Shown here: positions 1 through 42,129 of the stretch, one piece after another | Layout: each line of letters starts with the position of its first letter | Position numbering within the stretch: the first letter of the stretch is position 1 | From: a virus | DNA: 42,129 nucleotides | Strand: one strand, 5' to 3' | IMG/VR virus record: IMGVR_UViG_3300021373_003447 | Span: 1-42,129 of that record | Notes under the pieces: generated by a model | Told to the model about the DNA's origin: nothing | Database searches by the model: none | What the model saw: the letters and a program-made list of their open reading frames with translations, nothing else | Translations under genes and position numbers: made by a program

Positions 1-1
1 G

Positions 2-337
2 ACACCACAAGGTGGAATTACAGATGAAAGGATGGTTAAAAAACACAACTCGAAAAGGTTGAACTATGAAGCAATGAAACAATCAATTGTTTATCATTCT
101 GATTATCATATTAAACCAGTATGGGATGGTAAAGATGAAGGTGCATTAGCTGAAATTATGGATTGTTTGGAAAAACTTGAAGTACCTCAAAATAAAGTAT
201 GGTTTATGCCTGCGGGTGATTCAAGAGAAGCGTTATTTAAATCTTATCCTGTTTTATTTGATTGGGTTAGAGATAATGGTTATAGGATGACGTGGAGACC
301 ACATATTATTGCTTTTGAAGATCAACGCGAAGTATAG
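2..337 (+). CDS. queE: 7-carboxy-7-deazaguanine synthase (QueE), C-terminal part
   Basis: The frame is open to the left edge, so this is the 3' end of a gene that starts outside the window. The visible end has the pattern of the QueE C-terminus: KVWFMPAG, then NGYRMTWRPHIIAF and a final REV. QueE is a radical SAM enzyme that converts 6-carboxytetrahydropterin to 7-carboxy-7-deazaguanine on the way to preQ0. The N-terminal CxxxCxxC cluster motif lies outside, so activity cannot be judged. GTP cyclohydrolase I, the first enzyme of the same pathway, follows 0.8 kb downstream, which supports the call. An internal ATG at 32 is less likely to be the start because it would leave only about 100 residues of a family of 200 or more. 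Confidence 0.72.
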   Translation, partial: TPQGGITDERMVKKHNSKRLNYEAMKQSIVYHSDYHIKPVWDGKDEGALAEIMDCLEKLEVPQNKVWFMPAGDSREALFKSYPVLFDWVRDNGYRMTWRPHIIAFEDQREV

Positions 338-471
338 TGGATAAGCAAGAAGCCCTTCGTATATTAGAGGAAATAGAAGAAAATGTAAATACATGCTGTG
401 CTATAACTATGGAGCCAGATGATGTATTAGTATTAATAGATAAATTAAAAAGTTATATAAATGAAGTTTAG
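337..471 (+). CDS. small hypothetical protein (44 aa), GTG start
   Basis: This short frame fills the gap between the queE end and the oxygenase gene. Its GTG shares one base with the upstream TAG, and its stop overlaps the next start by 11 bases, the packing seen elsewhere in this phage. The product begins MDKQEALRILEEIEENV and looks like two short helices with a Cys-Cys pair between them. No family is recognised. A promoter-like TTCGTATATT lies inside it. Confidence 0.5.
   Translation: MDKQEALRILEEIEENVNTCCAITMEPDDVLVLIDKLKSYINEV
338..368 (+). promoter_or_regulatory. candidate promoter (TGG-N19-TATATT)
   Basis: TGG at 338-340 is followed after exactly 19 bases by TATATT at 360-365, preceded directly by TTCG. 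This is the spacing and box of the stronger promoters at 31.3, 33.8, 37.0 and 37.9 kb. It lies inside a small coding frame, upstream of the oxygenase gene, and has only part of the upstream TTTGG box. Confidence 0.4.
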
Positions 472-1072
472 TGATACTATAGGAATTATACCTAATGTTT
501 TAAGTGAAAATGAGTGTAATGATCTTATTTCCCTATTTGAAAATTATAATAAAAATGGAGAAACTTATACTGGAAGTACATTAGGTGGAGTTGAATCTGC
601 AAAGAAATCAACTGATTACAATTTATTAAATCATAGAGAAGCTAATTCTAAATATATTAGCATGGTTGCAAATGCTTTTAATCAAGCAAATGTTGATTGG
701 TTTAAAAACTTCCCTTATAATAATTTATATTCCCATAGAAGAACAATAGATGGGTCTACATATTATCCTTTATTGCAAATGCAAAAATATGATAAAAATG
801 ATGGACATTTTAATGGGTGGCATTTAGAAAAACAAGATTTTAATACTACTCATAGATATTTAGTTTTTATCTTATACCTAAATGATGTTGATAAAGGAGG
901 TGAAACTGAATTTTTATTTAAAGAAGAAGGGAATGATGAATTTTTTAAAGTTAAACCTAAAACAGGAACTTTAATTATTCATCCTGCTAGTTGGCCTTAC
1001 ATCCATAAAGGAAATAAACCAATATCAGATGATAAATATATTTTAACAACTTGGTTGTGTTATAAAGAATAA
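461..1072 (+). CDS. 2OG-Fe(II) oxygenase, prolyl-4-hydroxylase-like
   Basis: The 203-residue product has the jelly-roll oxygenase pattern of the P4Hc family. The first metal ligands appear as H121-x-E123 (WHLE; many members have HxD), followed by the strand HRYLVFILYLND, the conserved GGETEF at 146-151, and the distal ligand H182 in YIHKGNKP. K192 is the probable 2-oxoglutarate-binding basic residue. Such enzymes hydroxylate protein side chains or modify nucleic-acid bases; the substrate cannot be told here. Its position between deazaguanine-pathway genes is compatible with DNA modification, but this is inference. The start is preceded by AAAAAGTTATATAAATG, almost identical to the leader of the next gene. 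Confidence 0.8.
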   Translation: MKFSDTIGIIPNVLSENECNDLISLFENYNKNGETYTGSTLGGVESAKKSTDYNLLNHREANSKYISMVANAFNQANVDWFKNFPYNNLYSHRRTIDGSTYYPLLQMQKYDKNDGHFNGWHLEKQDFNTTHRYLVFILYLNDVDKGGETEFLFKEEGNDEFFKVKPKTGTLIIHPASWPYIHKGNKPISDDKYILTTWLCYKE

Positions 1073-1094
1073 AAATTAAAAATAAGTTATATAA

Positions 1095-1790
1095 ATGGAA
1101 AATAAACGTAGAAAAGTTCACGAAGAACTAGAAGTTGTACAAGTAGGTTTTGCAAATGGTGTTGCTGAAGGATTCCCCTTTACAGATAAAGAAAAGCTAT
1201 CAATGATTGACGAAGCTGAAGTAGCTTATGGTAAGTTTTTGGATGCTTTAAAATGTGATTGGAGAAATGATCCTAACTCAATGGAAACACCTCGTCGTGT
1301 AGCTAAGGCTTATGTAAATGATTTATGGGAAGGTAGATACACAGCAATGTCTCCTATTACATCATTTCCATCGGATGGTTATAATGGTATTATTATAGAA
1401 CGTAATATACCGTTAACTTCAATGTGTTCTCATCACCACCAAACAATTGGAGGTGTGGTACATATTGGTTATATAGCAGGAGTAGGTGGTCAAGTAATTG
1501 GTTTATCTAAATTAAATAGAATTGTAGAATTATTTGGCCGTAGAGGTGCTATTCAAGAACAACTAACGTCAGCAATTCATAATGCTGTAGATAAAATTAC
1601 AGATGAAAATAAAGGTGTTATTGTAACTATAGTTGGAACCCACAATTGTGTAAGTTGTAGAGGGGTTAAACACCAAGGTGCTGCAATGATAACCACTAAA
1701 GCATCAGGAGTATTTAGAGAAAACGACAATTTAGCTCGTAAAGAGTTCTTTGATAGTTTGAAAATTAATAACGGAGGACACAATATATAG
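1095..1790 (+). CDS. folE: GTP cyclohydrolase I
   Basis: FolE opens GTP to give 7,8-dihydroneopterin triphosphate, the precursor of folate and of 7-deazaguanines. The 231-residue product shows the hallmarks of the family: ETPRRVAKAY near residue 64, zinc ligands C111 and H114 within SMCSHHHQTIGG, the conserved GLSKLNRIVELFGRR around 136-150, and C185 in the CVSCRGVKHQGAAM block (the third zinc ligand). All catalytic-site residues I can check are present and the length is normal. The gene follows the oxygenase by 22 bases. With queE just upstream, a role in preQ0 supply for DNA modification is more likely than folate supply. Confidence 0.95.
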   Translation: MENKRRKVHEELEVVQVGFANGVAEGFPFTDKEKLSMIDEAEVAYGKFLDALKCDWRNDPNSMETPRRVAKAYVNDLWEGRYTAMSPITSFPSDGYNGIIIERNIPLTSMCSHHHQTIGGVVHIGYIAGVGGQVIGLSKLNRIVELFGRRGAIQEQLTSAIHNAVDKITDENKGVIVTIVGTHNCVSCRGVKHQGAAMITTKASGVFRENDNLARKEFFDSLKINNGGHNI

Positions 1791-1792
1791 TT

Positions 1793-2338
1793 ATGTTAAA
1801 AATAGAACCAAATAAAATAGCGGTTAGTTGGTGGGATATGCAAGATCTTATAAAGGATCTAACAAAAAAAATCCCATTTGAAGTACCATTAGCTGATTCA
1901 ATTTACGGAATACCAAGGGGTGGTTTAATCCCTGCAGTTATGTTATCCCATTCAACTGGCTTGCCTTTAGTAGATGTAATAGGTAAAAATACCTTAGTAG
2001 TAGATGATATGACAGATAGTGGAGTTACTATGGATAGGATGCCTGGACAATGGACAGCAGTTTTATTCCATAAACCTCATACTTCAGTTTTTACTCCAAA
2101 TGTTTATTCTAAATTACATGAGGGAGATGAATGGTTAGTATTCCCTTGGGAAAGTACTAAAGCTCCTGCTAAACAAGATTACTTACAATCAGATGAATTC
2201 TTAGAATTTGCTGAAAGAGAAGATAACTCTGTGGTATGGTCAGAGGAAGATAGTAAATTACATACCGTAGGAGGATTAACTAATGATAAAGAGGGATCAT
2301 TTATGGAATTTCAAAATAAAATGAATAAAAATGGGTAA
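1793..2338 (+). CDS. type I phosphoribosyltransferase
   Basis: Type I phosphoribosyltransferases join or remove bases from 5-phosphoribosyl 1-diphosphate. The PRPP-binding signature is clear at residues 69-77 (VVDDMTDSG), preceded by GIPRGGLIPAVML around 39-51. WLVFPWE near residue 120 recalls hypoxanthine/xanthine-type enzymes. The core is compact, and the C-terminal 55 acidic residues have no recognised counterpart. The base used is unknown; salvage of a modified purine would fit neighbouring queE and folE. The start lies two bases after the folE stop and the end overlaps the next gene by 8 bases. Confidence 0.8.
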   Translation: MLKIEPNKIAVSWWDMQDLIKDLTKKIPFEVPLADSIYGIPRGGLIPAVMLSHSTGLPLVDVIGKNTLVVDDMTDSGVTMDRMPGQWTAVLFHKPHTSVFTPNVYSKLHEGDEWLVFPWESTKAPAKQDYLQSDEFLEFAEREDNSVVWSEEDSKLHTVGGLTNDKEGSFMEFQNKMNKNG

Positions 2339-2870
2339 ACAATTAGAATTATTTAGCAAAGCCGACGTGCCCTTTGTTAATGAAGTAGAAACTTTTAATC
2401 GCACGTTTAATAAACCGAATAATTATGAGCCAACAATACCAGAAAAGAAAGAGTGGCAATTCGTATACGACTTTGTACTTGAAGAATTGGAAGAATATAG
2501 ACAGGCTTGCGAAAACGGAGACATCGTGGAAGTTTTGGATGCTTTGTGTGATATTGCTTACGTTTCCCTTGGGAACGGTACTATGCTACACGGCCTTAAA
2601 GATAAGATATGGCCAGCATATCAAGAAGTACAAGGAAGCAATATGTCGAAGTCTTGCAGCACTCAAGAAGAAGCCATGGAGACTGTCACCCTCCGCTCTA
2701 AAGAACAAGATGAGCCATGTCACTTTGAACAGGTCGAAGATCGATTCGTAGTATATAGAACACGAGATCGTAAAGTAATGAAATCAATTAATTATTATAG
2801 ACCTGATCTACACCAATTCTTTACAGGAGATGAATTACAAAAATTTCATAACGCAAGTATAGGAATATAA
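2331..2870 (+). CDS. MazG-like nucleotide pyrophosphohydrolase
   Basis: This 179-residue protein belongs to the all-alpha NTP pyrophosphatase group (MazG / phosphoribosyl-ATP pyrophosphatase type), which hydrolyses NTPs to NMP and pyrophosphate. The metal-binding helices are visible: acidic residues E52 and E55 in LEELEEYRQ, then E67, D70 and D74 in the second helix. The later EVQGSNMSK block is typical of phage versions. An N-terminal QLELF resembles the bacterial sliding-clamp-binding pentapeptide. Codons between about 2360 and 2740 are visibly richer in G and C than those of neighbouring genes. The stop overlaps the polymerase start by one base. Confidence 0.8.
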   Translation: MGKQLELFSKADVPFVNEVETFNRTFNKPNNYEPTIPEKKEWQFVYDFVLEELEEYRQACENGDIVEVLDALCDIAYVSLGNGTMLHGLKDKIWPAYQEVQGSNMSKSCSTQEEAMETVTLRSKEQDEPCHFEQVEDRFVVYRTRDRKVMKSINYYRPDLHQFFTGDELQKFHNASIGI

Positions 2871-4609
2871 TGTATAAGAAATGTTATCAAGGTAAAAAAT
2901 TAGGTCATAATGTTTGGGAAATGCATCTTTGGGATGAAAAGGGACACCAAATTATTCCTTATGAAAACATAGCATATCAAGAATGTAAGGAAGAAGATCA
3001 TACTAATATTGGATTAAATGGTGAGTATTTAAAATATACTAATAATTGGTATTTTTCTAAAAACCCAAACTATAGTGATAAAAATACTCCTGGGCTTCAT
3101 TTCCATGATATGAAGATCCATCAGAAATTCTTAGTTGAAAGATATGGAATTGATGATGTACCTTCTACAGGACATAGAGAAGTGTTTTTTGATATTGAGT
3201 GTGAAATTGGAGGTGCACTAACTGAAGATTATATTGAAAGTGCACCAATGCCTATTACTTCAATAGCTTGGTGGGATAAAACACCTGATACTTGGCATAT
3301 TTTAATTCTTGATAAGAAAAACCAATTAAAACACACTAAAGCTAAAAATAAGGAAATTATACCTTGTAGTACCGAAAATGAATTATTAGCTAAATTTGTT
3401 GAAATAATACGAGATATAGACCCTGATATATTAATAGGCTATAATTCAGATTATTTTGATATACCTTATTTATATTACAGAATGTGTAATACAATAGGTA
3501 AGGAATTTGCTGATCATTTATCACCCTTAGGTAAAGTAGAGTCTAAAAAATTCTCTAAATTCTTCTATAAACAAAACCAATATGTTGATATTGTAGGAGT
3601 TGAATCACTTGATTATATTCGTTTACATAAAAAATACAGTTGGAAAGATGAACCCAGTTGGAAATTAGATGCTATTGGAGAAAAATATGTTGGTATGAAT
3701 AAGGTTGAATATGAAGGTAATTTAGACCAGTTATTCGAAACTGATATACACAAATTTATTCAATATAATTTTGTTGATGTTGAAATACTAAAAAAATTAG
3801 ATGAAAAATTACAATATATTGCTTTAACTAAAAATTTATCTCATAAGGGTAAACATAATTATAGTGAAGTTTATTCTAATAGTGTTACCCAAGATGGAGC
3901 AATTTCAGCTTATTTATTATCACAAAATATAATCCCACCACCTAAAGAACCTAACCCTCAAAAGAAAGATGGTTATGCTGGTGGATACCTTTTTTGCCCC
4001 AAAGCGGGATTATACAAGTATATGTTTGATGAAGATTTAACATCGCTGTATCCATCTATAATTATGTCAATTAACATTGGTAAAGAAACATTCGTGGGTC
4101 GTATTATAGATGCGGATGACCGCAATAATAGATTGGGTCTTAACGATTTAAAAGAACGTGACCATTTTGAAGAACTATTAGTAGAGAATTCAAAACGAAA
4201 ACAAACTTATGTTAAGGTTGGTAGATTGATTTCAATGATTGAACAAAATAATTTAGCTGTAGCGGCTAATGGTTCAATGTTTAGAACAGATAAAGAAGCA
4301 GTATTATCAACTATACTTAAAAAATGGTTTGAAGAACGTGTTTTATATAAAGGACGTATGAAGAAAGCATATAAATCCGGAGATAAAGAAGCAGGTGAAT
4401 ATAATCATTTAATGCAATATACAATGAAAATTTTGCTTAATAGTTTATATGGGGCTACAGCATTACCTTCATTTAGATACGGTATGAATCAATCAATATT
4501 AAGTGAAGCAATCACATTATCAGGACATAGAATTATACAAGAATCAGCTCTATGTGCTAACAGGCACATGAATAAAGTTATGCGTGGAGAATTAAAATTA
4601 GAAATATAA
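2870..4609 (+). CDS. 43A: DNA polymerase family B, N-terminal part (exonuclease to motif B)
   Basis: This is the first 579 residues of a T4 gp43-type replicative polymerase. The 3'-5' exonuclease motifs are complete: Exo I D108-x-E110, Exo II YNSDYFD at 191-197, Exo III Y299-x3-D303. Polymerase motif A is DLTSLYPSI with D389, and motif B is K520-ILLNSLYG. The frame then stops about 60 residues later, before the third active-site motif (YxDTDS). That motif is near the start of a separate gene at 5257. The two parts sum to 890 residues, close to T4 gp43 (898), so a heterodimeric but complete enzyme is likely. The gene name 43A follows split polymerases of other T4-like phages. Confidence 0.93.
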   Translation: MYKKCYQGKKLGHNVWEMHLWDEKGHQIIPYENIAYQECKEEDHTNIGLNGEYLKYTNNWYFSKNPNYSDKNTPGLHFHDMKIHQKFLVERYGIDDVPSTGHREVFFDIECEIGGALTEDYIESAPMPITSIAWWDKTPDTWHILILDKKNQLKHTKAKNKEIIPCSTENELLAKFVEIIRDIDPDILIGYNSDYFDIPYLYYRMCNTIGKEFADHLSPLGKVESKKFSKFFYKQNQYVDIVGVESLDYIRLHKKYSWKDEPSWKLDAIGEKYVGMNKVEYEGNLDQLFETDIHKFIQYNFVDVEILKKLDEKLQYIALTKNLSHKGKHNYSEVYSNSVTQDGAISAYLLSQNIIPPPKEPNPQKKDGYAGGYLFCPKAGLYKYMFDEDLTSLYPSIIMSINIGKETFVGRIIDADDRNNRLGLNDLKERDHFEELLVENSKRKQTYVKVGRLISMIEQNNLAVAANGSMFRTDKEAVLSTILKKWFEERVLYKGRMKKAYKSGDKEAGEYNHLMQYTMKILLNSLYGATALPSFRYGMNQSILSEAITLSGHRIIQESALCANRHMNKVMRGELKLEI

Positions 4610-4872
4610 TGGCGTTAAAAAAACAATCAATTAGAAGTAAACATCATATAACAGTAGAAGGTAAAACTGTTTCTAAAGATGTTTTAATTACTAGAAGCGA
4701 AAATTGGAATGAAGTTCAAGAAAACCTATTTAGAAAAATGCTTAAACAAGGAGGCACATTTAAAGTTGCTGGTATTAAGTATAAAATAGAAATTGAAGAA
4801 AGAAATGACTTGGATTCAAATAGACAGGCACCCATCAATTTACCACCAATTCCAGGTGAAAGATCATTTTAA
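4609..4872 (+). CDS. hypothetical protein between the two polymerase genes
   Basis: This 87-residue product starts on the TAATG junction with the polymerase stop. It is basic at the N-terminus (MALKKQSIRSKHHITVEGK) and ends in a proline-rich tail. It shows no similarity to homing endonucleases that I can recognise (no GIY-YIG, LAGLIDADG or HNH pattern). Function unknown; its position suggests co-translation with the polymerase parts. Confidence 0.7.
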   Translation: MALKKQSIRSKHHITVEGKTVSKDVLITRSENWNEVQENLFRKMLKQGGTFKVAGIKYKIEIEERNDLDSNRQAPINLPPIPGERSF

Positions 4873-4873
4873 T

Positions 4874-5257
4874 ATGAAAGTAGAAATATCAAACGGAGAA
4901 TTACTAGATAAAATTACTATTCTAGAATTAAAATTAGATAAAATAAAGGATAAAGAAAAACTAGTTAATATTCAAAAAGAATTTGATGAACTTAATCCTT
5001 TATGTAATGAATTATTTAAAGTATATGGGGGTGAATTGCAAGTTCATTATTTAGCATTAGCTAAAATTAATGGTCAACTTTGGGATATAGAAGATTGGAT
5101 TAGAGATTGTGAACATGAAAAGAGATTTGACAAAGAATTTGTAGAACTGGCTCGTTCTGTGTATATTACTAACGACAAAAGATGTGAAGTTAAAAAGCTA
5201 ATTAATTTAATGACATCCTCAGGTTTAGTAGAAGAAAAATCATACAAAGAATATTAA
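4874..5257 (+). CDS. DUF6165-like protein
   Basis: The start is taken at 4874 (MKVEISNGELLDKITILELK) because this matches the beginning of the DUF6165 family and lies just after the preceding stop; an upstream in-frame ATG at 4793 would overlap the previous gene by 80 bases. Further family-like features are LWDIEDWIRDCE, FDKEFVELARSVYITNDKR and the C-terminal SGLVEEKSY. DUF6165 proteins have no known biochemical function and, as I recall, often occur near glycosyltransferase genes. Finding one inside a split polymerase is unusual. The stop overlaps the next start as TAATG. Confidence 0.75.
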   Translation: MKVEISNGELLDKITILELKLDKIKDKEKLVNIQKEFDELNPLCNELFKVYGGELQVHYLALAKINGQLWDIEDWIRDCEHEKRFDKEFVELARSVYITNDKRCEVKKLINLMTSSGLVEEKSYKEY

Positions 5258-6192
5258 TGAAACATTTAGAAGAAACACCCTGGTGGATATGTGATGCTGA
5301 TGATGAAAATTATTGTGCATATGTTGATACCGATTCTAATTATTTTAATGCTGAACCCATATTACTTTATTTATATCCTAATTTTGAGGAGTTTAGTAAT
5401 AAAGAAAAGGATGATATCTTAGAAAAAGTAGCACTTAAATATCAAGATGTTATCACTGACCATTATGATAATCTAGCTAAAGAATGTTTTAATGTATCAG
5501 AACACAGACTTGAAATGAAAACTGAGTGTGTAATTAGATCTGCTTATTTTAGAGCTACTAGACGTTATGCACAGTGGATTACTAAACAAGAGGGTATTGA
5601 AAAAGAAACTTTAGATATTAAAGGTTTAGAGTTTATGAAAGCAAATTTCCCACCTATTTTAGGGGAATTTTTTAATGATATACTTCAACAAGTACTTAAA
5701 GGTGAAGAAAAATCAAGTATAATTGACCAAATTAAAGTATTTAAAAGACAAATATTAGGTGGTGAAATCCCATTAGCTAAATTAGGTAATCCAACAGCAG
5801 TTAAAAAATTAGAAAAATACTCAGGTACGAGTGCTAGAGCAGGTGAAATGTTTACCGAAATACTCAAAGGTGCCCCTGCACCTGTAAGAGCAGCTATTAG
5901 ATATAATGATTTATTAAAATTATGGAAGTTAGATAGAAAACATAATTTAATTACAATGGCTGATAAGGTAAAATGGATTTATTGTAAAGATAATCCCTAT
6001 AAAATAGAAGCATTAGCATTTTTTGATTATGATATTCCTGAAAAAGTACAAGAATTTTTAGATAGATATGCTGATAGGCAAAAAGTATTTGATTCAATAC
6101 TATTAAATAAATTAGAAGGATTTTTTAGTGATTTACAATGGTCATTAGATTTAAACCCTTATACAAATGCATTAAGTTCGTTTGAAATTTAA
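5257..6192 (+). CDS. 43B: DNA polymerase family B, C-terminal part (motif C and thumb)
   Basis: The 311-residue product begins shortly before polymerase motif C, YVDTDS at 22-27, whose two aspartates bind the catalytic metals. DIKGLEFMKANFPP further on matches the palm region after motif C in family B enzymes, and the rest corresponds to the thumb. It has no exonuclease or motif A/B and can only act with the product of the gene at 2870. The protein ends LSSFEI; in T4 the gp43 C-terminus contacts the clamp, and the clamp gene follows directly here. Confidence 0.92.
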   Translation: MKHLEETPWWICDADDENYCAYVDTDSNYFNAEPILLYLYPNFEEFSNKEKDDILEKVALKYQDVITDHYDNLAKECFNVSEHRLEMKTECVIRSAYFRATRRYAQWITKQEGIEKETLDIKGLEFMKANFPPILGEFFNDILQQVLKGEEKSSIIDQIKVFKRQILGGEIPLAKLGNPTAVKKLEKYSGTSARAGEMFTEILKGAPAPVRAAIRYNDLLKLWKLDRKHNLITMADKVKWIYCKDNPYKIEALAFFDYDIPEKVQEFLDRYADRQKVFDSILLNKLEGFFSDLQWSLDLNPYTNALSSFEI

Positions 6193-6212
6193 AATAAAAT
6201 TCGTATATTACA
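6181..6212 (+). promoter_or_regulatory. promoter of the sliding-clamp gene
   Basis: TTTG at 6181-6184, 19 bases, then TATATT at 6204-6209 preceded by TTCG. It overlaps the last codons of the polymerase gene. The clamp ATG at 6216 is only six bases after the box, so the transcript would be leaderless or nearly so if this promoter is used. Confidence 0.65.
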
Positions 6213-6215
6213 GTT

Positions 6216-6938
6216 ATGATAAATAAGAGTACACTCACATCCGTTATTTCTAAATATTACTTAAATGGTTTAAATAACCAAGTAAAATGGAGAATTAAAG
6301 ATAATCAACTTACTATTTATGCAGGTGAATCAGGTAGGGTATGTAAAATAGAACATAGTAATTTCCCATTAGAGGATGCAGAATTAGGAGTATTTGATAC
6401 ACATAAATTAAGTAAACTGATATCTATTACCAATGGTGATTTAATGGTTTCATTAGAAAAGATTAAAGCAGTTTATACTAAAATACATTTTGCTGATGCT
6501 AATTTTGATTTAACTTATTCATTAGCTGATATTCTTATTTTAGGTAAAAATACATATTATGAAGATCCTGAATTATTTGAAATGGAACTTGATTTAACTA
6601 GAGAAGACATTGACCATTTAATTAAAGCTAAAAGTGCATTAGCTGATGTAAACAATATGTTAATTACTAGTACTACAGATATGGATGGTACAAATATTTG
6701 TGAGTTTATATTTGGTGATAATACTGGATTTTCAAATAAAATTACATATCAAATTCAAGGTAATATATCTAAAAGTGGTATTGAAATACCTTTTGATTCT
6801 GATATATTTAAAGATATTTTAAATTCTAATAAAGATATGGATAGTGGTACACTAAAATTATCTGAACAAGGAATGTTAAAATTAAACTTCTATTCAGAAG
6901 AAGTAAATAGTGAATACTTTATCGCGAGAAATGAGTAA
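6216..6938 (+). CDS. 45: DNA polymerase sliding clamp (gp45-like)
   Basis: The 240-residue product is close to T4 gp45 in length (228) and has the same layout: an N-terminal basic half that would line the DNA ring, a second domain with SKITYQIQGN-like strands, and a C-terminal strand series ending LKLNFYSEEVNSEYFIARNE. Clamps tether polymerase to DNA; in T4 the clamp also activates late transcription. Position directly behind the polymerase and ahead of clamp-loader genes supports the identification. Sequence identity to gp45 is low, so the call rests on pattern and context. Confidence 0.85.
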   Translation: MINKSTLTSVISKYYLNGLNNQVKWRIKDNQLTIYAGESGRVCKIEHSNFPLEDAELGVFDTHKLSKLISITNGDLMVSLEKIKAVYTKIHFADANFDLTYSLADILILGKNTYYEDPELFEMELDLTREDIDHLIKAKSALADVNNMLITSTTDMDGTNICEFIFGDNTGFSNKITYQIQGNISKSGIEIPFDSDIFKDILNSNKDMDSGTLKLSEQGMLKLNFYSEEVNSEYFIARNE

Positions 6939-6972
6939 ACACATATGTATAATAGAACATAATATTGGAGTT

Positions 6973-6983
6973 TAGGACACGCT
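6973..6983 (+). repeat. left arm of inverted repeat around the Hsp20 gene
   Basis: TAGGACACGCT here is the exact reverse complement of AGCGTGTCCTA at 7469-7479. The arms lie in the two intergenic gaps on either side of the Hsp20 gene. The 98-base gap that holds this arm contains no other clear signal; a TTTAGG-N19-TTAAATTAACC run is only a weak promoter candidate. Confidence 0.6.
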
Positions 6984-7036
6984 GTTATGTTTAAATTAAA
7001 TTAACCGAGAGCTACGGCCTCACAAAACTAAATGAT

Positions 7037-7453
7037 ATGAGTACATTATTCAATGAACGTACACCGTTCGACTTATTATTCCGAAACTTTTTTAAAGCAG
7101 ACGGATCTTTTCAACCAACAACGTTTGACAACAAACAACCACACCCACTAGATATTTTTTACGACGAAGAAGGGCTTCACTTTGAGATTGCCTGTACTGG
7201 TCTAACTAAAAAAGATATTCAATTAGAAATAGATGGAGATCTTCTAAAAATTATCTATGATAAACCAAAAGAAGAAGAAGATTATTCTGGTTATATCTAT
7301 AAAGGATTAGCTAAAAGATCTTTTAACTTAGGTTATAAAGTAGCAGCTAAATTTGAACTTGAAAGTTTAACAGCTGAAATGAAGGATGGCTTACTTCATA
7401 TTTTTATTCCAATTGCCGAATCTAAAAAGCCAAAAACAATTAAAATTAAATAA
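7037..7453 (+). CDS. small heat-shock protein (Hsp20 / alpha-crystallin domain)
   Basis: This 138-residue protein has the plan of an Hsp20 holdase: a short variable N-terminus (FNERTPFDLLFRNFF), an alpha-crystallin beta-sandwich from about residue 35 (FYDEEGLHFEIACTGLTKKD) to GLLHIFIPI, and a C-terminal IKIK that supplies the I-x-I anchor used in oligomer assembly. The strand AEMKDGLLHIFIP corresponds to the A-x-x-x-G-V-L signature. Hsp20-like proteins are common in T4-like phages, where they are thought to protect virion proteins during assembly. It sits in its own transcription interval, flanked by an inverted repeat and followed by a promoter. Confidence 0.9.
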   Translation: MSTLFNERTPFDLLFRNFFKADGSFQPTTFDNKQPHPLDIFYDEEGLHFEIACTGLTKKDIQLEIDGDLLKIIYDKPKEEEDYSGYIYKGLAKRSFNLGYKVAAKFELESLTAEMKDGLLHIFIPIAESKKPKTIKIK

Positions 7454-7468
7454 AAGTTATATTAAAAA

Positions 7469-7479
7469 AGCGTGTCCTA
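7469..7479 (+). repeat. right arm of inverted repeat, overlapping a promoter
   Basis: AGCGTGTCCTA is the perfect 11-base partner of the arm at 6973. It covers the position of the upstream promoter box (7473-7475) of the promoter serving the chaperonin genes, so a bound protein here could block that promoter. Confidence 0.6.
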
Positions 7480-7503
7480 GCGCAATATTATTCGTATATT
7501 CAC
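7473..7503 (+). promoter_or_regulatory. promoter upstream of the chaperonin operon
   Basis: TTCG at 7491-7494 followed by TATATT at 7495-7500; 19 bases upstream is TGT instead of the usual TGG. The next start codon is at 7523, leaving a leader of about 20 bases that ends AAATAAGTTATATG. Confidence 0.55.
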
Positions 7504-7522
7504 GTCTAAATAAATAAGTTAT

Positions 7523-7843
7523 ATGGCTAGAAAAGCAAAATCACTCACCACAATCTCTGACCCTTTAATGGAACCCTATTTTATCACAAAAGATGAAATG
7601 TGTTATACAGTAAATGAAAGAATTACTCCAAATAAAGATCATTTTAGATCTAAAGGGAATGGAACTGAATATGCAAAACCACAAGGATATTATCCTGAAT
7701 TTAAACAAGCACTAGAAAAAGTAGCTAAAGAAAAATTACATACTCGAAAAGAATATAATTCACTTTCTGAGTTTTTAAATGAATTTAAATCAATAGAAAC
7801 AAATATTAAAAATTATACAGATGGCCTTAGAAGCACTATTTGA
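7523..7843 (+). CDS. hypothetical protein at the head of the chaperonin operon
   Basis: This is a 106-residue soluble protein with a basic N-terminus (MARKAKSLTTISDP) and a helical, Lys/Glu-rich C-terminal half. I recognise no family. It overlaps the GroES start by 23 bases and shares the promoter at 7473, so it is probably co-expressed with the chaperonins. A substrate or adaptor role is possible but unsupported. Confidence 0.75.
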   Translation: MARKAKSLTTISDPLMEPYFITKDEMCYTVNERITPNKDHFRSKGNGTEYAKPQGYYPEFKQALEKVAKEKLHTRKEYNSLSEFLNEFKSIETNIKNYTDGLRSTI

Positions 7844-8189
7844 TGCGGTTATAGTTAAACCGATTGAAATTGAAGAAACTACTTATGGGAATATTATTGT
7901 TCCTGATGTAGGAAAAGAAAAAAATGAAACAGGAGAAGTTATAGCTGTTGGACCAGGAAAACCAACAATTAGTGGAACATTTATTTCTACACAACTAAAA
8001 ATAGGAGATAAAGTAGTTCTACCAACAATGGGTTTTACTAAACTACCCTATGATGGGGAAGAGTATTATGTTGGTCCTGAAAACCAAATCCTTGCTAAAA
8101 TTACTGAAACCATTGATGTTTCAGAAATATTAGAAGAAACTAAAGAATCATTAACCGAAGAAGAAATTAAAGATTTATCGCATGAGTAA
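7821..8189 (+). CDS. groES: GroES-like co-chaperonin
   Basis: The 122-residue product has the Cpn10 fold pattern: LFDAVIVKPIEIEETTYGNIIVPD with the mobile loop around residues 18-30, then GEVIAVGPG, then a KIGDKVVLP strand and GEEYYVGPENQILAKI, the usual Cpn10 ending. About 25 acidic residues follow that bacterial GroES lacks. Cpn10 caps the chaperonin ring and drives folding inside the cavity. In T4 the phage co-chaperonin gp31 replaces host GroES to fold the capsid protein; here a matching GroEL is supplied as well. The stop overlaps the groEL start by 8 bases. Confidence 0.92.
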   Translation: MALEALFDAVIVKPIEIEETTYGNIIVPDVGKEKNETGEVIAVGPGKPTISGTFISTQLKIGDKVVLPTMGFTKLPYDGEEYYVGPENQILAKITETIDVSEILEETKESLTEEEIKDLSHE

Positions 8190-9804
8190 ACAAGTTATAT
8201 TAGGTTCTGAAGCAAGAACCAATCTAGTAAAAGGGATTGATACATTAGCAGATGCAGTAGTATCAACATTAGGACCCAATGGAAGAAATGTAGTAATAGC
8301 AAATGAAATGGGAGCTCCACAATCAACTAAAGATGGAGTTACCGTTGCAAAATCAATTACATTAAAAGACCCTAATCAAGAATTAGGAGTGCAGTTAGTA
8401 AAACAAGCTGCAATAAAAACAGCTGAAAAGGCAGGTGATGGGACAACAACATCTACTTTATTAGCTAGAGAAATGATTAAAGCAGGATTAACAGCTTTAA
8501 ATAATAATGAAAACGCAGTGCAAATTAAGAGAGATATTGATATTACAGTTAAAGAAGTAGTAAATAATCTTAGAAATAACATTGCAGAAGACATTTCAGG
8601 TGAAGAACAGTTAGAACAAATTGCAACAATTTCTGCTAATAATGATCCTGAAACTGGGAAGTTAATTGCTACCGCAATTGAAAAAGTTGGAATGGAAGGG
8701 GTTGTCCATATAGAAGAATCAAAAACAGGAGAAACTTATCTAGAAACTGTTGAAGGGTTACAGTTTGATAGGGGGTATAAATCACCTTATTTTGTTACAG
8801 ATAATAATTCTATGACTTCTGTATTAGATAATCCCCTCGTTCTTATTGCTGATCAAAAAATTACCCAAGTAAAAGAACTACTACCAGTATTAGAAGCAGT
8901 ATCTGCACAAGCTAAATCATTATTAATTATAGCTGAAGATATAGATAATGAAGCTTTAGCTACTCTTATTGTTAATAAAATGAGGGGTACAATGAAAGTA
9001 TGTGCTGTTAAAGCACCTGATTTTGGTGATAGAAGAAAATTAGTTTTAGATGATATTGCCACTACAACTGGAGGAATTGTTTTTGATAGGCAAAAAGGAA
9101 TGAAATTAGATAAATTCAGTTGGGATTGGTTTGGTGAAGCTAGAACAATAACAGTAGGAAAAGAACAAACAACAATAGTAGATGGAAAAGGAACAATTGA
9201 ATCAATTGAAACACGTATTGAAGAACTACAGCAACAAATCGATAAAGCAACAACACCGTTCGAAACGGAAAAACTCCAAGAAAGACTCGCGAAATTCACA
9301 GGAGGAGTAGCGATAATTCATGTAGGTGGAAATACTGAAACCGAAATGAAGGAGAAAAAAGATAGAGTTGATGATGCATTACACGCAACAAAAGCTGCTA
9401 TTGAAGAAGGAATAGTACCAGGAGGTGGAACAGCATTATTATATGCCTCATCAGGTTTAGAAGCTAAAACAACAGGTGCCCAAATTGTAGTAGAAGCTTG
9501 TGCTAAACCATTTAGCCAAATTCTAGTAAATGCTGGGTTTACTGAAGTAAAAGGACAAATATTAGCAGACAATTTAGTCAATTCAGGTAATGATACTTGG
9601 GCGGGATTTAATATTAAAACTGAAGAAATAGTAAATATGAAAGAAGCAGGTATTATTGATCCTACTAAAGTAGCCAGAACAGCATTACAAAATGCAGCAT
9701 CAGTTGCAGGTACAGTATTACTTACCGAATGCACAGTAGTAAATGAACCAAGTGAAGATAACAATCAACCTCAAATGGATCCATCCATGATGGGGATGAT
9801 GTAA
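8182..9804 (+). CDS. groEL: GroEL chaperonin
   Basis: This is a full-length 540-residue Cpn60. The ATP site is intact: GPNGRNV at 31-37, DGVTVAK at 51-57 and GDGTTT at 85-90 with D51 and D86. The apical domain is present, and AAIEEGIVPGGGTALLY marks the return to the intermediate and equatorial domains. The C-terminus ends in a methionine-rich MDPSMMGMM in place of the bacterial GGM repeats. With the phage GroES it should form a self-contained folding machine. Overlap with groES implies translational coupling. The reverse-strand reading frames across this gene are shadows. Confidence 0.97.
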   Translation: MSKQVILGSEARTNLVKGIDTLADAVVSTLGPNGRNVVIANEMGAPQSTKDGVTVAKSITLKDPNQELGVQLVKQAAIKTAEKAGDGTTTSTLLAREMIKAGLTALNNNENAVQIKRDIDITVKEVVNNLRNNIAEDISGEEQLEQIATISANNDPETGKLIATAIEKVGMEGVVHIEESKTGETYLETVEGLQFDRGYKSPYFVTDNNSMTSVLDNPLVLIADQKITQVKELLPVLEAVSAQAKSLLIIAEDIDNEALATLIVNKMRGTMKVCAVKAPDFGDRRKLVLDDIATTTGGIVFDRQKGMKLDKFSWDWFGEARTITVGKEQTTIVDGKGTIESIETRIEELQQQIDKATTPFETEKLQERLAKFTGGVAIIHVGGNTETEMKEKKDRVDDALHATKAAIEEGIVPGGGTALLYASSGLEAKTTGAQIVVEACAKPFSQILVNAGFTEVKGQILADNLVNSGNDTWAGFNIKTEEIVNMKEAGIIDPTKVARTALQNAASVAGTVLLTECTVVNEPSEDNNQPQMDPSMMGMM

Positions 9805-9830
9805 TAATTAATAAATAAAAAATAAAAAAA

Positions 9831-9998
9831 ATGACAAAAAATGAAATCTTTGAGATTATTGAAACAAATTTCAATATCTTAGCAGCGGAAAATGATGGAA
9901 CTACAAAAGCAAGTCAAGCACGAGCTAGAAAAGCAGCACAAGCTATTAAAAGAGTAATCACAGATTATAAAAAAGCATCTGTGGCTGAGTCCAAATAA
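9831..9998 (+). CDS. histone H1-like (Hc1-type) small basic protein
   Basis: The 55-residue protein reads MTKNEIFEIIETNF at the start, then TTKASQARARKAAQAIK and ends with YKKASVAESK. This resembles the short Hc1-like proteins of Bacteroidetes, which have an acidic helix followed by an RARK-centred basic helix and bind DNA without sequence specificity. A role in phage or host DNA compaction is inferred. The start is preceded by an A-rich tract without a Shine-Dalgarno site. Its 3' end overlaps the promoter of the following gene. Confidence 0.65.
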   Translation: MTKNEIFEIIETNFNILAAENDGTTKASQARARKAAQAIKRVITDYKKASVAESK

Positions 9999-10012
9999 TT
10001 TCGTATATTACC
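9982..10012 (+). promoter_or_regulatory. promoter of the clamp-loader operon
   Basis: TGG at 9982-9984, 19 bases, TATATT at 10004-10009 preceded by TTCG. The next ATG is at 10016, six bases after the box, the same geometry as at the clamp gene. Confidence 0.6.
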
Positions 10013-10015
10013 ACA

Positions 10016-10282
10016 ATGAAAACAGAATTAATTGAAGGTAAAGTATTAATTGCTAATAGAAAGCCACCTGGTGACAGGTGGCAATTAGCAGATGAACCAG
10101 AAGGGAGAATTTATAAAAGTATAACTGACACCCTAGAAGCATATATGCATAAAACAGGATTTAAAGGTCACTATCGATTAGAACCTCTAAATAGTAAATT
10201 GTATATTATAGAACAACAAGAAATTGAAATAAAACCAGAACCAATTAAAACATATAATATATATGGGGAGTTCGGAGAATAG
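10016..10282 (+). CDS. hypothetical protein upstream of the clamp loader
   Basis: The 88-residue product has a beta-rich N-terminal half (ELIEGKVLIANRKPPGDRWQ) and an acidic, isoleucine-rich tail. No family recognised. It overlaps the clamp-loader start by 20 bases and carries a strong RNA hairpin 47 bases into its coding sequence. Confidence 0.7.
   Translation: MKTELIEGKVLIANRKPPGDRWQLADEPEGRIYKSITDTLEAYMHKTGFKGHYRLEPLNSKLYIIEQQEIEIKPEPIKTYNIYGEFGE
10063..10082 (+). other. 8-bp hairpin with GTGA tetraloop inside a coding region
   Basis: GCCACCTG, loop GTGA, then CAGGTGGC pair perfectly. GTGA is a GNRA-type tetraloop in RNA. The hairpin is GC-rich in an AT-rich gene and begins 47 bases after the start codon. 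There is no T-run behind it, so it is not a terminator. Confidence 0.55.
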
Positions 10283-11174
10283 TTTATTAGTAGAAAAATA
10301 TAGACCATCTAAATTAGAAAATTATGTTGGTAATGAGAATATTAAAAAATCTATTTCTAAATATTTAGATCAGAATGATATCCAAAACCTAATATTTTAT
10401 GGACCAGCTGGAACTGGCAAAACAACTCTTGCTAAACTCATTGTACAAAATCTTGATTGTGATAGCATTTATATTAATGCTTCGGATGAACGTGGTATTG
10501 AAACAATTAGAGATAAAGTACAAAGTTTTGCGAGCGTGGCTTCTTTTAAACCACTTAAGGTTGTTATTTTGGACGAGTCTGATTTTCTTACTATTCAAGC
10601 GCAAGCTTCGCTTCGTAATATTATTGAAACGTTTTCGCGAACTACTAGGTTTATCTTAACTTGTAATTACGTAGAACGTATTATTGATCCTTTACAGTCT
10701 AGATGTCAAGTACTTAAAATTGTACCCCCAACTAAAAAGGATGTTGCTAAACATTTAAATTGGATTTTACAACAAGAATCAATTACACATGATATAAATG
10801 ATTTAGTACCATTGGTTAATCAATATTATCCTGATTTACGTAAATGTATTAATACAATACAATTATCCACACAAGATAATACATTAAAATTAGACCAATC
10901 AGTATTAGTATCATCTAATTATATAGATAAAGTTATTACTTCTCTATCAAAAGGATCTAAATTTAATGATGTACGTCAAATTATAGCTGATGCTAATGTA
11001 GATGATTTTGATGAACTGTTTAAAGCATTATACGAAAGAGCATCTGAATATTTACCAGGTAAAGAAGGTACAGTTGCTATTTTAATAAATGAACACCAAT
11101 ATAAAGCAAATTTCCGTATCGACAAGGAAATAAATACAATGTCGTTAATTCAAAACTTAATAAATAATAAATAA
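10263..11174 (+). CDS. 44: clamp loader ATPase subunit (gp44 / RFC-small-like)
   Basis: This AAA+ protein of 303 residues (T4 gp44: 319) opens the sliding clamp and loads it on primed DNA. It begins with the RFC-type LVEKYRPSKLENYVGNE, then Walker A GPAGTGKT at 47-54, Walker B VVILDESD at 100-107, sensor 1 TCN near 134, and the arginine-finger SRC at 146-148. The C-terminal third would form the collar. The start at 10263 lies inside the previous gene and keeps the family N-terminus intact. One short stretch (about 10500-10640) has a codon choice richer in G and C than the rest. Confidence 0.93.
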   Translation: MGSSENSLLVEKYRPSKLENYVGNENIKKSISKYLDQNDIQNLIFYGPAGTGKTTLAKLIVQNLDCDSIYINASDERGIETIRDKVQSFASVASFKPLKVVILDESDFLTIQAQASLRNIIETFSRTTRFILTCNYVERIIDPLQSRCQVLKIVPPTKKDVAKHLNWILQQESITHDINDLVPLVNQYYPDLRKCINTIQLSTQDNTLKLDQSVLVSSNYIDKVITSLSKGSKFNDVRQIIADANVDDFDELFKALYERASEYLPGKEGTVAILINEHQYKANFRIDKEINTMSLIQNLINNK

Positions 11175-11176
11175 TT

Positions 11177-11422
11177 ATGGAATCATCACAATTAAACCAA
11201 CCTCAAATTGATTTAAAAAACACTAGTGAAGTTAAAAATTTTAATGGGGGTTATTTATTCCAACAAGGAATAATCCTAAGAAAAGTATCTAAATTTGTAG
11301 CTGGAACTAATGAAGATGCTATTATGCCTATCCCTGTATTTTTTGATCCTGAAACAAATAAAATCTTAACAGATTCAGTACCTAAGGATTTAAGGGAAGA
11401 AATGGCAGATGAGCTTTGTTAA
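11177..11422 (+). CDS. hypothetical protein between clamp loader genes
   Basis: This 81-residue protein of unknown family starts two bases after the clamp-loader stop. It has a polar N-terminal 20 residues and then a compact part with FNGGYLFQQGIILRKVS and PIPVFFDPETNKILTDSVP. Its position between the gp44-like and gp62-like genes suggests a role tied to replication or simply shared expression timing. Confidence 0.7.
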   Translation: MESSQLNQPQIDLKNTSEVKNFNGGYLFQQGIILRKVSKFVAGTNEDAIMPIPVFFDPETNKILTDSVPKDLREEMADELC

Positions 11423-11836
11423 ATGAAAAACATTTTTGATTGGTTAAAAGCAATTAACACTACTAAACCTCCTGTTGAGTCTTTTACTAATAAAGATTGG
11501 GAGGTTTGGAATAGTTATATGATTCATAGGTTTTTATCTATGGATTGCTCTAATATTGAATTAGTAAATGAAATCCAAGAAATATTACCTATTGATAAGA
11601 AAAAAATATATTCTGTTTATAAAGAATTTATTCCTAAAAATAATAAATGGAATAAATATATTAAGTCTAAAATAAAACAACCAAATAAAGATTTAGTAGA
11701 TTATATTAAGGATTATTACGAATGTTCTTCAAAAGAAGCAAAAGAATATATAGGTATATTGGGTTCTACAAAAATAAATCGTATATTACAAGATATAGGA
11801 TTAGATAAAAAAGAAATAAAACCTTTATTAAAGTGA
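11423..11836 (+). CDS. 62: clamp loader small subunit (gp62-like)
   Basis: The 137-residue product begins FDWLKAINTTKPPVE, continues with SYMIHRFLSMD and ends in a helical KINRILQDIGLDKKEIKPLLK. This follows the pattern of phage clamp loader subunit A proteins, which pair with gp44 to complete the loader and contact clamp and DNA. It is shorter than T4 gp62 (187). The call depends on the N-terminal motif and on its place next to the gp44-like gene. Its stop overlaps the next GTG start (GTGA). Confidence 0.78.
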   Translation: MKNIFDWLKAINTTKPPVESFTNKDWEVWNSYMIHRFLSMDCSNIELVNEIQEILPIDKKKIYSVYKEFIPKNNKWNKYIKSKIKQPNKDLVDYIKDYYECSSKEAKEYIGILGSTKINRILQDIGLDKKEIKPLLK

Positions 11837-13239
11837 AAATACAAATAAAACATCTTCAAACTAAACCTAATGATGAAAGAGAAACTATTTCTTTTAAATC
11901 AATATCTAGTTTAGAACAGTATGGAATTGATTATGAAAGGATAATTAATAAACCTTATAATAAAATTGCCCCTAAATATCACTGTAGAAGACCTGAACAT
12001 ATAAGCCCAGACAACCAACCCGGAGAACTTTATTCGGGAGCAGGAATTGGGTATTTAACGGGTAGGCATTATGGGTGTTTTGAAGCGCATACGAATGTTT
12101 TAAAAAACCTAAATGAAGATTATAATTATACCATTATTTTTGAAGCGGATGCACATCTAGAAGTAGATGCTAAATCTTTTTCAAAAATATTAAAAACTAT
12201 ATGCGAGGTAATGGAAAAAGACGATGTTTATTTTCTTTCATTAGCTAATAATCCTTCTAGAACTAAAGAATCTGTCCATGATATTTTATTTAAAACACAT
12301 CCTGGTCAAGACTTAGCCCATGCTTATGTAGTAAGAAATAAAGATAAAAATTGGTGGTTAAAAAATTTAGAAAAAATTGGATGGGATGGGTATGATATTT
12401 GGTTAAATCTTGTATTTTTTGATGATCCAAAAAATAGATATACTACTAAAATAGAATATGTAAAACAAATAGATGGAGTATCTCTTATAGATGGAGAATA
12501 TAAAATTTGGAACCAAGGCAAATCAACTAGGAACCCTGAAGATAAACCAATTTTAATAATATCCTCAGGCAGAAGATTTAATTATTTAAAAGAAACTATT
12601 GAAGGGTTAAACCAACACACTTTAAATCTAAAGGATGTATTTAAAAATATTTGGATTCTAGATGATAGATCTTCTTTAAATGAAAGGGTTTTGATAGAAG
12701 AATTAATGACAAAATATTTTGGGGATAAATACCAATCTATATATTTTAATAGTAATGAGCCCTATGCTTTTGTAGATAAATTTAATATGATTAGAAAATT
12801 ATCTGAAAAAACAGATATAATTTTCTTTTTAGAAGATGATTGGGTATTAAATAAACCCTTTAATTTTCAACACCACACTGATGTTTTAAGGAATAGTGAG
12901 TGGACTTCAATTTCATTTACCGATCCCCTTTGGTTACAAGATGAATCACTACAGGGGCATGCTATAGAGGGGGGATATTGGAAAAACCCATACCCTGGGG
13001 TTTATAAACATCCTTTATTATGGTTTGGAGAAAAACATTGTAGATGGGCAGCTGGTACTATAAATAATTATACAAATAACCCAAATTTATCTAAGGGAGA
13101 AATATATCATAAAGCAAAATTTAAAAATATAAAAAATTTCGAATGGGAATTTGCAGAAACAATACAAGGTAACCATGTCTTCCACCAGGATTGTTTTTTT
13201 AACCATGTCGGAGAAAATAGTTTAATTAACCAATTATAA
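11833..13239 (+). CDS. two-domain glycosyltransferase (GT25-like plus GT2-like)
   Basis: The 468-residue product joins two sugar-transferase-like halves. Residues up to about 220 resemble GT25/LPS-type enzymes: GAGIGYLTGRHYGCFEAH, then YTIIFEADAHLEV in place of the usual acidic metal-binding motif. From about 235, KPILIISSGRRFNYLKETIE, IWILDDRSS and IIFFLEDDWVL follow a GT-A (GT2-like) order, with EDD as the probable metal site. The start is GTG, overlapping the previous stop. It opens the glycan island. Donor and acceptor are unknown. Confidence 0.7.
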   Translation: MKIQIKHLQTKPNDERETISFKSISSLEQYGIDYERIINKPYNKIAPKYHCRRPEHISPDNQPGELYSGAGIGYLTGRHYGCFEAHTNVLKNLNEDYNYTIIFEADAHLEVDAKSFSKILKTICEVMEKDDVYFLSLANNPSRTKESVHDILFKTHPGQDLAHAYVVRNKDKNWWLKNLEKIGWDGYDIWLNLVFFDDPKNRYTTKIEYVKQIDGVSLIDGEYKIWNQGKSTRNPEDKPILIISSGRRFNYLKETIEGLNQHTLNLKDVFKNIWILDDRSSLNERVLIEELMTKYFGDKYQSIYFNSNEPYAFVDKFNMIRKLSEKTDIIFFLEDDWVLNKPFNFQHHTDVLRNSEWTSISFTDPLWLQDESLQGHAIEGGYWKNPYPGVYKHPLLWFGEKHCRWAAGTINNYTNNPNLSKGEIYHKAKFKNIKNFEWEFAETIQGNHVFHQDCFFNHVGENSLINQL

Positions 13240-13245
13240 AATAAA

Positions 13246-13473
13246 ATGACAAAAGAATTATACACTATGCTAAAAAAATCTGCTGAAGCAGATCAAGCAA
13301 AAGCCAAATTATCATTAGATCTATTAGGAAATCACGCAGTAGGAATTGGAGACCATTCAACTGAAGATTTTTACAAAAATGCTGAGGAAGCACTTATGAT
13401 GTTAGTCGATGCCGAAGATAAATTAAAAATTTTAGAAAAATATTATAACTTATCAATACAAGTAAATGGGTGA
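13246..13473 (+). CDS. hypothetical helical protein
   Basis: A 75-residue, charged, helix-rich protein starting MTKELYTMLKKSAEADQAKAK. A GDHSTEDFYKNAEEALMML segment separates two helices. No family recognised. It overlaps the following Nmad1-type gene by 8 bases. Confidence 0.65.
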   Translation: MTKELYTMLKKSAEADQAKAKLSLDLLGNHAVGIGDHSTEDFYKNAEEALMMLVDAEDKLKILEKYYNLSIQVNG

Positions 13474-13885
13474 TACTGTAACTAAATGGCATGAAATGCA
13501 AGAAGATATGAGCGATAGAGAAATCATGGATGCTAAACATCCAGAAGCAGCAGCAGTAAGAGTATTTGAAAAAGAATACCCAGAATTATCAGATGAGTTT
13601 AAACAAATACAAAAAGAAATGTATGAAATGTTTGCTCGTAAACATATGGATTATGGTTTAAATAACATTGCTTTAGGTGGAGATATCGTTAATAACAGCG
13701 ATGATAAACAATTTTCACTAACTGGGTTGTGTATTAGATTAACTGATAAAATATCACGTTTAAAAAACCTATTAATTAATGGTAAAGCATTTGTTGAAGG
13801 TGAAGGTATACAAGATACATTTATAGATATTGCCAATTATGGAATAATCGGTCTTTTAGTAGGTCGAGATAAATGGAAAAAATAA
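13466..13885 (+). CDS. Nmad1 / DUF1599-like protein
   Basis: The 139-residue protein matches the pattern of the nucleotide modification associated domain 1 family (DUF1599): a helix with FARKHMDYGLNNIALGG, then LCIRLTDKISRLKNLL, then an acidic helix ending DIANYGIIGLLVGRDKW. These domains are found in phages that carry hypermodified bases, but their reaction is not established. In this genome the queE and folE genes are the obvious partners. The first 40 residues are variable and polar. Confidence 0.7.
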   Translation: MGDTVTKWHEMQEDMSDREIMDAKHPEAAAVRVFEKEYPELSDEFKQIQKEMYEMFARKHMDYGLNNIALGGDIVNNSDDKQFSLTGLCIRLTDKISRLKNLLINGKAFVEGEGIQDTFIDIANYGIIGLLVGRDKWKK

Positions 13886-13891
13886 ATTCTA

Positions 13892-14608
13892 TTGAAAAAA
13901 TACCTTTCAATATTAGTTCCAAGTAGGAATAGACCAAAAAATGTTATAAGGCTTTGTGATTCTTTATTTTCTAGATCTAAATTTCCTAATCACATAGAAG
14001 TTTTATTTTATTTTGATAATGATGATGATTATTTAAATGAATATCCTTCTTTACTAAAAAAATACAATCAAAAATATCCTTTATCTATTAAGATAGAAAT
14101 AGGTCCTCCTTTAATTTTAAGTGATTATCCAAATAAACTTTACAAATTAGCAACATCAGATATCTTTTTTAATTTAGGTGATGATAATATATGTGTTAAA
14201 GATAATTGGGATGAAATTATAATTAAAAGTATTAATGCTTGTCCTAATAAAATGAATTTCGTATATTGGAATGATGGTCATTGGGGAAAAAAGTTAGCAA
14301 CCCACCATTGTCTTCATCGTAATTACGTAGAATGTTTAGGATATTTTTATCCTCCTATATTTGATTTTGAAGAAGCAGACAGATGGATGTCAGAAGTAGG
14401 ATTTAACTCTAATACTAATTATTATATAGATGAGATATTATTTTCTCATGAACATTATAGTAAAGGAAAAAGTGAGTTTGATTCTACATATGAAAGAAAA
14501 ATTAATTCACAAAAAGAATTTAATAATCATATTCTTTATGATAGAACTACACATTATAGAGAATTAGATATTAAAAAAGTTATAAATAAAAAAAATAATT
14601 TTGGCTAA
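13892..14608 (+). CDS. glycosyltransferase, GT-A fold (GT2-like)
   Basis: The product (238 residues) starts with the GT2-type strand KKYLSILVPSRNRPKNVIRLCDSL, followed by VLFYFDNDDDYL and later FFNLGDDNICVKDNWDEII, where GDD is the likely metal-binding acidic motif. The start is a TTG, seven bases after the previous stop; no ATG gives the complete first strand. It ends overlapping the nuclease gene by 8 bases. The sugar used is unknown. Confidence 0.75.
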   Translation: MKKYLSILVPSRNRPKNVIRLCDSLFSRSKFPNHIEVLFYFDNDDDYLNEYPSLLKKYNQKYPLSIKIEIGPPLILSDYPNKLYKLATSDIFFNLGDDNICVKDNWDEIIIKSINACPNKMNFVYWNDGHWGKKLATHHCLHRNYVECLGYFYPPIFDFEEADRWMSEVGFNSNTNYYIDEILFSHEHYSKGKSEFDSTYERKINSQKEFNNHILYDRTTHYRELDIKKVINKKNNFG

Positions 14609-15572
14609 AAAAATCCCAAAAATCATAAAGGAGATTAGGAATAATCCCCCATCACCTATAAATTTTGCATTCCAAAAGAATATTTCTTATTCTCAAATGT
14701 CAATATTTAGAGGATGTCCTCATAGGTGGAAACTACAGTATAAAGATAAAATCAAAAGATTTACATCTTCTATACATACTGTATTTGGAACAGCTATACA
14801 TGAATCGATGCAACATTACCTAGATATAGCATATGAAAAATCATTCGCAGCAGCAGATAGAGAAATAGATATAAAAGAACATTTTCAAAATGTTTACATA
14901 TCTGAATATCAAACACAATATAAGAAGAATAATAATGAACATTTCTCAGATGCTAATGAAATGAGGGAATTTTTTGAAGATGGGGTTGCTATATTAGAAT
15001 GGTTTAAAAAGAAACGTACAAGATATTTTTCTAAAAAAGGTACATATTTAGTTGGTTGTGAATTACCAATTATAATAGCGCCAAATAAAATGTATAACAA
15101 CGTATTATACATGGGGTATCTAGATGTTGTCACATATTGTGAAACAACAGATACATTTAAAATAATCGATATAAAAACCAGTACTAAGGGGTGGAACGAT
15201 TATGCTAAAAAAGATGAAGATAAACAATATCAATTATTATTATATAAACAATATTTTTCTGAACAATATGGAATACCATTAGATAAAATTGAAATTGAGT
15301 TTATGATATTAAAAAGAAAAGTGCTGGATATGGATGATGAAAATATAATGTCACCTTATCAAGCATATAGGGTTCAACAATTTACACCACCTAGTGGAAA
15401 AATTAAATTAGGAAGAGCAAAATCCGCTATTAATGATTTTATTAATGAATGTTTTACCTCAAATGGGGATATTAAAGAAAAAAATTATCCCCCAACACCC
15501 TCAAAATGGACTTGCAATTTTTGTCCATATAAAGAAGAAAAAGAATTATGTGGAGAAGGTATAATCTGCTAA
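14601..15572 (+). CDS. Cas4/RecB-like PD-(D/E)XK nuclease with Fe-S cysteines
   Basis: The 323-residue product has all elements of the Cas4/AddB-type nuclease: C39 in FRGCPHRW, GTAIHE at 63-68, D175 in GYLDVV, D190-I-K192 in IIDIKTS, a QxxxY helix (Q211, Y215), and a C-terminal cluster C305-xx-C308 with C317. The four cysteines should hold a 4Fe-4S cluster that staples the fold. Such enzymes are 5' or 3' single-strand exonucleases in recombination or degradation of DNA. No Cas1 or array is nearby, so a replication/recombination role is likely. The start is TTG. It sits within the glycan island without an evident link to it. Confidence 0.85.
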   Translation: MAKKIPKIIKEIRNNPPSPINFAFQKNISYSQMSIFRGCPHRWKLQYKDKIKRFTSSIHTVFGTAIHESMQHYLDIAYEKSFAAADREIDIKEHFQNVYISEYQTQYKKNNNEHFSDANEMREFFEDGVAILEWFKKKRTRYFSKKGTYLVGCELPIIIAPNKMYNNVLYMGYLDVVTYCETTDTFKIIDIKTSTKGWNDYAKKDEDKQYQLLLYKQYFSEQYGIPLDKIEIEFMILKRKVLDMDDENIMSPYQAYRVQQFTPPSGKIKLGRAKSAINDFINECFTSNGDIKEKNYPPTPSKWTCNFCPYKEEKELCGEGIIC

Positions 15573-15618
15573 TTTTTATATATATGTATACCTAAATAAT
15601 GTTATTAAAATAAAGATT

Positions 15619-15807
15619 ATGAGCGTAAAAAAAGATATGATACTAACAAGTGTTAAAGTCAAAAGCGATTTATTCGAGAATTTTAAAATTGAATGTGTAA
15701 AAAGAAAATTTTCCTTTCAAAAACTTGCTGACCGCAGTTTGTTTTTGTATCTTACGGATGAAGATTTTCGTAAATCAATTACAAACCAAACTAATCTCGA
15801 ACTATAA
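15619..15807 (+). CDS. ribbon-helix-helix-like DNA-binding protein
   Basis: This 62-residue protein has a strand (MILTSVKVKSDLFENFKIEC) followed by two helices (KRKFSFQKLADRSLFLYLTD), the arrangement of small phage RHH regulators. It may repress or activate genes nearby; the target is unknown. It follows a 46-base AT-rich gap. Confidence 0.6.
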   Translation: MSVKKDMILTSVKVKSDLFENFKIECVKRKFSFQKLADRSLFLYLTDEDFRKSITNQTNLEL

Positions 15808-15819
15808 ATCTAAAAATAA

Positions 15820-17259
15820 ATGAATAAAAGTTTTAAACATCTTCCTAAAGACAAAAGGAAGAAAATATTATTAATCTGTGATGATATTAGAGTCCATTCA
15901 GGAATAGCTACTGTAGCAAAACAAATAGTTTTAAAAACTGCTCACCATTTTAATTGGGTTAACATTGCAGGTGCTATTAAACACCCCGAAGTGGGAAAAC
16001 GATTAGATTTATCCCAAAGTGTTAATGATGAAGTAGGAATCTCAGATAGCTCGCTAATGTCATATCCTGTAAATGGATATGGGGATGCAAATATTATTAG
16101 AAAGGTTATGGAGTTAGAAAATCCTGATGCTATAATGTTAATTACTGATCCTAGATATTTTATCCATATTTTTAATATGGAAGTAGAACTTAGAAAAAAA
16201 GTACCAATTACTTATTTAAATATTTGGGATGATTACCCCGCACCTATGTACAATCAACCATATTATAAAGCTTGTGATTTACTAATGGGTATATCAAAAC
16301 AAACTGTTAATATTAACAAAATTGTATTAGAAGAGGACGCTAAAAATAAAGTAATTAGATACATACCTCATGGTTTAGATCATAATATATATAAACCTTT
16401 AGATGAAGATGATCCTCAACTTGTTGACTTTAAGAAAAACTTTTTTGGAAATGATATTCCTGAATTTGTTGTGTTTTTTAATTCAAGAAATATTAGACGT
16501 AAATCAATTCCTGATACAATGTTAGCTTTTAGAGCTTTTTTAGATTCTTTACCTAAAGAAAAAGCAGAAAAGTGTAAATTATTAATGCATACTGAAAAAG
16601 TTACAGATGCAGGAACAGATTTATATAAAGTAAATGAATATTTGTTTGGGGAAGATTACCCAAATGCCATTAAATTTTCTCACCATAAATTAAGTTTAGA
16701 AGAACTAAATTATTTATATAATATTGCAGATGTGCAAGTATTAATTACATCAAATGAAGGATGGGGATTAACTTTAACAGAAGCCATGCTCTCAGGAACC
16801 CCAATAATAGCAAATGTAACAGGTGGGATGCAAGATCAAATGAGATTTATTGATGAAGAGGGAAAATGGTTTGTACCAAGTCCTGATGTGCCATCTAATC
16901 ATAGGGGTACATACAAAGAACATGGTGAATGGGCATTCCCAGTTTACCCAACTTCTAGATCGATTCAAGGTTCTCCTCCAACACCTTACATTTATGATGA
17001 TAGGTGTGCTTGGGAAGATGTAACTGAAAGATTTAAAGAAGTTTATAATTTACCTAGTAAAGAAAGAAAATTATTAGGGTTAAAAGGAAGAGAATGGGCT
17101 ATAAGTGATGAAGCAGGTTTTACAGCAGAACATCAAGGTAATAGAGTAATGGAGGCATTTAATACTTTATTTGATACTTGGAAACCTAGAGAAAAATATG
17201 ACATTACTAATGCCACAGAATATAAAGGACACCATTTAAAACATAAAATTTATTATTAA
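15820..17259 (+). CDS. glycosyltransferase family 4-like (GT-B)
   Basis: The 479-residue protein has the two Rossmann halves of GT-B enzymes. The N-terminal half contains KKILLICDDIRVHSGIATVA and the loop region TYLNIWDDYPAP. The C-terminal half contains RNIRRKSIPDTMLAF and the donor-binding EGWGLTLTEAMLSGTPIIA with its E-x7-E pair. Nucleotide-sugar donor and acceptor are unknown. The stop overlaps the next gene by one base, so the two GT-B enzymes are probably made together. Confidence 0.88.
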   Translation: MNKSFKHLPKDKRKKILLICDDIRVHSGIATVAKQIVLKTAHHFNWVNIAGAIKHPEVGKRLDLSQSVNDEVGISDSSLMSYPVNGYGDANIIRKVMELENPDAIMLITDPRYFIHIFNMEVELRKKVPITYLNIWDDYPAPMYNQPYYKACDLLMGISKQTVNINKIVLEEDAKNKVIRYIPHGLDHNIYKPLDEDDPQLVDFKKNFFGNDIPEFVVFFNSRNIRRKSIPDTMLAFRAFLDSLPKEKAEKCKLLMHTEKVTDAGTDLYKVNEYLFGEDYPNAIKFSHHKLSLEELNYLYNIADVQVLITSNEGWGLTLTEAMLSGTPIIANVTGGMQDQMRFIDEEGKWFVPSPDVPSNHRGTYKEHGEWAFPVYPTSRSIQGSPPTPYIYDDRCAWEDVTERFKEVYNLPSKERKLLGLKGREWAISDEAGFTAEHQGNRVMEAFNTLFDTWKPREKYDITNATEYKGHHLKHKIYY

Positions 17260-18557
17260 TGAATAAACCAGTTTTTGTAATTAGTTGTCCCTTTGATACC
17301 TATTCTGGGTACGGGGGAAGATCAAGAGATTTAGTTAAATCTATAATTGAATTAAATAAATACGACGTAAAATTATTATCTCAAAGATGGGGTAGTACTT
17401 CATGGGGGTTTTGTAAAGACCACCCAGATTGGAATTTTTTATTAAAACATCAAATCCCAAATATGACATCTCAACCTGATATTTGGATGCAAATTACTAT
17501 TCCAAATGAATTTCAACCTGTAGGAAAATATAATATTGGGTGTACTGCTGGAATTGAAGCTACTGCTTGTAAGCCTGAATGGATTAAAGGATTAAATAGA
17601 ATGAATTTAAATTTAGTTTCTTCTAGTTTTGCAAAAGGAATGTTTGAAAGTATTTCTTATGAAGAAAAAAATAAACAAACAGGCCAAAAGATATCAGATA
17701 TTGTTTTAGAAAAACCTATAGAAGTAGTACTTGAAGGTGCTAATTTAGATATTTACAAAACAATTCAATCAAATAATATTAAAACTATTAAACTTTCAGA
17801 AATTAAAGAATCTTTTTGTTATTTAGCTGTAGGACATTGGATGCAAGGGGAGTATGGTCATGATAGAAAAAATATGGGAGTATTAGTTAAAAATTTCTTT
17901 GAGGCTTTTAAAGGACATAAAAAACCAAAACCAGCTCTAATTTTAAAATCATCAGCAGGGGTTGCTTCTTATATAAGTCGACAAACTATTTTAGATAAAA
18001 TTAAAGAAATTAGGAAAACAGTTAATTCAAATAATTTACCTAATGTGTACTTAATTACTGGAGAATTTAGTGATATAGAAATGAATGAGTTATATAATAA
18101 TCCTAAAGTAAAAGCTATGGTATCTTATACTAAAGGAGAAGGATTTGGTAGACCTTTATTAGAATTTAGTTTAACAGGCAAACCTATTATAGCTTCAGGA
18201 TGGTCAGGACATTTAGATTTTATTAAACCTGATATGAGTACTTTAATAAATGGTAGTCTAGAAAACGTCCACCCTAGTGCTGCTAATGATTGGCTAATAC
18301 CCCAAGCCCAATGGTTTAAGGTTGATGAAAATGATGGTATTAGGCATTTAAAAGATTGTTATAGAAAATATAAACCTTATCTTAATAGAAGTAAACTTCA
18401 AAAAACATTTAGTAAGAAAAATTTTGGATATGAATCTATGAAGGAAAAAATAGAATTAATATCTAATAATCACATCCCTAATTTTCCTACTCAAATGAAT
18501 TTAAATTTACCTAAAATGAATAAAATTTCTTTACCCCAAAAACCAAAAAATTTATAA
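17259..18557 (+). CDS. glycosyltransferase, GT-B fold
   Basis: This 432-residue enzyme starts VFVISCPFDTYSGYGGRSRDL, the glycine-rich acceptor loop, and has the donor-binding EGFGRPLLEFSLTGKPIIASGWSGHLDF near residue 290. The family-4-type E-x7-E is recognisable (EGFGRPLLE). It forms a tandem with the preceding GT-B gene but is clearly divergent from it. Confidence 0.85.
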   Translation: MNKPVFVISCPFDTYSGYGGRSRDLVKSIIELNKYDVKLLSQRWGSTSWGFCKDHPDWNFLLKHQIPNMTSQPDIWMQITIPNEFQPVGKYNIGCTAGIEATACKPEWIKGLNRMNLNLVSSSFAKGMFESISYEEKNKQTGQKISDIVLEKPIEVVLEGANLDIYKTIQSNNIKTIKLSEIKESFCYLAVGHWMQGEYGHDRKNMGVLVKNFFEAFKGHKKPKPALILKSSAGVASYISRQTILDKIKEIRKTVNSNNLPNVYLITGEFSDIEMNELYNNPKVKAMVSYTKGEGFGRPLLEFSLTGKPIIASGWSGHLDFIKPDMSTLINGSLENVHPSAANDWLIPQAQWFKVDENDGIRHLKDCYRKYKPYLNRSKLQKTFSKKNFGYESMKEKIELISNNHIPNFPTQMNLNLPKMNKISLPQKPKNL

Positions 18558-18558
18558 T

Positions 18559-18975
18559 ATGAATTTTGATGAATTAATAATCTGTTCACGCTGTGGATCA
18601 GATGCCTGTTATAAACAAGAAGTAACAAAAGATATTTCTTTAGAATTATGTTATGGGTGTGGCTTCCAGTCTAATTCTTTAATGAAAAAAGGAACAGAAT
18701 TTTTTAATGAACAATTTGAGTTACTACCTGAACTATATAAATTATTAATGGATGAAGAGGAAGAAACTGGAAAAATTTGGATGCCCACTCATATTAATAT
18801 AAAAGAAAAAGGAACAATATTTGCTTATGGGGCTAGCAGAGATAGTTGGCAATGGGCAGCTGCAAAAGCAATTCCTGATGATGAAAAAGGATTTGTAACA
18901 AATATGTCTAATTTAAAACTTTTTAAGGAAAGTGATTTTATAGAAGCTTTATCATATATTGAAGTTATACCATGA
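18559..18975 (+). CDS. zinc-ribbon protein of unknown function
   Basis: The 138-residue product begins with a zinc ribbon: C9-x2-C12 and C31-x2-C34, with a further Cys at 17. The rest has KIWMPTHINIKEKGTIFAYG and DSWQWAAAKAIPDDE, reminiscent of small phage proteins of unknown role. No catalytic motif seen. It overlaps the next gene as ATGA. Confidence 0.75.
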   Translation: MNFDELIICSRCGSDACYKQEVTKDISLELCYGCGFQSNSLMKKGTEFFNEQFELLPELYKLLMDEEEETGKIWMPTHINIKEKGTIFAYGASRDSWQWAAAKAIPDDEKGFVTNMSNLKLFKESDFIEALSYIEVIP

Positions 18976-19412
18976 AATTAGGAAATTTAGTAGAAAAAAT
19001 AATATCTATTATTACTTTAGGGCAGGGTAAAAAAATAGCTATGTATGTAGCTAAATTAAGAGGAAAAGAAGACTGTGGTTGTGATAGAAGAAAAAAAAAG
19101 TTAAACAATATAAATTTTAATAAAATGCAATTTACAAATAATTTAATAAAATTAGATTGGTCAGATAGATGGGATAATATTAGGTCTCAAGTTCCTTGCT
19201 CATGTGATTTTGATTTTGCTACTTTATATGTAAAAAATAGGGTAGGGTCAAACATACATGAAGAAAGATTAATAGCTGCTCCATACATGAATGGAACAGT
19301 AAAATATAAAGAAGTATCATTTCCTTCATTTATTACACCCCAAACATTTGATATTTCTTTTCATAAAACAGAAGGGGGATTAATAACAGAAAATAAAATT
19401 AAAATAAATTAA
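18972..19412 (+). CDS. hypothetical protein with CGC-RKxxLN motif
   Basis: The 146-residue protein has two parts. The first 50 residues contain GQGKKIAMYVAKLRGKEDCGCDRRKKKLN; the Cys-Gly-Cys and RKxxLN pattern recurs, as I recall, in many environmental tailed phages. The second part includes PCSCDFDFATLYVKN. No function is known to me. A structural or baseplate-associated role is possible but not shown. Confidence 0.65.
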   Translation: MKLGNLVEKIISIITLGQGKKIAMYVAKLRGKEDCGCDRRKKKLNNINFNKMQFTNNLIKLDWSDRWDNIRSQVPCSCDFDFATLYVKNRVGSNIHEERLIAAPYMNGTVKYKEVSFPSFITPQTFDISFHKTEGGLITENKIKIN

Positions 19413-19414
19413 AT

Positions 19415-20269
19415 ATGAAAATATTAGTAACTGGTGGAGCAGGATTTATAGGTACAAATTTAATCAAAAAACTACTATCAGAAGGACATGAAGTTCATTC
19501 ATTAGATGATTATGAAACAGGTTTAGAAGAAAACCATCAAGAAAAAGGAATTTACCATCGTAACGATATTACTAATATTAATACCATGGATAAAGATTTT
19601 GATTATATATATCATTTAGCTGCATTAGCACGAATTCAACAATCATTTAATAATCCACAAGAAACATTTAGGGTTAATTCTGTTGGTACTCAAAGAGTTT
19701 GTGAATTTGCTAGATTAACAGGAGCTAAATTAATATATGCAGGTTCATCTTCTAGATGGTGTGATCCACATACTTCTCCTTATTCTACTAGTAAATTTTT
19801 AGGAGAAGAAATTATTAAAATGTATCGTAGAACTTATGGTTTAAACATGGAAATAGCTAGATTTTATAATGTTTATGGTCCTCATGAAATTGTAGATGGA
19901 ACTTGGGCTGCAGTAATAGGTATTTGGAGAAATCAGGTAACTAATGGGGAAAAAATAACAATTATAGGTGATGGTGAACAACGAAGAGATTTTACTCATG
20001 TTGATGATATTGTTGAAGGACTTTTTAGAATAGGATTTAAAGATATTAAACATAAAGACGCTTGGGAATTAGGAACTGGTATTAATTATTCAATTAATGA
20101 CGTTTACCAAATGTTTAGAGAAAGATTTGGAGTTGATTTTATTACCTTACCTGACCAACCAGGAAATTATAGACAAACTTTAAGGGAAAATGATGATAGT
20201 TTAGATAGATTAGGTTGGGAACCTAGTGATAAATTAAAAGATTATATTTTTAGTTTAAGTAAAGATTAA
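19415..20269 (+). CDS. NAD-dependent sugar epimerase/dehydratase (SDR)
   Basis: This 284-residue extended SDR has GGAGFIG at 7-13 for NAD binding, HLAALARIQQSF near 68-78, SSS at 111-113 and the catalytic Y123-x3-K127. It follows the UDP-glucose 4-epimerase type, but GDP- or dTDP-sugars are equally possible. All catalytic residues are present. It is flanked by small phage proteins and a glycosyltransferase. Confidence 0.88.
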   Translation: MKILVTGGAGFIGTNLIKKLLSEGHEVHSLDDYETGLEENHQEKGIYHRNDITNINTMDKDFDYIYHLAALARIQQSFNNPQETFRVNSVGTQRVCEFARLTGAKLIYAGSSSRWCDPHTSPYSTSKFLGEEIIKMYRRTYGLNMEIARFYNVYGPHEIVDGTWAAVIGIWRNQVTNGEKITIIGDGEQRRDFTHVDDIVEGLFRIGFKDIKHKDAWELGTGINYSINDVYQMFRERFGVDFITLPDQPGNYRQTLRENDDSLDRLGWEPSDKLKDYIFSLSKD

Positions 20270-20272
20270 TAT

Positions 20273-20896
20273 ATGAAAATAAGTTACGCAATCACAGTCT
20301 GTAATGAGTTTGTTGAAATCCAAAAATTAGTTTCTTTCCTTTTAAAGAATAAAAGAATTGAAGATGAAATAGTTATTTTATTTGATGTTACAAATGGGGA
20401 TGAAGCTATAGAAGAATATCTAAGAGCAAAATCAGTTAATAGTGAATTCAATTGGATTAAGGGTGATTTTAAAGGACATTTTGCTGATTGGAAAAACTAT
20501 CTTACTACTCTATGCTCAGGTGATTATATATTCCAGATAGATGCTGATGAATATCCTAACAAAGAGTTACTAGAGACACTTCCATTTTTACTTGAGATGA
20601 ATAAAGATGTCGATGTTATACTAGTACCTAGAGTAAATACAGTAGAAGGTTTAACTCAAGATCATATTGCTAAATGGGGATGGAGTGTTAATGAAAAAGA
20701 TTGGGTGAACTGGCCTGATTATCAGTGGAGAATATACAGGAACTCAGACAAAATAAAATGGGTAAATAAGGTACATGAACGTTTAGAGGGGTTTAATCAA
20801 TATGCTACACTTCCTATGGAAGAAGGTTTCGCTCTGTATCACCCTAAAGAAATTGAGAGACAAGAAAAACAAAACGCTTATTACGATACATTATGA
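20273..20896 (+). CDS. glycosyltransferase family 2-like
   Basis: The 207-residue product has the minimal GT-A core: ISYAITVCNEFVEIQKLVSF, then DYIFQIDADEYPNKELLE, where DAD is the metal/nucleotide-binding motif, and WVNKVHERLEGF near the end. The WADE-type family of LPS heptosyl/glucosyl transferases (WaaE-like) has this layout. The end overlaps the nucleotidyltransferase gene by four bases (ATGA). Confidence 0.8.
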   Translation: MKISYAITVCNEFVEIQKLVSFLLKNKRIEDEIVILFDVTNGDEAIEEYLRAKSVNSEFNWIKGDFKGHFADWKNYLTTLCSGDYIFQIDADEYPNKELLETLPFLLEMNKDVDVILVPRVNTVEGLTQDHIAKWGWSVNEKDWVNWPDYQWRIYRNSDKIKWVNKVHERLEGFNQYATLPMEEGFALYHPKEIERQEKQNAYYDTL

Positions 20897-21288
20897 AAAA
20901 AGTATGGGTTAATGGGTGTTTTGATATATTACACCGCGGGCATTATGAACTATTTAATTATGCTAAATCTTTAGGAGATAAACTTATTGTAGGCATTGAC
21001 TCAGATGAAAAAGTATCAAAAGATAAAGGTGCAGATAGACCCTATAATAAGTTAAAAGACAGAGTTTATGCCTTAGAAAGCTTAAAAGCTGTAGATGAAG
21101 TAATGGTATTTGATAATAGGGACCATCTTGAATGGTTAGTACAAATAACCAAACCAGATATTTTAGTAGTAGGGAGTGATTGGAAAGGAAAAGAAATAGT
21201 AGGTGGGCAATATTCAAAAGAAATTGTATATTTCAGTAGAATAGGAAATTATTCTACAACAAACATTTTATCAAATGAGAGAAAGTAA
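20893..21288 (+). CDS. HldE-C-like nucleotidyltransferase
   Basis: The 131-residue protein is a small cytidylyltransferase-fold enzyme. KVWVNGCFDILHRGHYEL carries the HxGH nucleotide-binding site (H14, H17) and NYSTTNIL near the end matches the STT motif. VVGSDWKGKEIVGGQ is typical of the adenylyltransferase domain of HldE (ADP-heptose synthesis) more than of glycerol-3-phosphate cytidylyltransferase. A separate HldE-kinase-like gene is at 29683. Whether the sugar is heptose is inference. Confidence 0.8.
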   Translation: MKKVWVNGCFDILHRGHYELFNYAKSLGDKLIVGIDSDEKVSKDKGADRPYNKLKDRVYALESLKAVDEVMVFDNRDHLEWLVQITKPDILVVGSDWKGKEIVGGQYSKEIVYFSRIGNYSTTNILSNERK

Positions 21289-21625
21289 ATTATACCCGGA
21301 TAGGCAAAAAAAAGCTTATGTAGATATAGATGAAACTATATGTTTTTATAAGGATAAAAGAATATATGAATTAGCTGAACCTAACATGACTAATATTAAT
21401 AAAATTAATAAGTTAAAAAAAGAAGGATGGCATATTACTTATTATACAGCAAGAGGGGGAGCAAGTAAAATTGATTATACAGAACTAACAACAAACCAAC
21501 TAAATGAATGGGGATGTCTTTTTGATAATTTAATTGTTGGTTATAAAGATAACCCTCAAACACCAACTAAACCTTCTTATGATTTAATTATAGATGATAA
21601 GGCAAAACGAATAGAAGAATTATGA
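21275..21625 (+). CDS. HAD-like phosphatase
   Basis: The 116-residue product shows the small HAD plan: motif I VDIDETICF (DxD) near residue 17, YYTARGG as motif II, and LIIDDKAKR as motif IV. It lacks a large cap. Similar short HAD proteins sit in capsule gene clusters. A sugar-phosphate phosphatase acting between the heptose kinase and nucleotidyltransferase (GmhB role) is an attractive but unproven reading. It overlaps its neighbours on both sides. Confidence 0.72.
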   Translation: MRESKLYPDRQKKAYVDIDETICFYKDKRIYELAEPNMTNINKINKLKKEGWHITYYTARGGASKIDYTELTTNQLNEWGCLFDNLIVGYKDNPQTPTKPSYDLIIDDKAKRIEEL

Positions 21626-21984
21626 TAGTAAAACCAAAAATTGTCCAAAAAGGATGGGGAGAAGAAGTATGGATCCACAACGATGAAGAATATTGTGGGA
21701 AATTACTTAGATTTTTTAAAGCAGGAAACAAATTTTCATTACATTACCATATAATTAAAAAAGAATCTTGGTATGTAGGTAAAGGGAGTTTTGAATACAT
21801 TTGGCTAGATACTGAAAAAGGTATAGAACATACAACTACTATACCTACTGGGACTTGTCTTACAATAGAAAGAGGATCACCCCACCAACTCATTGCTTTA
21901 GAAGATATGTCAGAAATTTTTGAAGTATCAACAGAACACTTTGATGAAGATAGTTATAGAATTAGAACCGGAGATAAATTATGA
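21622..21984 (+). CDS. cupin, mannose-6-phosphate-isomerase-like
   Basis: The 120-residue protein is a single cupin domain. GWGEEVWI matches the entry of phosphomannose isomerase type II C-terminal domains; FSLHYHIIKKESWYVGKGSFEY is cupin motif 1 and TCLTIERGSPHQLIAL motif 2. Metal ligands are probably the H-x-H pair, the following E and the H of SPHQ. A role in mannose supply for GDP-sugars would fit the cluster. A regulatory sugar-binding role cannot be excluded. Confidence 0.72.
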   Translation: MIVKPKIVQKGWGEEVWIHNDEEYCGKLLRFFKAGNKFSLHYHIIKKESWYVGKGSFEYIWLDTEKGIEHTTTIPTGTCLTIERGSPHQLIALEDMSEIFEVSTEHFDEDSYRIRTGDKL

Positions 21985-22379
21985 AAAGAAAATACTTACC
22001 AACATTATCAGAATTAGTAGATAGATTATCTATTGTACAACTAAAAGAAGTCTTTATTACAGAACATAAAGAAGAATATGCTAAAGAAATAGCAGAAATA
22101 ACCCATGATATAGGAGAAATTCTTAAAGAAGGTGATATTAAGTTAACTGGTGAAGATGTCAGAGCAATAGTAGTATTGTCTCAAATGAATCTTCATATTT
22201 GGCATAATGAAACCAAATATAGAGCAGGAACGGGGGATGGTAATTTAGGATTAACACATGGGTTAAACGGAATAAGAAATACTGCAAAAAATAAAATCCA
22301 AGAAAATGAAGGTGGAAGAAAAGACTATAAAGTAGATTGTATCGCGGCTGAATTTAAAGATTGGGAAATTAGTTGGTAA
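21981..22379 (+). CDS. conserved phage protein with SELVDRL motif
   Basis: This 132-residue protein begins LPTLSELVDRLSIVQLKEVF and has HDIGEILKEGDIKLTGEDVRAI and later NLHIWHNETKYRAG. Similar proteins are widespread in T4-like phages, without known function. The N-terminal pattern (E-L-[VL]-D-[RK]-x-[ST]-I-x2-L-K) is shared with the DUF6165-like protein at 4874, suggesting common ancestry of that helix pair. It overlaps the cupin gene by four bases. Confidence 0.7.
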   Translation: MKRKYLPTLSELVDRLSIVQLKEVFITEHKEEYAKEIAEITHDIGEILKEGDIKLTGEDVRAIVVLSQMNLHIWHNETKYRAGTGDGNLGLTHGLNGIRNTAKNKIQENEGGRKDYKVDCIAAEFKDWEISW

Positions 22380-22380
22380 A

Positions 22381-23262
22381 ATGAAAATACACCAAAAATT
22401 TAGAATAGAAGGATATTTTGATAACTTTATTAAAAAATATAAAGATTATCCAATTACTATATACACCGATCACCCAGTCCAACCCCAAGATATAGATTAC
22501 AATAGAATTAATCTTTTTATGATTCATGAACCTAATGAAATATTTAATATACATAATTGGGTAATCCAAAACCATCATTTATTTCAGGGGGTAATAAGTT
22601 GGAGTAAAGATTTAGTAAAATCTATTCCTAATGGGATTGAATTTCCTTGTAGTTGGAGAATGAATGGTAATTCTGTTTGGGAGTTTTTAGGACCTAAAAA
22701 ATTTGAAGTAACTTTTTTATGTGGTACAAAGAAAATTACTGAAGGTCATAAATTAAGACATAAAGTTCTTGAGTTAAAAGATAATATAAGCGTACCTCAT
22801 AGGTTTTATGAAACCCTAGAAGATTGGGATACCTCAACAAATACTAGACCAGGTTATAGTGAATATTCTAAAGATTTATCCCATATTCCAAATGCTGCTA
22901 AATTTGAACCTAACATATATGGGAAAAAAGATTTATATATAAATTCTATGTTTAATATAGGAATAGAAAACGTAAAACATGATAATTGGATTAATGATAA
23001 ATTATATTCATGTTTTTCATCCTTAGTAGTTCCTATATATTGGGGTTGTGAAAATCTTGAAGAACTTGGATATGATGAAAGAGGGGTTATTAGATTTAAT
23101 AGTAAAGAAGAGTTAAAGTATATTTTAGATAATTTAACAGAACAAGACTACCATGATAGGTTAGAGTATCTTAAACATAATTATGAAGTTAATAAAAAGG
23201 ATACATTAGAAGATAATCTTTCTTATATTTTAGACGAATTAATTAAATTAAATAATATATGA
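22381..23262 (+). CDS. GT10-like (fucosyltransferase-type) glycosyltransferase
   Basis: The 293-residue product has in its C-terminal half FNIGIENVKHDNWINDKLY followed by VVPIYWGCENLEELG. This is the GT10 donor-site arrangement in which FxxxxENxxxxxxxxEKL and VPVYxG bind GDP-fucose; here EKL is DKL. The N-terminal half is divergent. A GDP-linked 6-deoxy or 3,6-dideoxy sugar as donor would fit the GDP-sugar genes between 24.9 and 29.7 kb. Confidence 0.72.
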   Translation: MKIHQKFRIEGYFDNFIKKYKDYPITIYTDHPVQPQDIDYNRINLFMIHEPNEIFNIHNWVIQNHHLFQGVISWSKDLVKSIPNGIEFPCSWRMNGNSVWEFLGPKKFEVTFLCGTKKITEGHKLRHKVLELKDNISVPHRFYETLEDWDTSTNTRPGYSEYSKDLSHIPNAAKFEPNIYGKKDLYINSMFNIGIENVKHDNWINDKLYSCFSSLVVPIYWGCENLEELGYDERGVIRFNSKEELKYILDNLTEQDYHDRLEYLKHNYEVNKKDTLEDNLSYILDELIKLNNI

Positions 23263-23735
23263 TATTCCCAGAAGTAAAAATTTATCAACCTGATTCATTT
23301 GAAGATTTTAGAGGTGAATTATATACTTTATTCAAACAAGAAGAAAGTAATTTAATATTTAACCATGATAAAGTTTCTATATCTACTAAAAATGTTTTAA
23401 GGGGATTACATGGTGATTCAAAATCTTGGAAACATATTTCTTGTTTAGCAGGAAAAGTATTACTAGTAGTAGTTGATAATAGAAAAGAATCAGAACATTA
23501 TTTAAAGTGGGATTCTATAGTTTTATCTTCAAAAAATAGAAAGTCTGTTTTAATTCCTCCTATGTTTGCAAATGGACATTTAATTTTAAGTGATGAAGCT
23601 ACATTTTTTTATAAATGGTCATATAAAGGAAAATATCCTGATGTAAAAGATCAATTTACTTTAAAATGGAATGATCCAAAATTAAACATTCATTGGCCTA
23701 TTTCAACTCCTATTTTATCTAAACGTGACTATTAA
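23259..23735 (+). CDS. RmlC-like sugar 3,5-epimerase (cupin)
   Basis: The 158-residue protein follows the RmlC pattern from end to end: DFRGELYTLF, VSISTKNVLRGLHGDS with catalytic H51, GKVLLVVVDNRKES with D73, VLIPPMFANGHLILSD, YKWSYKGKY with Y118 as probable acid, and KWNDPKLNIHWP. RmlC epimerises C3 and C5 of dTDP-4-keto-6-deoxyglucose; no RmlA/B/D gene is in the window, so a different 4-keto sugar may be the substrate. It ends 24 bases before the next gene. Confidence 0.85.
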   Translation: MIFPEVKIYQPDSFEDFRGELYTLFKQEESNLIFNHDKVSISTKNVLRGLHGDSKSWKHISCLAGKVLLVVVDNRKESEHYLKWDSIVLSSKNRKSVLIPPMFANGHLILSDEATFFYKWSYKGKYPDVKDQFTLKWNDPKLNIHWPISTPILSKRDY

Positions 23736-23759
23736 ATTAATTTTTATTATATTAACCGT

Positions 23760-24386
23760 ATGAATATACCAAAAAAATACACTAAAGTTCGGGATATAAA
23801 CATTGCACCCGAAGAGCTTATTAATTTTGAGACTAAAGTTAAAGAAGCTTATGAAAACGCTCAAATTCAAGGTCCTGTTCATTTATCTAAAAATAATGAA
23901 TCAGATTTAATTAATCTATTCCAGTACATCCACCCTGAAGATTGGGTTTTTTCAGCCTGGAGAAATCATTATCATGCTTTACTCCATGGGGTAGATGAAG
24001 ATAAATTATTTAATTGGATTAAAGAAGGCAGAAGTATGGGAACTAATAATACAAACCCAAACTTTTATGCTTCGTCTATAGTAGGAGGAATTATACCCAT
24101 TGCTTTAGGTGTAGCTGCTGGATTGAAACGGTCAAACTCCCAACGTAGGGTTTGGTGTTTTATAGGTGATATGACAATGGAAACAGGAGTATTTTGGGAA
24201 GCTTATAAATATTCTCAAAATATGAATCTTCCTTTACAGTTTGTTGTAGAGGATAATAATCTAAGTGTACATACACCAACAGATATAGCTTGGGGAAAAA
24301 GAATGAATCCCCCAGAAAATGTAATTTATTATCAATACGAAATGTCGTATCCACATCATGGAACAGGCAAATGGGTAAACTTTTAA
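23760..24386 (+). CDS. TPP-dependent enzyme, E1-alpha-like subunit
   Basis: The 208-residue product corresponds to the diphosphate-binding (PP) domain of TPP enzymes. The cofactor motif runs from G136-D137 to N166-N167 (GDMTMETG ... EDNN), about 30 residues, and it is preceded by SIVGGIIPIALGVAAGL, the usual E1-alpha/transketolase helix. GDM replaces the common GDG. It is much shorter than dehydrogenase E1-alpha (about 330). The partner PYR domain is in the next gene. A TATATT box lies six bases before the ATG. Confidence 0.82.
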   Translation: MNIPKKYTKVRDINIAPEELINFETKVKEAYENAQIQGPVHLSKNNESDLINLFQYIHPEDWVFSAWRNHYHALLHGVDEDKLFNWIKEGRSMGTNNTNPNFYASSIVGGIIPIALGVAAGLKRSNSQRRVWCFIGDMTMETGVFWEAYKYSQNMNLPLQFVVEDNNLSVHTPTDIAWGKRMNPPENVIYYQYEMSYPHHGTGKWVNF

Positions 24387-24390
24387 AAAT

Positions 24391-24921
24391 ATGAAATATA
24401 AAGAACAATTAGTAAAATCAATGGAATGGTTGGCAGAAAAACCAGATACCTTATTTACAGGACAAGCTATGGGAATGTCAGGCCATGCAATATCAGGAAC
24501 AGTAGCAAAGGTTTCTCAAGATAAAAGAGTAGAACTTCCTGTATTTGAAGAAACACAATTAGGAATGGCAACAGGTATGGCATTAGAAGGGTGGGTACCA
24601 ATTACAGCTTATCCTAGATTTGATTTTTTTATCCTGTCACTAAACCAATTAGTTAATCATTTAGATAAGATTCAAGATATGTCTAAAGGGGATATGAAAC
24701 CAAAAGTTATTATTAGAGTAGCAGTAGGATCAAAAGTACCTTTTAGTGCTGGTCCTCAACATACTCAAAATCATACTGAAGCTTTACGTAAAATGCTTAC
24801 TGAAATTGAAGTAGTAGAATTAATAGAACCTGAAGATATATTTCCAGCTTTTGAAAAGGCATATAATGGTGATAAATCTACATTAATAGTTGAACACAGC
24901 GAATTTTATAATAGTAAATAA
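24391..24921 (+). CDS. TPP-dependent enzyme, E1-beta-like PYR subunit
   Basis: This 176-residue protein resembles the pyrimidine-binding domain of pyruvate dehydrogenase E1-beta: LPVFEETQLGMATGMALEG with the TPP-activating glutamate (E53 or E54), WVPITAYPRFDFF, LNQLVNHLDKIQDMSKG, and AGPQHTQNHTEA. The C-terminal transketolase-type domain of E1-beta is absent. With the product of 23760 it should rebuild one TPP site. No lipoyl E2 gene is present, so non-oxidative carbon-carbon chemistry on a keto sugar is more likely than an oxidative complex. The substrate is unknown. Confidence 0.82.
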   Translation: MKYKEQLVKSMEWLAEKPDTLFTGQAMGMSGHAISGTVAKVSQDKRVELPVFEETQLGMATGMALEGWVPITAYPRFDFFILSLNQLVNHLDKIQDMSKGDMKPKVIIRVAVGSKVPFSAGPQHTQNHTEALRKMLTEIEVVELIEPEDIFPAFEKAYNGDKSTLIVEHSEFYNSK

Positions 24922-24922
24922 T

Positions 24923-26083
24923 ATGTTTAAATGGCCACTTATAAATGATAATATCACTCAAAGTGATAGAAAAATATTATCCGATTTTTGCTTAAATGGG
25001 GAACGTTTTACTAATGGACCTAAAGTAAAAGAATTTGAAAATCTATGGTCTGAATGGCTAGGAGTAAAACATACTGTAATGGTAAATTCCGGGGCGTCAT
25101 CAAACTATATTTCTATTGCCATGGTAAAAGAATTAGTTGGTAAAGGTGAAGTTATAGTTCCTCCTATAGGATGGGTGTCAGATATTTCATCAGTATCTCA
25201 ATTGGGTATGACACCTGTATTTGTAGATGTATCTTTAAATGATTTTAATATAACAGCTGAAAATATTAAAAAAGCTATTACTAAAGATACTAAAGCTATA
25301 GTATTAGTACATACATTAGGTTTTCCTGCTATAAATGATGAAATTATTAAAATAGCTAGGGATAATAATATTATGTTAATTGAAGACTGTTGTGAAGCAC
25401 ATGGTGCAACCTACAAAAATAAACGTGTAGGTTCATTTGGTGATATTTCTTTATTTTCTTTTTATTTTGGACATCATATCACTACAATTGAAGGTGGTGT
25501 AGTATGTGTTAAAGATGATAAATTATATGATTTAGCTAAATTATTTCGTTCACACGGAATGACTAGAGAGGCATCTAAAGAATTACAACAAGAATATCAA
25601 CTTAAATATCCAAATTTAAATCCTTTATTTACTTTTGCTGTAGCAGGATTTAACATGAGATCAAGTGAAATAAATGCTGTTTTAGGAATTGAACAAATGA
25701 AACGTTTAGATTCTAATATAGAACATAGACGTATAAATTTAGATGTTTGGTTAGATAATTTAGATAATTCTAAGTTTATAACTTCTTTTAATAGGCAAGG
25801 TAATAGTAATTTTGCTTTACCTTTAATGATGCAAGAATCAAATAAAAATAAATTAAAAGATGTTTGTTTTATTTTAGAACAAGAAGGTGTTGAATATAGA
25901 TTAGGTACCGCTGGAGGCGGGAATCAAGCACTTCAACCCTATCTAGAAAAAGTACCTTATAAAATAGATGGAATATTAACATATGCTAATTATATTCATA
26001 ATAATTCCTTATATGTAGGTAACCATACAGATTTAACAAATAACCAAATTATTAACCTTTGTAAAAAATTAAATAATGTTTAA
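24923..26083 (+). CDS. PLP-dependent 4-keto-6-deoxyhexose 3-dehydratase (ColD-like)
   Basis: This DegT-fold protein (386 residues; ColD 388) carries NSGASS at 55-60 and IEDCCEAHGA with D155 for PLP binding. The residue that is Lys in aminotransferases is H184, in SFYFGHHITTIEGG. The Lys-to-His change is the known mark of the 3-dehydratases ColD (GDP-4-keto-6-deoxymannose) and E1 (CDP-sugar), which hold PLP non-covalently and remove the C3 hydroxyl. A GDP-mannose dehydratase-type gene at 28673 points to the ColD version. The start at 24923 follows the previous stop by one base and gives the expected N-terminus; an in-frame ATG 33 bases upstream would overlap it. Confidence 0.87.
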   Translation: MFKWPLINDNITQSDRKILSDFCLNGERFTNGPKVKEFENLWSEWLGVKHTVMVNSGASSNYISIAMVKELVGKGEVIVPPIGWVSDISSVSQLGMTPVFVDVSLNDFNITAENIKKAITKDTKAIVLVHTLGFPAINDEIIKIARDNNIMLIEDCCEAHGATYKNKRVGSFGDISLFSFYFGHHITTIEGGVVCVKDDKLYDLAKLFRSHGMTREASKELQQEYQLKYPNLNPLFTFAVAGFNMRSSEINAVLGIEQMKRLDSNIEHRRINLDVWLDNLDNSKFITSFNRQGNSNFALPLMMQESNKNKLKDVCFILEQEGVEYRLGTAGGGNQALQPYLEKVPYKIDGILTYANYIHNNSLYVGNHTDLTNNQIINLCKKLNNV

Positions 26084-27047
26084 AGATCAAAAAGTATTAG
26101 TAACAGGTGGTGGGGGAATGATTGGACGTTCCTTAGTTAAGTTTCTTTTAGAAAAAGGAGCTCAAATAACCATAGCAGATTTAACAGAACCCTCAGATTT
26201 ACCTGAAAATGTTAGTTATACAAAAGTAGATTTAAGATATTTTTCCCAATGTGAAGAAATTTGTAATGGTATGGATTATATTTTTAATTTAGTAGGTGTT
26301 AAAGGATCCCCTAAAATGTGCGCAGAACAACCAGCTGATTTTATGGTTCCTATGTTACAATTTAATACTAATATGATGGAAGCTGCTCGTAGAGCTAATG
26401 TTAAATGGTATCTATATACAAGTTCAGTTGGAGTATATGCCCCTGCTGCTGTATTTGTAGAAGATAGTGTTTGGGAAACAGTACCTTCACCTAATGACCG
26501 TTTTGCTGGATGGGCTAAAAGAATGGGTGAATTACAAGCTGAAGCATATTCAATTCAATATAACTGGGATAAAGTATCAATTGTAAGACCAGCAAATGTA
26601 TATGGTAATTATGATAACTTTAACCCTGCAAATGCAATGGTTGTACCTTCACTTATTAGAAAAGCCCAAGAAAATAGTATTCTTGAAGTTTGGGGTGATG
26701 GAACAGCAGTTAGAGATTTTATACATGCTGATGATGTAGCATTAGGAATGATCTTTGCCGTTGAAAACCAAATTACTAAACCAATCAATCTAGGATCAGG
26801 TGAAGGATATTCTATTAAACAAGTAGTTGAAATGGTGGTTAAACATGCTAATAAACCACTTAAAATAAAGTGGTTAACTGACAAACCTTCAGGTGATGCT
26901 TTAAGATTATTTGATATGACTAGAGCTAAATCTTATGGGTATGATATCTCAGTTGGTTTAGATGAAGGTATTAAAAGAACTACTGAATGGTTTACTAATA
27001 ATAAAGAAATTTTAGATAAACGTTATAATGCATTTGTAGACCACTAA
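26076..27047 (+). CDS. SDR-type nucleotide-sugar epimerase/dehydratase
   Basis: This 323-residue extended SDR has GGGGMIG at 11-17, IFNLVGVKGSP in the nucleotide-binding region, YTSSVGVYAP with the active-site serines, RPANVYGNYDNF, and GDGTAVRDFIHADDVA near 230. The usual Tyr of YxxxK is not found: the region reads FAGWAK with K148, and the residue four before it is Ala. The protein may use another acid, or act as a reductase/epimerase with altered chemistry. It overlaps the ColD-like gene by 8 bases. Confidence 0.82.
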   Translation: MFKDQKVLVTGGGGMIGRSLVKFLLEKGAQITIADLTEPSDLPENVSYTKVDLRYFSQCEEICNGMDYIFNLVGVKGSPKMCAEQPADFMVPMLQFNTNMMEAARRANVKWYLYTSSVGVYAPAAVFVEDSVWETVPSPNDRFAGWAKRMGELQAEAYSIQYNWDKVSIVRPANVYGNYDNFNPANAMVVPSLIRKAQENSILEVWGDGTAVRDFIHADDVALGMIFAVENQITKPINLGSGEGYSIKQVVEMVVKHANKPLKIKWLTDKPSGDALRLFDMTRAKSYGYDISVGLDEGIKRTTEWFTNNKEILDKRYNAFVDH

Positions 27048-27736
27048 TGGTTAAATATCTTATTTCAGGAAATAAAAGTGGATTAGGTAAATACTTATTT
27101 GATAATTTACCTAATTCTATTGGATTTGGAAGGGGCCAACAACATATAATCCAAAATTGTGATAATATAATACATTGTGCTTTTAACAAAACAAATGATA
27201 TTACAAACCATTATCAATATTTAGAAGATAATATATTTTTAACTAAGAATTTATTAAATTGTTATAATAAAAAGTTTATTTATATTTCTACTATCGATGT
27301 TTACAATCAAACCCCAACTATGTATTCTTTATTTAAACAATTTGCTGAATCCATAGTATTAAACCATCCTAATACTCTTGTATTAAGGTGTTCTATGATG
27401 TTAGGTCCTACAATGAAACCTAACCATGTTACTAAATTAAAAAATAATAATGAAAAAATTGGGTTAAGTGGTGAGTCTACTTTTAATTACATTTTAATGG
27501 AAGACATTTATAATTTTATAATTAATGAAGATTTATCCCAATATAATGGAATTATAGATTTTACTTCAAATTCAAATACTAAATTATCAGAAGTTAAAAA
27601 ATATTTTAACTCAAATACTAAATTAGGAGATTATAAGTATGAATCTTTAAATTTGGAGAATACAAATCCAATTCATATATTAAACTCCAAATATAATAAA
27701 TCATCAATAGACAATTTAAAAACTTATTTTACATGA
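27047..27736 (+). CDS. short SDR-type sugar dehydrogenase/reductase
   Basis: The 229-residue protein is a reduced SDR. The N-terminal glycine motif is unusual (ISGNKSGLGKYL); IIHCAFNKTND, FIYISTIDVYNQ and Y-SLF-K follow, so the catalytic Ser/Thr-Tyr-Lys set is there. LRCSMMLGP is the post-catalytic strand. The C-terminal substrate domain is short. It resembles RmlD-type reductases in length after truncation. A 4-ketoreductase role is possible. Confidence 0.72.
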   Translation: MVKYLISGNKSGLGKYLFDNLPNSIGFGRGQQHIIQNCDNIIHCAFNKTNDITNHYQYLEDNIFLTKNLLNCYNKKFIYISTIDVYNQTPTMYSLFKQFAESIVLNHPNTLVLRCSMMLGPTMKPNHVTKLKNNNEKIGLSGESTFNYILMEDIYNFIINEDLSQYNGIIDFTSNSNTKLSEVKKYFNSNTKLGDYKYESLNLENTNPIHILNSKYNKSSIDNLKTYFT

Positions 27737-28680
27737 AAACAATATTAATTTGTGGCGCTACTGGTTTTATAGGTAGAAACCTTTTAGAATATTATTACAA
27801 ACAAGGAAAATATAAAATTATAGCAACCCACTATAATAGACCAGCAATTGATGGGTATGATGGAGTAAAATGGGTTAATATTGACCTAAGAGACCCTATT
27901 GCCGTTAAATCAATACTTAATGGGGTTGATATAGTATTACAATTTGCCGCTACAACATCAGGCTCTAAAGATATAATAACAAGACCTTATATCCATGTTA
28001 CAGATAACGCTGTAATGAATAGTTTATTGCTTAGAGAATGTTATGAACAAAATATAGAACATTTTGTTTTTCCTAGTTGTACTGTTATGTATCAACCTTC
28101 TGATAAGGCTTTATCTGAAAATGACTGGAATGGGAATGATGAAATATTTCCAACTTATTTTGGTGTAGGTAATACTAAGGTTTATATTGAAAAAATGTGT
28201 GAATTTTTCTCAAGGTTAGGAAAAACTAAACATACTGTTATGAGACATTCAAATATGTATGGTCCTTATGATAAATATGATTTAGAACGATCCCATATGT
28301 TTGGAGCTACTATAACAAAAGTTATGACTTCACAAAATGGAAAAGTAAATGTTTGGGGTACAGGTGAAGAATCTAGAGATTTATTATATGTTGATGATTT
28401 AGTAGAATTTGTAGACGCTGCTATCAACAACCAAAAATCAGATTATGAATTATTTAATGTAGGATTAGGTAAAGCCACCCAAGTTAAAGATGTAGTATCT
28501 AAAATCATAACCCATTCAGGAAAAGATTTAGAAATGGTACATGATTTATCAAAACCAACTATACCTACTTCTTTATTTTTAAATTGTAAAAAAGCAAAAG
28601 ATTTATTAGATTGGGAACCTAGAACAACCCTAGATGAAGGTATTAAGAAAACAATTAAATGGTATAAAGAAAATGAGTAA
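27733..28680 (+). CDS. GDP-fucose-synthase-like SDR (possible ColC role)
   Basis: The 315-residue product has GATGFIG at 8-14, FPSCTVMYQPSD around 113-124 (compare SSCIYP of GDP-L-fucose synthase, with active-site Ser and Cys), RHSNMYGPYDKYD and GTGEESRDLLYVDDL. The lysine of the catalytic pair is probably K149 in YFGVGNTK, but the Tyr is seven rather than four residues before it. GDP-fucose synthase and ColC are 3,5-epimerase/4-reductases of this family; ColC finishes GDP-L-colitose after ColD. Position two genes behind the ColD-like gene fits that role. Confidence 0.78.
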   Translation: MKTILICGATGFIGRNLLEYYYKQGKYKIIATHYNRPAIDGYDGVKWVNIDLRDPIAVKSILNGVDIVLQFAATTSGSKDIITRPYIHVTDNAVMNSLLLRECYEQNIEHFVFPSCTVMYQPSDKALSENDWNGNDEIFPTYFGVGNTKVYIEKMCEFFSRLGKTKHTVMRHSNMYGPYDKYDLERSHMFGATITKVMTSQNGKVNVWGTGEESRDLLYVDDLVEFVDAAINNQKSDYELFNVGLGKATQVKDVVSKIITHSGKDLEMVHDLSKPTIPTSLFLNCKKAKDLLDWEPRTTLDEGIKKTIKWYKENE

Positions 28681-29686
28681 AACAGCATTTATTACAGGCA
28701 TAACGGGGATGGTAGGTTCACATTTAGCTGATTATTTATTAAAAAATACAGATTGGAAGGTATTTGGGTTAGCTAGATGGAATGATTCTTTAGAAAATAT
28801 AGAACATTTATCCGAAAATATTAATAATAAAGAACGTATTGAATTATTATATGGAGATTTAAATGATTTACCATCACTAATTACTGCTATAGAAAAATCA
28901 ACCCCAAATTATATTTTTCATTTAGCAGCCCAATCGTACCCACAAACCAGTTTTGACGCGCCTATAGAAACGTTACAAACTAATATACTAGGTACTGCAA
29001 ATCTATTGGAAGCATTACGTAAATCACCGTATAAAAATGCTATAACGCATGTATGTGCATCAAGTGAGGTATTTGGAAGAGTATCTTCAGATAAACTACC
29101 TATAAATGAAGAATGTTCTTTCCACCCTGCTTCACCTTATGCTATATCTAAAGTTGGTACTGATTTAGTTGGTAGGTATTATGCTGAAGCTTATGGGATG
29201 CAGATTATGACTACTAGAATGTTTACCCACACAGGCCCAAGAAGAGGTGATGTATTTTCTGAGTCTACATTTGCTAAACAAATAGCAATGATTGAAGCCG
29301 GTTTACAAGAGCCTAAAATTTATGTTGGTAATTTAGAATCATTAAGAACATATGCTGATGTTAGAGATGCAGTAAAAGCATATTATATGTTAGTAACAAA
29401 TAACCCAATTGGAGGAGAATATTATAATATTGGGGGAAGTTATACATGCAAAATTTCAGATATGTTACATTATCTAATAAACCAATCTACAATTAATGAT
29501 ATTGAAATAGTAACAGACCCAGAACGTTTACGACCAATTGATGCTGATTTACAAGTACCTGATACTACTAAATTTGAAAATCATACTGGATGGAAACCAG
29601 AGTATACTTTCGAACAAACTATGGATGATCTTTTAGATTATTGGAGAAACAAAGTTAAATCAGGTAGAAAATTTTTAAGACGATGA
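28673..29686 (+). CDS. GDP-mannose 4,6-dehydratase family SDR
   Basis: The start at 28673 gives MSKTAFITGITGMVGSHLAD, overlapping the previous gene by 8 bases. The 337-residue protein has G9-x2-G12-x2-G15, HLAAQSYPQTSFDAP (typical of GMD/RMD), ASSEVFG with S131-E132, Y156-AIS-K160, THTGPRRGDVF and VGNLESLRTYADVRDAVKAY. GMD makes GDP-4-keto-6-deoxymannose, the ColD substrate; RMD, a close relative, reduces it to GDP-rhamnose. The SSE and PRRG features favour dehydratase, the QIAMIEAG stretch recalls RMD, so the exact reaction is not certain. Confidence 0.85.
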   Translation: MSKTAFITGITGMVGSHLADYLLKNTDWKVFGLARWNDSLENIEHLSENINNKERIELLYGDLNDLPSLITAIEKSTPNYIFHLAAQSYPQTSFDAPIETLQTNILGTANLLEALRKSPYKNAITHVCASSEVFGRVSSDKLPINEECSFHPASPYAISKVGTDLVGRYYAEAYGMQIMTTRMFTHTGPRRGDVFSESTFAKQIAMIEAGLQEPKIYVGNLESLRTYADVRDAVKAYYMLVTNNPIGGEYYNIGGSYTCKISDMLHYLINQSTINDIEIVTDPERLRPIDADLQVPDTTKFENHTGWKPEYTFEQTMDDLLDYWRNKVKSGRKFLRR

Positions 29687-30417
29687 ATATATTAGTTATA
29701 GGAGATAGTTGTAGTGATATTTTTAGATATGGAAAAGTAACTCGCATAGCCCCAGAAGCACCAGTACCAATTATAATACCAGAAAAAGAAACAGTAAACT
29801 CAGGTATGGCTGGAAATGTTGTTGCTAATTTAAAAGCATTAGGGGCAAATGTTGATTTAATTACTAATAAAGAAGAAATACGTAAAATACGTTATGTGTG
29901 TTCTAAATACAATCACTTATTATTAAGAGTTGATGAAAATGACACTTGTGCCCCAATTAAAGATATAGAAATAGAAAGGGGTAAATATGATGCGATAATT
30001 ATTTCTGATTATTGTAAAGGGTTTTTAAATGAAGATATGATTGAAGCAATTTCAAATACTGATGAATGTCCTGTATTTTTAGATACTAAAAAAGTTTTAG
30101 GTGATTGGTGTAAAAATATAGATTATATTAAAATAAATTACCAAGAATATTTAAACAATAAAGAAATTTTAAATATGCTTCCTGATTTAAAAAATAAAAC
30201 CATTGTTACTAGAGGAAAATATGGGTGTGACTTTAGAGACAAAAATTATCCAACTATAGATGTTCCTGTAAAAGATGTTTCAGGAGCAGGTGATACTTTC
30301 CTATCAGGTTTAGTTGTGGAATATATTAATAGTGGTTTTAACATTAATTCAGCAATTAAATTTGCTCAAGAGTGCACTACAAAAGTAATCCAAAAATCAG
30401 GAGTATCAACAATATGA
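29683..30417 (+). CDS. HldE-N-like heptose-phosphate kinase (PfkB family)
   Basis: The product starts like HldE/RfaE kinases (IGDSCSDIFRYGKVTRIAPEA, then GMAGNVVANLKALGA), and the PfkB anion-hole motif is intact at DVSGAGDTFLSG with catalytic D204. At 244 residues it is about 70 shorter than the HldE kinase domain; the missing part lies in the middle. It would phosphorylate C1 of a sugar 7-phosphate. The matching nucleotidyltransferase is 8.8 kb upstream at 20893, whereas in most bacteria the two form one protein. Confidence 0.82.
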   Translation: MNILVIGDSCSDIFRYGKVTRIAPEAPVPIIIPEKETVNSGMAGNVVANLKALGANVDLITNKEEIRKIRYVCSKYNHLLLRVDENDTCAPIKDIEIERGKYDAIIISDYCKGFLNEDMIEAISNTDECPVFLDTKKVLGDWCKNIDYIKINYQEYLNNKEILNMLPDLKNKTIVTRGKYGCDFRDKNYPTIDVPVKDVSGAGDTFLSGLVVEYINSGFNINSAIKFAQECTTKVIQKSGVSTI

Positions 30418-31268
30418 AAACAGCAGCTTTATTATACGTAAGAAATGATGATTATAAAGAAAATGAAAGAGTTATAGTTACCCTTTCATCTATGTTAGAT
30501 ACCTTTGATGAGGTAATTTTATTAGATTGGAACACCCCAAAAGGTAAAAACCCACTATTATGGGAAATAGAAGATAAATTACCAAAAACTGGTAGGTTAA
30601 AACATATGGTAATCCCTCCTAATGCCGCAACTCAACTTACAAACTATGATCCTAAAGCTCAAGCTTGTACTCAAGTATTATCTTCTAATATCATGCTACG
30701 TAGAACAGATGCTGATTGGATTGTAGCTACTACTATTGATATTATAGCTCCTAAGAAAGAAACATTAAATACTTTTTTATCAAAGGCGGATAAAAATACT
30801 TTTTATACTTTATCAAGAAGAGATTTTGAAATAAGTGAATTAGAAGAATTTGGTTTTGATAGATGGAAAGAATATAGAGACATTTTAGACAATAAATCAA
30901 AACCTAGATATTATCCTGCTAAAGTTAGTCCAAATGATGATTATAGTATAATTAACTGTTGTGGTGATTTTCAAATGGCACATAAAGATGTTTGGAATAA
31001 AATAAAAGGATATGAAGAAAAAATGATGTATGCTTGTTTCCAAGATACAAACATACAGAAAAAAGCAGTTTTAAATGGGTGTGGTTTAATGGCAATATAT
31101 GATATTCCCTTTTATCATATGTCCCATAAAGGAATGGGAAATGATGGTAGTTCCCCATCAAAACAACATTACAATGATGTTTGGAAGTGGGTAGAACATT
31201 TCCAAACTTCAGAAAACTTAGAAGACTGGGGGTTTAGTAATATTGAAATTGAATATGAAACTTATTAA
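30414..31268 (+). CDS. glycosyltransferase-like protein, GT-A fold
   Basis: The start is placed at 30414 (MKTAALLYVRNDDYKENERV), an ATGA overlap with the kinase stop. The 284-residue product has the order of GT2-like enzymes: a first strand, EVILLDWNTPKGK, then DADWIVATTIDIIAPK and INCCGDFQMAHKDVWNKIKGYEE, the second half resembling the GT-A acceptor helix. The classic DxD is replaced by a TTID-type site, so metal dependence is uncertain. It closes the glycan island. Confidence 0.7.
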   Translation: MKTAALLYVRNDDYKENERVIVTLSSMLDTFDEVILLDWNTPKGKNPLLWEIEDKLPKTGRLKHMVIPPNAATQLTNYDPKAQACTQVLSSNIMLRRTDADWIVATTIDIIAPKKETLNTFLSKADKNTFYTLSRRDFEISELEEFGFDRWKEYRDILDNKSKPRYYPAKVSPNDDYSIINCCGDFQMAHKDVWNKIKGYEEKMMYACFQDTNIQKKAVLNGCGLMAIYDIPFYHMSHKGMGNDGSSPSKQHYNDVWKWVEHFQTSENLEDWGFSNIEIEYETY

Positions 31269-31274
31269 ATTTAA

Positions 31275-31307
31275 TTTGGATTAGCTAATTAGTTTTCGTA
31301 TATTTAC
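31275..31307 (+). promoter_or_regulatory. promoter, strong consensus
   Basis: TTTGG at 31275-31279, 19 bases, TATATTTAC at 31299-31307 preceded by TTCG. It lies in the 63-base gap after the glycan island and drives the gene at 31332; the leader contains AAAGGTTAT. Confidence 0.75.
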
Positions 31308-31331
31308 ACCTAATTTAAAGGTTATATATTT

Positions 31332-31682
31332 ATGCGACAGACTATTAAAACACCCATTAAAATGAAAATGATTCCTTGTATTAAATGTAGTTCTCCTATG
31401 CCCGAATTAAGACTAACGAAATTTGGTTATAAAGTTTGTGTTAATTGCTCAACAGTAGGTACTAAACGTGGTATTCCTGTAATGAGGGGATCAGGTGATC
31501 ATACCTGGACTGAAACTATTATTATGGAAGAGGATCAATATGAAGAATTTGTAGTAGCATCCGCTCTTGAGCGTGGGGATAAAAATGCTGCTAAAGCTGA
31601 AATGTTAAATATGGATAAAGAAGATCGTAATTTACAAGGCCCATTCCAAATAATCAATAATACAGATAAAGATAGAACTTAG
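31332..31682 (+). CDS. zinc-finger protein, DksA/TraR-like
   Basis: The 116-residue product has a four-cysteine zinc finger (C16-x2-C19, C36-x2-C39) of the spacing and context of DksA/TraR: IPCIKCSSPMPELRLTKFGY then VCVNCS. DksA-type proteins enter the RNA polymerase secondary channel; here the coiled coil that normally precedes the finger is missing, so that role is doubtful. A polar C-terminal half follows. It is the first gene after a strong promoter. Confidence 0.68.
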   Translation: MRQTIKTPIKMKMIPCIKCSSPMPELRLTKFGYKVCVNCSTVGTKRGIPVMRGSGDHTWTETIIMEEDQYEEFVVASALERGDKNAAKAEMLNMDKEDRNLQGPFQIINNTDKDRT

Positions 31683-31684
31683 TT

Positions 31685-32299
31685 ATGCCCAAACCAAAAC
31701 CATTATCTAAAGAAATGATAGTGGCGGCTCAAGCAAAAACTAAATCTAATATGGCCGCTGCAAGGTACTTGCATGTTTCTTACCAACATTATAAGAGGTA
31801 TGCTAAAATGTATAAAGTATTTGAAGGCCATAAAAACCAAAGTGGTAAAGGTATACCTAAATTTTTAAAGGGTACGGGTAAAGAACCTGCACTTTTAGAT
31901 ATTATTGAAGGAAGAGTATCAGCAGCTCATTTTTCTCCTGCAAAAATAAAGTATCGTTTAATAGAGGAGGGATATTTATCAGAGCAATGCTCAATGTGTG
32001 GTTTTCAAGAACGTAGGGTACTTGATTATAAAATGCCCTTACTGTTACACTTCAAAGACAATAATAAATCAAATTACACACGCGATAACATTGAGTTACT
32101 ATGTTATAACCACTATTTCCTTACAGTTGGAGATATATTTACAGAGAAGGATGTTAAACAAATTGAATCGCATCAAGAACATATAGGTACAACTGATAAA
32201 GTTGAGTGGGAAGTTGATGATTATCATTTACAACGTTTAAAAGAATTAGGTTTAGAGGATGATGAAGATGATGTAAACCAATATATTTCAAGAATATGA
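31685..32299 (+). CDS. HNH-like endonuclease with helix-turn-helix-like N-terminus
   Basis: The N-terminal 45 residues (QAKTKSNMAAARYLHVSYQHYKRY, split here by residue class rather than spacing) look like a small helix-turn-helix. The C-terminal part has C102-x2-C105, LLLHFKDNN with H122, N135 in RDNIELLC, C140 and H143: a zinc-held beta-beta-alpha HNH nuclease pattern, although the usual second CxxC is only C140-x2-H143. It may be a homing-type or DNA-processing nuclease; no intron is visible next to it. Catalytic competence is uncertain. Confidence 0.65.
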   Translation: MPKPKPLSKEMIVAAQAKTKSNMAAARYLHVSYQHYKRYAKMYKVFEGHKNQSGKGIPKFLKGTGKEPALLDIIEGRVSAAHFSPAKIKYRLIEEGYLSEQCSMCGFQERRVLDYKMPLLLHFKDNNKSNYTRDNIELLCYNHYFLTVGDIFTEKDVKQIESHQEHIGTTDKVEWEVDDYHLQRLKELGLEDDEDDVNQYISRI

Positions 32300-32475
32300 A
32301 AAAAGCTAGACGAGCCAGATCAATAAATAAAAAACATCATAAGATTACTCAGGATTATGATAAGCAAAAAAGTAAACATTTAGAAAAATTAACTGATAAA
32401 ATGCTTAAGAATGATGAAAAAGCAAATCAGTTAAAATCAAAAACAATGAAAGGTGACTTTCTAAAAAACTTTTAA
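32296..32475 (+). CDS. small basic hypothetical protein (59 aa)
   Basis: This 59-residue frame starts on an ATGA overlap and ends two bases before the next start. The product is strongly basic and helical (MKKARRARSINKKHHK at the start, MKGDFLKNF at the end). It could bind nucleic acid; no family recognised. Confidence 0.6.
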   Translation: MKKARRARSINKKHHKITQDYDKQKSKHLEKLTDKMLKNDEKANQLKSKTMKGDFLKNF

Positions 32476-32477
32476 TT

Positions 32478-32792
32478 ATGGAAATGGAATTTAAACACAA
32501 TTGGGAATTTGATACTACAGAACAACTAAATAGTATCTTTAAAGATGGAATGAAAGAATTAAATGATCTAATTGTGGACATTGCTTTGGATAATTTAAAA
32601 ACAAAACGAAAGCAAATCCCCGTAGTATCAATTTACACTAAGGATGAAGATATGACTTATGATATTATGATTGATCGTCCTGATATGGTTGAAACATTAG
32701 AACAAAATTTAACTACAATGGAAGAATATGAGGATTATGAACGTTGTCAAAAGATAGTTAATGCCTTAGATTATTTAAAATTAAAATCTTAA
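32478..32792 (+). CDS. hypothetical acidic protein
   Basis: A 104-residue acidic, helical protein beginning MEMEFKHNWEFDTTEQ. A PVVSIYTKDEDMTYDIMIDR strand pair precedes an acidic helix. No family recognised. It is followed two bases later by the lytic enzyme gene. Confidence 0.7.
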   Translation: MEMEFKHNWEFDTTEQLNSIFKDGMKELNDLIVDIALDNLKTKRKQIPVVSIYTKDEDMTYDIMIDRPDMVETLEQNLTTMEEYEDYERCQKIVNALDYLKLKS

Positions 32793-32794
32793 TT

Positions 32795-33370
32795 ATGAAA
32801 AATTTATTTAAAAATCTGTTTATTATTTTAGGTTTATCCTTATTGATGGCTTTTACTAACTATACTCGTCCTAAAAAGACACCTATTAATACTATATTAA
32901 GTGCTCCTGTAGTAAAGATAGATACAAAAATTAAAATAGAAGAAATTAAAATAAAAGGCCATACGGCCTTTTTAACTGCTCTAGGCCATAGGGAATCAGG
33001 CAATAGATATCATGTAGTTAACCGTTTTGGTTATATGGGTAAATACCAATTTGGCAAATCAACATTAAAAACATTAAAGATTAAAACCACCAAAGAAGAT
33101 TTTCTAAATAATCCTAATTTACAGGAAGAAGCAATGAGAAAATTACTTATATATAATAAAAAACGTCTTAAAAAATATATAGATAAGTTTGATGGGCAAG
33201 TAATAAATGGTATATTAATAACTGAATCAGGATTATTAGCTGCAGCACACTTAGGAGGTGCTGGTAGTGTTAAAAAATGGTTTAGAACTGGAAAAATAAA
33301 ACAAGATGGTAATGGTGTAAAAATAACTCAATATATGGAGCAATTTTCTGGTTATAGCTTATATTTATAA
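32795..33370 (+). CDS. membrane-targeted lysozyme/transglycosylase-like protein
   Basis: The 191-residue product starts with a signal peptide or signal anchor (hydrophobic residues about 6-20). The domain from residue 58 reads FLTALGHRESGNRYHVV, RFGYMGKYQFGKSTL and AAAHLGGAGSVKKWF, the pattern of a lysozyme-like muramidase/lytic transglycosylase with E67 as catalytic acid. It would cleave peptidoglycan from the periplasm side, during lysis or as a virion-associated entry enzyme. No holin is evident beside it. A terminator-shaped hairpin lies in the coding sequence at 32953. Confidence 0.75.
   Translation: MKNLFKNLFIILGLSLLMAFTNYTRPKKTPINTILSAPVVKIDTKIKIEEIKIKGHTAFLTALGHRESGNRYHVVNRFGYMGKYQFGKSTLKTLKIKTTKEDFLNNPNLQEEAMRKLLIYNKKRLKKYIDKFDGQVINGILITESGLLAAAHLGGAGSVKKWFRTGKIKQDGNGVKITQYMEQFSGYSLYL
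32953..32973 (+). other. terminator-shaped hairpin inside the lytic enzyme gene
   Basis: AAAAGGCC, loop ATAC, GGCCTTTT pair perfectly over 8 bp and the right arm runs into a T tract of five. It falls about 160 bases into the coding sequence. It may attenuate transcription of the lytic gene, or be a chance product of the codons for IKGHTAFL. Confidence 0.4.
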
Positions 33371-33382
33371 TCAAAAAAGATT

Positions 33383-33517
33383 ATGGCAAGAGTAGTTGTA
33401 GGTGATTACAAACCAAATAAAAGAAAAAAACGACCTGGGGTACACGCAAAAAGCAAATCCAGTAAAATGAAACAAAGTAAAAACTATGTTAAACAATATA
33501 GGGGACAAGGGAAATAG
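33383..33517 (+). CDS. small basic conserved phage protein (44 aa)
   Basis: The 44-residue protein contains DYKPNKRKKRPGVHAKSKSS and ends KQYRGQGK. I recall closely similar short basic proteins (RPGVHAK...YRGQG) in many T4-like environmental phages; function unknown. The basic character suggests nucleic-acid contact. The start is TTATG, 12 bases after the lytic gene. Confidence 0.7.
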   Translation: MARVVVGDYKPNKRKKRPGVHAKSKSSKMKQSKNYVKQYRGQGK

Positions 33518-33518
33518 A

Positions 33519-33671
33519 ATGAATGTAACAGTAACAAGCTTATTCAATCATATGACAGATGCTGATTTTTTAGCATTACATGAAGCGGGTGAGTTAAAAA
33601 ATTTCTGTTGGGCTTTATCTGTAGACTTACAATCTAAAAACCATGAAAAAGATAACACTTACACAGCATGA
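33519..33671 (+). CDS. small hypothetical protein (50 aa)
   Basis: The start at 33519 is used because it directly follows the stop at 33517 (TAGAATG); an in-frame ATG 33 bases upstream would run inside the previous gene. The product starts MNVTVTSLFNHMTDADFLAL and is acidic. No family recognised. It overlaps the next gene by 29 bases. Confidence 0.6.
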   Translation: MNVTVTSLFNHMTDADFLALHEAGELKNFCWALSVDLQSKNHEKDNTYTA

Positions 33672-33837
33672 ATGGTATGATGCCATGAAACTTCCTACAC
33701 CTTATAGGAATAAGAAGAAATACTATAGAAAAGAAAAACATAAGAAACGTGGGAGCCAATTTGGTTCCCACAATTATTTTTCGTATATTTACAAGGTAAA
33801 ATTAAGGTTATGGCTCTCTGGGAATTCAGAAATTTAA
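33643..33837 (+). CDS. small basic hypothetical protein, reading through a terminator and promoter
   Basis: The 64-residue frame begins MKKITLTQHEWYDAMKLPTP, a coding-like and phage-like N-terminus, followed by a basic stretch. From about residue 36 the frame coincides with a hairpin terminator and then a promoter, and ends 28 bases inside the next gene. The last 25 residues are therefore dictated by regulatory DNA, and the functional part is probably the first 40. Confidence 0.55.
   Translation: MKKITLTQHEWYDAMKLPTPYRNKKKYYRKEKHKKRGSQFGSHNYFSYIYKVKLRLWLSGNSEI
33749..33781 (+). terminator. intrinsic terminator
   Basis: GTGGGAGCC, loop AATTT, GGTTCCCAC form a 9-bp stem with one G-T wobble, followed by AATTATTTTT. 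The TTTGG of the next promoter lies in the loop and right arm. Confidence 0.65.
33760..33792 (+). promoter_or_regulatory. promoter, strong consensus, fused to a terminator
   Basis: TTTGG at 33760-33764, 19 bases, TATATTTAC at 33784-33792 preceded by TTCG. The upstream box is inside the terminator hairpin. It serves the gene at 33810, whose leader ends TTAAGGTTATG. Confidence 0.75.
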
Positions 33838-34250
33838 ATAAACATGGTAATTACAGAAAACGAATTATCCATACTAAAGGTGCATTAAGTATACCTGGTA
33901 ATGGATTTGGTCCTTCTGTAATGGCAAATAGATTTAAATACAAGTATGAGCATCCGGTTATGCCTCCAATGATATGGAAAAATAATGGTAAAACATATTT
34001 AATGCCCTTATGGCAAGAGGTAGTTGAAGGTACTACAGTTGATGATGTAGAATGGGTTAAACCAAAACCTAAGGTTAAACAAGAACCTATTATTGAAACT
34101 CATACTAGTAGTAGCAATGCAGATAAAACGTATAAAACAGCATATTACCCCGAATCAGGTAAATTTTATTGTGACTGTCCAGGCAGATGGAGAGCGTTTG
34201 ATAATCGTTGTAAACACATAAAAGCATTAGAATTAAAAATAAATAAATAA
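33810..34250 (+). CDS. SWIM-type zinc-finger protein
   Basis: The 146-residue product ends in a SWIM finger, C121-x-C123-x10-C134-x-H136 (FYCDCPGRWRAFDNRCKHI). SWIM fingers bind DNA or proteins and usually occur in larger ATPases or transposases; here it stands with a 110-residue N-terminal region of unknown fold containing PVMPPMIWKNNGKTYLMPLW. It is the first gene after a strong promoter. Function unknown. Confidence 0.75.
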   Translation: MALWEFRNLNKHGNYRKRIIHTKGALSIPGNGFGPSVMANRFKYKYEHPVMPPMIWKNNGKTYLMPLWQEVVEGTTVDDVEWVKPKPKVKQEPIIETHTSSSNADKTYKTAYYPESGKFYCDCPGRWRAFDNRCKHIKALELKINK

Positions 34251-34257
34251 AGGTTAT

Positions 34258-34668
34258 ATGGATAAATTAATTGTTAAATTTGAAGGTAAAGAAGAACCAA
34301 CAGTATATAATATTGTTACTTTTCTTAAGAATAAATCAAAATCAAAAGAAGTATTATTTAGTAATGTTCAAGATTTGATTAGACACCCTTTAACTGAATG
34401 GCATGAAATAGTACATGCTGAAGTAAATCGTGGTGAAGGTGATGGTGAATCAAAACCATATGAGTCTAAATATGAAAGAGAAAATATAGCATTACCTAAA
34501 GAAATGGCTAAAGAAATTGTTGAGGTAGCTACTTCACTTAAAGGTTGTACTATTGATTTTGTTAATAGATGTAATAAAGTATTAAATTTTGATTTACATG
34601 AAAAATTAAATAATAAATACGGATTTACAGGTGCTAAACGTTTATATAATATATTTAAATTAAATTAA
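34258..34668 (+). CDS. hypothetical protein
   Basis: A 136-residue soluble protein with leader AAATAAAGGTTATATG. It contains EWHEIVHAEVNRGEGDGES in the middle and a helical C-terminal half ending YGFTGAKRLYNIFKLN. HEIVH superficially resembles a zinc-protease HExxH but the spacing H-E-I-V-H lacks other family signs, so I make no call. Confidence 0.7.
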   Translation: MDKLIVKFEGKEEPTVYNIVTFLKNKSKSKEVLFSNVQDLIRHPLTEWHEIVHAEVNRGEGDGESKPYESKYERENIALPKEMAKEIVEVATSLKGCTIDFVNRCNKVLNFDLHEKLNNKYGFTGAKRLYNIFKLN

Positions 34669-34670
34669 TT

Positions 34671-35054
34671 ATGGCAGAAAATAGAGGCAGACCAAGTGAA
34701 AATGTAGTTAAACTTACAAAATGGAATTTAGATACTGAAGACTCAGTATGGAAATACGATATGGATAAGTCAACCAATGGTCCTTATTCAGTAGAACAAA
34801 AATTTCAAGCTGGAAATAAACCAGAAAAATTTAAGATTGATCAAAAAACTTATGGTAAACATCCAGTTGTAATGGTATTTAAAACATCAAACCGTTCAAA
34901 TGCTAAAACTAAAATTAAAGTATTTAATAAAAATATAGATTATATTTTAAGTGCTAAAAAATTACCTGGTATACCTGAGAAAGCAGAAATAATTGATTTA
35001 GCTGTTGGTAAATCATTTATATCTAAATATAAACAAAAATATAATTTAGCTTAG
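34671..35054 (+). CDS. hypothetical protein with RGRP N-terminus
   Basis: The 127-residue product begins MAENRGRPSENVVKL, an AT-hook-like RGRP near the N-terminus, followed by a lysine-rich beta-type region (KFKIDQKTYGKHPVVMVFK) and a C-terminal helix. No family recognised; DNA contact is possible. Confidence 0.68.
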   Translation: MAENRGRPSENVVKLTKWNLDTEDSVWKYDMDKSTNGPYSVEQKFQAGNKPEKFKIDQKTYGKHPVVMVFKTSNRSNAKTKIKVFNKNIDYILSAKKLPGIPEKAEIIDLAVGKSFISKYKQKYNLA

Positions 35055-35097
35055 TCTTTATATATTTATAACAAAATATTAATCAATTAATTATCAA

Positions 35098-35394
35098 ATG
35101 AAAACAATTTTAATTATTTTAGTTTTATTAGTAGCAGCTGCTGCAGTATATTATTTCGGATTTTATAAAAAAGGAAAAATTAATGATCGTGATGGCGATT
35201 TTATTCCTGATGAAGTAGAAGATGCAGTTGAAGATGTAAAAAAAGTTGCTAAGGAAGTTAAGCGTAGAGCTAAACGTGTAAAAGAAGAATTTAAAGACGT
35301 TATTGAAGAAACTAAGGACGTAGTTGAACAAGCTAAAGATGTAGCAGATGCTGCAAAAGGTAAAAAACGTAGAGGTAGAAAACCTAAAAAATAA
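35098..35394 (+). CDS. membrane-anchored helical protein with DxDxD loop and AT-hook-like tail
   Basis: The 98-residue protein has one N-terminal membrane helix (residues 4-20), then DRDGDFIPDEVE, a calcium-loop-like motif of the dockerin/thrombospondin-3 type, then 45 residues of regular charged helix with repeated EDV/KDV, and a tail KKRRGRKPKK that includes an AT-hook-like RGRKP. The helix resembles YtxH-type host proteins. It could tether DNA or a protein complex to the membrane; this is inference. A 43-base AT-rich gap with TTTATATATTTATA precedes it. Confidence 0.7.
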   Translation: MKTILIILVLLVAAAAVYYFGFYKKGKINDRDGDFIPDEVEDAVEDVKKVAKEVKRRAKRVKEEFKDVIEETKDVVEQAKDVADAAKGKKRRGRKPKK

Positions 35395-35397
35395 AAA

Positions 35398-36519
35398 ATG
35401 AGCAAATACAATTTAATAGACATTTACGAACAATACAGAATTGGTTCAGGTTGGACTACAGATTTTGATTATGAAGGAATGCTTAAAGCTGGATTAAAAA
35501 CAGGGGTTGATACTGATCTTGAACTTTTAGAGAAAATGGTTGAAGATTATACTGATGTTAACTACCATAGAGAAGCAGATCATTTGTATAAAGCTATTGA
35601 AGCATTAAAACAAAAAGCTACTAAAGAAGCAAGTATGTTTTTTGGAGATTTCCATGCTGAAATTAAAGCAACAATGGCTGATCTAGGAATAGGTGTTAAA
35701 GATGATACATTAGGACAATTTATGGCTTCTAAAATGGAAGAAGAAATGGCAGTGTTTTCATCTGAAGAAGAGGAAGATAAGTACATCGAAAAAAAGGTTA
35801 AAAGAGGTCTTGAAAAAGAAAAAGAAAGAGCTGCTAAAAAGAAAAAAGGAGTAAAAGAAATAACTTCACGTGAAGGAGCTCATATTGAAGGCCTATTAAA
35901 TATAAACATGAAAGCTAAATTCTTAGAAGCGTTTGCTGATTTATATTTTAATTTAACAGATGAAGATCCATTCCAAGCTGAAGATGTAGTTGATCATTTA
36001 GCAAATGAAATGTTAAAACATTTAGATGCTATTCAAGCTCAAGGTGATAAATTAAATAGTACAAACACAGATGCTGACTTTGAAAGAGAGCAAAGAATGC
36101 AAATGGATATGAGAGAAGAAAAAATGTCTCTAGAAGATATAGTTAAGTCAACTAAAGTTGATGGCACTATGGAAGATTTAGAAAAAGCAGTAATGGCTAA
36201 AGCTAAAAAATCAGGTTTAGATGTTACAGATAAAGAAGTTGAAGATGCAGTTGAAAAACATGCTGATATGGCTTTAGGCTTAATGGAAGAGATAGGTCCT
36301 ACTGGAATTGCAATATCACAAAAACAACTTGATGATCTTGAAAAACTTGGAGCCATTTCAGGATTAGAAGTAATTGTTCAAGACAAAGATGGATCAAATG
36401 TAAGAAAAGTAGATTATACTTTAACTAATACAAACTTTGAAAAAGGTGATGATGATTATGATTATCTAGATGAAAATCTAAAAGAACACTTTGGTCGTTT
36501 CATGAAAGATTATCAATAA
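35398..36519 (+). CDS. long acidic helical protein of unknown function
   Basis: This 373-residue protein starts four bases after the previous stop. It is rich in Glu, Asp and Lys and mostly helical, with a charged segment around residues 120-150 (EEEEDKYIEKKVKRGLEKEK) and an acidic C-terminus. I see no catalytic motif. A virion core or scaffold role would suit the composition but there is no direct evidence. It is the last gene before the bidirectional terminator. Confidence 0.72.
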   Translation: MSKYNLIDIYEQYRIGSGWTTDFDYEGMLKAGLKTGVDTDLELLEKMVEDYTDVNYHREADHLYKAIEALKQKATKEASMFFGDFHAEIKATMADLGIGVKDDTLGQFMASKMEEEMAVFSSEEEEDKYIEKKVKRGLEKEKERAAKKKKGVKEITSREGAHIEGLLNINMKAKFLEAFADLYFNLTDEDPFQAEDVVDHLANEMLKHLDAIQAQGDKLNSTNTDADFEREQRMQMDMREEKMSLEDIVKSTKVDGTMEDLEKAVMAKAKKSGLDVTDKEVEDAVEKHADMALGLMEEIGPTGIAISQKQLDDLEKLGAISGLEVIVQDKDGSNVRKVDYTLTNTNFEKGDDDYDYLDENLKEHFGRFMKDYQ

Positions 36520-36573
36520 AATATAACTTCTTACTCCGTTAATCATAAGAACAACGCATTAGAGTAAGCTTTT

Positions 36574-36607
36574 TAAAAAAAATAGGGCGCATTAGCGCCC
36601 TTTTTTT
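36574..36607. terminator. bidirectional intrinsic terminator
   Basis: GGGCGC at 36585-36590, loop ATTA, GCGCCC at 36595-36600, with an A-run on the left and seven T on the right, so it works for both converging genes. It overlaps the stop codon of the leftward gene. In the 54 bases before it, CTTACTC at 36530 and GAGTAAG at 36562 form a second, weaker inverted repeat followed by CTTTTT. Confidence 0.88.
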
Positions 36608-36908
36608 ATTTTTCTTTACGATAAATTTTTATTACTTGATTATCTTGATAAGCTATAGTTTCTGTTCTTAAACCATTTTCATACTTTACTTTTAATGTAA
36701 CATTACCTTCATTATCATATTGTTTCCAAGTACCTGTGTTTTTTAATTTATCACCTACTTTTTTAACATACCCTATTTCGATAATTTGTTCACCATTGTA
36801 TTTTACAACTTTAACTAAATTATCATTTAATTGTTGGTATGTTGTTACTTCTTGAGCCATTAAGCTCATTGATCCTACTAACATTGCTGTTAAAAATAAT
36901 TTTCTCAT
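36606..36908 (-). CDS. secreted YwqK/MORN-variant-like protein
   Basis: This is the only leftward gene in the window. The 100-residue product has a signal peptide (MRKLFLTAMLVGSMSLMAQ, cleavage probably after the Ala-Gln region). The mature part contains NTGTWKQYDNEGNVTLKVKY and ENGLRTE, the G-x-W-x2-Y-x2-G-x9-Y-x2-G pattern of YwqK/MORN-variant repeats found in Bacteroidetes periplasmic proteins. It looks host-derived and may act in the envelope of the infected cell. Its terminator is the hairpin at 36585. Confidence 0.75.
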   Translation of the reverse strand: MRKLFLTAMLVGSMSLMAQEVTTYQQLNDNLVKVVKYNGEQIIEIGYVKKVGDKLKNTGTWKQYDNEGNVTLKVKYENGLRTETIAYQDNQVIKIYRKEK

Positions 36909-36959
36909 AATCTATAATTTAATGTATGGTTATACATATGGAACATTAGGGTCATATTA

Positions 36960-36982
36960 GCGTCATTTATATGACGTCTTTT
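36960..36982. other. 6-bp hairpin with T-run between divergent genes
   Basis: CGTCAT, loop TTAT, ATGACG, then TCTTTTT. It lies between the leftward gene and the rightward promoter at 36995. It could be a weak terminator or an operator; a further GTCAT precedes it at 36951. Confidence 0.4.
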
Positions 36983-36994
36983 TATGCGCAAAAA

Positions 36995-37027
36995 TTTGGT
37001 TACCTGAAATAGAGTTCGTATATTTAC
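36995..37027 (+). promoter_or_regulatory. promoter, strong consensus
   Basis: TTTGG at 36995-36999, 19 bases, TATATTTAC at 37019-37027 preceded by TTCG. The surrounding AAAAATTTGGTTACC also occurs at the promoter 0.9 kb downstream. It starts the final block of small genes. Confidence 0.8.
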
Positions 37028-37030
37028 CCT

Positions 37031-37048
37031 GTTGATAATTAAGTCAAC
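37031..37048 (+). repeat. inverted repeat at the predicted transcript start
   Basis: GTTGATAATTAAGTCAAC has complementary ends GTTGA and TCAAC. It begins four bases after the promoter box, so it is either an operator or a hairpin at the 5' end of the transcript. Confidence 0.5.
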
Positions 37049-37064
37049 GCATTAAATAAAGGTT

Positions 37065-37211
37065 ATGAACGAACAATTTATCAAAGCAATTACAATTGCA
37101 ATTGACAAAAAAATGATTACTGCCGATCAAGGGTTTGAGATCATTAGAGAGCAAAGTACTGAGCGTACTAATATTATTAACGAAACTATAGGTTTTAATC
37201 AAAAAAGATAA
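37065..37211 (+). CDS. small hypothetical protein (48 aa)
   Basis: The 48-residue frame starts in ATAAAGGTTATG, the usual leader of promoter-proximal genes here, and ends two bases before the next ATG. The product starts MNEQFIKAITIAIDKKM and is a probable pair of helices. No family recognised. Confidence 0.65.
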   Translation: MNEQFIKAITIAIDKKMITADQGFEIIREQSTERTNIINETIGFNQKR

Positions 37212-37213
37212 TT

Positions 37214-37501
37214 ATGAAAACATTTGACGATTTAAAATTTACAAAACATAAAGTTACTAAAAAAGCTATTATGGCATCACTTGAGCTTAAACCTAATGTG
37301 TTTATATCAGTGGTTGCAGGTGAAGGAATGTACAGTACATCTAGAAAAGGTGTTAGAGCCGAATGTACTAAAGTTGAAGATGCTTCTTCATTTGAAGTTG
37401 CTATTATAGATGAAAATTTGCCTGATGATGAGCAGCAGTGGGATGTTAACGGTTGGCAAACGAGAGATGATATTAATAAATTAATAATTGAGAACTCATG
37501 A
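37214..37501 (+). CDS. hypothetical protein (95 aa)
   Basis: The product is mixed alpha/beta and acidic, with VFISVVAGEGMYSTSRKGV in the centre and DDEQQWDVNGWQTRDD near the end. Function unknown. The stop overlaps the next start as ATGA. Confidence 0.7.
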   Translation: MKTFDDLKFTKHKVTKKAIMASLELKPNVFISVVAGEGMYSTSRKGVRAECTKVEDASSFEVAIIDENLPDDEQQWDVNGWQTRDDINKLIIENS

Positions 37502-37734
37502 GTAAAGAAAAAAGATACGTAGTAAAAATGGAAATGTATGTCTATGCTGAAAATGATTATATGGCTAAGAAACGAGCCAATGATCTAAAGCTATCAATTG
37601 AAAACAGACGTCATTCCGATTGTATAGAGATAGTAGAAATGGGTGAACAACCATTTGCTAGTTTTGAATACCGAAAAATAGATGATCCTAAGTTTTATCC
37701 TAAAGATTTATCTCACGAACCATTACCATTTTAA
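37498..37734 (+). CDS. hypothetical protein (78 aa)
   Basis: The small protein has a strand-helix-strand pattern: KRYVVKMEMYVYAENDYMAK, a helix, then CIEIVEMGEQPFASFEYRKI. Such ferredoxin-like folds are common among phage early proteins. Function unknown. Confidence 0.68.
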   Translation: MSKEKRYVVKMEMYVYAENDYMAKKRANDLKLSIENRRHSDCIEIVEMGEQPFASFEYRKIDDPKFYPKDLSHEPLPF

Positions 37735-37735
37735 T

Positions 37736-37873
37736 ATGAAAAAAGGAGATTGGTTATTATATAATAATAAACGTAAAAAATGTTTTGGTATACACCATAA
37801 CGGTAATATTTTAATTAAAATGAATGGTACTATAGTTCAAGTACATAAAGAAAAAGTAAAAACTCCCGCGTAA
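37736..37873 (+). CDS. small hypothetical protein (45 aa)
   Basis: The start at 37736 directly follows the preceding stop; an in-frame ATG at 37682 would lie inside that gene. The product MKKGDWLLYNNKRKKCFGIH is short, basic and probably a small beta-barrel. Its last codons overlap the AAAAATTTG before the next promoter. Confidence 0.6.
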   Translation: MKKGDWLLYNNKRKKCFGIHHNGNILIKMNGTIVQVHKEKVKTPA

Positions 37874-37876
37874 AAA

Positions 37877-37909
37877 TTTGGTTACCCGGGCTAGGGTTCG
37901 TATATTTAC
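37877..37909 (+). promoter_or_regulatory. promoter, strong consensus
   Basis: TTTGG at 37877-37881, 19 bases, TATATTTAC at 37901-37909 preceded by TTCG. Near copy of the promoter at 36995 including flanks and the AAAGGTTATG leader end. Confidence 0.8.
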
Positions 37910-37912
37910 CAC

Positions 37913-37933
37913 GTTGATGCAGTTAAGCACAAC
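37913..37933 (+). repeat. imperfect inverted repeat at the predicted transcript start
   Basis: GTTG-A-TGC at the left pairs with GCA-C-AAC at the right, apart from a one-base mismatch/bulge. It occupies the same position after the promoter as the repeat at 37031. Confidence 0.4.
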
Positions 37934-37951
37934 ATTAAATTAATAAAGGTT

Positions 37952-38698
37952 ATGAATACACAGTTAGATTTATTTGAAGGTTTAGTTTTAACAACAGAAC
38001 AACAAGAACAAATTGATAGTTTTATTAAGAGCCAAGCAAAAAGAGCTGTTGAACGTCAAGAAGAGATGAACAGAACAATGTTATTGCTTGATGAAGCAGG
38101 ATTTGTTATGGGTGTTGATTATGCTTGTAATTTCGAAGTTGAAGAAGTTACTGGTAAAAGAGAATTTGGTTATTCTTATAATAATACCAATTTTGAATAT
38201 GAAGTTACTTATATAAATTCATATGGTTGTGTTTATCTAATTACCGATTCAATCCAAGATGGTAAGATAAAAAAACATAATGCTACAGTTGATAGAGAAG
38301 GTAGTAAATTAATGTGTACTTATATTACTGAGCAGTATAGATATTATAAGCCAAGTACATTGCTTACTAAACTTAAAGAAAATAGAAAATCTAAAATAGC
38401 AGAGCTTGATAGAAAAAATAAAGAGCAAGTATGTTTAGATTATACAGTTACTAAATACCAAAAATTATATCCTGAAGCTACAGTTAAAGCAGGTACTGAT
38501 TATGATAGAGGTTATAGAGGTCATAGTTATACTGAATTTAAAACAGTAGTAATTGAATTTAAATCAGGTAGTAGTGTTACTTTTAGATTAGGTTATGGTT
38601 ATGAGCTTGATAAAGAAAGATTGCATAAGCGATATGATGCTCAAAAAGAAACTGTTGAGCAAACATTAGAAAGGTTTAATAATCAAAAAATTAAGTAA
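37952..38698 (+). CDS. hypothetical protein with N-terminal QLDLF
   Basis: This 248-residue protein is the largest in the small-gene block. It begins MNTQLDLFEGL; QLDLF is the canonical bacterial beta-clamp-binding pentapeptide. The middle has aromatic strands (FGYSYNNTNFEYEVTYINSY) and the C-terminal part is a charged helix. Nothing catalytic is recognised. An early function that touches the host replisome is conceivable, but the motif is short. Confidence 0.72.
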   Translation: MNTQLDLFEGLVLTTEQQEQIDSFIKSQAKRAVERQEEMNRTMLLLDEAGFVMGVDYACNFEVEEVTGKREFGYSYNNTNFEYEVTYINSYGCVYLITDSIQDGKIKKHNATVDREGSKLMCTYITEQYRYYKPSTLLTKLKENRKSKIAELDRKNKEQVCLDYTVTKYQKLYPEATVKAGTDYDRGYRGHSYTEFKTVVIEFKSGSSVTFRLGYGYELDKERLHKRYDAQKETVEQTLERFNNQKIK

Positions 38699-38699
38699 T

Positions 38700-38897
38700 A
38701 TGAAGTTATACGATGTACCTAGAAATAGTAAAATTAAAGTAGTGGGAGATGTTAAAATACCTCCCGCTGCCCCAATTATTGAAGAGCAAGAAGTATTAAA
38801 TTTTAGCCATGTAGATGGAATGTATAGTTATTGTACTAATAATAATAATGAAGTAGTACATTTAGCAGCATGGACTGAAGTAGAAATAGTTGAGTAA
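38700..38897 (+). CDS. small hypothetical protein (65 aa)
   Basis: The product starts MKLYDVPRNSKIKVVGDVKI and reads like a small beta-barrel of SH3 type (short strands, YCTNNNNEVVHLAAWTEVEI at the end). No specific family. It overlaps the next start by one base. Confidence 0.65.
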   Translation: MKLYDVPRNSKIKVVGDVKIPPAAPIIEEQEVLNFSHVDGMYSYCTNNNNEVVHLAAWTEVEIVE

Positions 38898-39127
38898 TGA
38901 AAGCAATATTAGAATTTAGCTTACCAGAAGATCAAACCGAATATCAAACGGTTAATGATGCATCTAAAATGTTTAGTGTATTATGGGAGATGAAACAATG
39001 GTTAAGATCACAAGTTAAATATGCTCCGGATGGAATGTCACAAGAGGCTTATGATGCATTTGAAGAGTGTAAAGAAAAGTTAAATGAATTACTAATTGAT
39101 AATAATTTAGATTTAGAACAATTATGA
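38897..39127 (+). CDS. conserved phage hypothetical protein (76 aa)
   Basis: The sequence MKAILEFSLPEDQTEYQ, then DASKMFSVLWEMKQWLRSQ and KYAPDGMSQEAY, follows a pattern I recall in many tailed phages (KAILEFxLPED...LRxxxKY). It is helical and acidic; function unknown. It overlaps the next gene as ATGA. Confidence 0.78.
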   Translation: MKAILEFSLPEDQTEYQTVNDASKMFSVLWEMKQWLRSQVKYAPDGMSQEAYDAFEECKEKLNELLIDNNLDLEQL

Positions 39128-39387
39128 AAGAACAAGATTTAATTGATTTAGGATTTAAAAGAGCAGATGTAAGTGTAGAAGAGAGTGGTTATAAGGCTTT
39201 CCACTACTACACTTTAGATTTTAATAAAGGTTTTGGTTTAATATCAAATGCTAGTGATGAGGTAACAACAGTGGCAGGTCAGCATAGATGGTATGTAGAA
39301 ATATTTGAAGCACCAGAAATTAATTTTGTTGAGAAAAAGGATGTAAAACTGCTGATTAACCTAATTGAAAAAAATATAATAAAATAA
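39124..39387 (+). CDS. hypothetical protein (87 aa)
   Basis: The product starts MKEQDLIDLGFKRADVSVEE and shows the phage pattern of a helix (LGFxR) followed by aromatic strands (FHYYTLDFNKGFGLIS, then RWYVEIFE) and a C-terminal helix. Function unknown. Confidence 0.7.
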   Translation: MKEQDLIDLGFKRADVSVEESGYKAFHYYTLDFNKGFGLISNASDEVTTVAGQHRWYVEIFEAPEINFVEKKDVKLLINLIEKNIIK

Positions 39388-39390
39388 GCT

Positions 39391-39690
39391 ATGAAAGAAA
39401 AGTTATTAAAACATTTTGGAGTAAAAATAGTAGATGAATGGTCTATGGATTGTGATTTTTACATCTATGAAGAAACAACAGCAGATGGTTATAGCATTTA
39501 TGTAGCAGCTCAAAACCCTGACAGTATTTCAATAGATGAAAATGTTTATTACTACGATAGTGACTTAGGTGAGGCATTATTAGATGCAATTAGACATTAT
39601 AAATGTAAAAATATTTACATTGATGATCCATCAGCATATTGGGTTGAAGAAACAATAACAGAATTAATCGAAGCAAAAGAAGATGAATAA
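39391..39690 (+). CDS. hypothetical acidic protein (99 aa)
   Basis: An acidic alpha/beta protein with DFYIYEETTADGYSIYVAAQ and YYYDSDLGEALLDAIR. No family recognised. It overlaps the next gene by 8 bases. Confidence 0.68.
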   Translation: MKEKLLKHFGVKIVDEWSMDCDFYIYEETTADGYSIYVAAQNPDSISIDENVYYYDSDLGEALLDAIRHYKCKNIYIDDPSAYWVEETITELIEAKEDE

Positions 39691-39949
39691 AGCAGATACA
39701 TTTCAATTACCAGATTGGTTTGATGGTCAGGTTTATGATGAGGGTGAGACTGTTACTAACCCATTTAGTGGTGAAGAATATACATTAAATAATATTGAAT
39801 TATCAATGTATGACTTTATTGTAGGCAGTCAATATGTAATTGAATTAACATCAGATTCTATACCTCAAACATATATTGACCAATTTAGAAAAGGATTAAA
39901 ATGGTTTAGAGAGACTAATCCAGAAGCATATAAAATTTTATTAGATTAA
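39683..39949 (+). CDS. hypothetical protein (88 aa)
   Basis: The product contains GETVTNPFSGEEYTLNNIEL and a C-terminal FRKGLKWFRETNPEAYKILL. The same NPFSG...LxxxExxxYD pattern occurs in small proteins of many phages, as I recall; function unknown. Confidence 0.7.
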   Translation: MNKADTFQLPDWFDGQVYDEGETVTNPFSGEEYTLNNIELSMYDFIVGSQYVIELTSDSIPQTYIDQFRKGLKWFRETNPEAYKILLD

Positions 39950-39951
39950 TT

Positions 39952-40179
39952 ATGAAAGTAAAAAAACAAGTTTTACATTATTGCTTGGCTCAAGCAAAAG
40001 AATTTTATAAATTGGGTGAACGCGATAAAGCTAGAGATTATTGTGATATGGGAATTGGTTATGTAGCAACTAAAAAAGAAGATGGTTGGGATGGAGAAGA
40101 CCTAATTGAAGATGTTAAAATTAACTTATGGTTAGAACGTTTTTGGATGTTCTTAGAAAATAAAAATTTAATGTTGTGA
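39952..40179 (+). CDS. hypothetical helical protein (75 aa)
   Basis: A helical product with AQAKEFYKLGERDKARDY, which resembles a single tetratricopeptide-like hairpin, and an aromatic C-terminus (NLWLERFWMFLENKN). Function unknown. The stop overlaps a GTG start. Confidence 0.65.
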   Translation: MKVKKQVLHYCLAQAKEFYKLGERDKARDYCDMGIGYVATKKEDGWDGEDLIEDVKINLWLERFWMFLENKNLML

Positions 40180-40328
40180 GTAGAATAGAAGAATTAGTAT
40201 ATAGTGCTCATGAATATGGTAAACGAGCTCAATTATTTAATGAAGTTTCTAAAATAAAATTAGAATCCCCAACAATGCATTTAGAAGAGGTTTATGATAG
40301 AGCATATCAAAACATAATGAACACATAA
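40176..40328 (+). CDS. small hypothetical protein (50 aa), GTG start
   Basis: The frame fills the gap between two genes, with GTG overlapping the preceding TGA. The product starts MSRIEELVYSAHEYGKRAQL and ends YDRAYQNIMNT; helical, no family recognised. The start codon is inferred from the packing pattern. Confidence 0.5.
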   Translation: MSRIEELVYSAHEYGKRAQLFNEVSKIKLESPTMHLEEVYDRAYQNIMNT

Positions 40329-40330
40329 AT

Positions 40331-40684
40331 ATGGATATGGAAAAATTATTATTAGGTATATTTTGGTTTACTTTAGGTCATATAGCAGTATTTTTTCAAT
40401 TAAATGGGCAATTTAAATGGGAATGGTTTGCTAAAAACGAATGGGCATTAGCATTACTTGGATTAATTATTTCATTTTTTTACATTTGGGGGACAAAATA
40501 TACTGTGCAAGGATTTGATGGTTTATTATGGCCAGCTAGATTTATTGGATTTGGTATTGGAATGATAGTATATGCTTTAGGTGTTGGTTATCTTTTTAAA
40601 GAGGGTATAACTAATAAAACATTTATAAGCCTACTGTTATGTATTATATTAGTAGCAATTCAAATATTATGGAAAACTAAATGA
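40331..40684 (+). CDS. small integral membrane protein
   Basis: The 117-residue product has about four hydrophobic segments (residues 6-24, 40-54, 68-88 and 97-113). FQLNGQFKWEWFAKNEW forms a conserved-looking aromatic loop after the first. It could be a holin-like or superinfection protein, but there is no diagnostic motif. Overlaps the next start as ATGA. Confidence 0.7.
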   Translation: MDMEKLLLGIFWFTLGHIAVFFQLNGQFKWEWFAKNEWALALLGLIISFFYIWGTKYTVQGFDGLLWPARFIGFGIGMIVYALGVGYLFKEGITNKTFISLLLCIILVAIQILWKTK

Positions 40685-41025
40685 GAAAGTGTAATAAATG
40701 TAAACAAAAACATTCAGATTGGATGTTTAAAACTGATAAGAAGAAAACATGCCGTAAATGCGAATATAGATGGTATCGTAATATTCTTCGAATGATGGTT
40801 AGAGATAGACGCCTAACCCCACTTGAAAGAATGGGTACTAGAATCGGTTATATGGGTACTGGTTTTTTAATTGCTGGTCAATGGACACTTAATCCTACAT
40901 TATATATAATGGGATTTACTTGTGTATTAATACAAGTAGCAATTCGTAGACAATGGAACTTAGTAGTATTACAATTAAATGGCCTTACGGCTTGGACCAT
41001 TCACTTTATAAATTCATTATCATGA
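40681..41025 (+). CDS. zinc-finger and membrane protein
   Basis: The 114-residue product begins with a four-cysteine finger (C4-x2-C7, C24-x2-C27) and continues with two or three hydrophobic segments from about residue 52 (IGYMGTGFLIAGQW, TLYIMGFTCVLIQVAI). It may sit in the inner membrane with the finger in the cytoplasm. Function unknown. Confidence 0.65.
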   Translation: MRKCNKCKQKHSDWMFKTDKKKTCRKCEYRWYRNILRMMVRDRRLTPLERMGTRIGYMGTGFLIAGQWTLNPTLYIMGFTCVLIQVAIRRQWNLVVLQLNGLTAWTIHFINSLS

Positions 41026-41156
41026 CAAAACAAGACAAATTAGATGCTATTAAATCATTACATAAAATGATTATTGAACTTAAATCAAACCCAAGTGTTG
41101 AGAGTAAAAAAACAATACAAGGTTTACAACAAAAATTAGATGATTTAAAATTATGA
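41022..41156 (+). CDS. small hypothetical protein (44 aa)
   Basis: The start at 41022 (MTKQDKLDAIKSLHKMIIEL) overlaps the previous stop as ATGA; an upstream in-frame ATG would lie deep in that gene. The product is a charged helical hairpin. No family recognised. Confidence 0.62.
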   Translation: MTKQDKLDAIKSLHKMIIELKSNPSVESKKTIQGLQQKLDDLKL

Positions 41157-41389
41157 ATTTTAAAATCAATTTACATGGAATGTCTATAAATAATGCTATA
41201 TCAAAAGCAGAATCAGTTTTAATAGAAGCTTCATTTGATAAGAATATGCGAGTGGAAATTATAACAGGCAAATCAGGCAATATGAAAGAACATATTATTG
41301 AAGAAGTAATTAAACCATTTAAATTTGATTATTACATCCCACCTCACAATACAGGAATGATAATTGTAACTCAAGATTATGAATTATAA
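41153..41389 (+). CDS. Smr-domain-like protein
   Basis: The 78-residue protein is a minimal Smr (small MutS-related) domain: INLHGM at 5-10 matches the LDLHG motif, RVEIITGKSGN at 33-43 matches the GxG-type TGxG loop, and NTGMIIVTQDYEL is the last strand. Smr domains nick DNA or cleave RNA; the conserved His (H8) and TGKSG loop are present. It is the whole protein here, unlike MutS2. It overlaps genes on both sides. Confidence 0.72.
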   Translation: MNFKINLHGMSINNAISKAESVLIEASFDKNMRVEIITGKSGNMKEHIIEEVIKPFKFDYYIPPHNTGMIIVTQDYEL

Positions 41390-41582
41390 TATAATATATA
41401 AAGAAGGATTAGCATTTGAAATACTAAAAGAAATTAGTGCTCATATGTTTCAAAATAAAGATGGAAGTATTAACCAACAAATACTAGGGTTGTATGTTAA
41501 TGAATTAGATGGAGATAGAGTATTACAACGTAATGGTAAATTCTTAATTTGTAGAACAATAGAAGAAGCACAAACTGTATGA
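41379..41582 (+). CDS. hypothetical protein (67 aa)
   Basis: A small mixed protein starting MNYNIIYKEGLAFEILKEIS and ending FLICRTIEEAQTV. Overlap with the Smr gene is 11 bases. No family recognised. Confidence 0.6.
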   Translation: MNYNIIYKEGLAFEILKEISAHMFQNKDGSINQQILGLYVNELDGDRVLQRNGKFLICRTIEEAQTV

Positions 41583-41719
41583 GCGGAGAAGATATAATAC
41601 AACGAGTAAACGAAATAAAAGAATTAATAATTAGAAACCCAGATGGAGGTGACTTAGCATTAAAATATTGTGATTATTTAATTGATGATATTTACCTTTA
41701 TCGTAAACAATGCTTATGA
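41579..41719 (+). CDS. small hypothetical protein (46 aa)
   Basis: ATGA overlap at the start and at the end. The product begins MSGEDIIQRVNEIKELIIRN and ends DIYLYRKQCL; helical. No family recognised. Confidence 0.6.
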   Translation: MSGEDIIQRVNEIKELIIRNPDGGDLALKYCDYLIDDIYLYRKQCL

Positions 41720-41823
41720 TTAATAGTGGAAAAGAGTGGAGATGGATGGATGACGAATTGCTAGAACAAGGAGTCGATGATGTAATATCAACAGGAACGG
41801 AAAGTGGAGCAGTAGAAGATTAG
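41716..41823 (+). CDS. small acidic hypothetical protein (35 aa)
   Basis: A very short acidic frame (MINSGKEWRWMDDELLEQG) with ATGA overlap to the preceding gene and two bases before the next ATG. Its reality rests on packing only. Confidence 0.45.
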   Translation: MINSGKEWRWMDDELLEQGVDDVISTGTESGAVED

Positions 41824-41825
41824 TT

Positions 41826-41969
41826 ATGAGAAAAAAACGTGAATATTGGGGTTGTGAAATGGAATCACCATTATATAGACAAGTGGCTGCCGAAATGGCT
41901 GCTAAACGAGAGGGCAAAACAGTAATAAACGAATATAAAACTAAACGAGGTAAAAGAAGCAAATTATGA
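41826..41969 (+). CDS. small basic hypothetical protein (47 aa)
   Basis: The start is in TAGTTATG. The product MRKKREYWGCEMESPLYRQV with KTKRGKRSKL at the end is basic. It overlaps the next gene as ATGA. No family recognised. Confidence 0.55.
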   Translation: MRKKREYWGCEMESPLYRQVAAEMAAKREGKTVINEYKTKRGKRSKL

Positions 41970-42109
41970 ACAATCATTGGTACAACGAAGGTAAAGAAAT
42001 ACTTAATCAAGGTAGGTCAAAAAGGCAAATGGAAGGTAATTATAAAGCAACAGCTATAGGAATTATAGGAATGATTCTAACATTAGGATATTTAATTATA
42101 TTTAGTTAG
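41966..42109 (+). CDS. small membrane protein (47 aa)
   Basis: The product starts MNNHWYNEGKEILNQGRSKR and ends with one membrane helix (ATAIGIIGMILTLGYLIIF). Single-span with a basic cytoplasmic side. The last 20 bases of the window are non-coding so far as visible. Confidence 0.58.
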   Translation: MNNHWYNEGKEILNQGRSKRQMEGNYKATAIGIIGMILTLGYLIIFS

Positions 42110-42129
42110 AAAAAGCAATTCAAAGCTCT

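Follow-up and report, generated by a model that had tools for sequence, protein, structure and literature searches.

A predicted route to a nucleotide-linked 3,6-dideoxy-heptose, probably branched at C4, in a T4-like phage

The window analyzed here, the entire 42,129-nucleotide stretch of viral DNA (IMG/VR record IMGVR_UViG_3300021373_003447), carries a gene cassette that we consider rather likely to specify a phage-borne nucleotide-sugar pathway whose product is a 3,6-dideoxy-heptose with a probable branch at C4. With this gene set of its own, a T4-like phage would start from a seven-carbon sugar and form a rare deoxy-sugar, probably one that bears an added two-carbon branch. Genes for a T4-like polymerase, a clamp loader and an exonuclease lie on one flank of the cassette and a tail-lysozyme-like gene on the other; these neighbors, and the recurrence of the cassette in viral contigs, rule out host contamination. 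All open reading frames named in an earlier sequence-only reading, which had proposed a phage route from GDP-mannose to GDP-L-colitose, the activated form of a six-carbon O-antigen sugar, were recovered at their positions. Gene content, protein families, synteny, residues and phylogeny are direct observations, and the genes are as follows:

20893..21288, + strand: rfaE domain II-like nucleotidyltransferase, predicted to convert heptose-1-phosphate to NDP-heptose (TIGR02199; CTP_transf_like)
21275..21625, + strand: small HAD-type phosphatase-like protein with a DIDET motif, candidate for the GmhB role (9iqw, 33 bits; EcbF-BcbF, 18.6 bits)
21622..21984, + strand: WbuC-like cupin, weak match (TIGR04366, 28.8 bits; Cupin_2, E=1e-4; MannoseP_isomer)
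21981..22379, + strand: conserved 132-aa protein matching no family (54-80% identity in most viral loci)
22381..23262, + strand: GT10-like glycosyltransferase (Pfam PF00852)
23259..23735, + strand: RmlC-like cupin of the GDP-4-keto-heptose 3,5-/5-epimerase type (best PDB matches 7ang/7an4/8dco/8db5/7m14)
23760..24386, + strand: PP-domain subunit of a ThDP enzyme, E1-alpha-like, 208 aa (E1_dh, E=5.8e-13; AlphaFold, Foldseek)
24391..24921, + strand: PYR-domain subunit of a ThDP enzyme, E1-beta-like, 176 aa (Transket_pyr, E=2.9e-9)
24923..26083, + strand: predicted PLP/PMP-dependent NDP-4-keto-6-deoxy-sugar C3-dehydratase, His type (H184) (ColD match, Foldseek, invariant His, tree)
26076..27047, + strand: Fcl-like extended SDR (SDR1), Tyr of YxxxK missing (Fcl 1bsv, 108 bits; motif survey)
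27047..27736, + strand: short SDR (SDRx), 229 aa, YxxxK intact, candidate keto-reductase (phrog_540, E=6.5e-10; motif)
27733..28680, + strand: extended SDR (SDR2), a conserved YFGVGNTK replacing YxxxK (PDB matches; motif survey)
28673..29686, + strand: predicted NDP-heptose 4,6-dehydratase (7us5 over 1db3; YAISK intact)
29683..30417, + strand: rfaE domain I-like heptose-phosphate kinase (TIGR02198; PfkB, 58.7 bits)
30372..31268, + strand: protein matching no family, putative glycosyltransferase by context only (adjoins the kinase gene in related loci)

The DegT protein (ATG at 24923, 386 aa) very likely catalyzes a C3-dehydration, and the evidence supports its assignment as a His-type PLP C3-dehydratase with which the phage would make a nucleotide-linked 3,6-dideoxy sugar. 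As noticed in the sequence-only reading, it has the length of ColD and a His at the position of the PLP-binding lysine: H184 aligns with H188 of ColD (FSFYFGHHITTIEGG in the window versus FSSFYSHHIATMEGG in ColD) and is invariant in a 26-sequence alignment. His also occupies this position in all 61 viral DegT open reading frames that are readable in the region, many of whose loci overlap (58 with FGHH, 3 with PAHH). ColD is the top PDB sequence match (201 bits), and ColD (2gms) is likewise the top Foldseek match (TM 0.90) of the AlphaFold model (pLDDT 94). In our tree, the protein groups with the His-type enzymes and apart from the Lys-type aminotransferases (support 100/100), the latter being the placement that the earlier reading had named as evidence against itself; the His and the tree together rule out a perosamine-type aminotransferase. 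RfbH forms a separate clade (100/99), and an RfbH-like CYC...C Cys-rich iron-sulfur insert was not found in the window DegT sequence, findings that exclude the CDP (RfbH/E1) type. The RfbH type does occur in other viruses (L053, L054). The ColD clade proper, consisting of ColD and two SAR11 proteins (100/100), does not include the window DegT.

The substrate of the pathway is likely a heptose, a reading suggested by the heptose type of the 28673 dehydratase and the 23259 epimerase and by a kinase and a nucleotidyltransferase that are nearest to rfaE domains. Membership of the 28673 SDR in the GDP_Man_Dehyd family agrees with its earlier designation as a GDP-mannose 4,6-dehydratase type, and its catalytic YxxxK is intact (YAISK). 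However, its nearest solved relative is 7us5, the GDP-heptose 4,6-dehydratase of C. jejuni (378 bits, versus 153 bits for the E. coli GMD 1db3), and its score against TIGR01472 is 187.7, under the cut-off of 415; a GDP-mannose 4,6-dehydratase proper was rejected on these grounds. The RmlC-like protein, too, scores higher with the C. jejuni GDP-keto-heptose epimerases (153-156 bits) than with RmlC 1dzr (82 bits). The heptose-kinase-like, nucleotidyltransferase and phosphatase-like genes lie near those for the dehydratase and DegT; NCBIfam equivalog cut-offs are not reached by the kinase (TIGR02198, 122 bits; cut-off 345), the nucleotidyltransferase (TIGR02199, 115 bits; curated cut-off 181.5) or the epimerase. 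The 9iqw entry matched by the phosphatase-like protein is a capsule biosynthesis protein; in phages the protein goes under the label 'phosphoheptose isomerase', yet it has no SIS domain. No GmhA/SIS gene was found in the window by a SIS_2 search or in 10 related viral records.

Two further genes had been assigned in the sequence-only reading. Its GT10-like transferase does match PF00852, at 22.9 bits, just below the cut-off of 23.9; its phosphomannose-isomerase-type protein is a cupin, with a very weak MannoseP_isomer match (E=0.011). The 21981 protein is part of most related cassettes, and the 30372 protein has no PHROG or NCBIfam match at the thresholds used.

The 27733 protein, previously thought to act as a GDP-fucose-synthase-like ColC, is an extended SDR but is not especially Fcl-like (best match 4zrm, 96 bits; E. 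coli Fcl, about 63 bits). Our motif survey found YxxxK missing from both SDR2 and SDR1, so neither has the motif expected of ColC/Fcl, and the reduction step is uncertain for this reason. Formation of GDP-L-colitose from GDP-mannose by 28673 as GMD, 24923 as ColD and 27733 as ColC is highly improbable in our judgement, although ColD is the top match of DegT in sequence and structure and 28673 falls into the GDP_Man_Dehyd family. The dehydratase is far nearer to the GDP-heptose enzyme, the heptose-type epimerase is one that colitose does not require, SDR2 lacks YxxxK, and DegT stands outside the ColD clade; the heptose-kinase-like, nucleotidyltransferase and phosphatase-like genes speak against colitose as well, and a colitose route has no place for a ThDP enzyme, which leaves these genes unexplained. 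Compared with the ColD/ColC pathway of E. coli O55, the window has in common a His-type DegT with the fold and length of ColD but has no mannose-type GMD and no intact Fcl-type ColC candidate, and its epimerase, kinase, nucleotidyltransferase and ThDP genes are additional to that pathway. The His-type C3-dehydratase upholds the idea of a phage route to a 3,6-dideoxy sugar; its colitose type is not supported.

Another comparison is offered by C. jejuni HS:5/HS:11, where the same four kinds of enzymes make GDP-3,6-dideoxy-heptoses (PMC10440746): a 4,6-dehydratase type, a ColD-kind PLP C3-dehydratase, an RmlC-like epimerase and an Fcl-like SDR, in the phage likewise in one cluster. Unlike the C. 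jejuni system, that of the window is phage-borne, uses an rfaE-type kinase and nucleotidyltransferase, has a ThDP pair inserted, possesses an Fcl-like SDR without the Tyr of YxxxK, and has a DegT outside the ColD clade; the C. jejuni C3-dehydratases are reported to be 62-67% identical to ColD-type enzymes (PMC10440746).

Directly upstream of the DegT gene lies the ThDP pair, which the sequence-only reading had overlooked. Pfam matches, fold and conserved residues mark it as an E1-type two-subunit enzyme with PP and PYR domains, the ThDP/Mg motif and the catalytic Glu. The GDM...DN motif of the PP subunit is conserved, and its AlphaFold model (pLDDT 91) has human PDH E1-alpha as top Foldseek match; E53 and H124 are invariant in the PYR subunit, which lacks the C-terminal transketolase domain found in classical E1-beta. 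Branching of keto-deoxy sugars has been reported or proposed for E1-type ThDP pairs, for YerE and for split transketolases, with two-carbon branches as a reported product of the E1-type pairs (PMC12247030, PMC4753412), and it is from these reports that we infer a branched 3,6-dideoxy-heptose; for C4 branching by the ThDP pair itself we see the chances as roughly balanced. Like AviB1/AviB2, Pau11/Pau12 and KbDH-alpha/beta (alpha-KADH2), the window pair is a two-subunit E1-like enzyme beside deoxy-keto-sugar enzymes; YerE, a further comparison, takes a 3,6-dideoxy-4-keto sugar. In contrast to the alpha-KADH2 branchers, the phage enzyme is pared down to a PP subunit of 208 aa and a PYR subunit of 176 aa and has no C-terminal domain, the likeness being drawn from genomic association and the kind of enzyme.

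The nearly identical cassette recurs in dozens of viral contigs, most viral loci keep the gene order of ThDP pair and DegT, and a DegT is found near the pair in 31 of 36 distinct viral loci. A kin ThDP-DegT module is spread over numerous bacterial phyla, with SAR11, Prochlorococcus and Nitrospira among its carriers. These distributions bear on an alternative in which an unbranched 3,6-dideoxy-heptose is made as in C. jejuni HS:5/HS:11, with the ThDP pair acting upstream, as a transketolase-like enzyme or a carboligase, to supply the ketose-phosphate precursor of the heptose. This alternative, which we hold to be unlikely, can draw on the presence of all four C. jejuni enzyme kinds in the cassette (PMC10440746), and in four cellular genomes an HddA-like heptose kinase gene stands immediately before the ThDP-DegT genes, an arrangement that also speaks for the branched-heptose reading. 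Furthermore, a split transketolase that could produce sedoheptulose-7-phosphate occupies the corresponding place in L017/L018, the ThDP genes are fused in S-SM2 and P-TIM68 beside heptose-type kinases and without DegT, and the pair also occurs without a nearby DegT in SAR11 loci such as L069, L070 and L073; it is consequently not bound to 3-deoxy sugars in every case and might make a sugar precursor instead. On the other hand, the His type accounts for all 39 readable DegT proteins encoded no more than 1.5 kb from a ThDP pair in cellular genomes, and in four sampled cellular genomes the 4 His-type DegT proteins are, by coordinates, the ThDP-adjacent ones, the 10 others being of the Lys type. 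The nearest folds of the first ThDP subunit are those of pyruvate dehydrogenase E1, not transketolase, and a transketolase-like pair alongside the mini ThDP pair, as seen in SAR11 loci, would be redundant.

The ThDP pair and DegT might also produce a branched, yersiniose-like 3,6-dideoxy-hexose while the heptose enzymes serve a separate sugar from the cluster. The substrate of YerE is a 3,6-dideoxy-4-keto-hexose (PMC12247030), one cluster can yield several distinct sugars, and in other viruses (L042, L053, L054) an RfbH-type DegT occurs together with a ThDP gene resembling acetolactate synthase. Nevertheless, this is very unlikely to hold for the window: the sole close 4,6-dehydratase of the cassette is of the heptose type, and it accompanies DegT and the ThDP genes in 27 of 36 distinct viral loci.

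For the branched heptose that we favor, we infer the substrate, nucleotide, branch, product, destination, order of steps and final acceptor from the cassette as a whole. Sedoheptulose-7-phosphate from the host would be isomerized by host GmhA, and the phage PfkB kinase, HAD phosphatase and nucleotidyltransferase would then form NDP-D-glycero-D-manno-heptose. The 28673 SDR would convert it to the 6-deoxy-4-keto-heptose, from which the His-type DegT with PMP would strip the C3 hydroxyl to yield the 3,6-dideoxy-4-keto-heptose, and C5 would be inverted by the RmlC-like epimerase. Most likely, the ThDP pair would join a two-carbon acyl unit from a pyruvate or ketose donor to the C4 ketone, in the manner of AviB1/B2-type pairs and YerE. 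An SDR would reduce the branched product, and glycosyltransferases of the cluster would transfer the sugar to the surface of the host or to the virion.

We tentatively entertain, as a rather doubtful extension, that virus-spread minimal two-subunit ThDP carboligases build C4-branched 3,6-dideoxy-heptoses, and that swappable ThDP modules (the mini E1 pair, a long E1 pair accompanied by DJ-1 and cupin, and the split transketolase) alter the branch on an unchanged set of backbone enzymes; by exchanging a single module, aquatic phages would thus diversify a surface sugar. The co-occurrence of a transketolase-like pair and the mini pair in SAR11 loci weakens a strict equivalence of the three modules. 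To our knowledge, C4-branched 3,6-dideoxy-heptoses (nonose-type sugars) have not been described.

If the branched-heptose reading is correct, phages possess nearly all the steps toward a rare seven-carbon deoxy-sugar, beyond single glycosyltransferases or epimerases; the heptose route has so far been worked out enzymatically in Campylobacter, and for the carbon-branching step antibiotics and a few O-antigens are the main known examples. Recurrence of the cassette in viral contigs suggests remodelling of the host surface or self-coating with an unusual sugar, and with the bacterial ThDP-DegT module it points to an unstudied surface sugar that is widespread where phage and host meet. The enzymes, which are small and apparently soluble, can be assayed with known GDP-heptose substrates, and the ThDP enzymes would be candidates for a sparsely sampled class making tertiary alcohols.

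Within the literature collection searched, nothing turned up on phage colitose, and a search on phage heptose pathways gave nothing relevant. A colitose-type trio of a true GMD, an Fcl-like SDR and a His-type DegT is present in the Synechococcus phages S-CAM7 and ACG-2014f, and phage colitose would for this reason not be unique to the window. Their clusters resemble the window in having a His-type DegT beside a 4,6-dehydratase and an Fcl-like SDR, and differ from it in having no RmlC-like or ThDP gene alongside. The S-CAM7 dehydratase scores 494 bits with GMD and 123 with the heptose enzyme, the reverse of the window, and with a true GMD these cyanophages are the better colitose-type candidates.

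The four proteins around which the sequence-only reading had built a route from GDP-mannose to GDP-L-colitose are all found in the window. That observation stands, while its interpretation holds only in part: the C3-dehydratase is retained, and colitose as the product is not. The genes considered here are as follows.

23259-23735, RmlC-like cupin
23760-24386, PP half of a ThDP enzyme (E1a, 208 aa)
24391-24921, PYR half of a ThDP enzyme (E1b, 176 aa)
24923-26083, DegT-fold protein with H184
26076-27047, extended SDR (SDR1)
27047-27736, SDR (SDRx)
27733-28680, extended SDR (SDR2)
28673-29686, 4,6-dehydratase-type SDR

As had been noted, the DegT protein carries a histidine at the PLP-lysine position. 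Since H184 aligns with H188 of ColD and is invariant in a 26-sequence alignment, and since the AlphaFold model (pLDDT 94) has ColD (2gms, TM 0.90) as its nearest structure, sequence and model together make its predicted function as a C3-dehydratase well supported. In an IQ-TREE phylogeny of 37 DegT proteins, His- and Lys-type members split at 100/100; the window protein belongs to a virus clade (100/99) that is sister to a bacterial, ThDP-associated His clade, and ColD and RfbH form separate supported clades of their own.

Several independent genes indicate a heptose rather than mannose as the substrate. The best solved match of the dehydratase at 28673 is the GDP-D-glycero-D-manno-heptose 4,6-dehydratase of C. 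jejuni (378 bits, versus 153 for E. coli GDP-mannose dehydratase). Phage Bellamy encodes a heptose-type dehydratase relative (55% identity). The cupin at 23259 is nearest to C. jejuni GDP-4-keto-heptose epimerases (153-156 bits, versus 82 for RmlC). The kinase at 29683 and the nucleotidyltransferase at 20893 are nearest to the two rfaE domains, both below curated cut-offs, and 21275 resembles a small HAD phosphatase. The most likely product is an NDP-3,6-dideoxy-heptose; the C. jejuni enzymes use GDP, and rfaE enzymes usually yield ADP derivatives. The phage set parallels the 4,6-dehydratase, PLP C3-dehydratase, RmlC-like C5-epimerase and C4-reductase with which GDP-3,6-dideoxy-heptoses of C. 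jejuni HS:5/HS:11 were made in vitro (PMC10440746). The 21275-21625 product has a HAD-like DIDET motif and capsule phosphatase matches, so that its phage family name, 'phosphoheptose isomerase', is probably wrong. The nearby 132-aa protein (21981-22379) has no family match and shows 54-80% identity among viral cassettes.

The ColC role previously proposed for SDR2 is unlikely because this protein lacks the usual YxxxK motif. The tyrosine is missing from SDR1 as well, and its absence is conserved in the homologues of both proteins, which are kept across viruses and bacteria. The motif is intact in SDRx and in an epimerase-like protein at 19415; judged by sequence, SDRx is the best candidate reductase.

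Synechococcus phage S-CAM7 (L068, 7094-10152), where a true GMD, an Fcl-like SDR and a His-type DegT are consecutive, is a stronger candidate for colitose than the window; in contrast to 28673, its dehydratase scores 494 bits against GMD and 123 against the heptose enzyme. Cyanophage ACG-2014f likewise has a His-type DegT. For cyanophage S-SCSM1, the literature reports GMD and GDP-fucose synthase (PMC9602691); pelagimyophages are reported to carry rfaE (PMC7029224). In a limited literature search, neither a 3,6-dideoxy-heptose pathway nor a branched-sugar pathway was found reported for any phage.

Immediately upstream of DegT lie two small genes absent from the sequence-only reading, which show similarity to the respective halves (PP and PYR) of a pyruvate dehydrogenase E1-kind ThDP enzyme. 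The first subunit has a confidently predicted fold with human E1-alpha as top PDB match. Diverse sequences of the pair retain the Mg/ThDP motif, E53 as the catalytic Glu and H124, a conserved His. DegT is near the pair in 31 of 36 distinct viral loci, and in 27 of 36 the heptose dehydratase is near it as well. Scanning bacterial and archaeal genomes for the pair gave 80 loci. DegT ORFs at most 1.5 kb from a cellular pair were His-type in 39/39 readable cases (40/40 by a different alignment); in four sampled cellular genomes, ten other DegT proteins were Lys-type, and the four His-type ones coincided by coordinates with ThDP-adjacent genes. An HddA-like GHMP heptose kinase precedes E1a, E1b and DegT in those loci examined that come from Verrucomicrobia, Nitrospira, Bacteroidota and Planctomycetes, and a B12 radical SAM gene often comes after them. 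This kinase-E1a-E1b-His-DegT module is conserved in several bacterial phyla (L085, L098, L110, L146 and other cellular loci), and we know of no description of it. Its frequent B12-dependent radical SAM protein mostly stands at 53-62% to the copy of viral locus L017.

Some viral loci share the backbone without this mini pair: a longer E1-alpha/E1-beta-like pair replaces it in L004-L007, L009, L011, L013 and L015, usually with DJ-1, a cupin and a 129-aa protein, and a split transketolase does so in L017/L018. These modules strikingly parallel, by association only, the known or proposed ketone-branching ThDP enzymes, namely YerE, E1-like alpha/beta pairs and split transketolases (PMC12247030; PMC4753412). 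The co-occurrence, in SAR11 loci, of a transketolase-like pair with the mini pair cautions against taking the modules as simple substitutes. By analogy, the odds that the ThDP pair branches C4 of the NDP-3,6-dideoxy-heptose are about even; C4 reduction would then be unnecessary. Viral RfbH-type (CDP) His-DegT genes near a 4,6-dehydratase-like gene (L053, 2703-4043; L054, 2694-4043; L042, 2-898) share their loci with an acetolactate synthase-like ThDP gene, possibly YerE-like.

In this viral record, mostly sugar genes form a long same-strand run (about 13.9-31.3 kb) between T4-like replication genes (split PolB, clamp loader, exonuclease) on the left and a baseplate-hub/tail-lysozyme-like gene on the right, where an HNH endonuclease is also encoded. 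The PolB-type polymerase spans two ORFs (2870-6192), separated by two small ORFs without PHROG match. A phage GroEL (8182-9804) has 60% identity to that of Flavobacterium phage immuto, and QueE-like, GTP cyclohydrolase and phosphoribosyl-transferase-like genes (32-2338) suggest 7-deazaguanine DNA modification.
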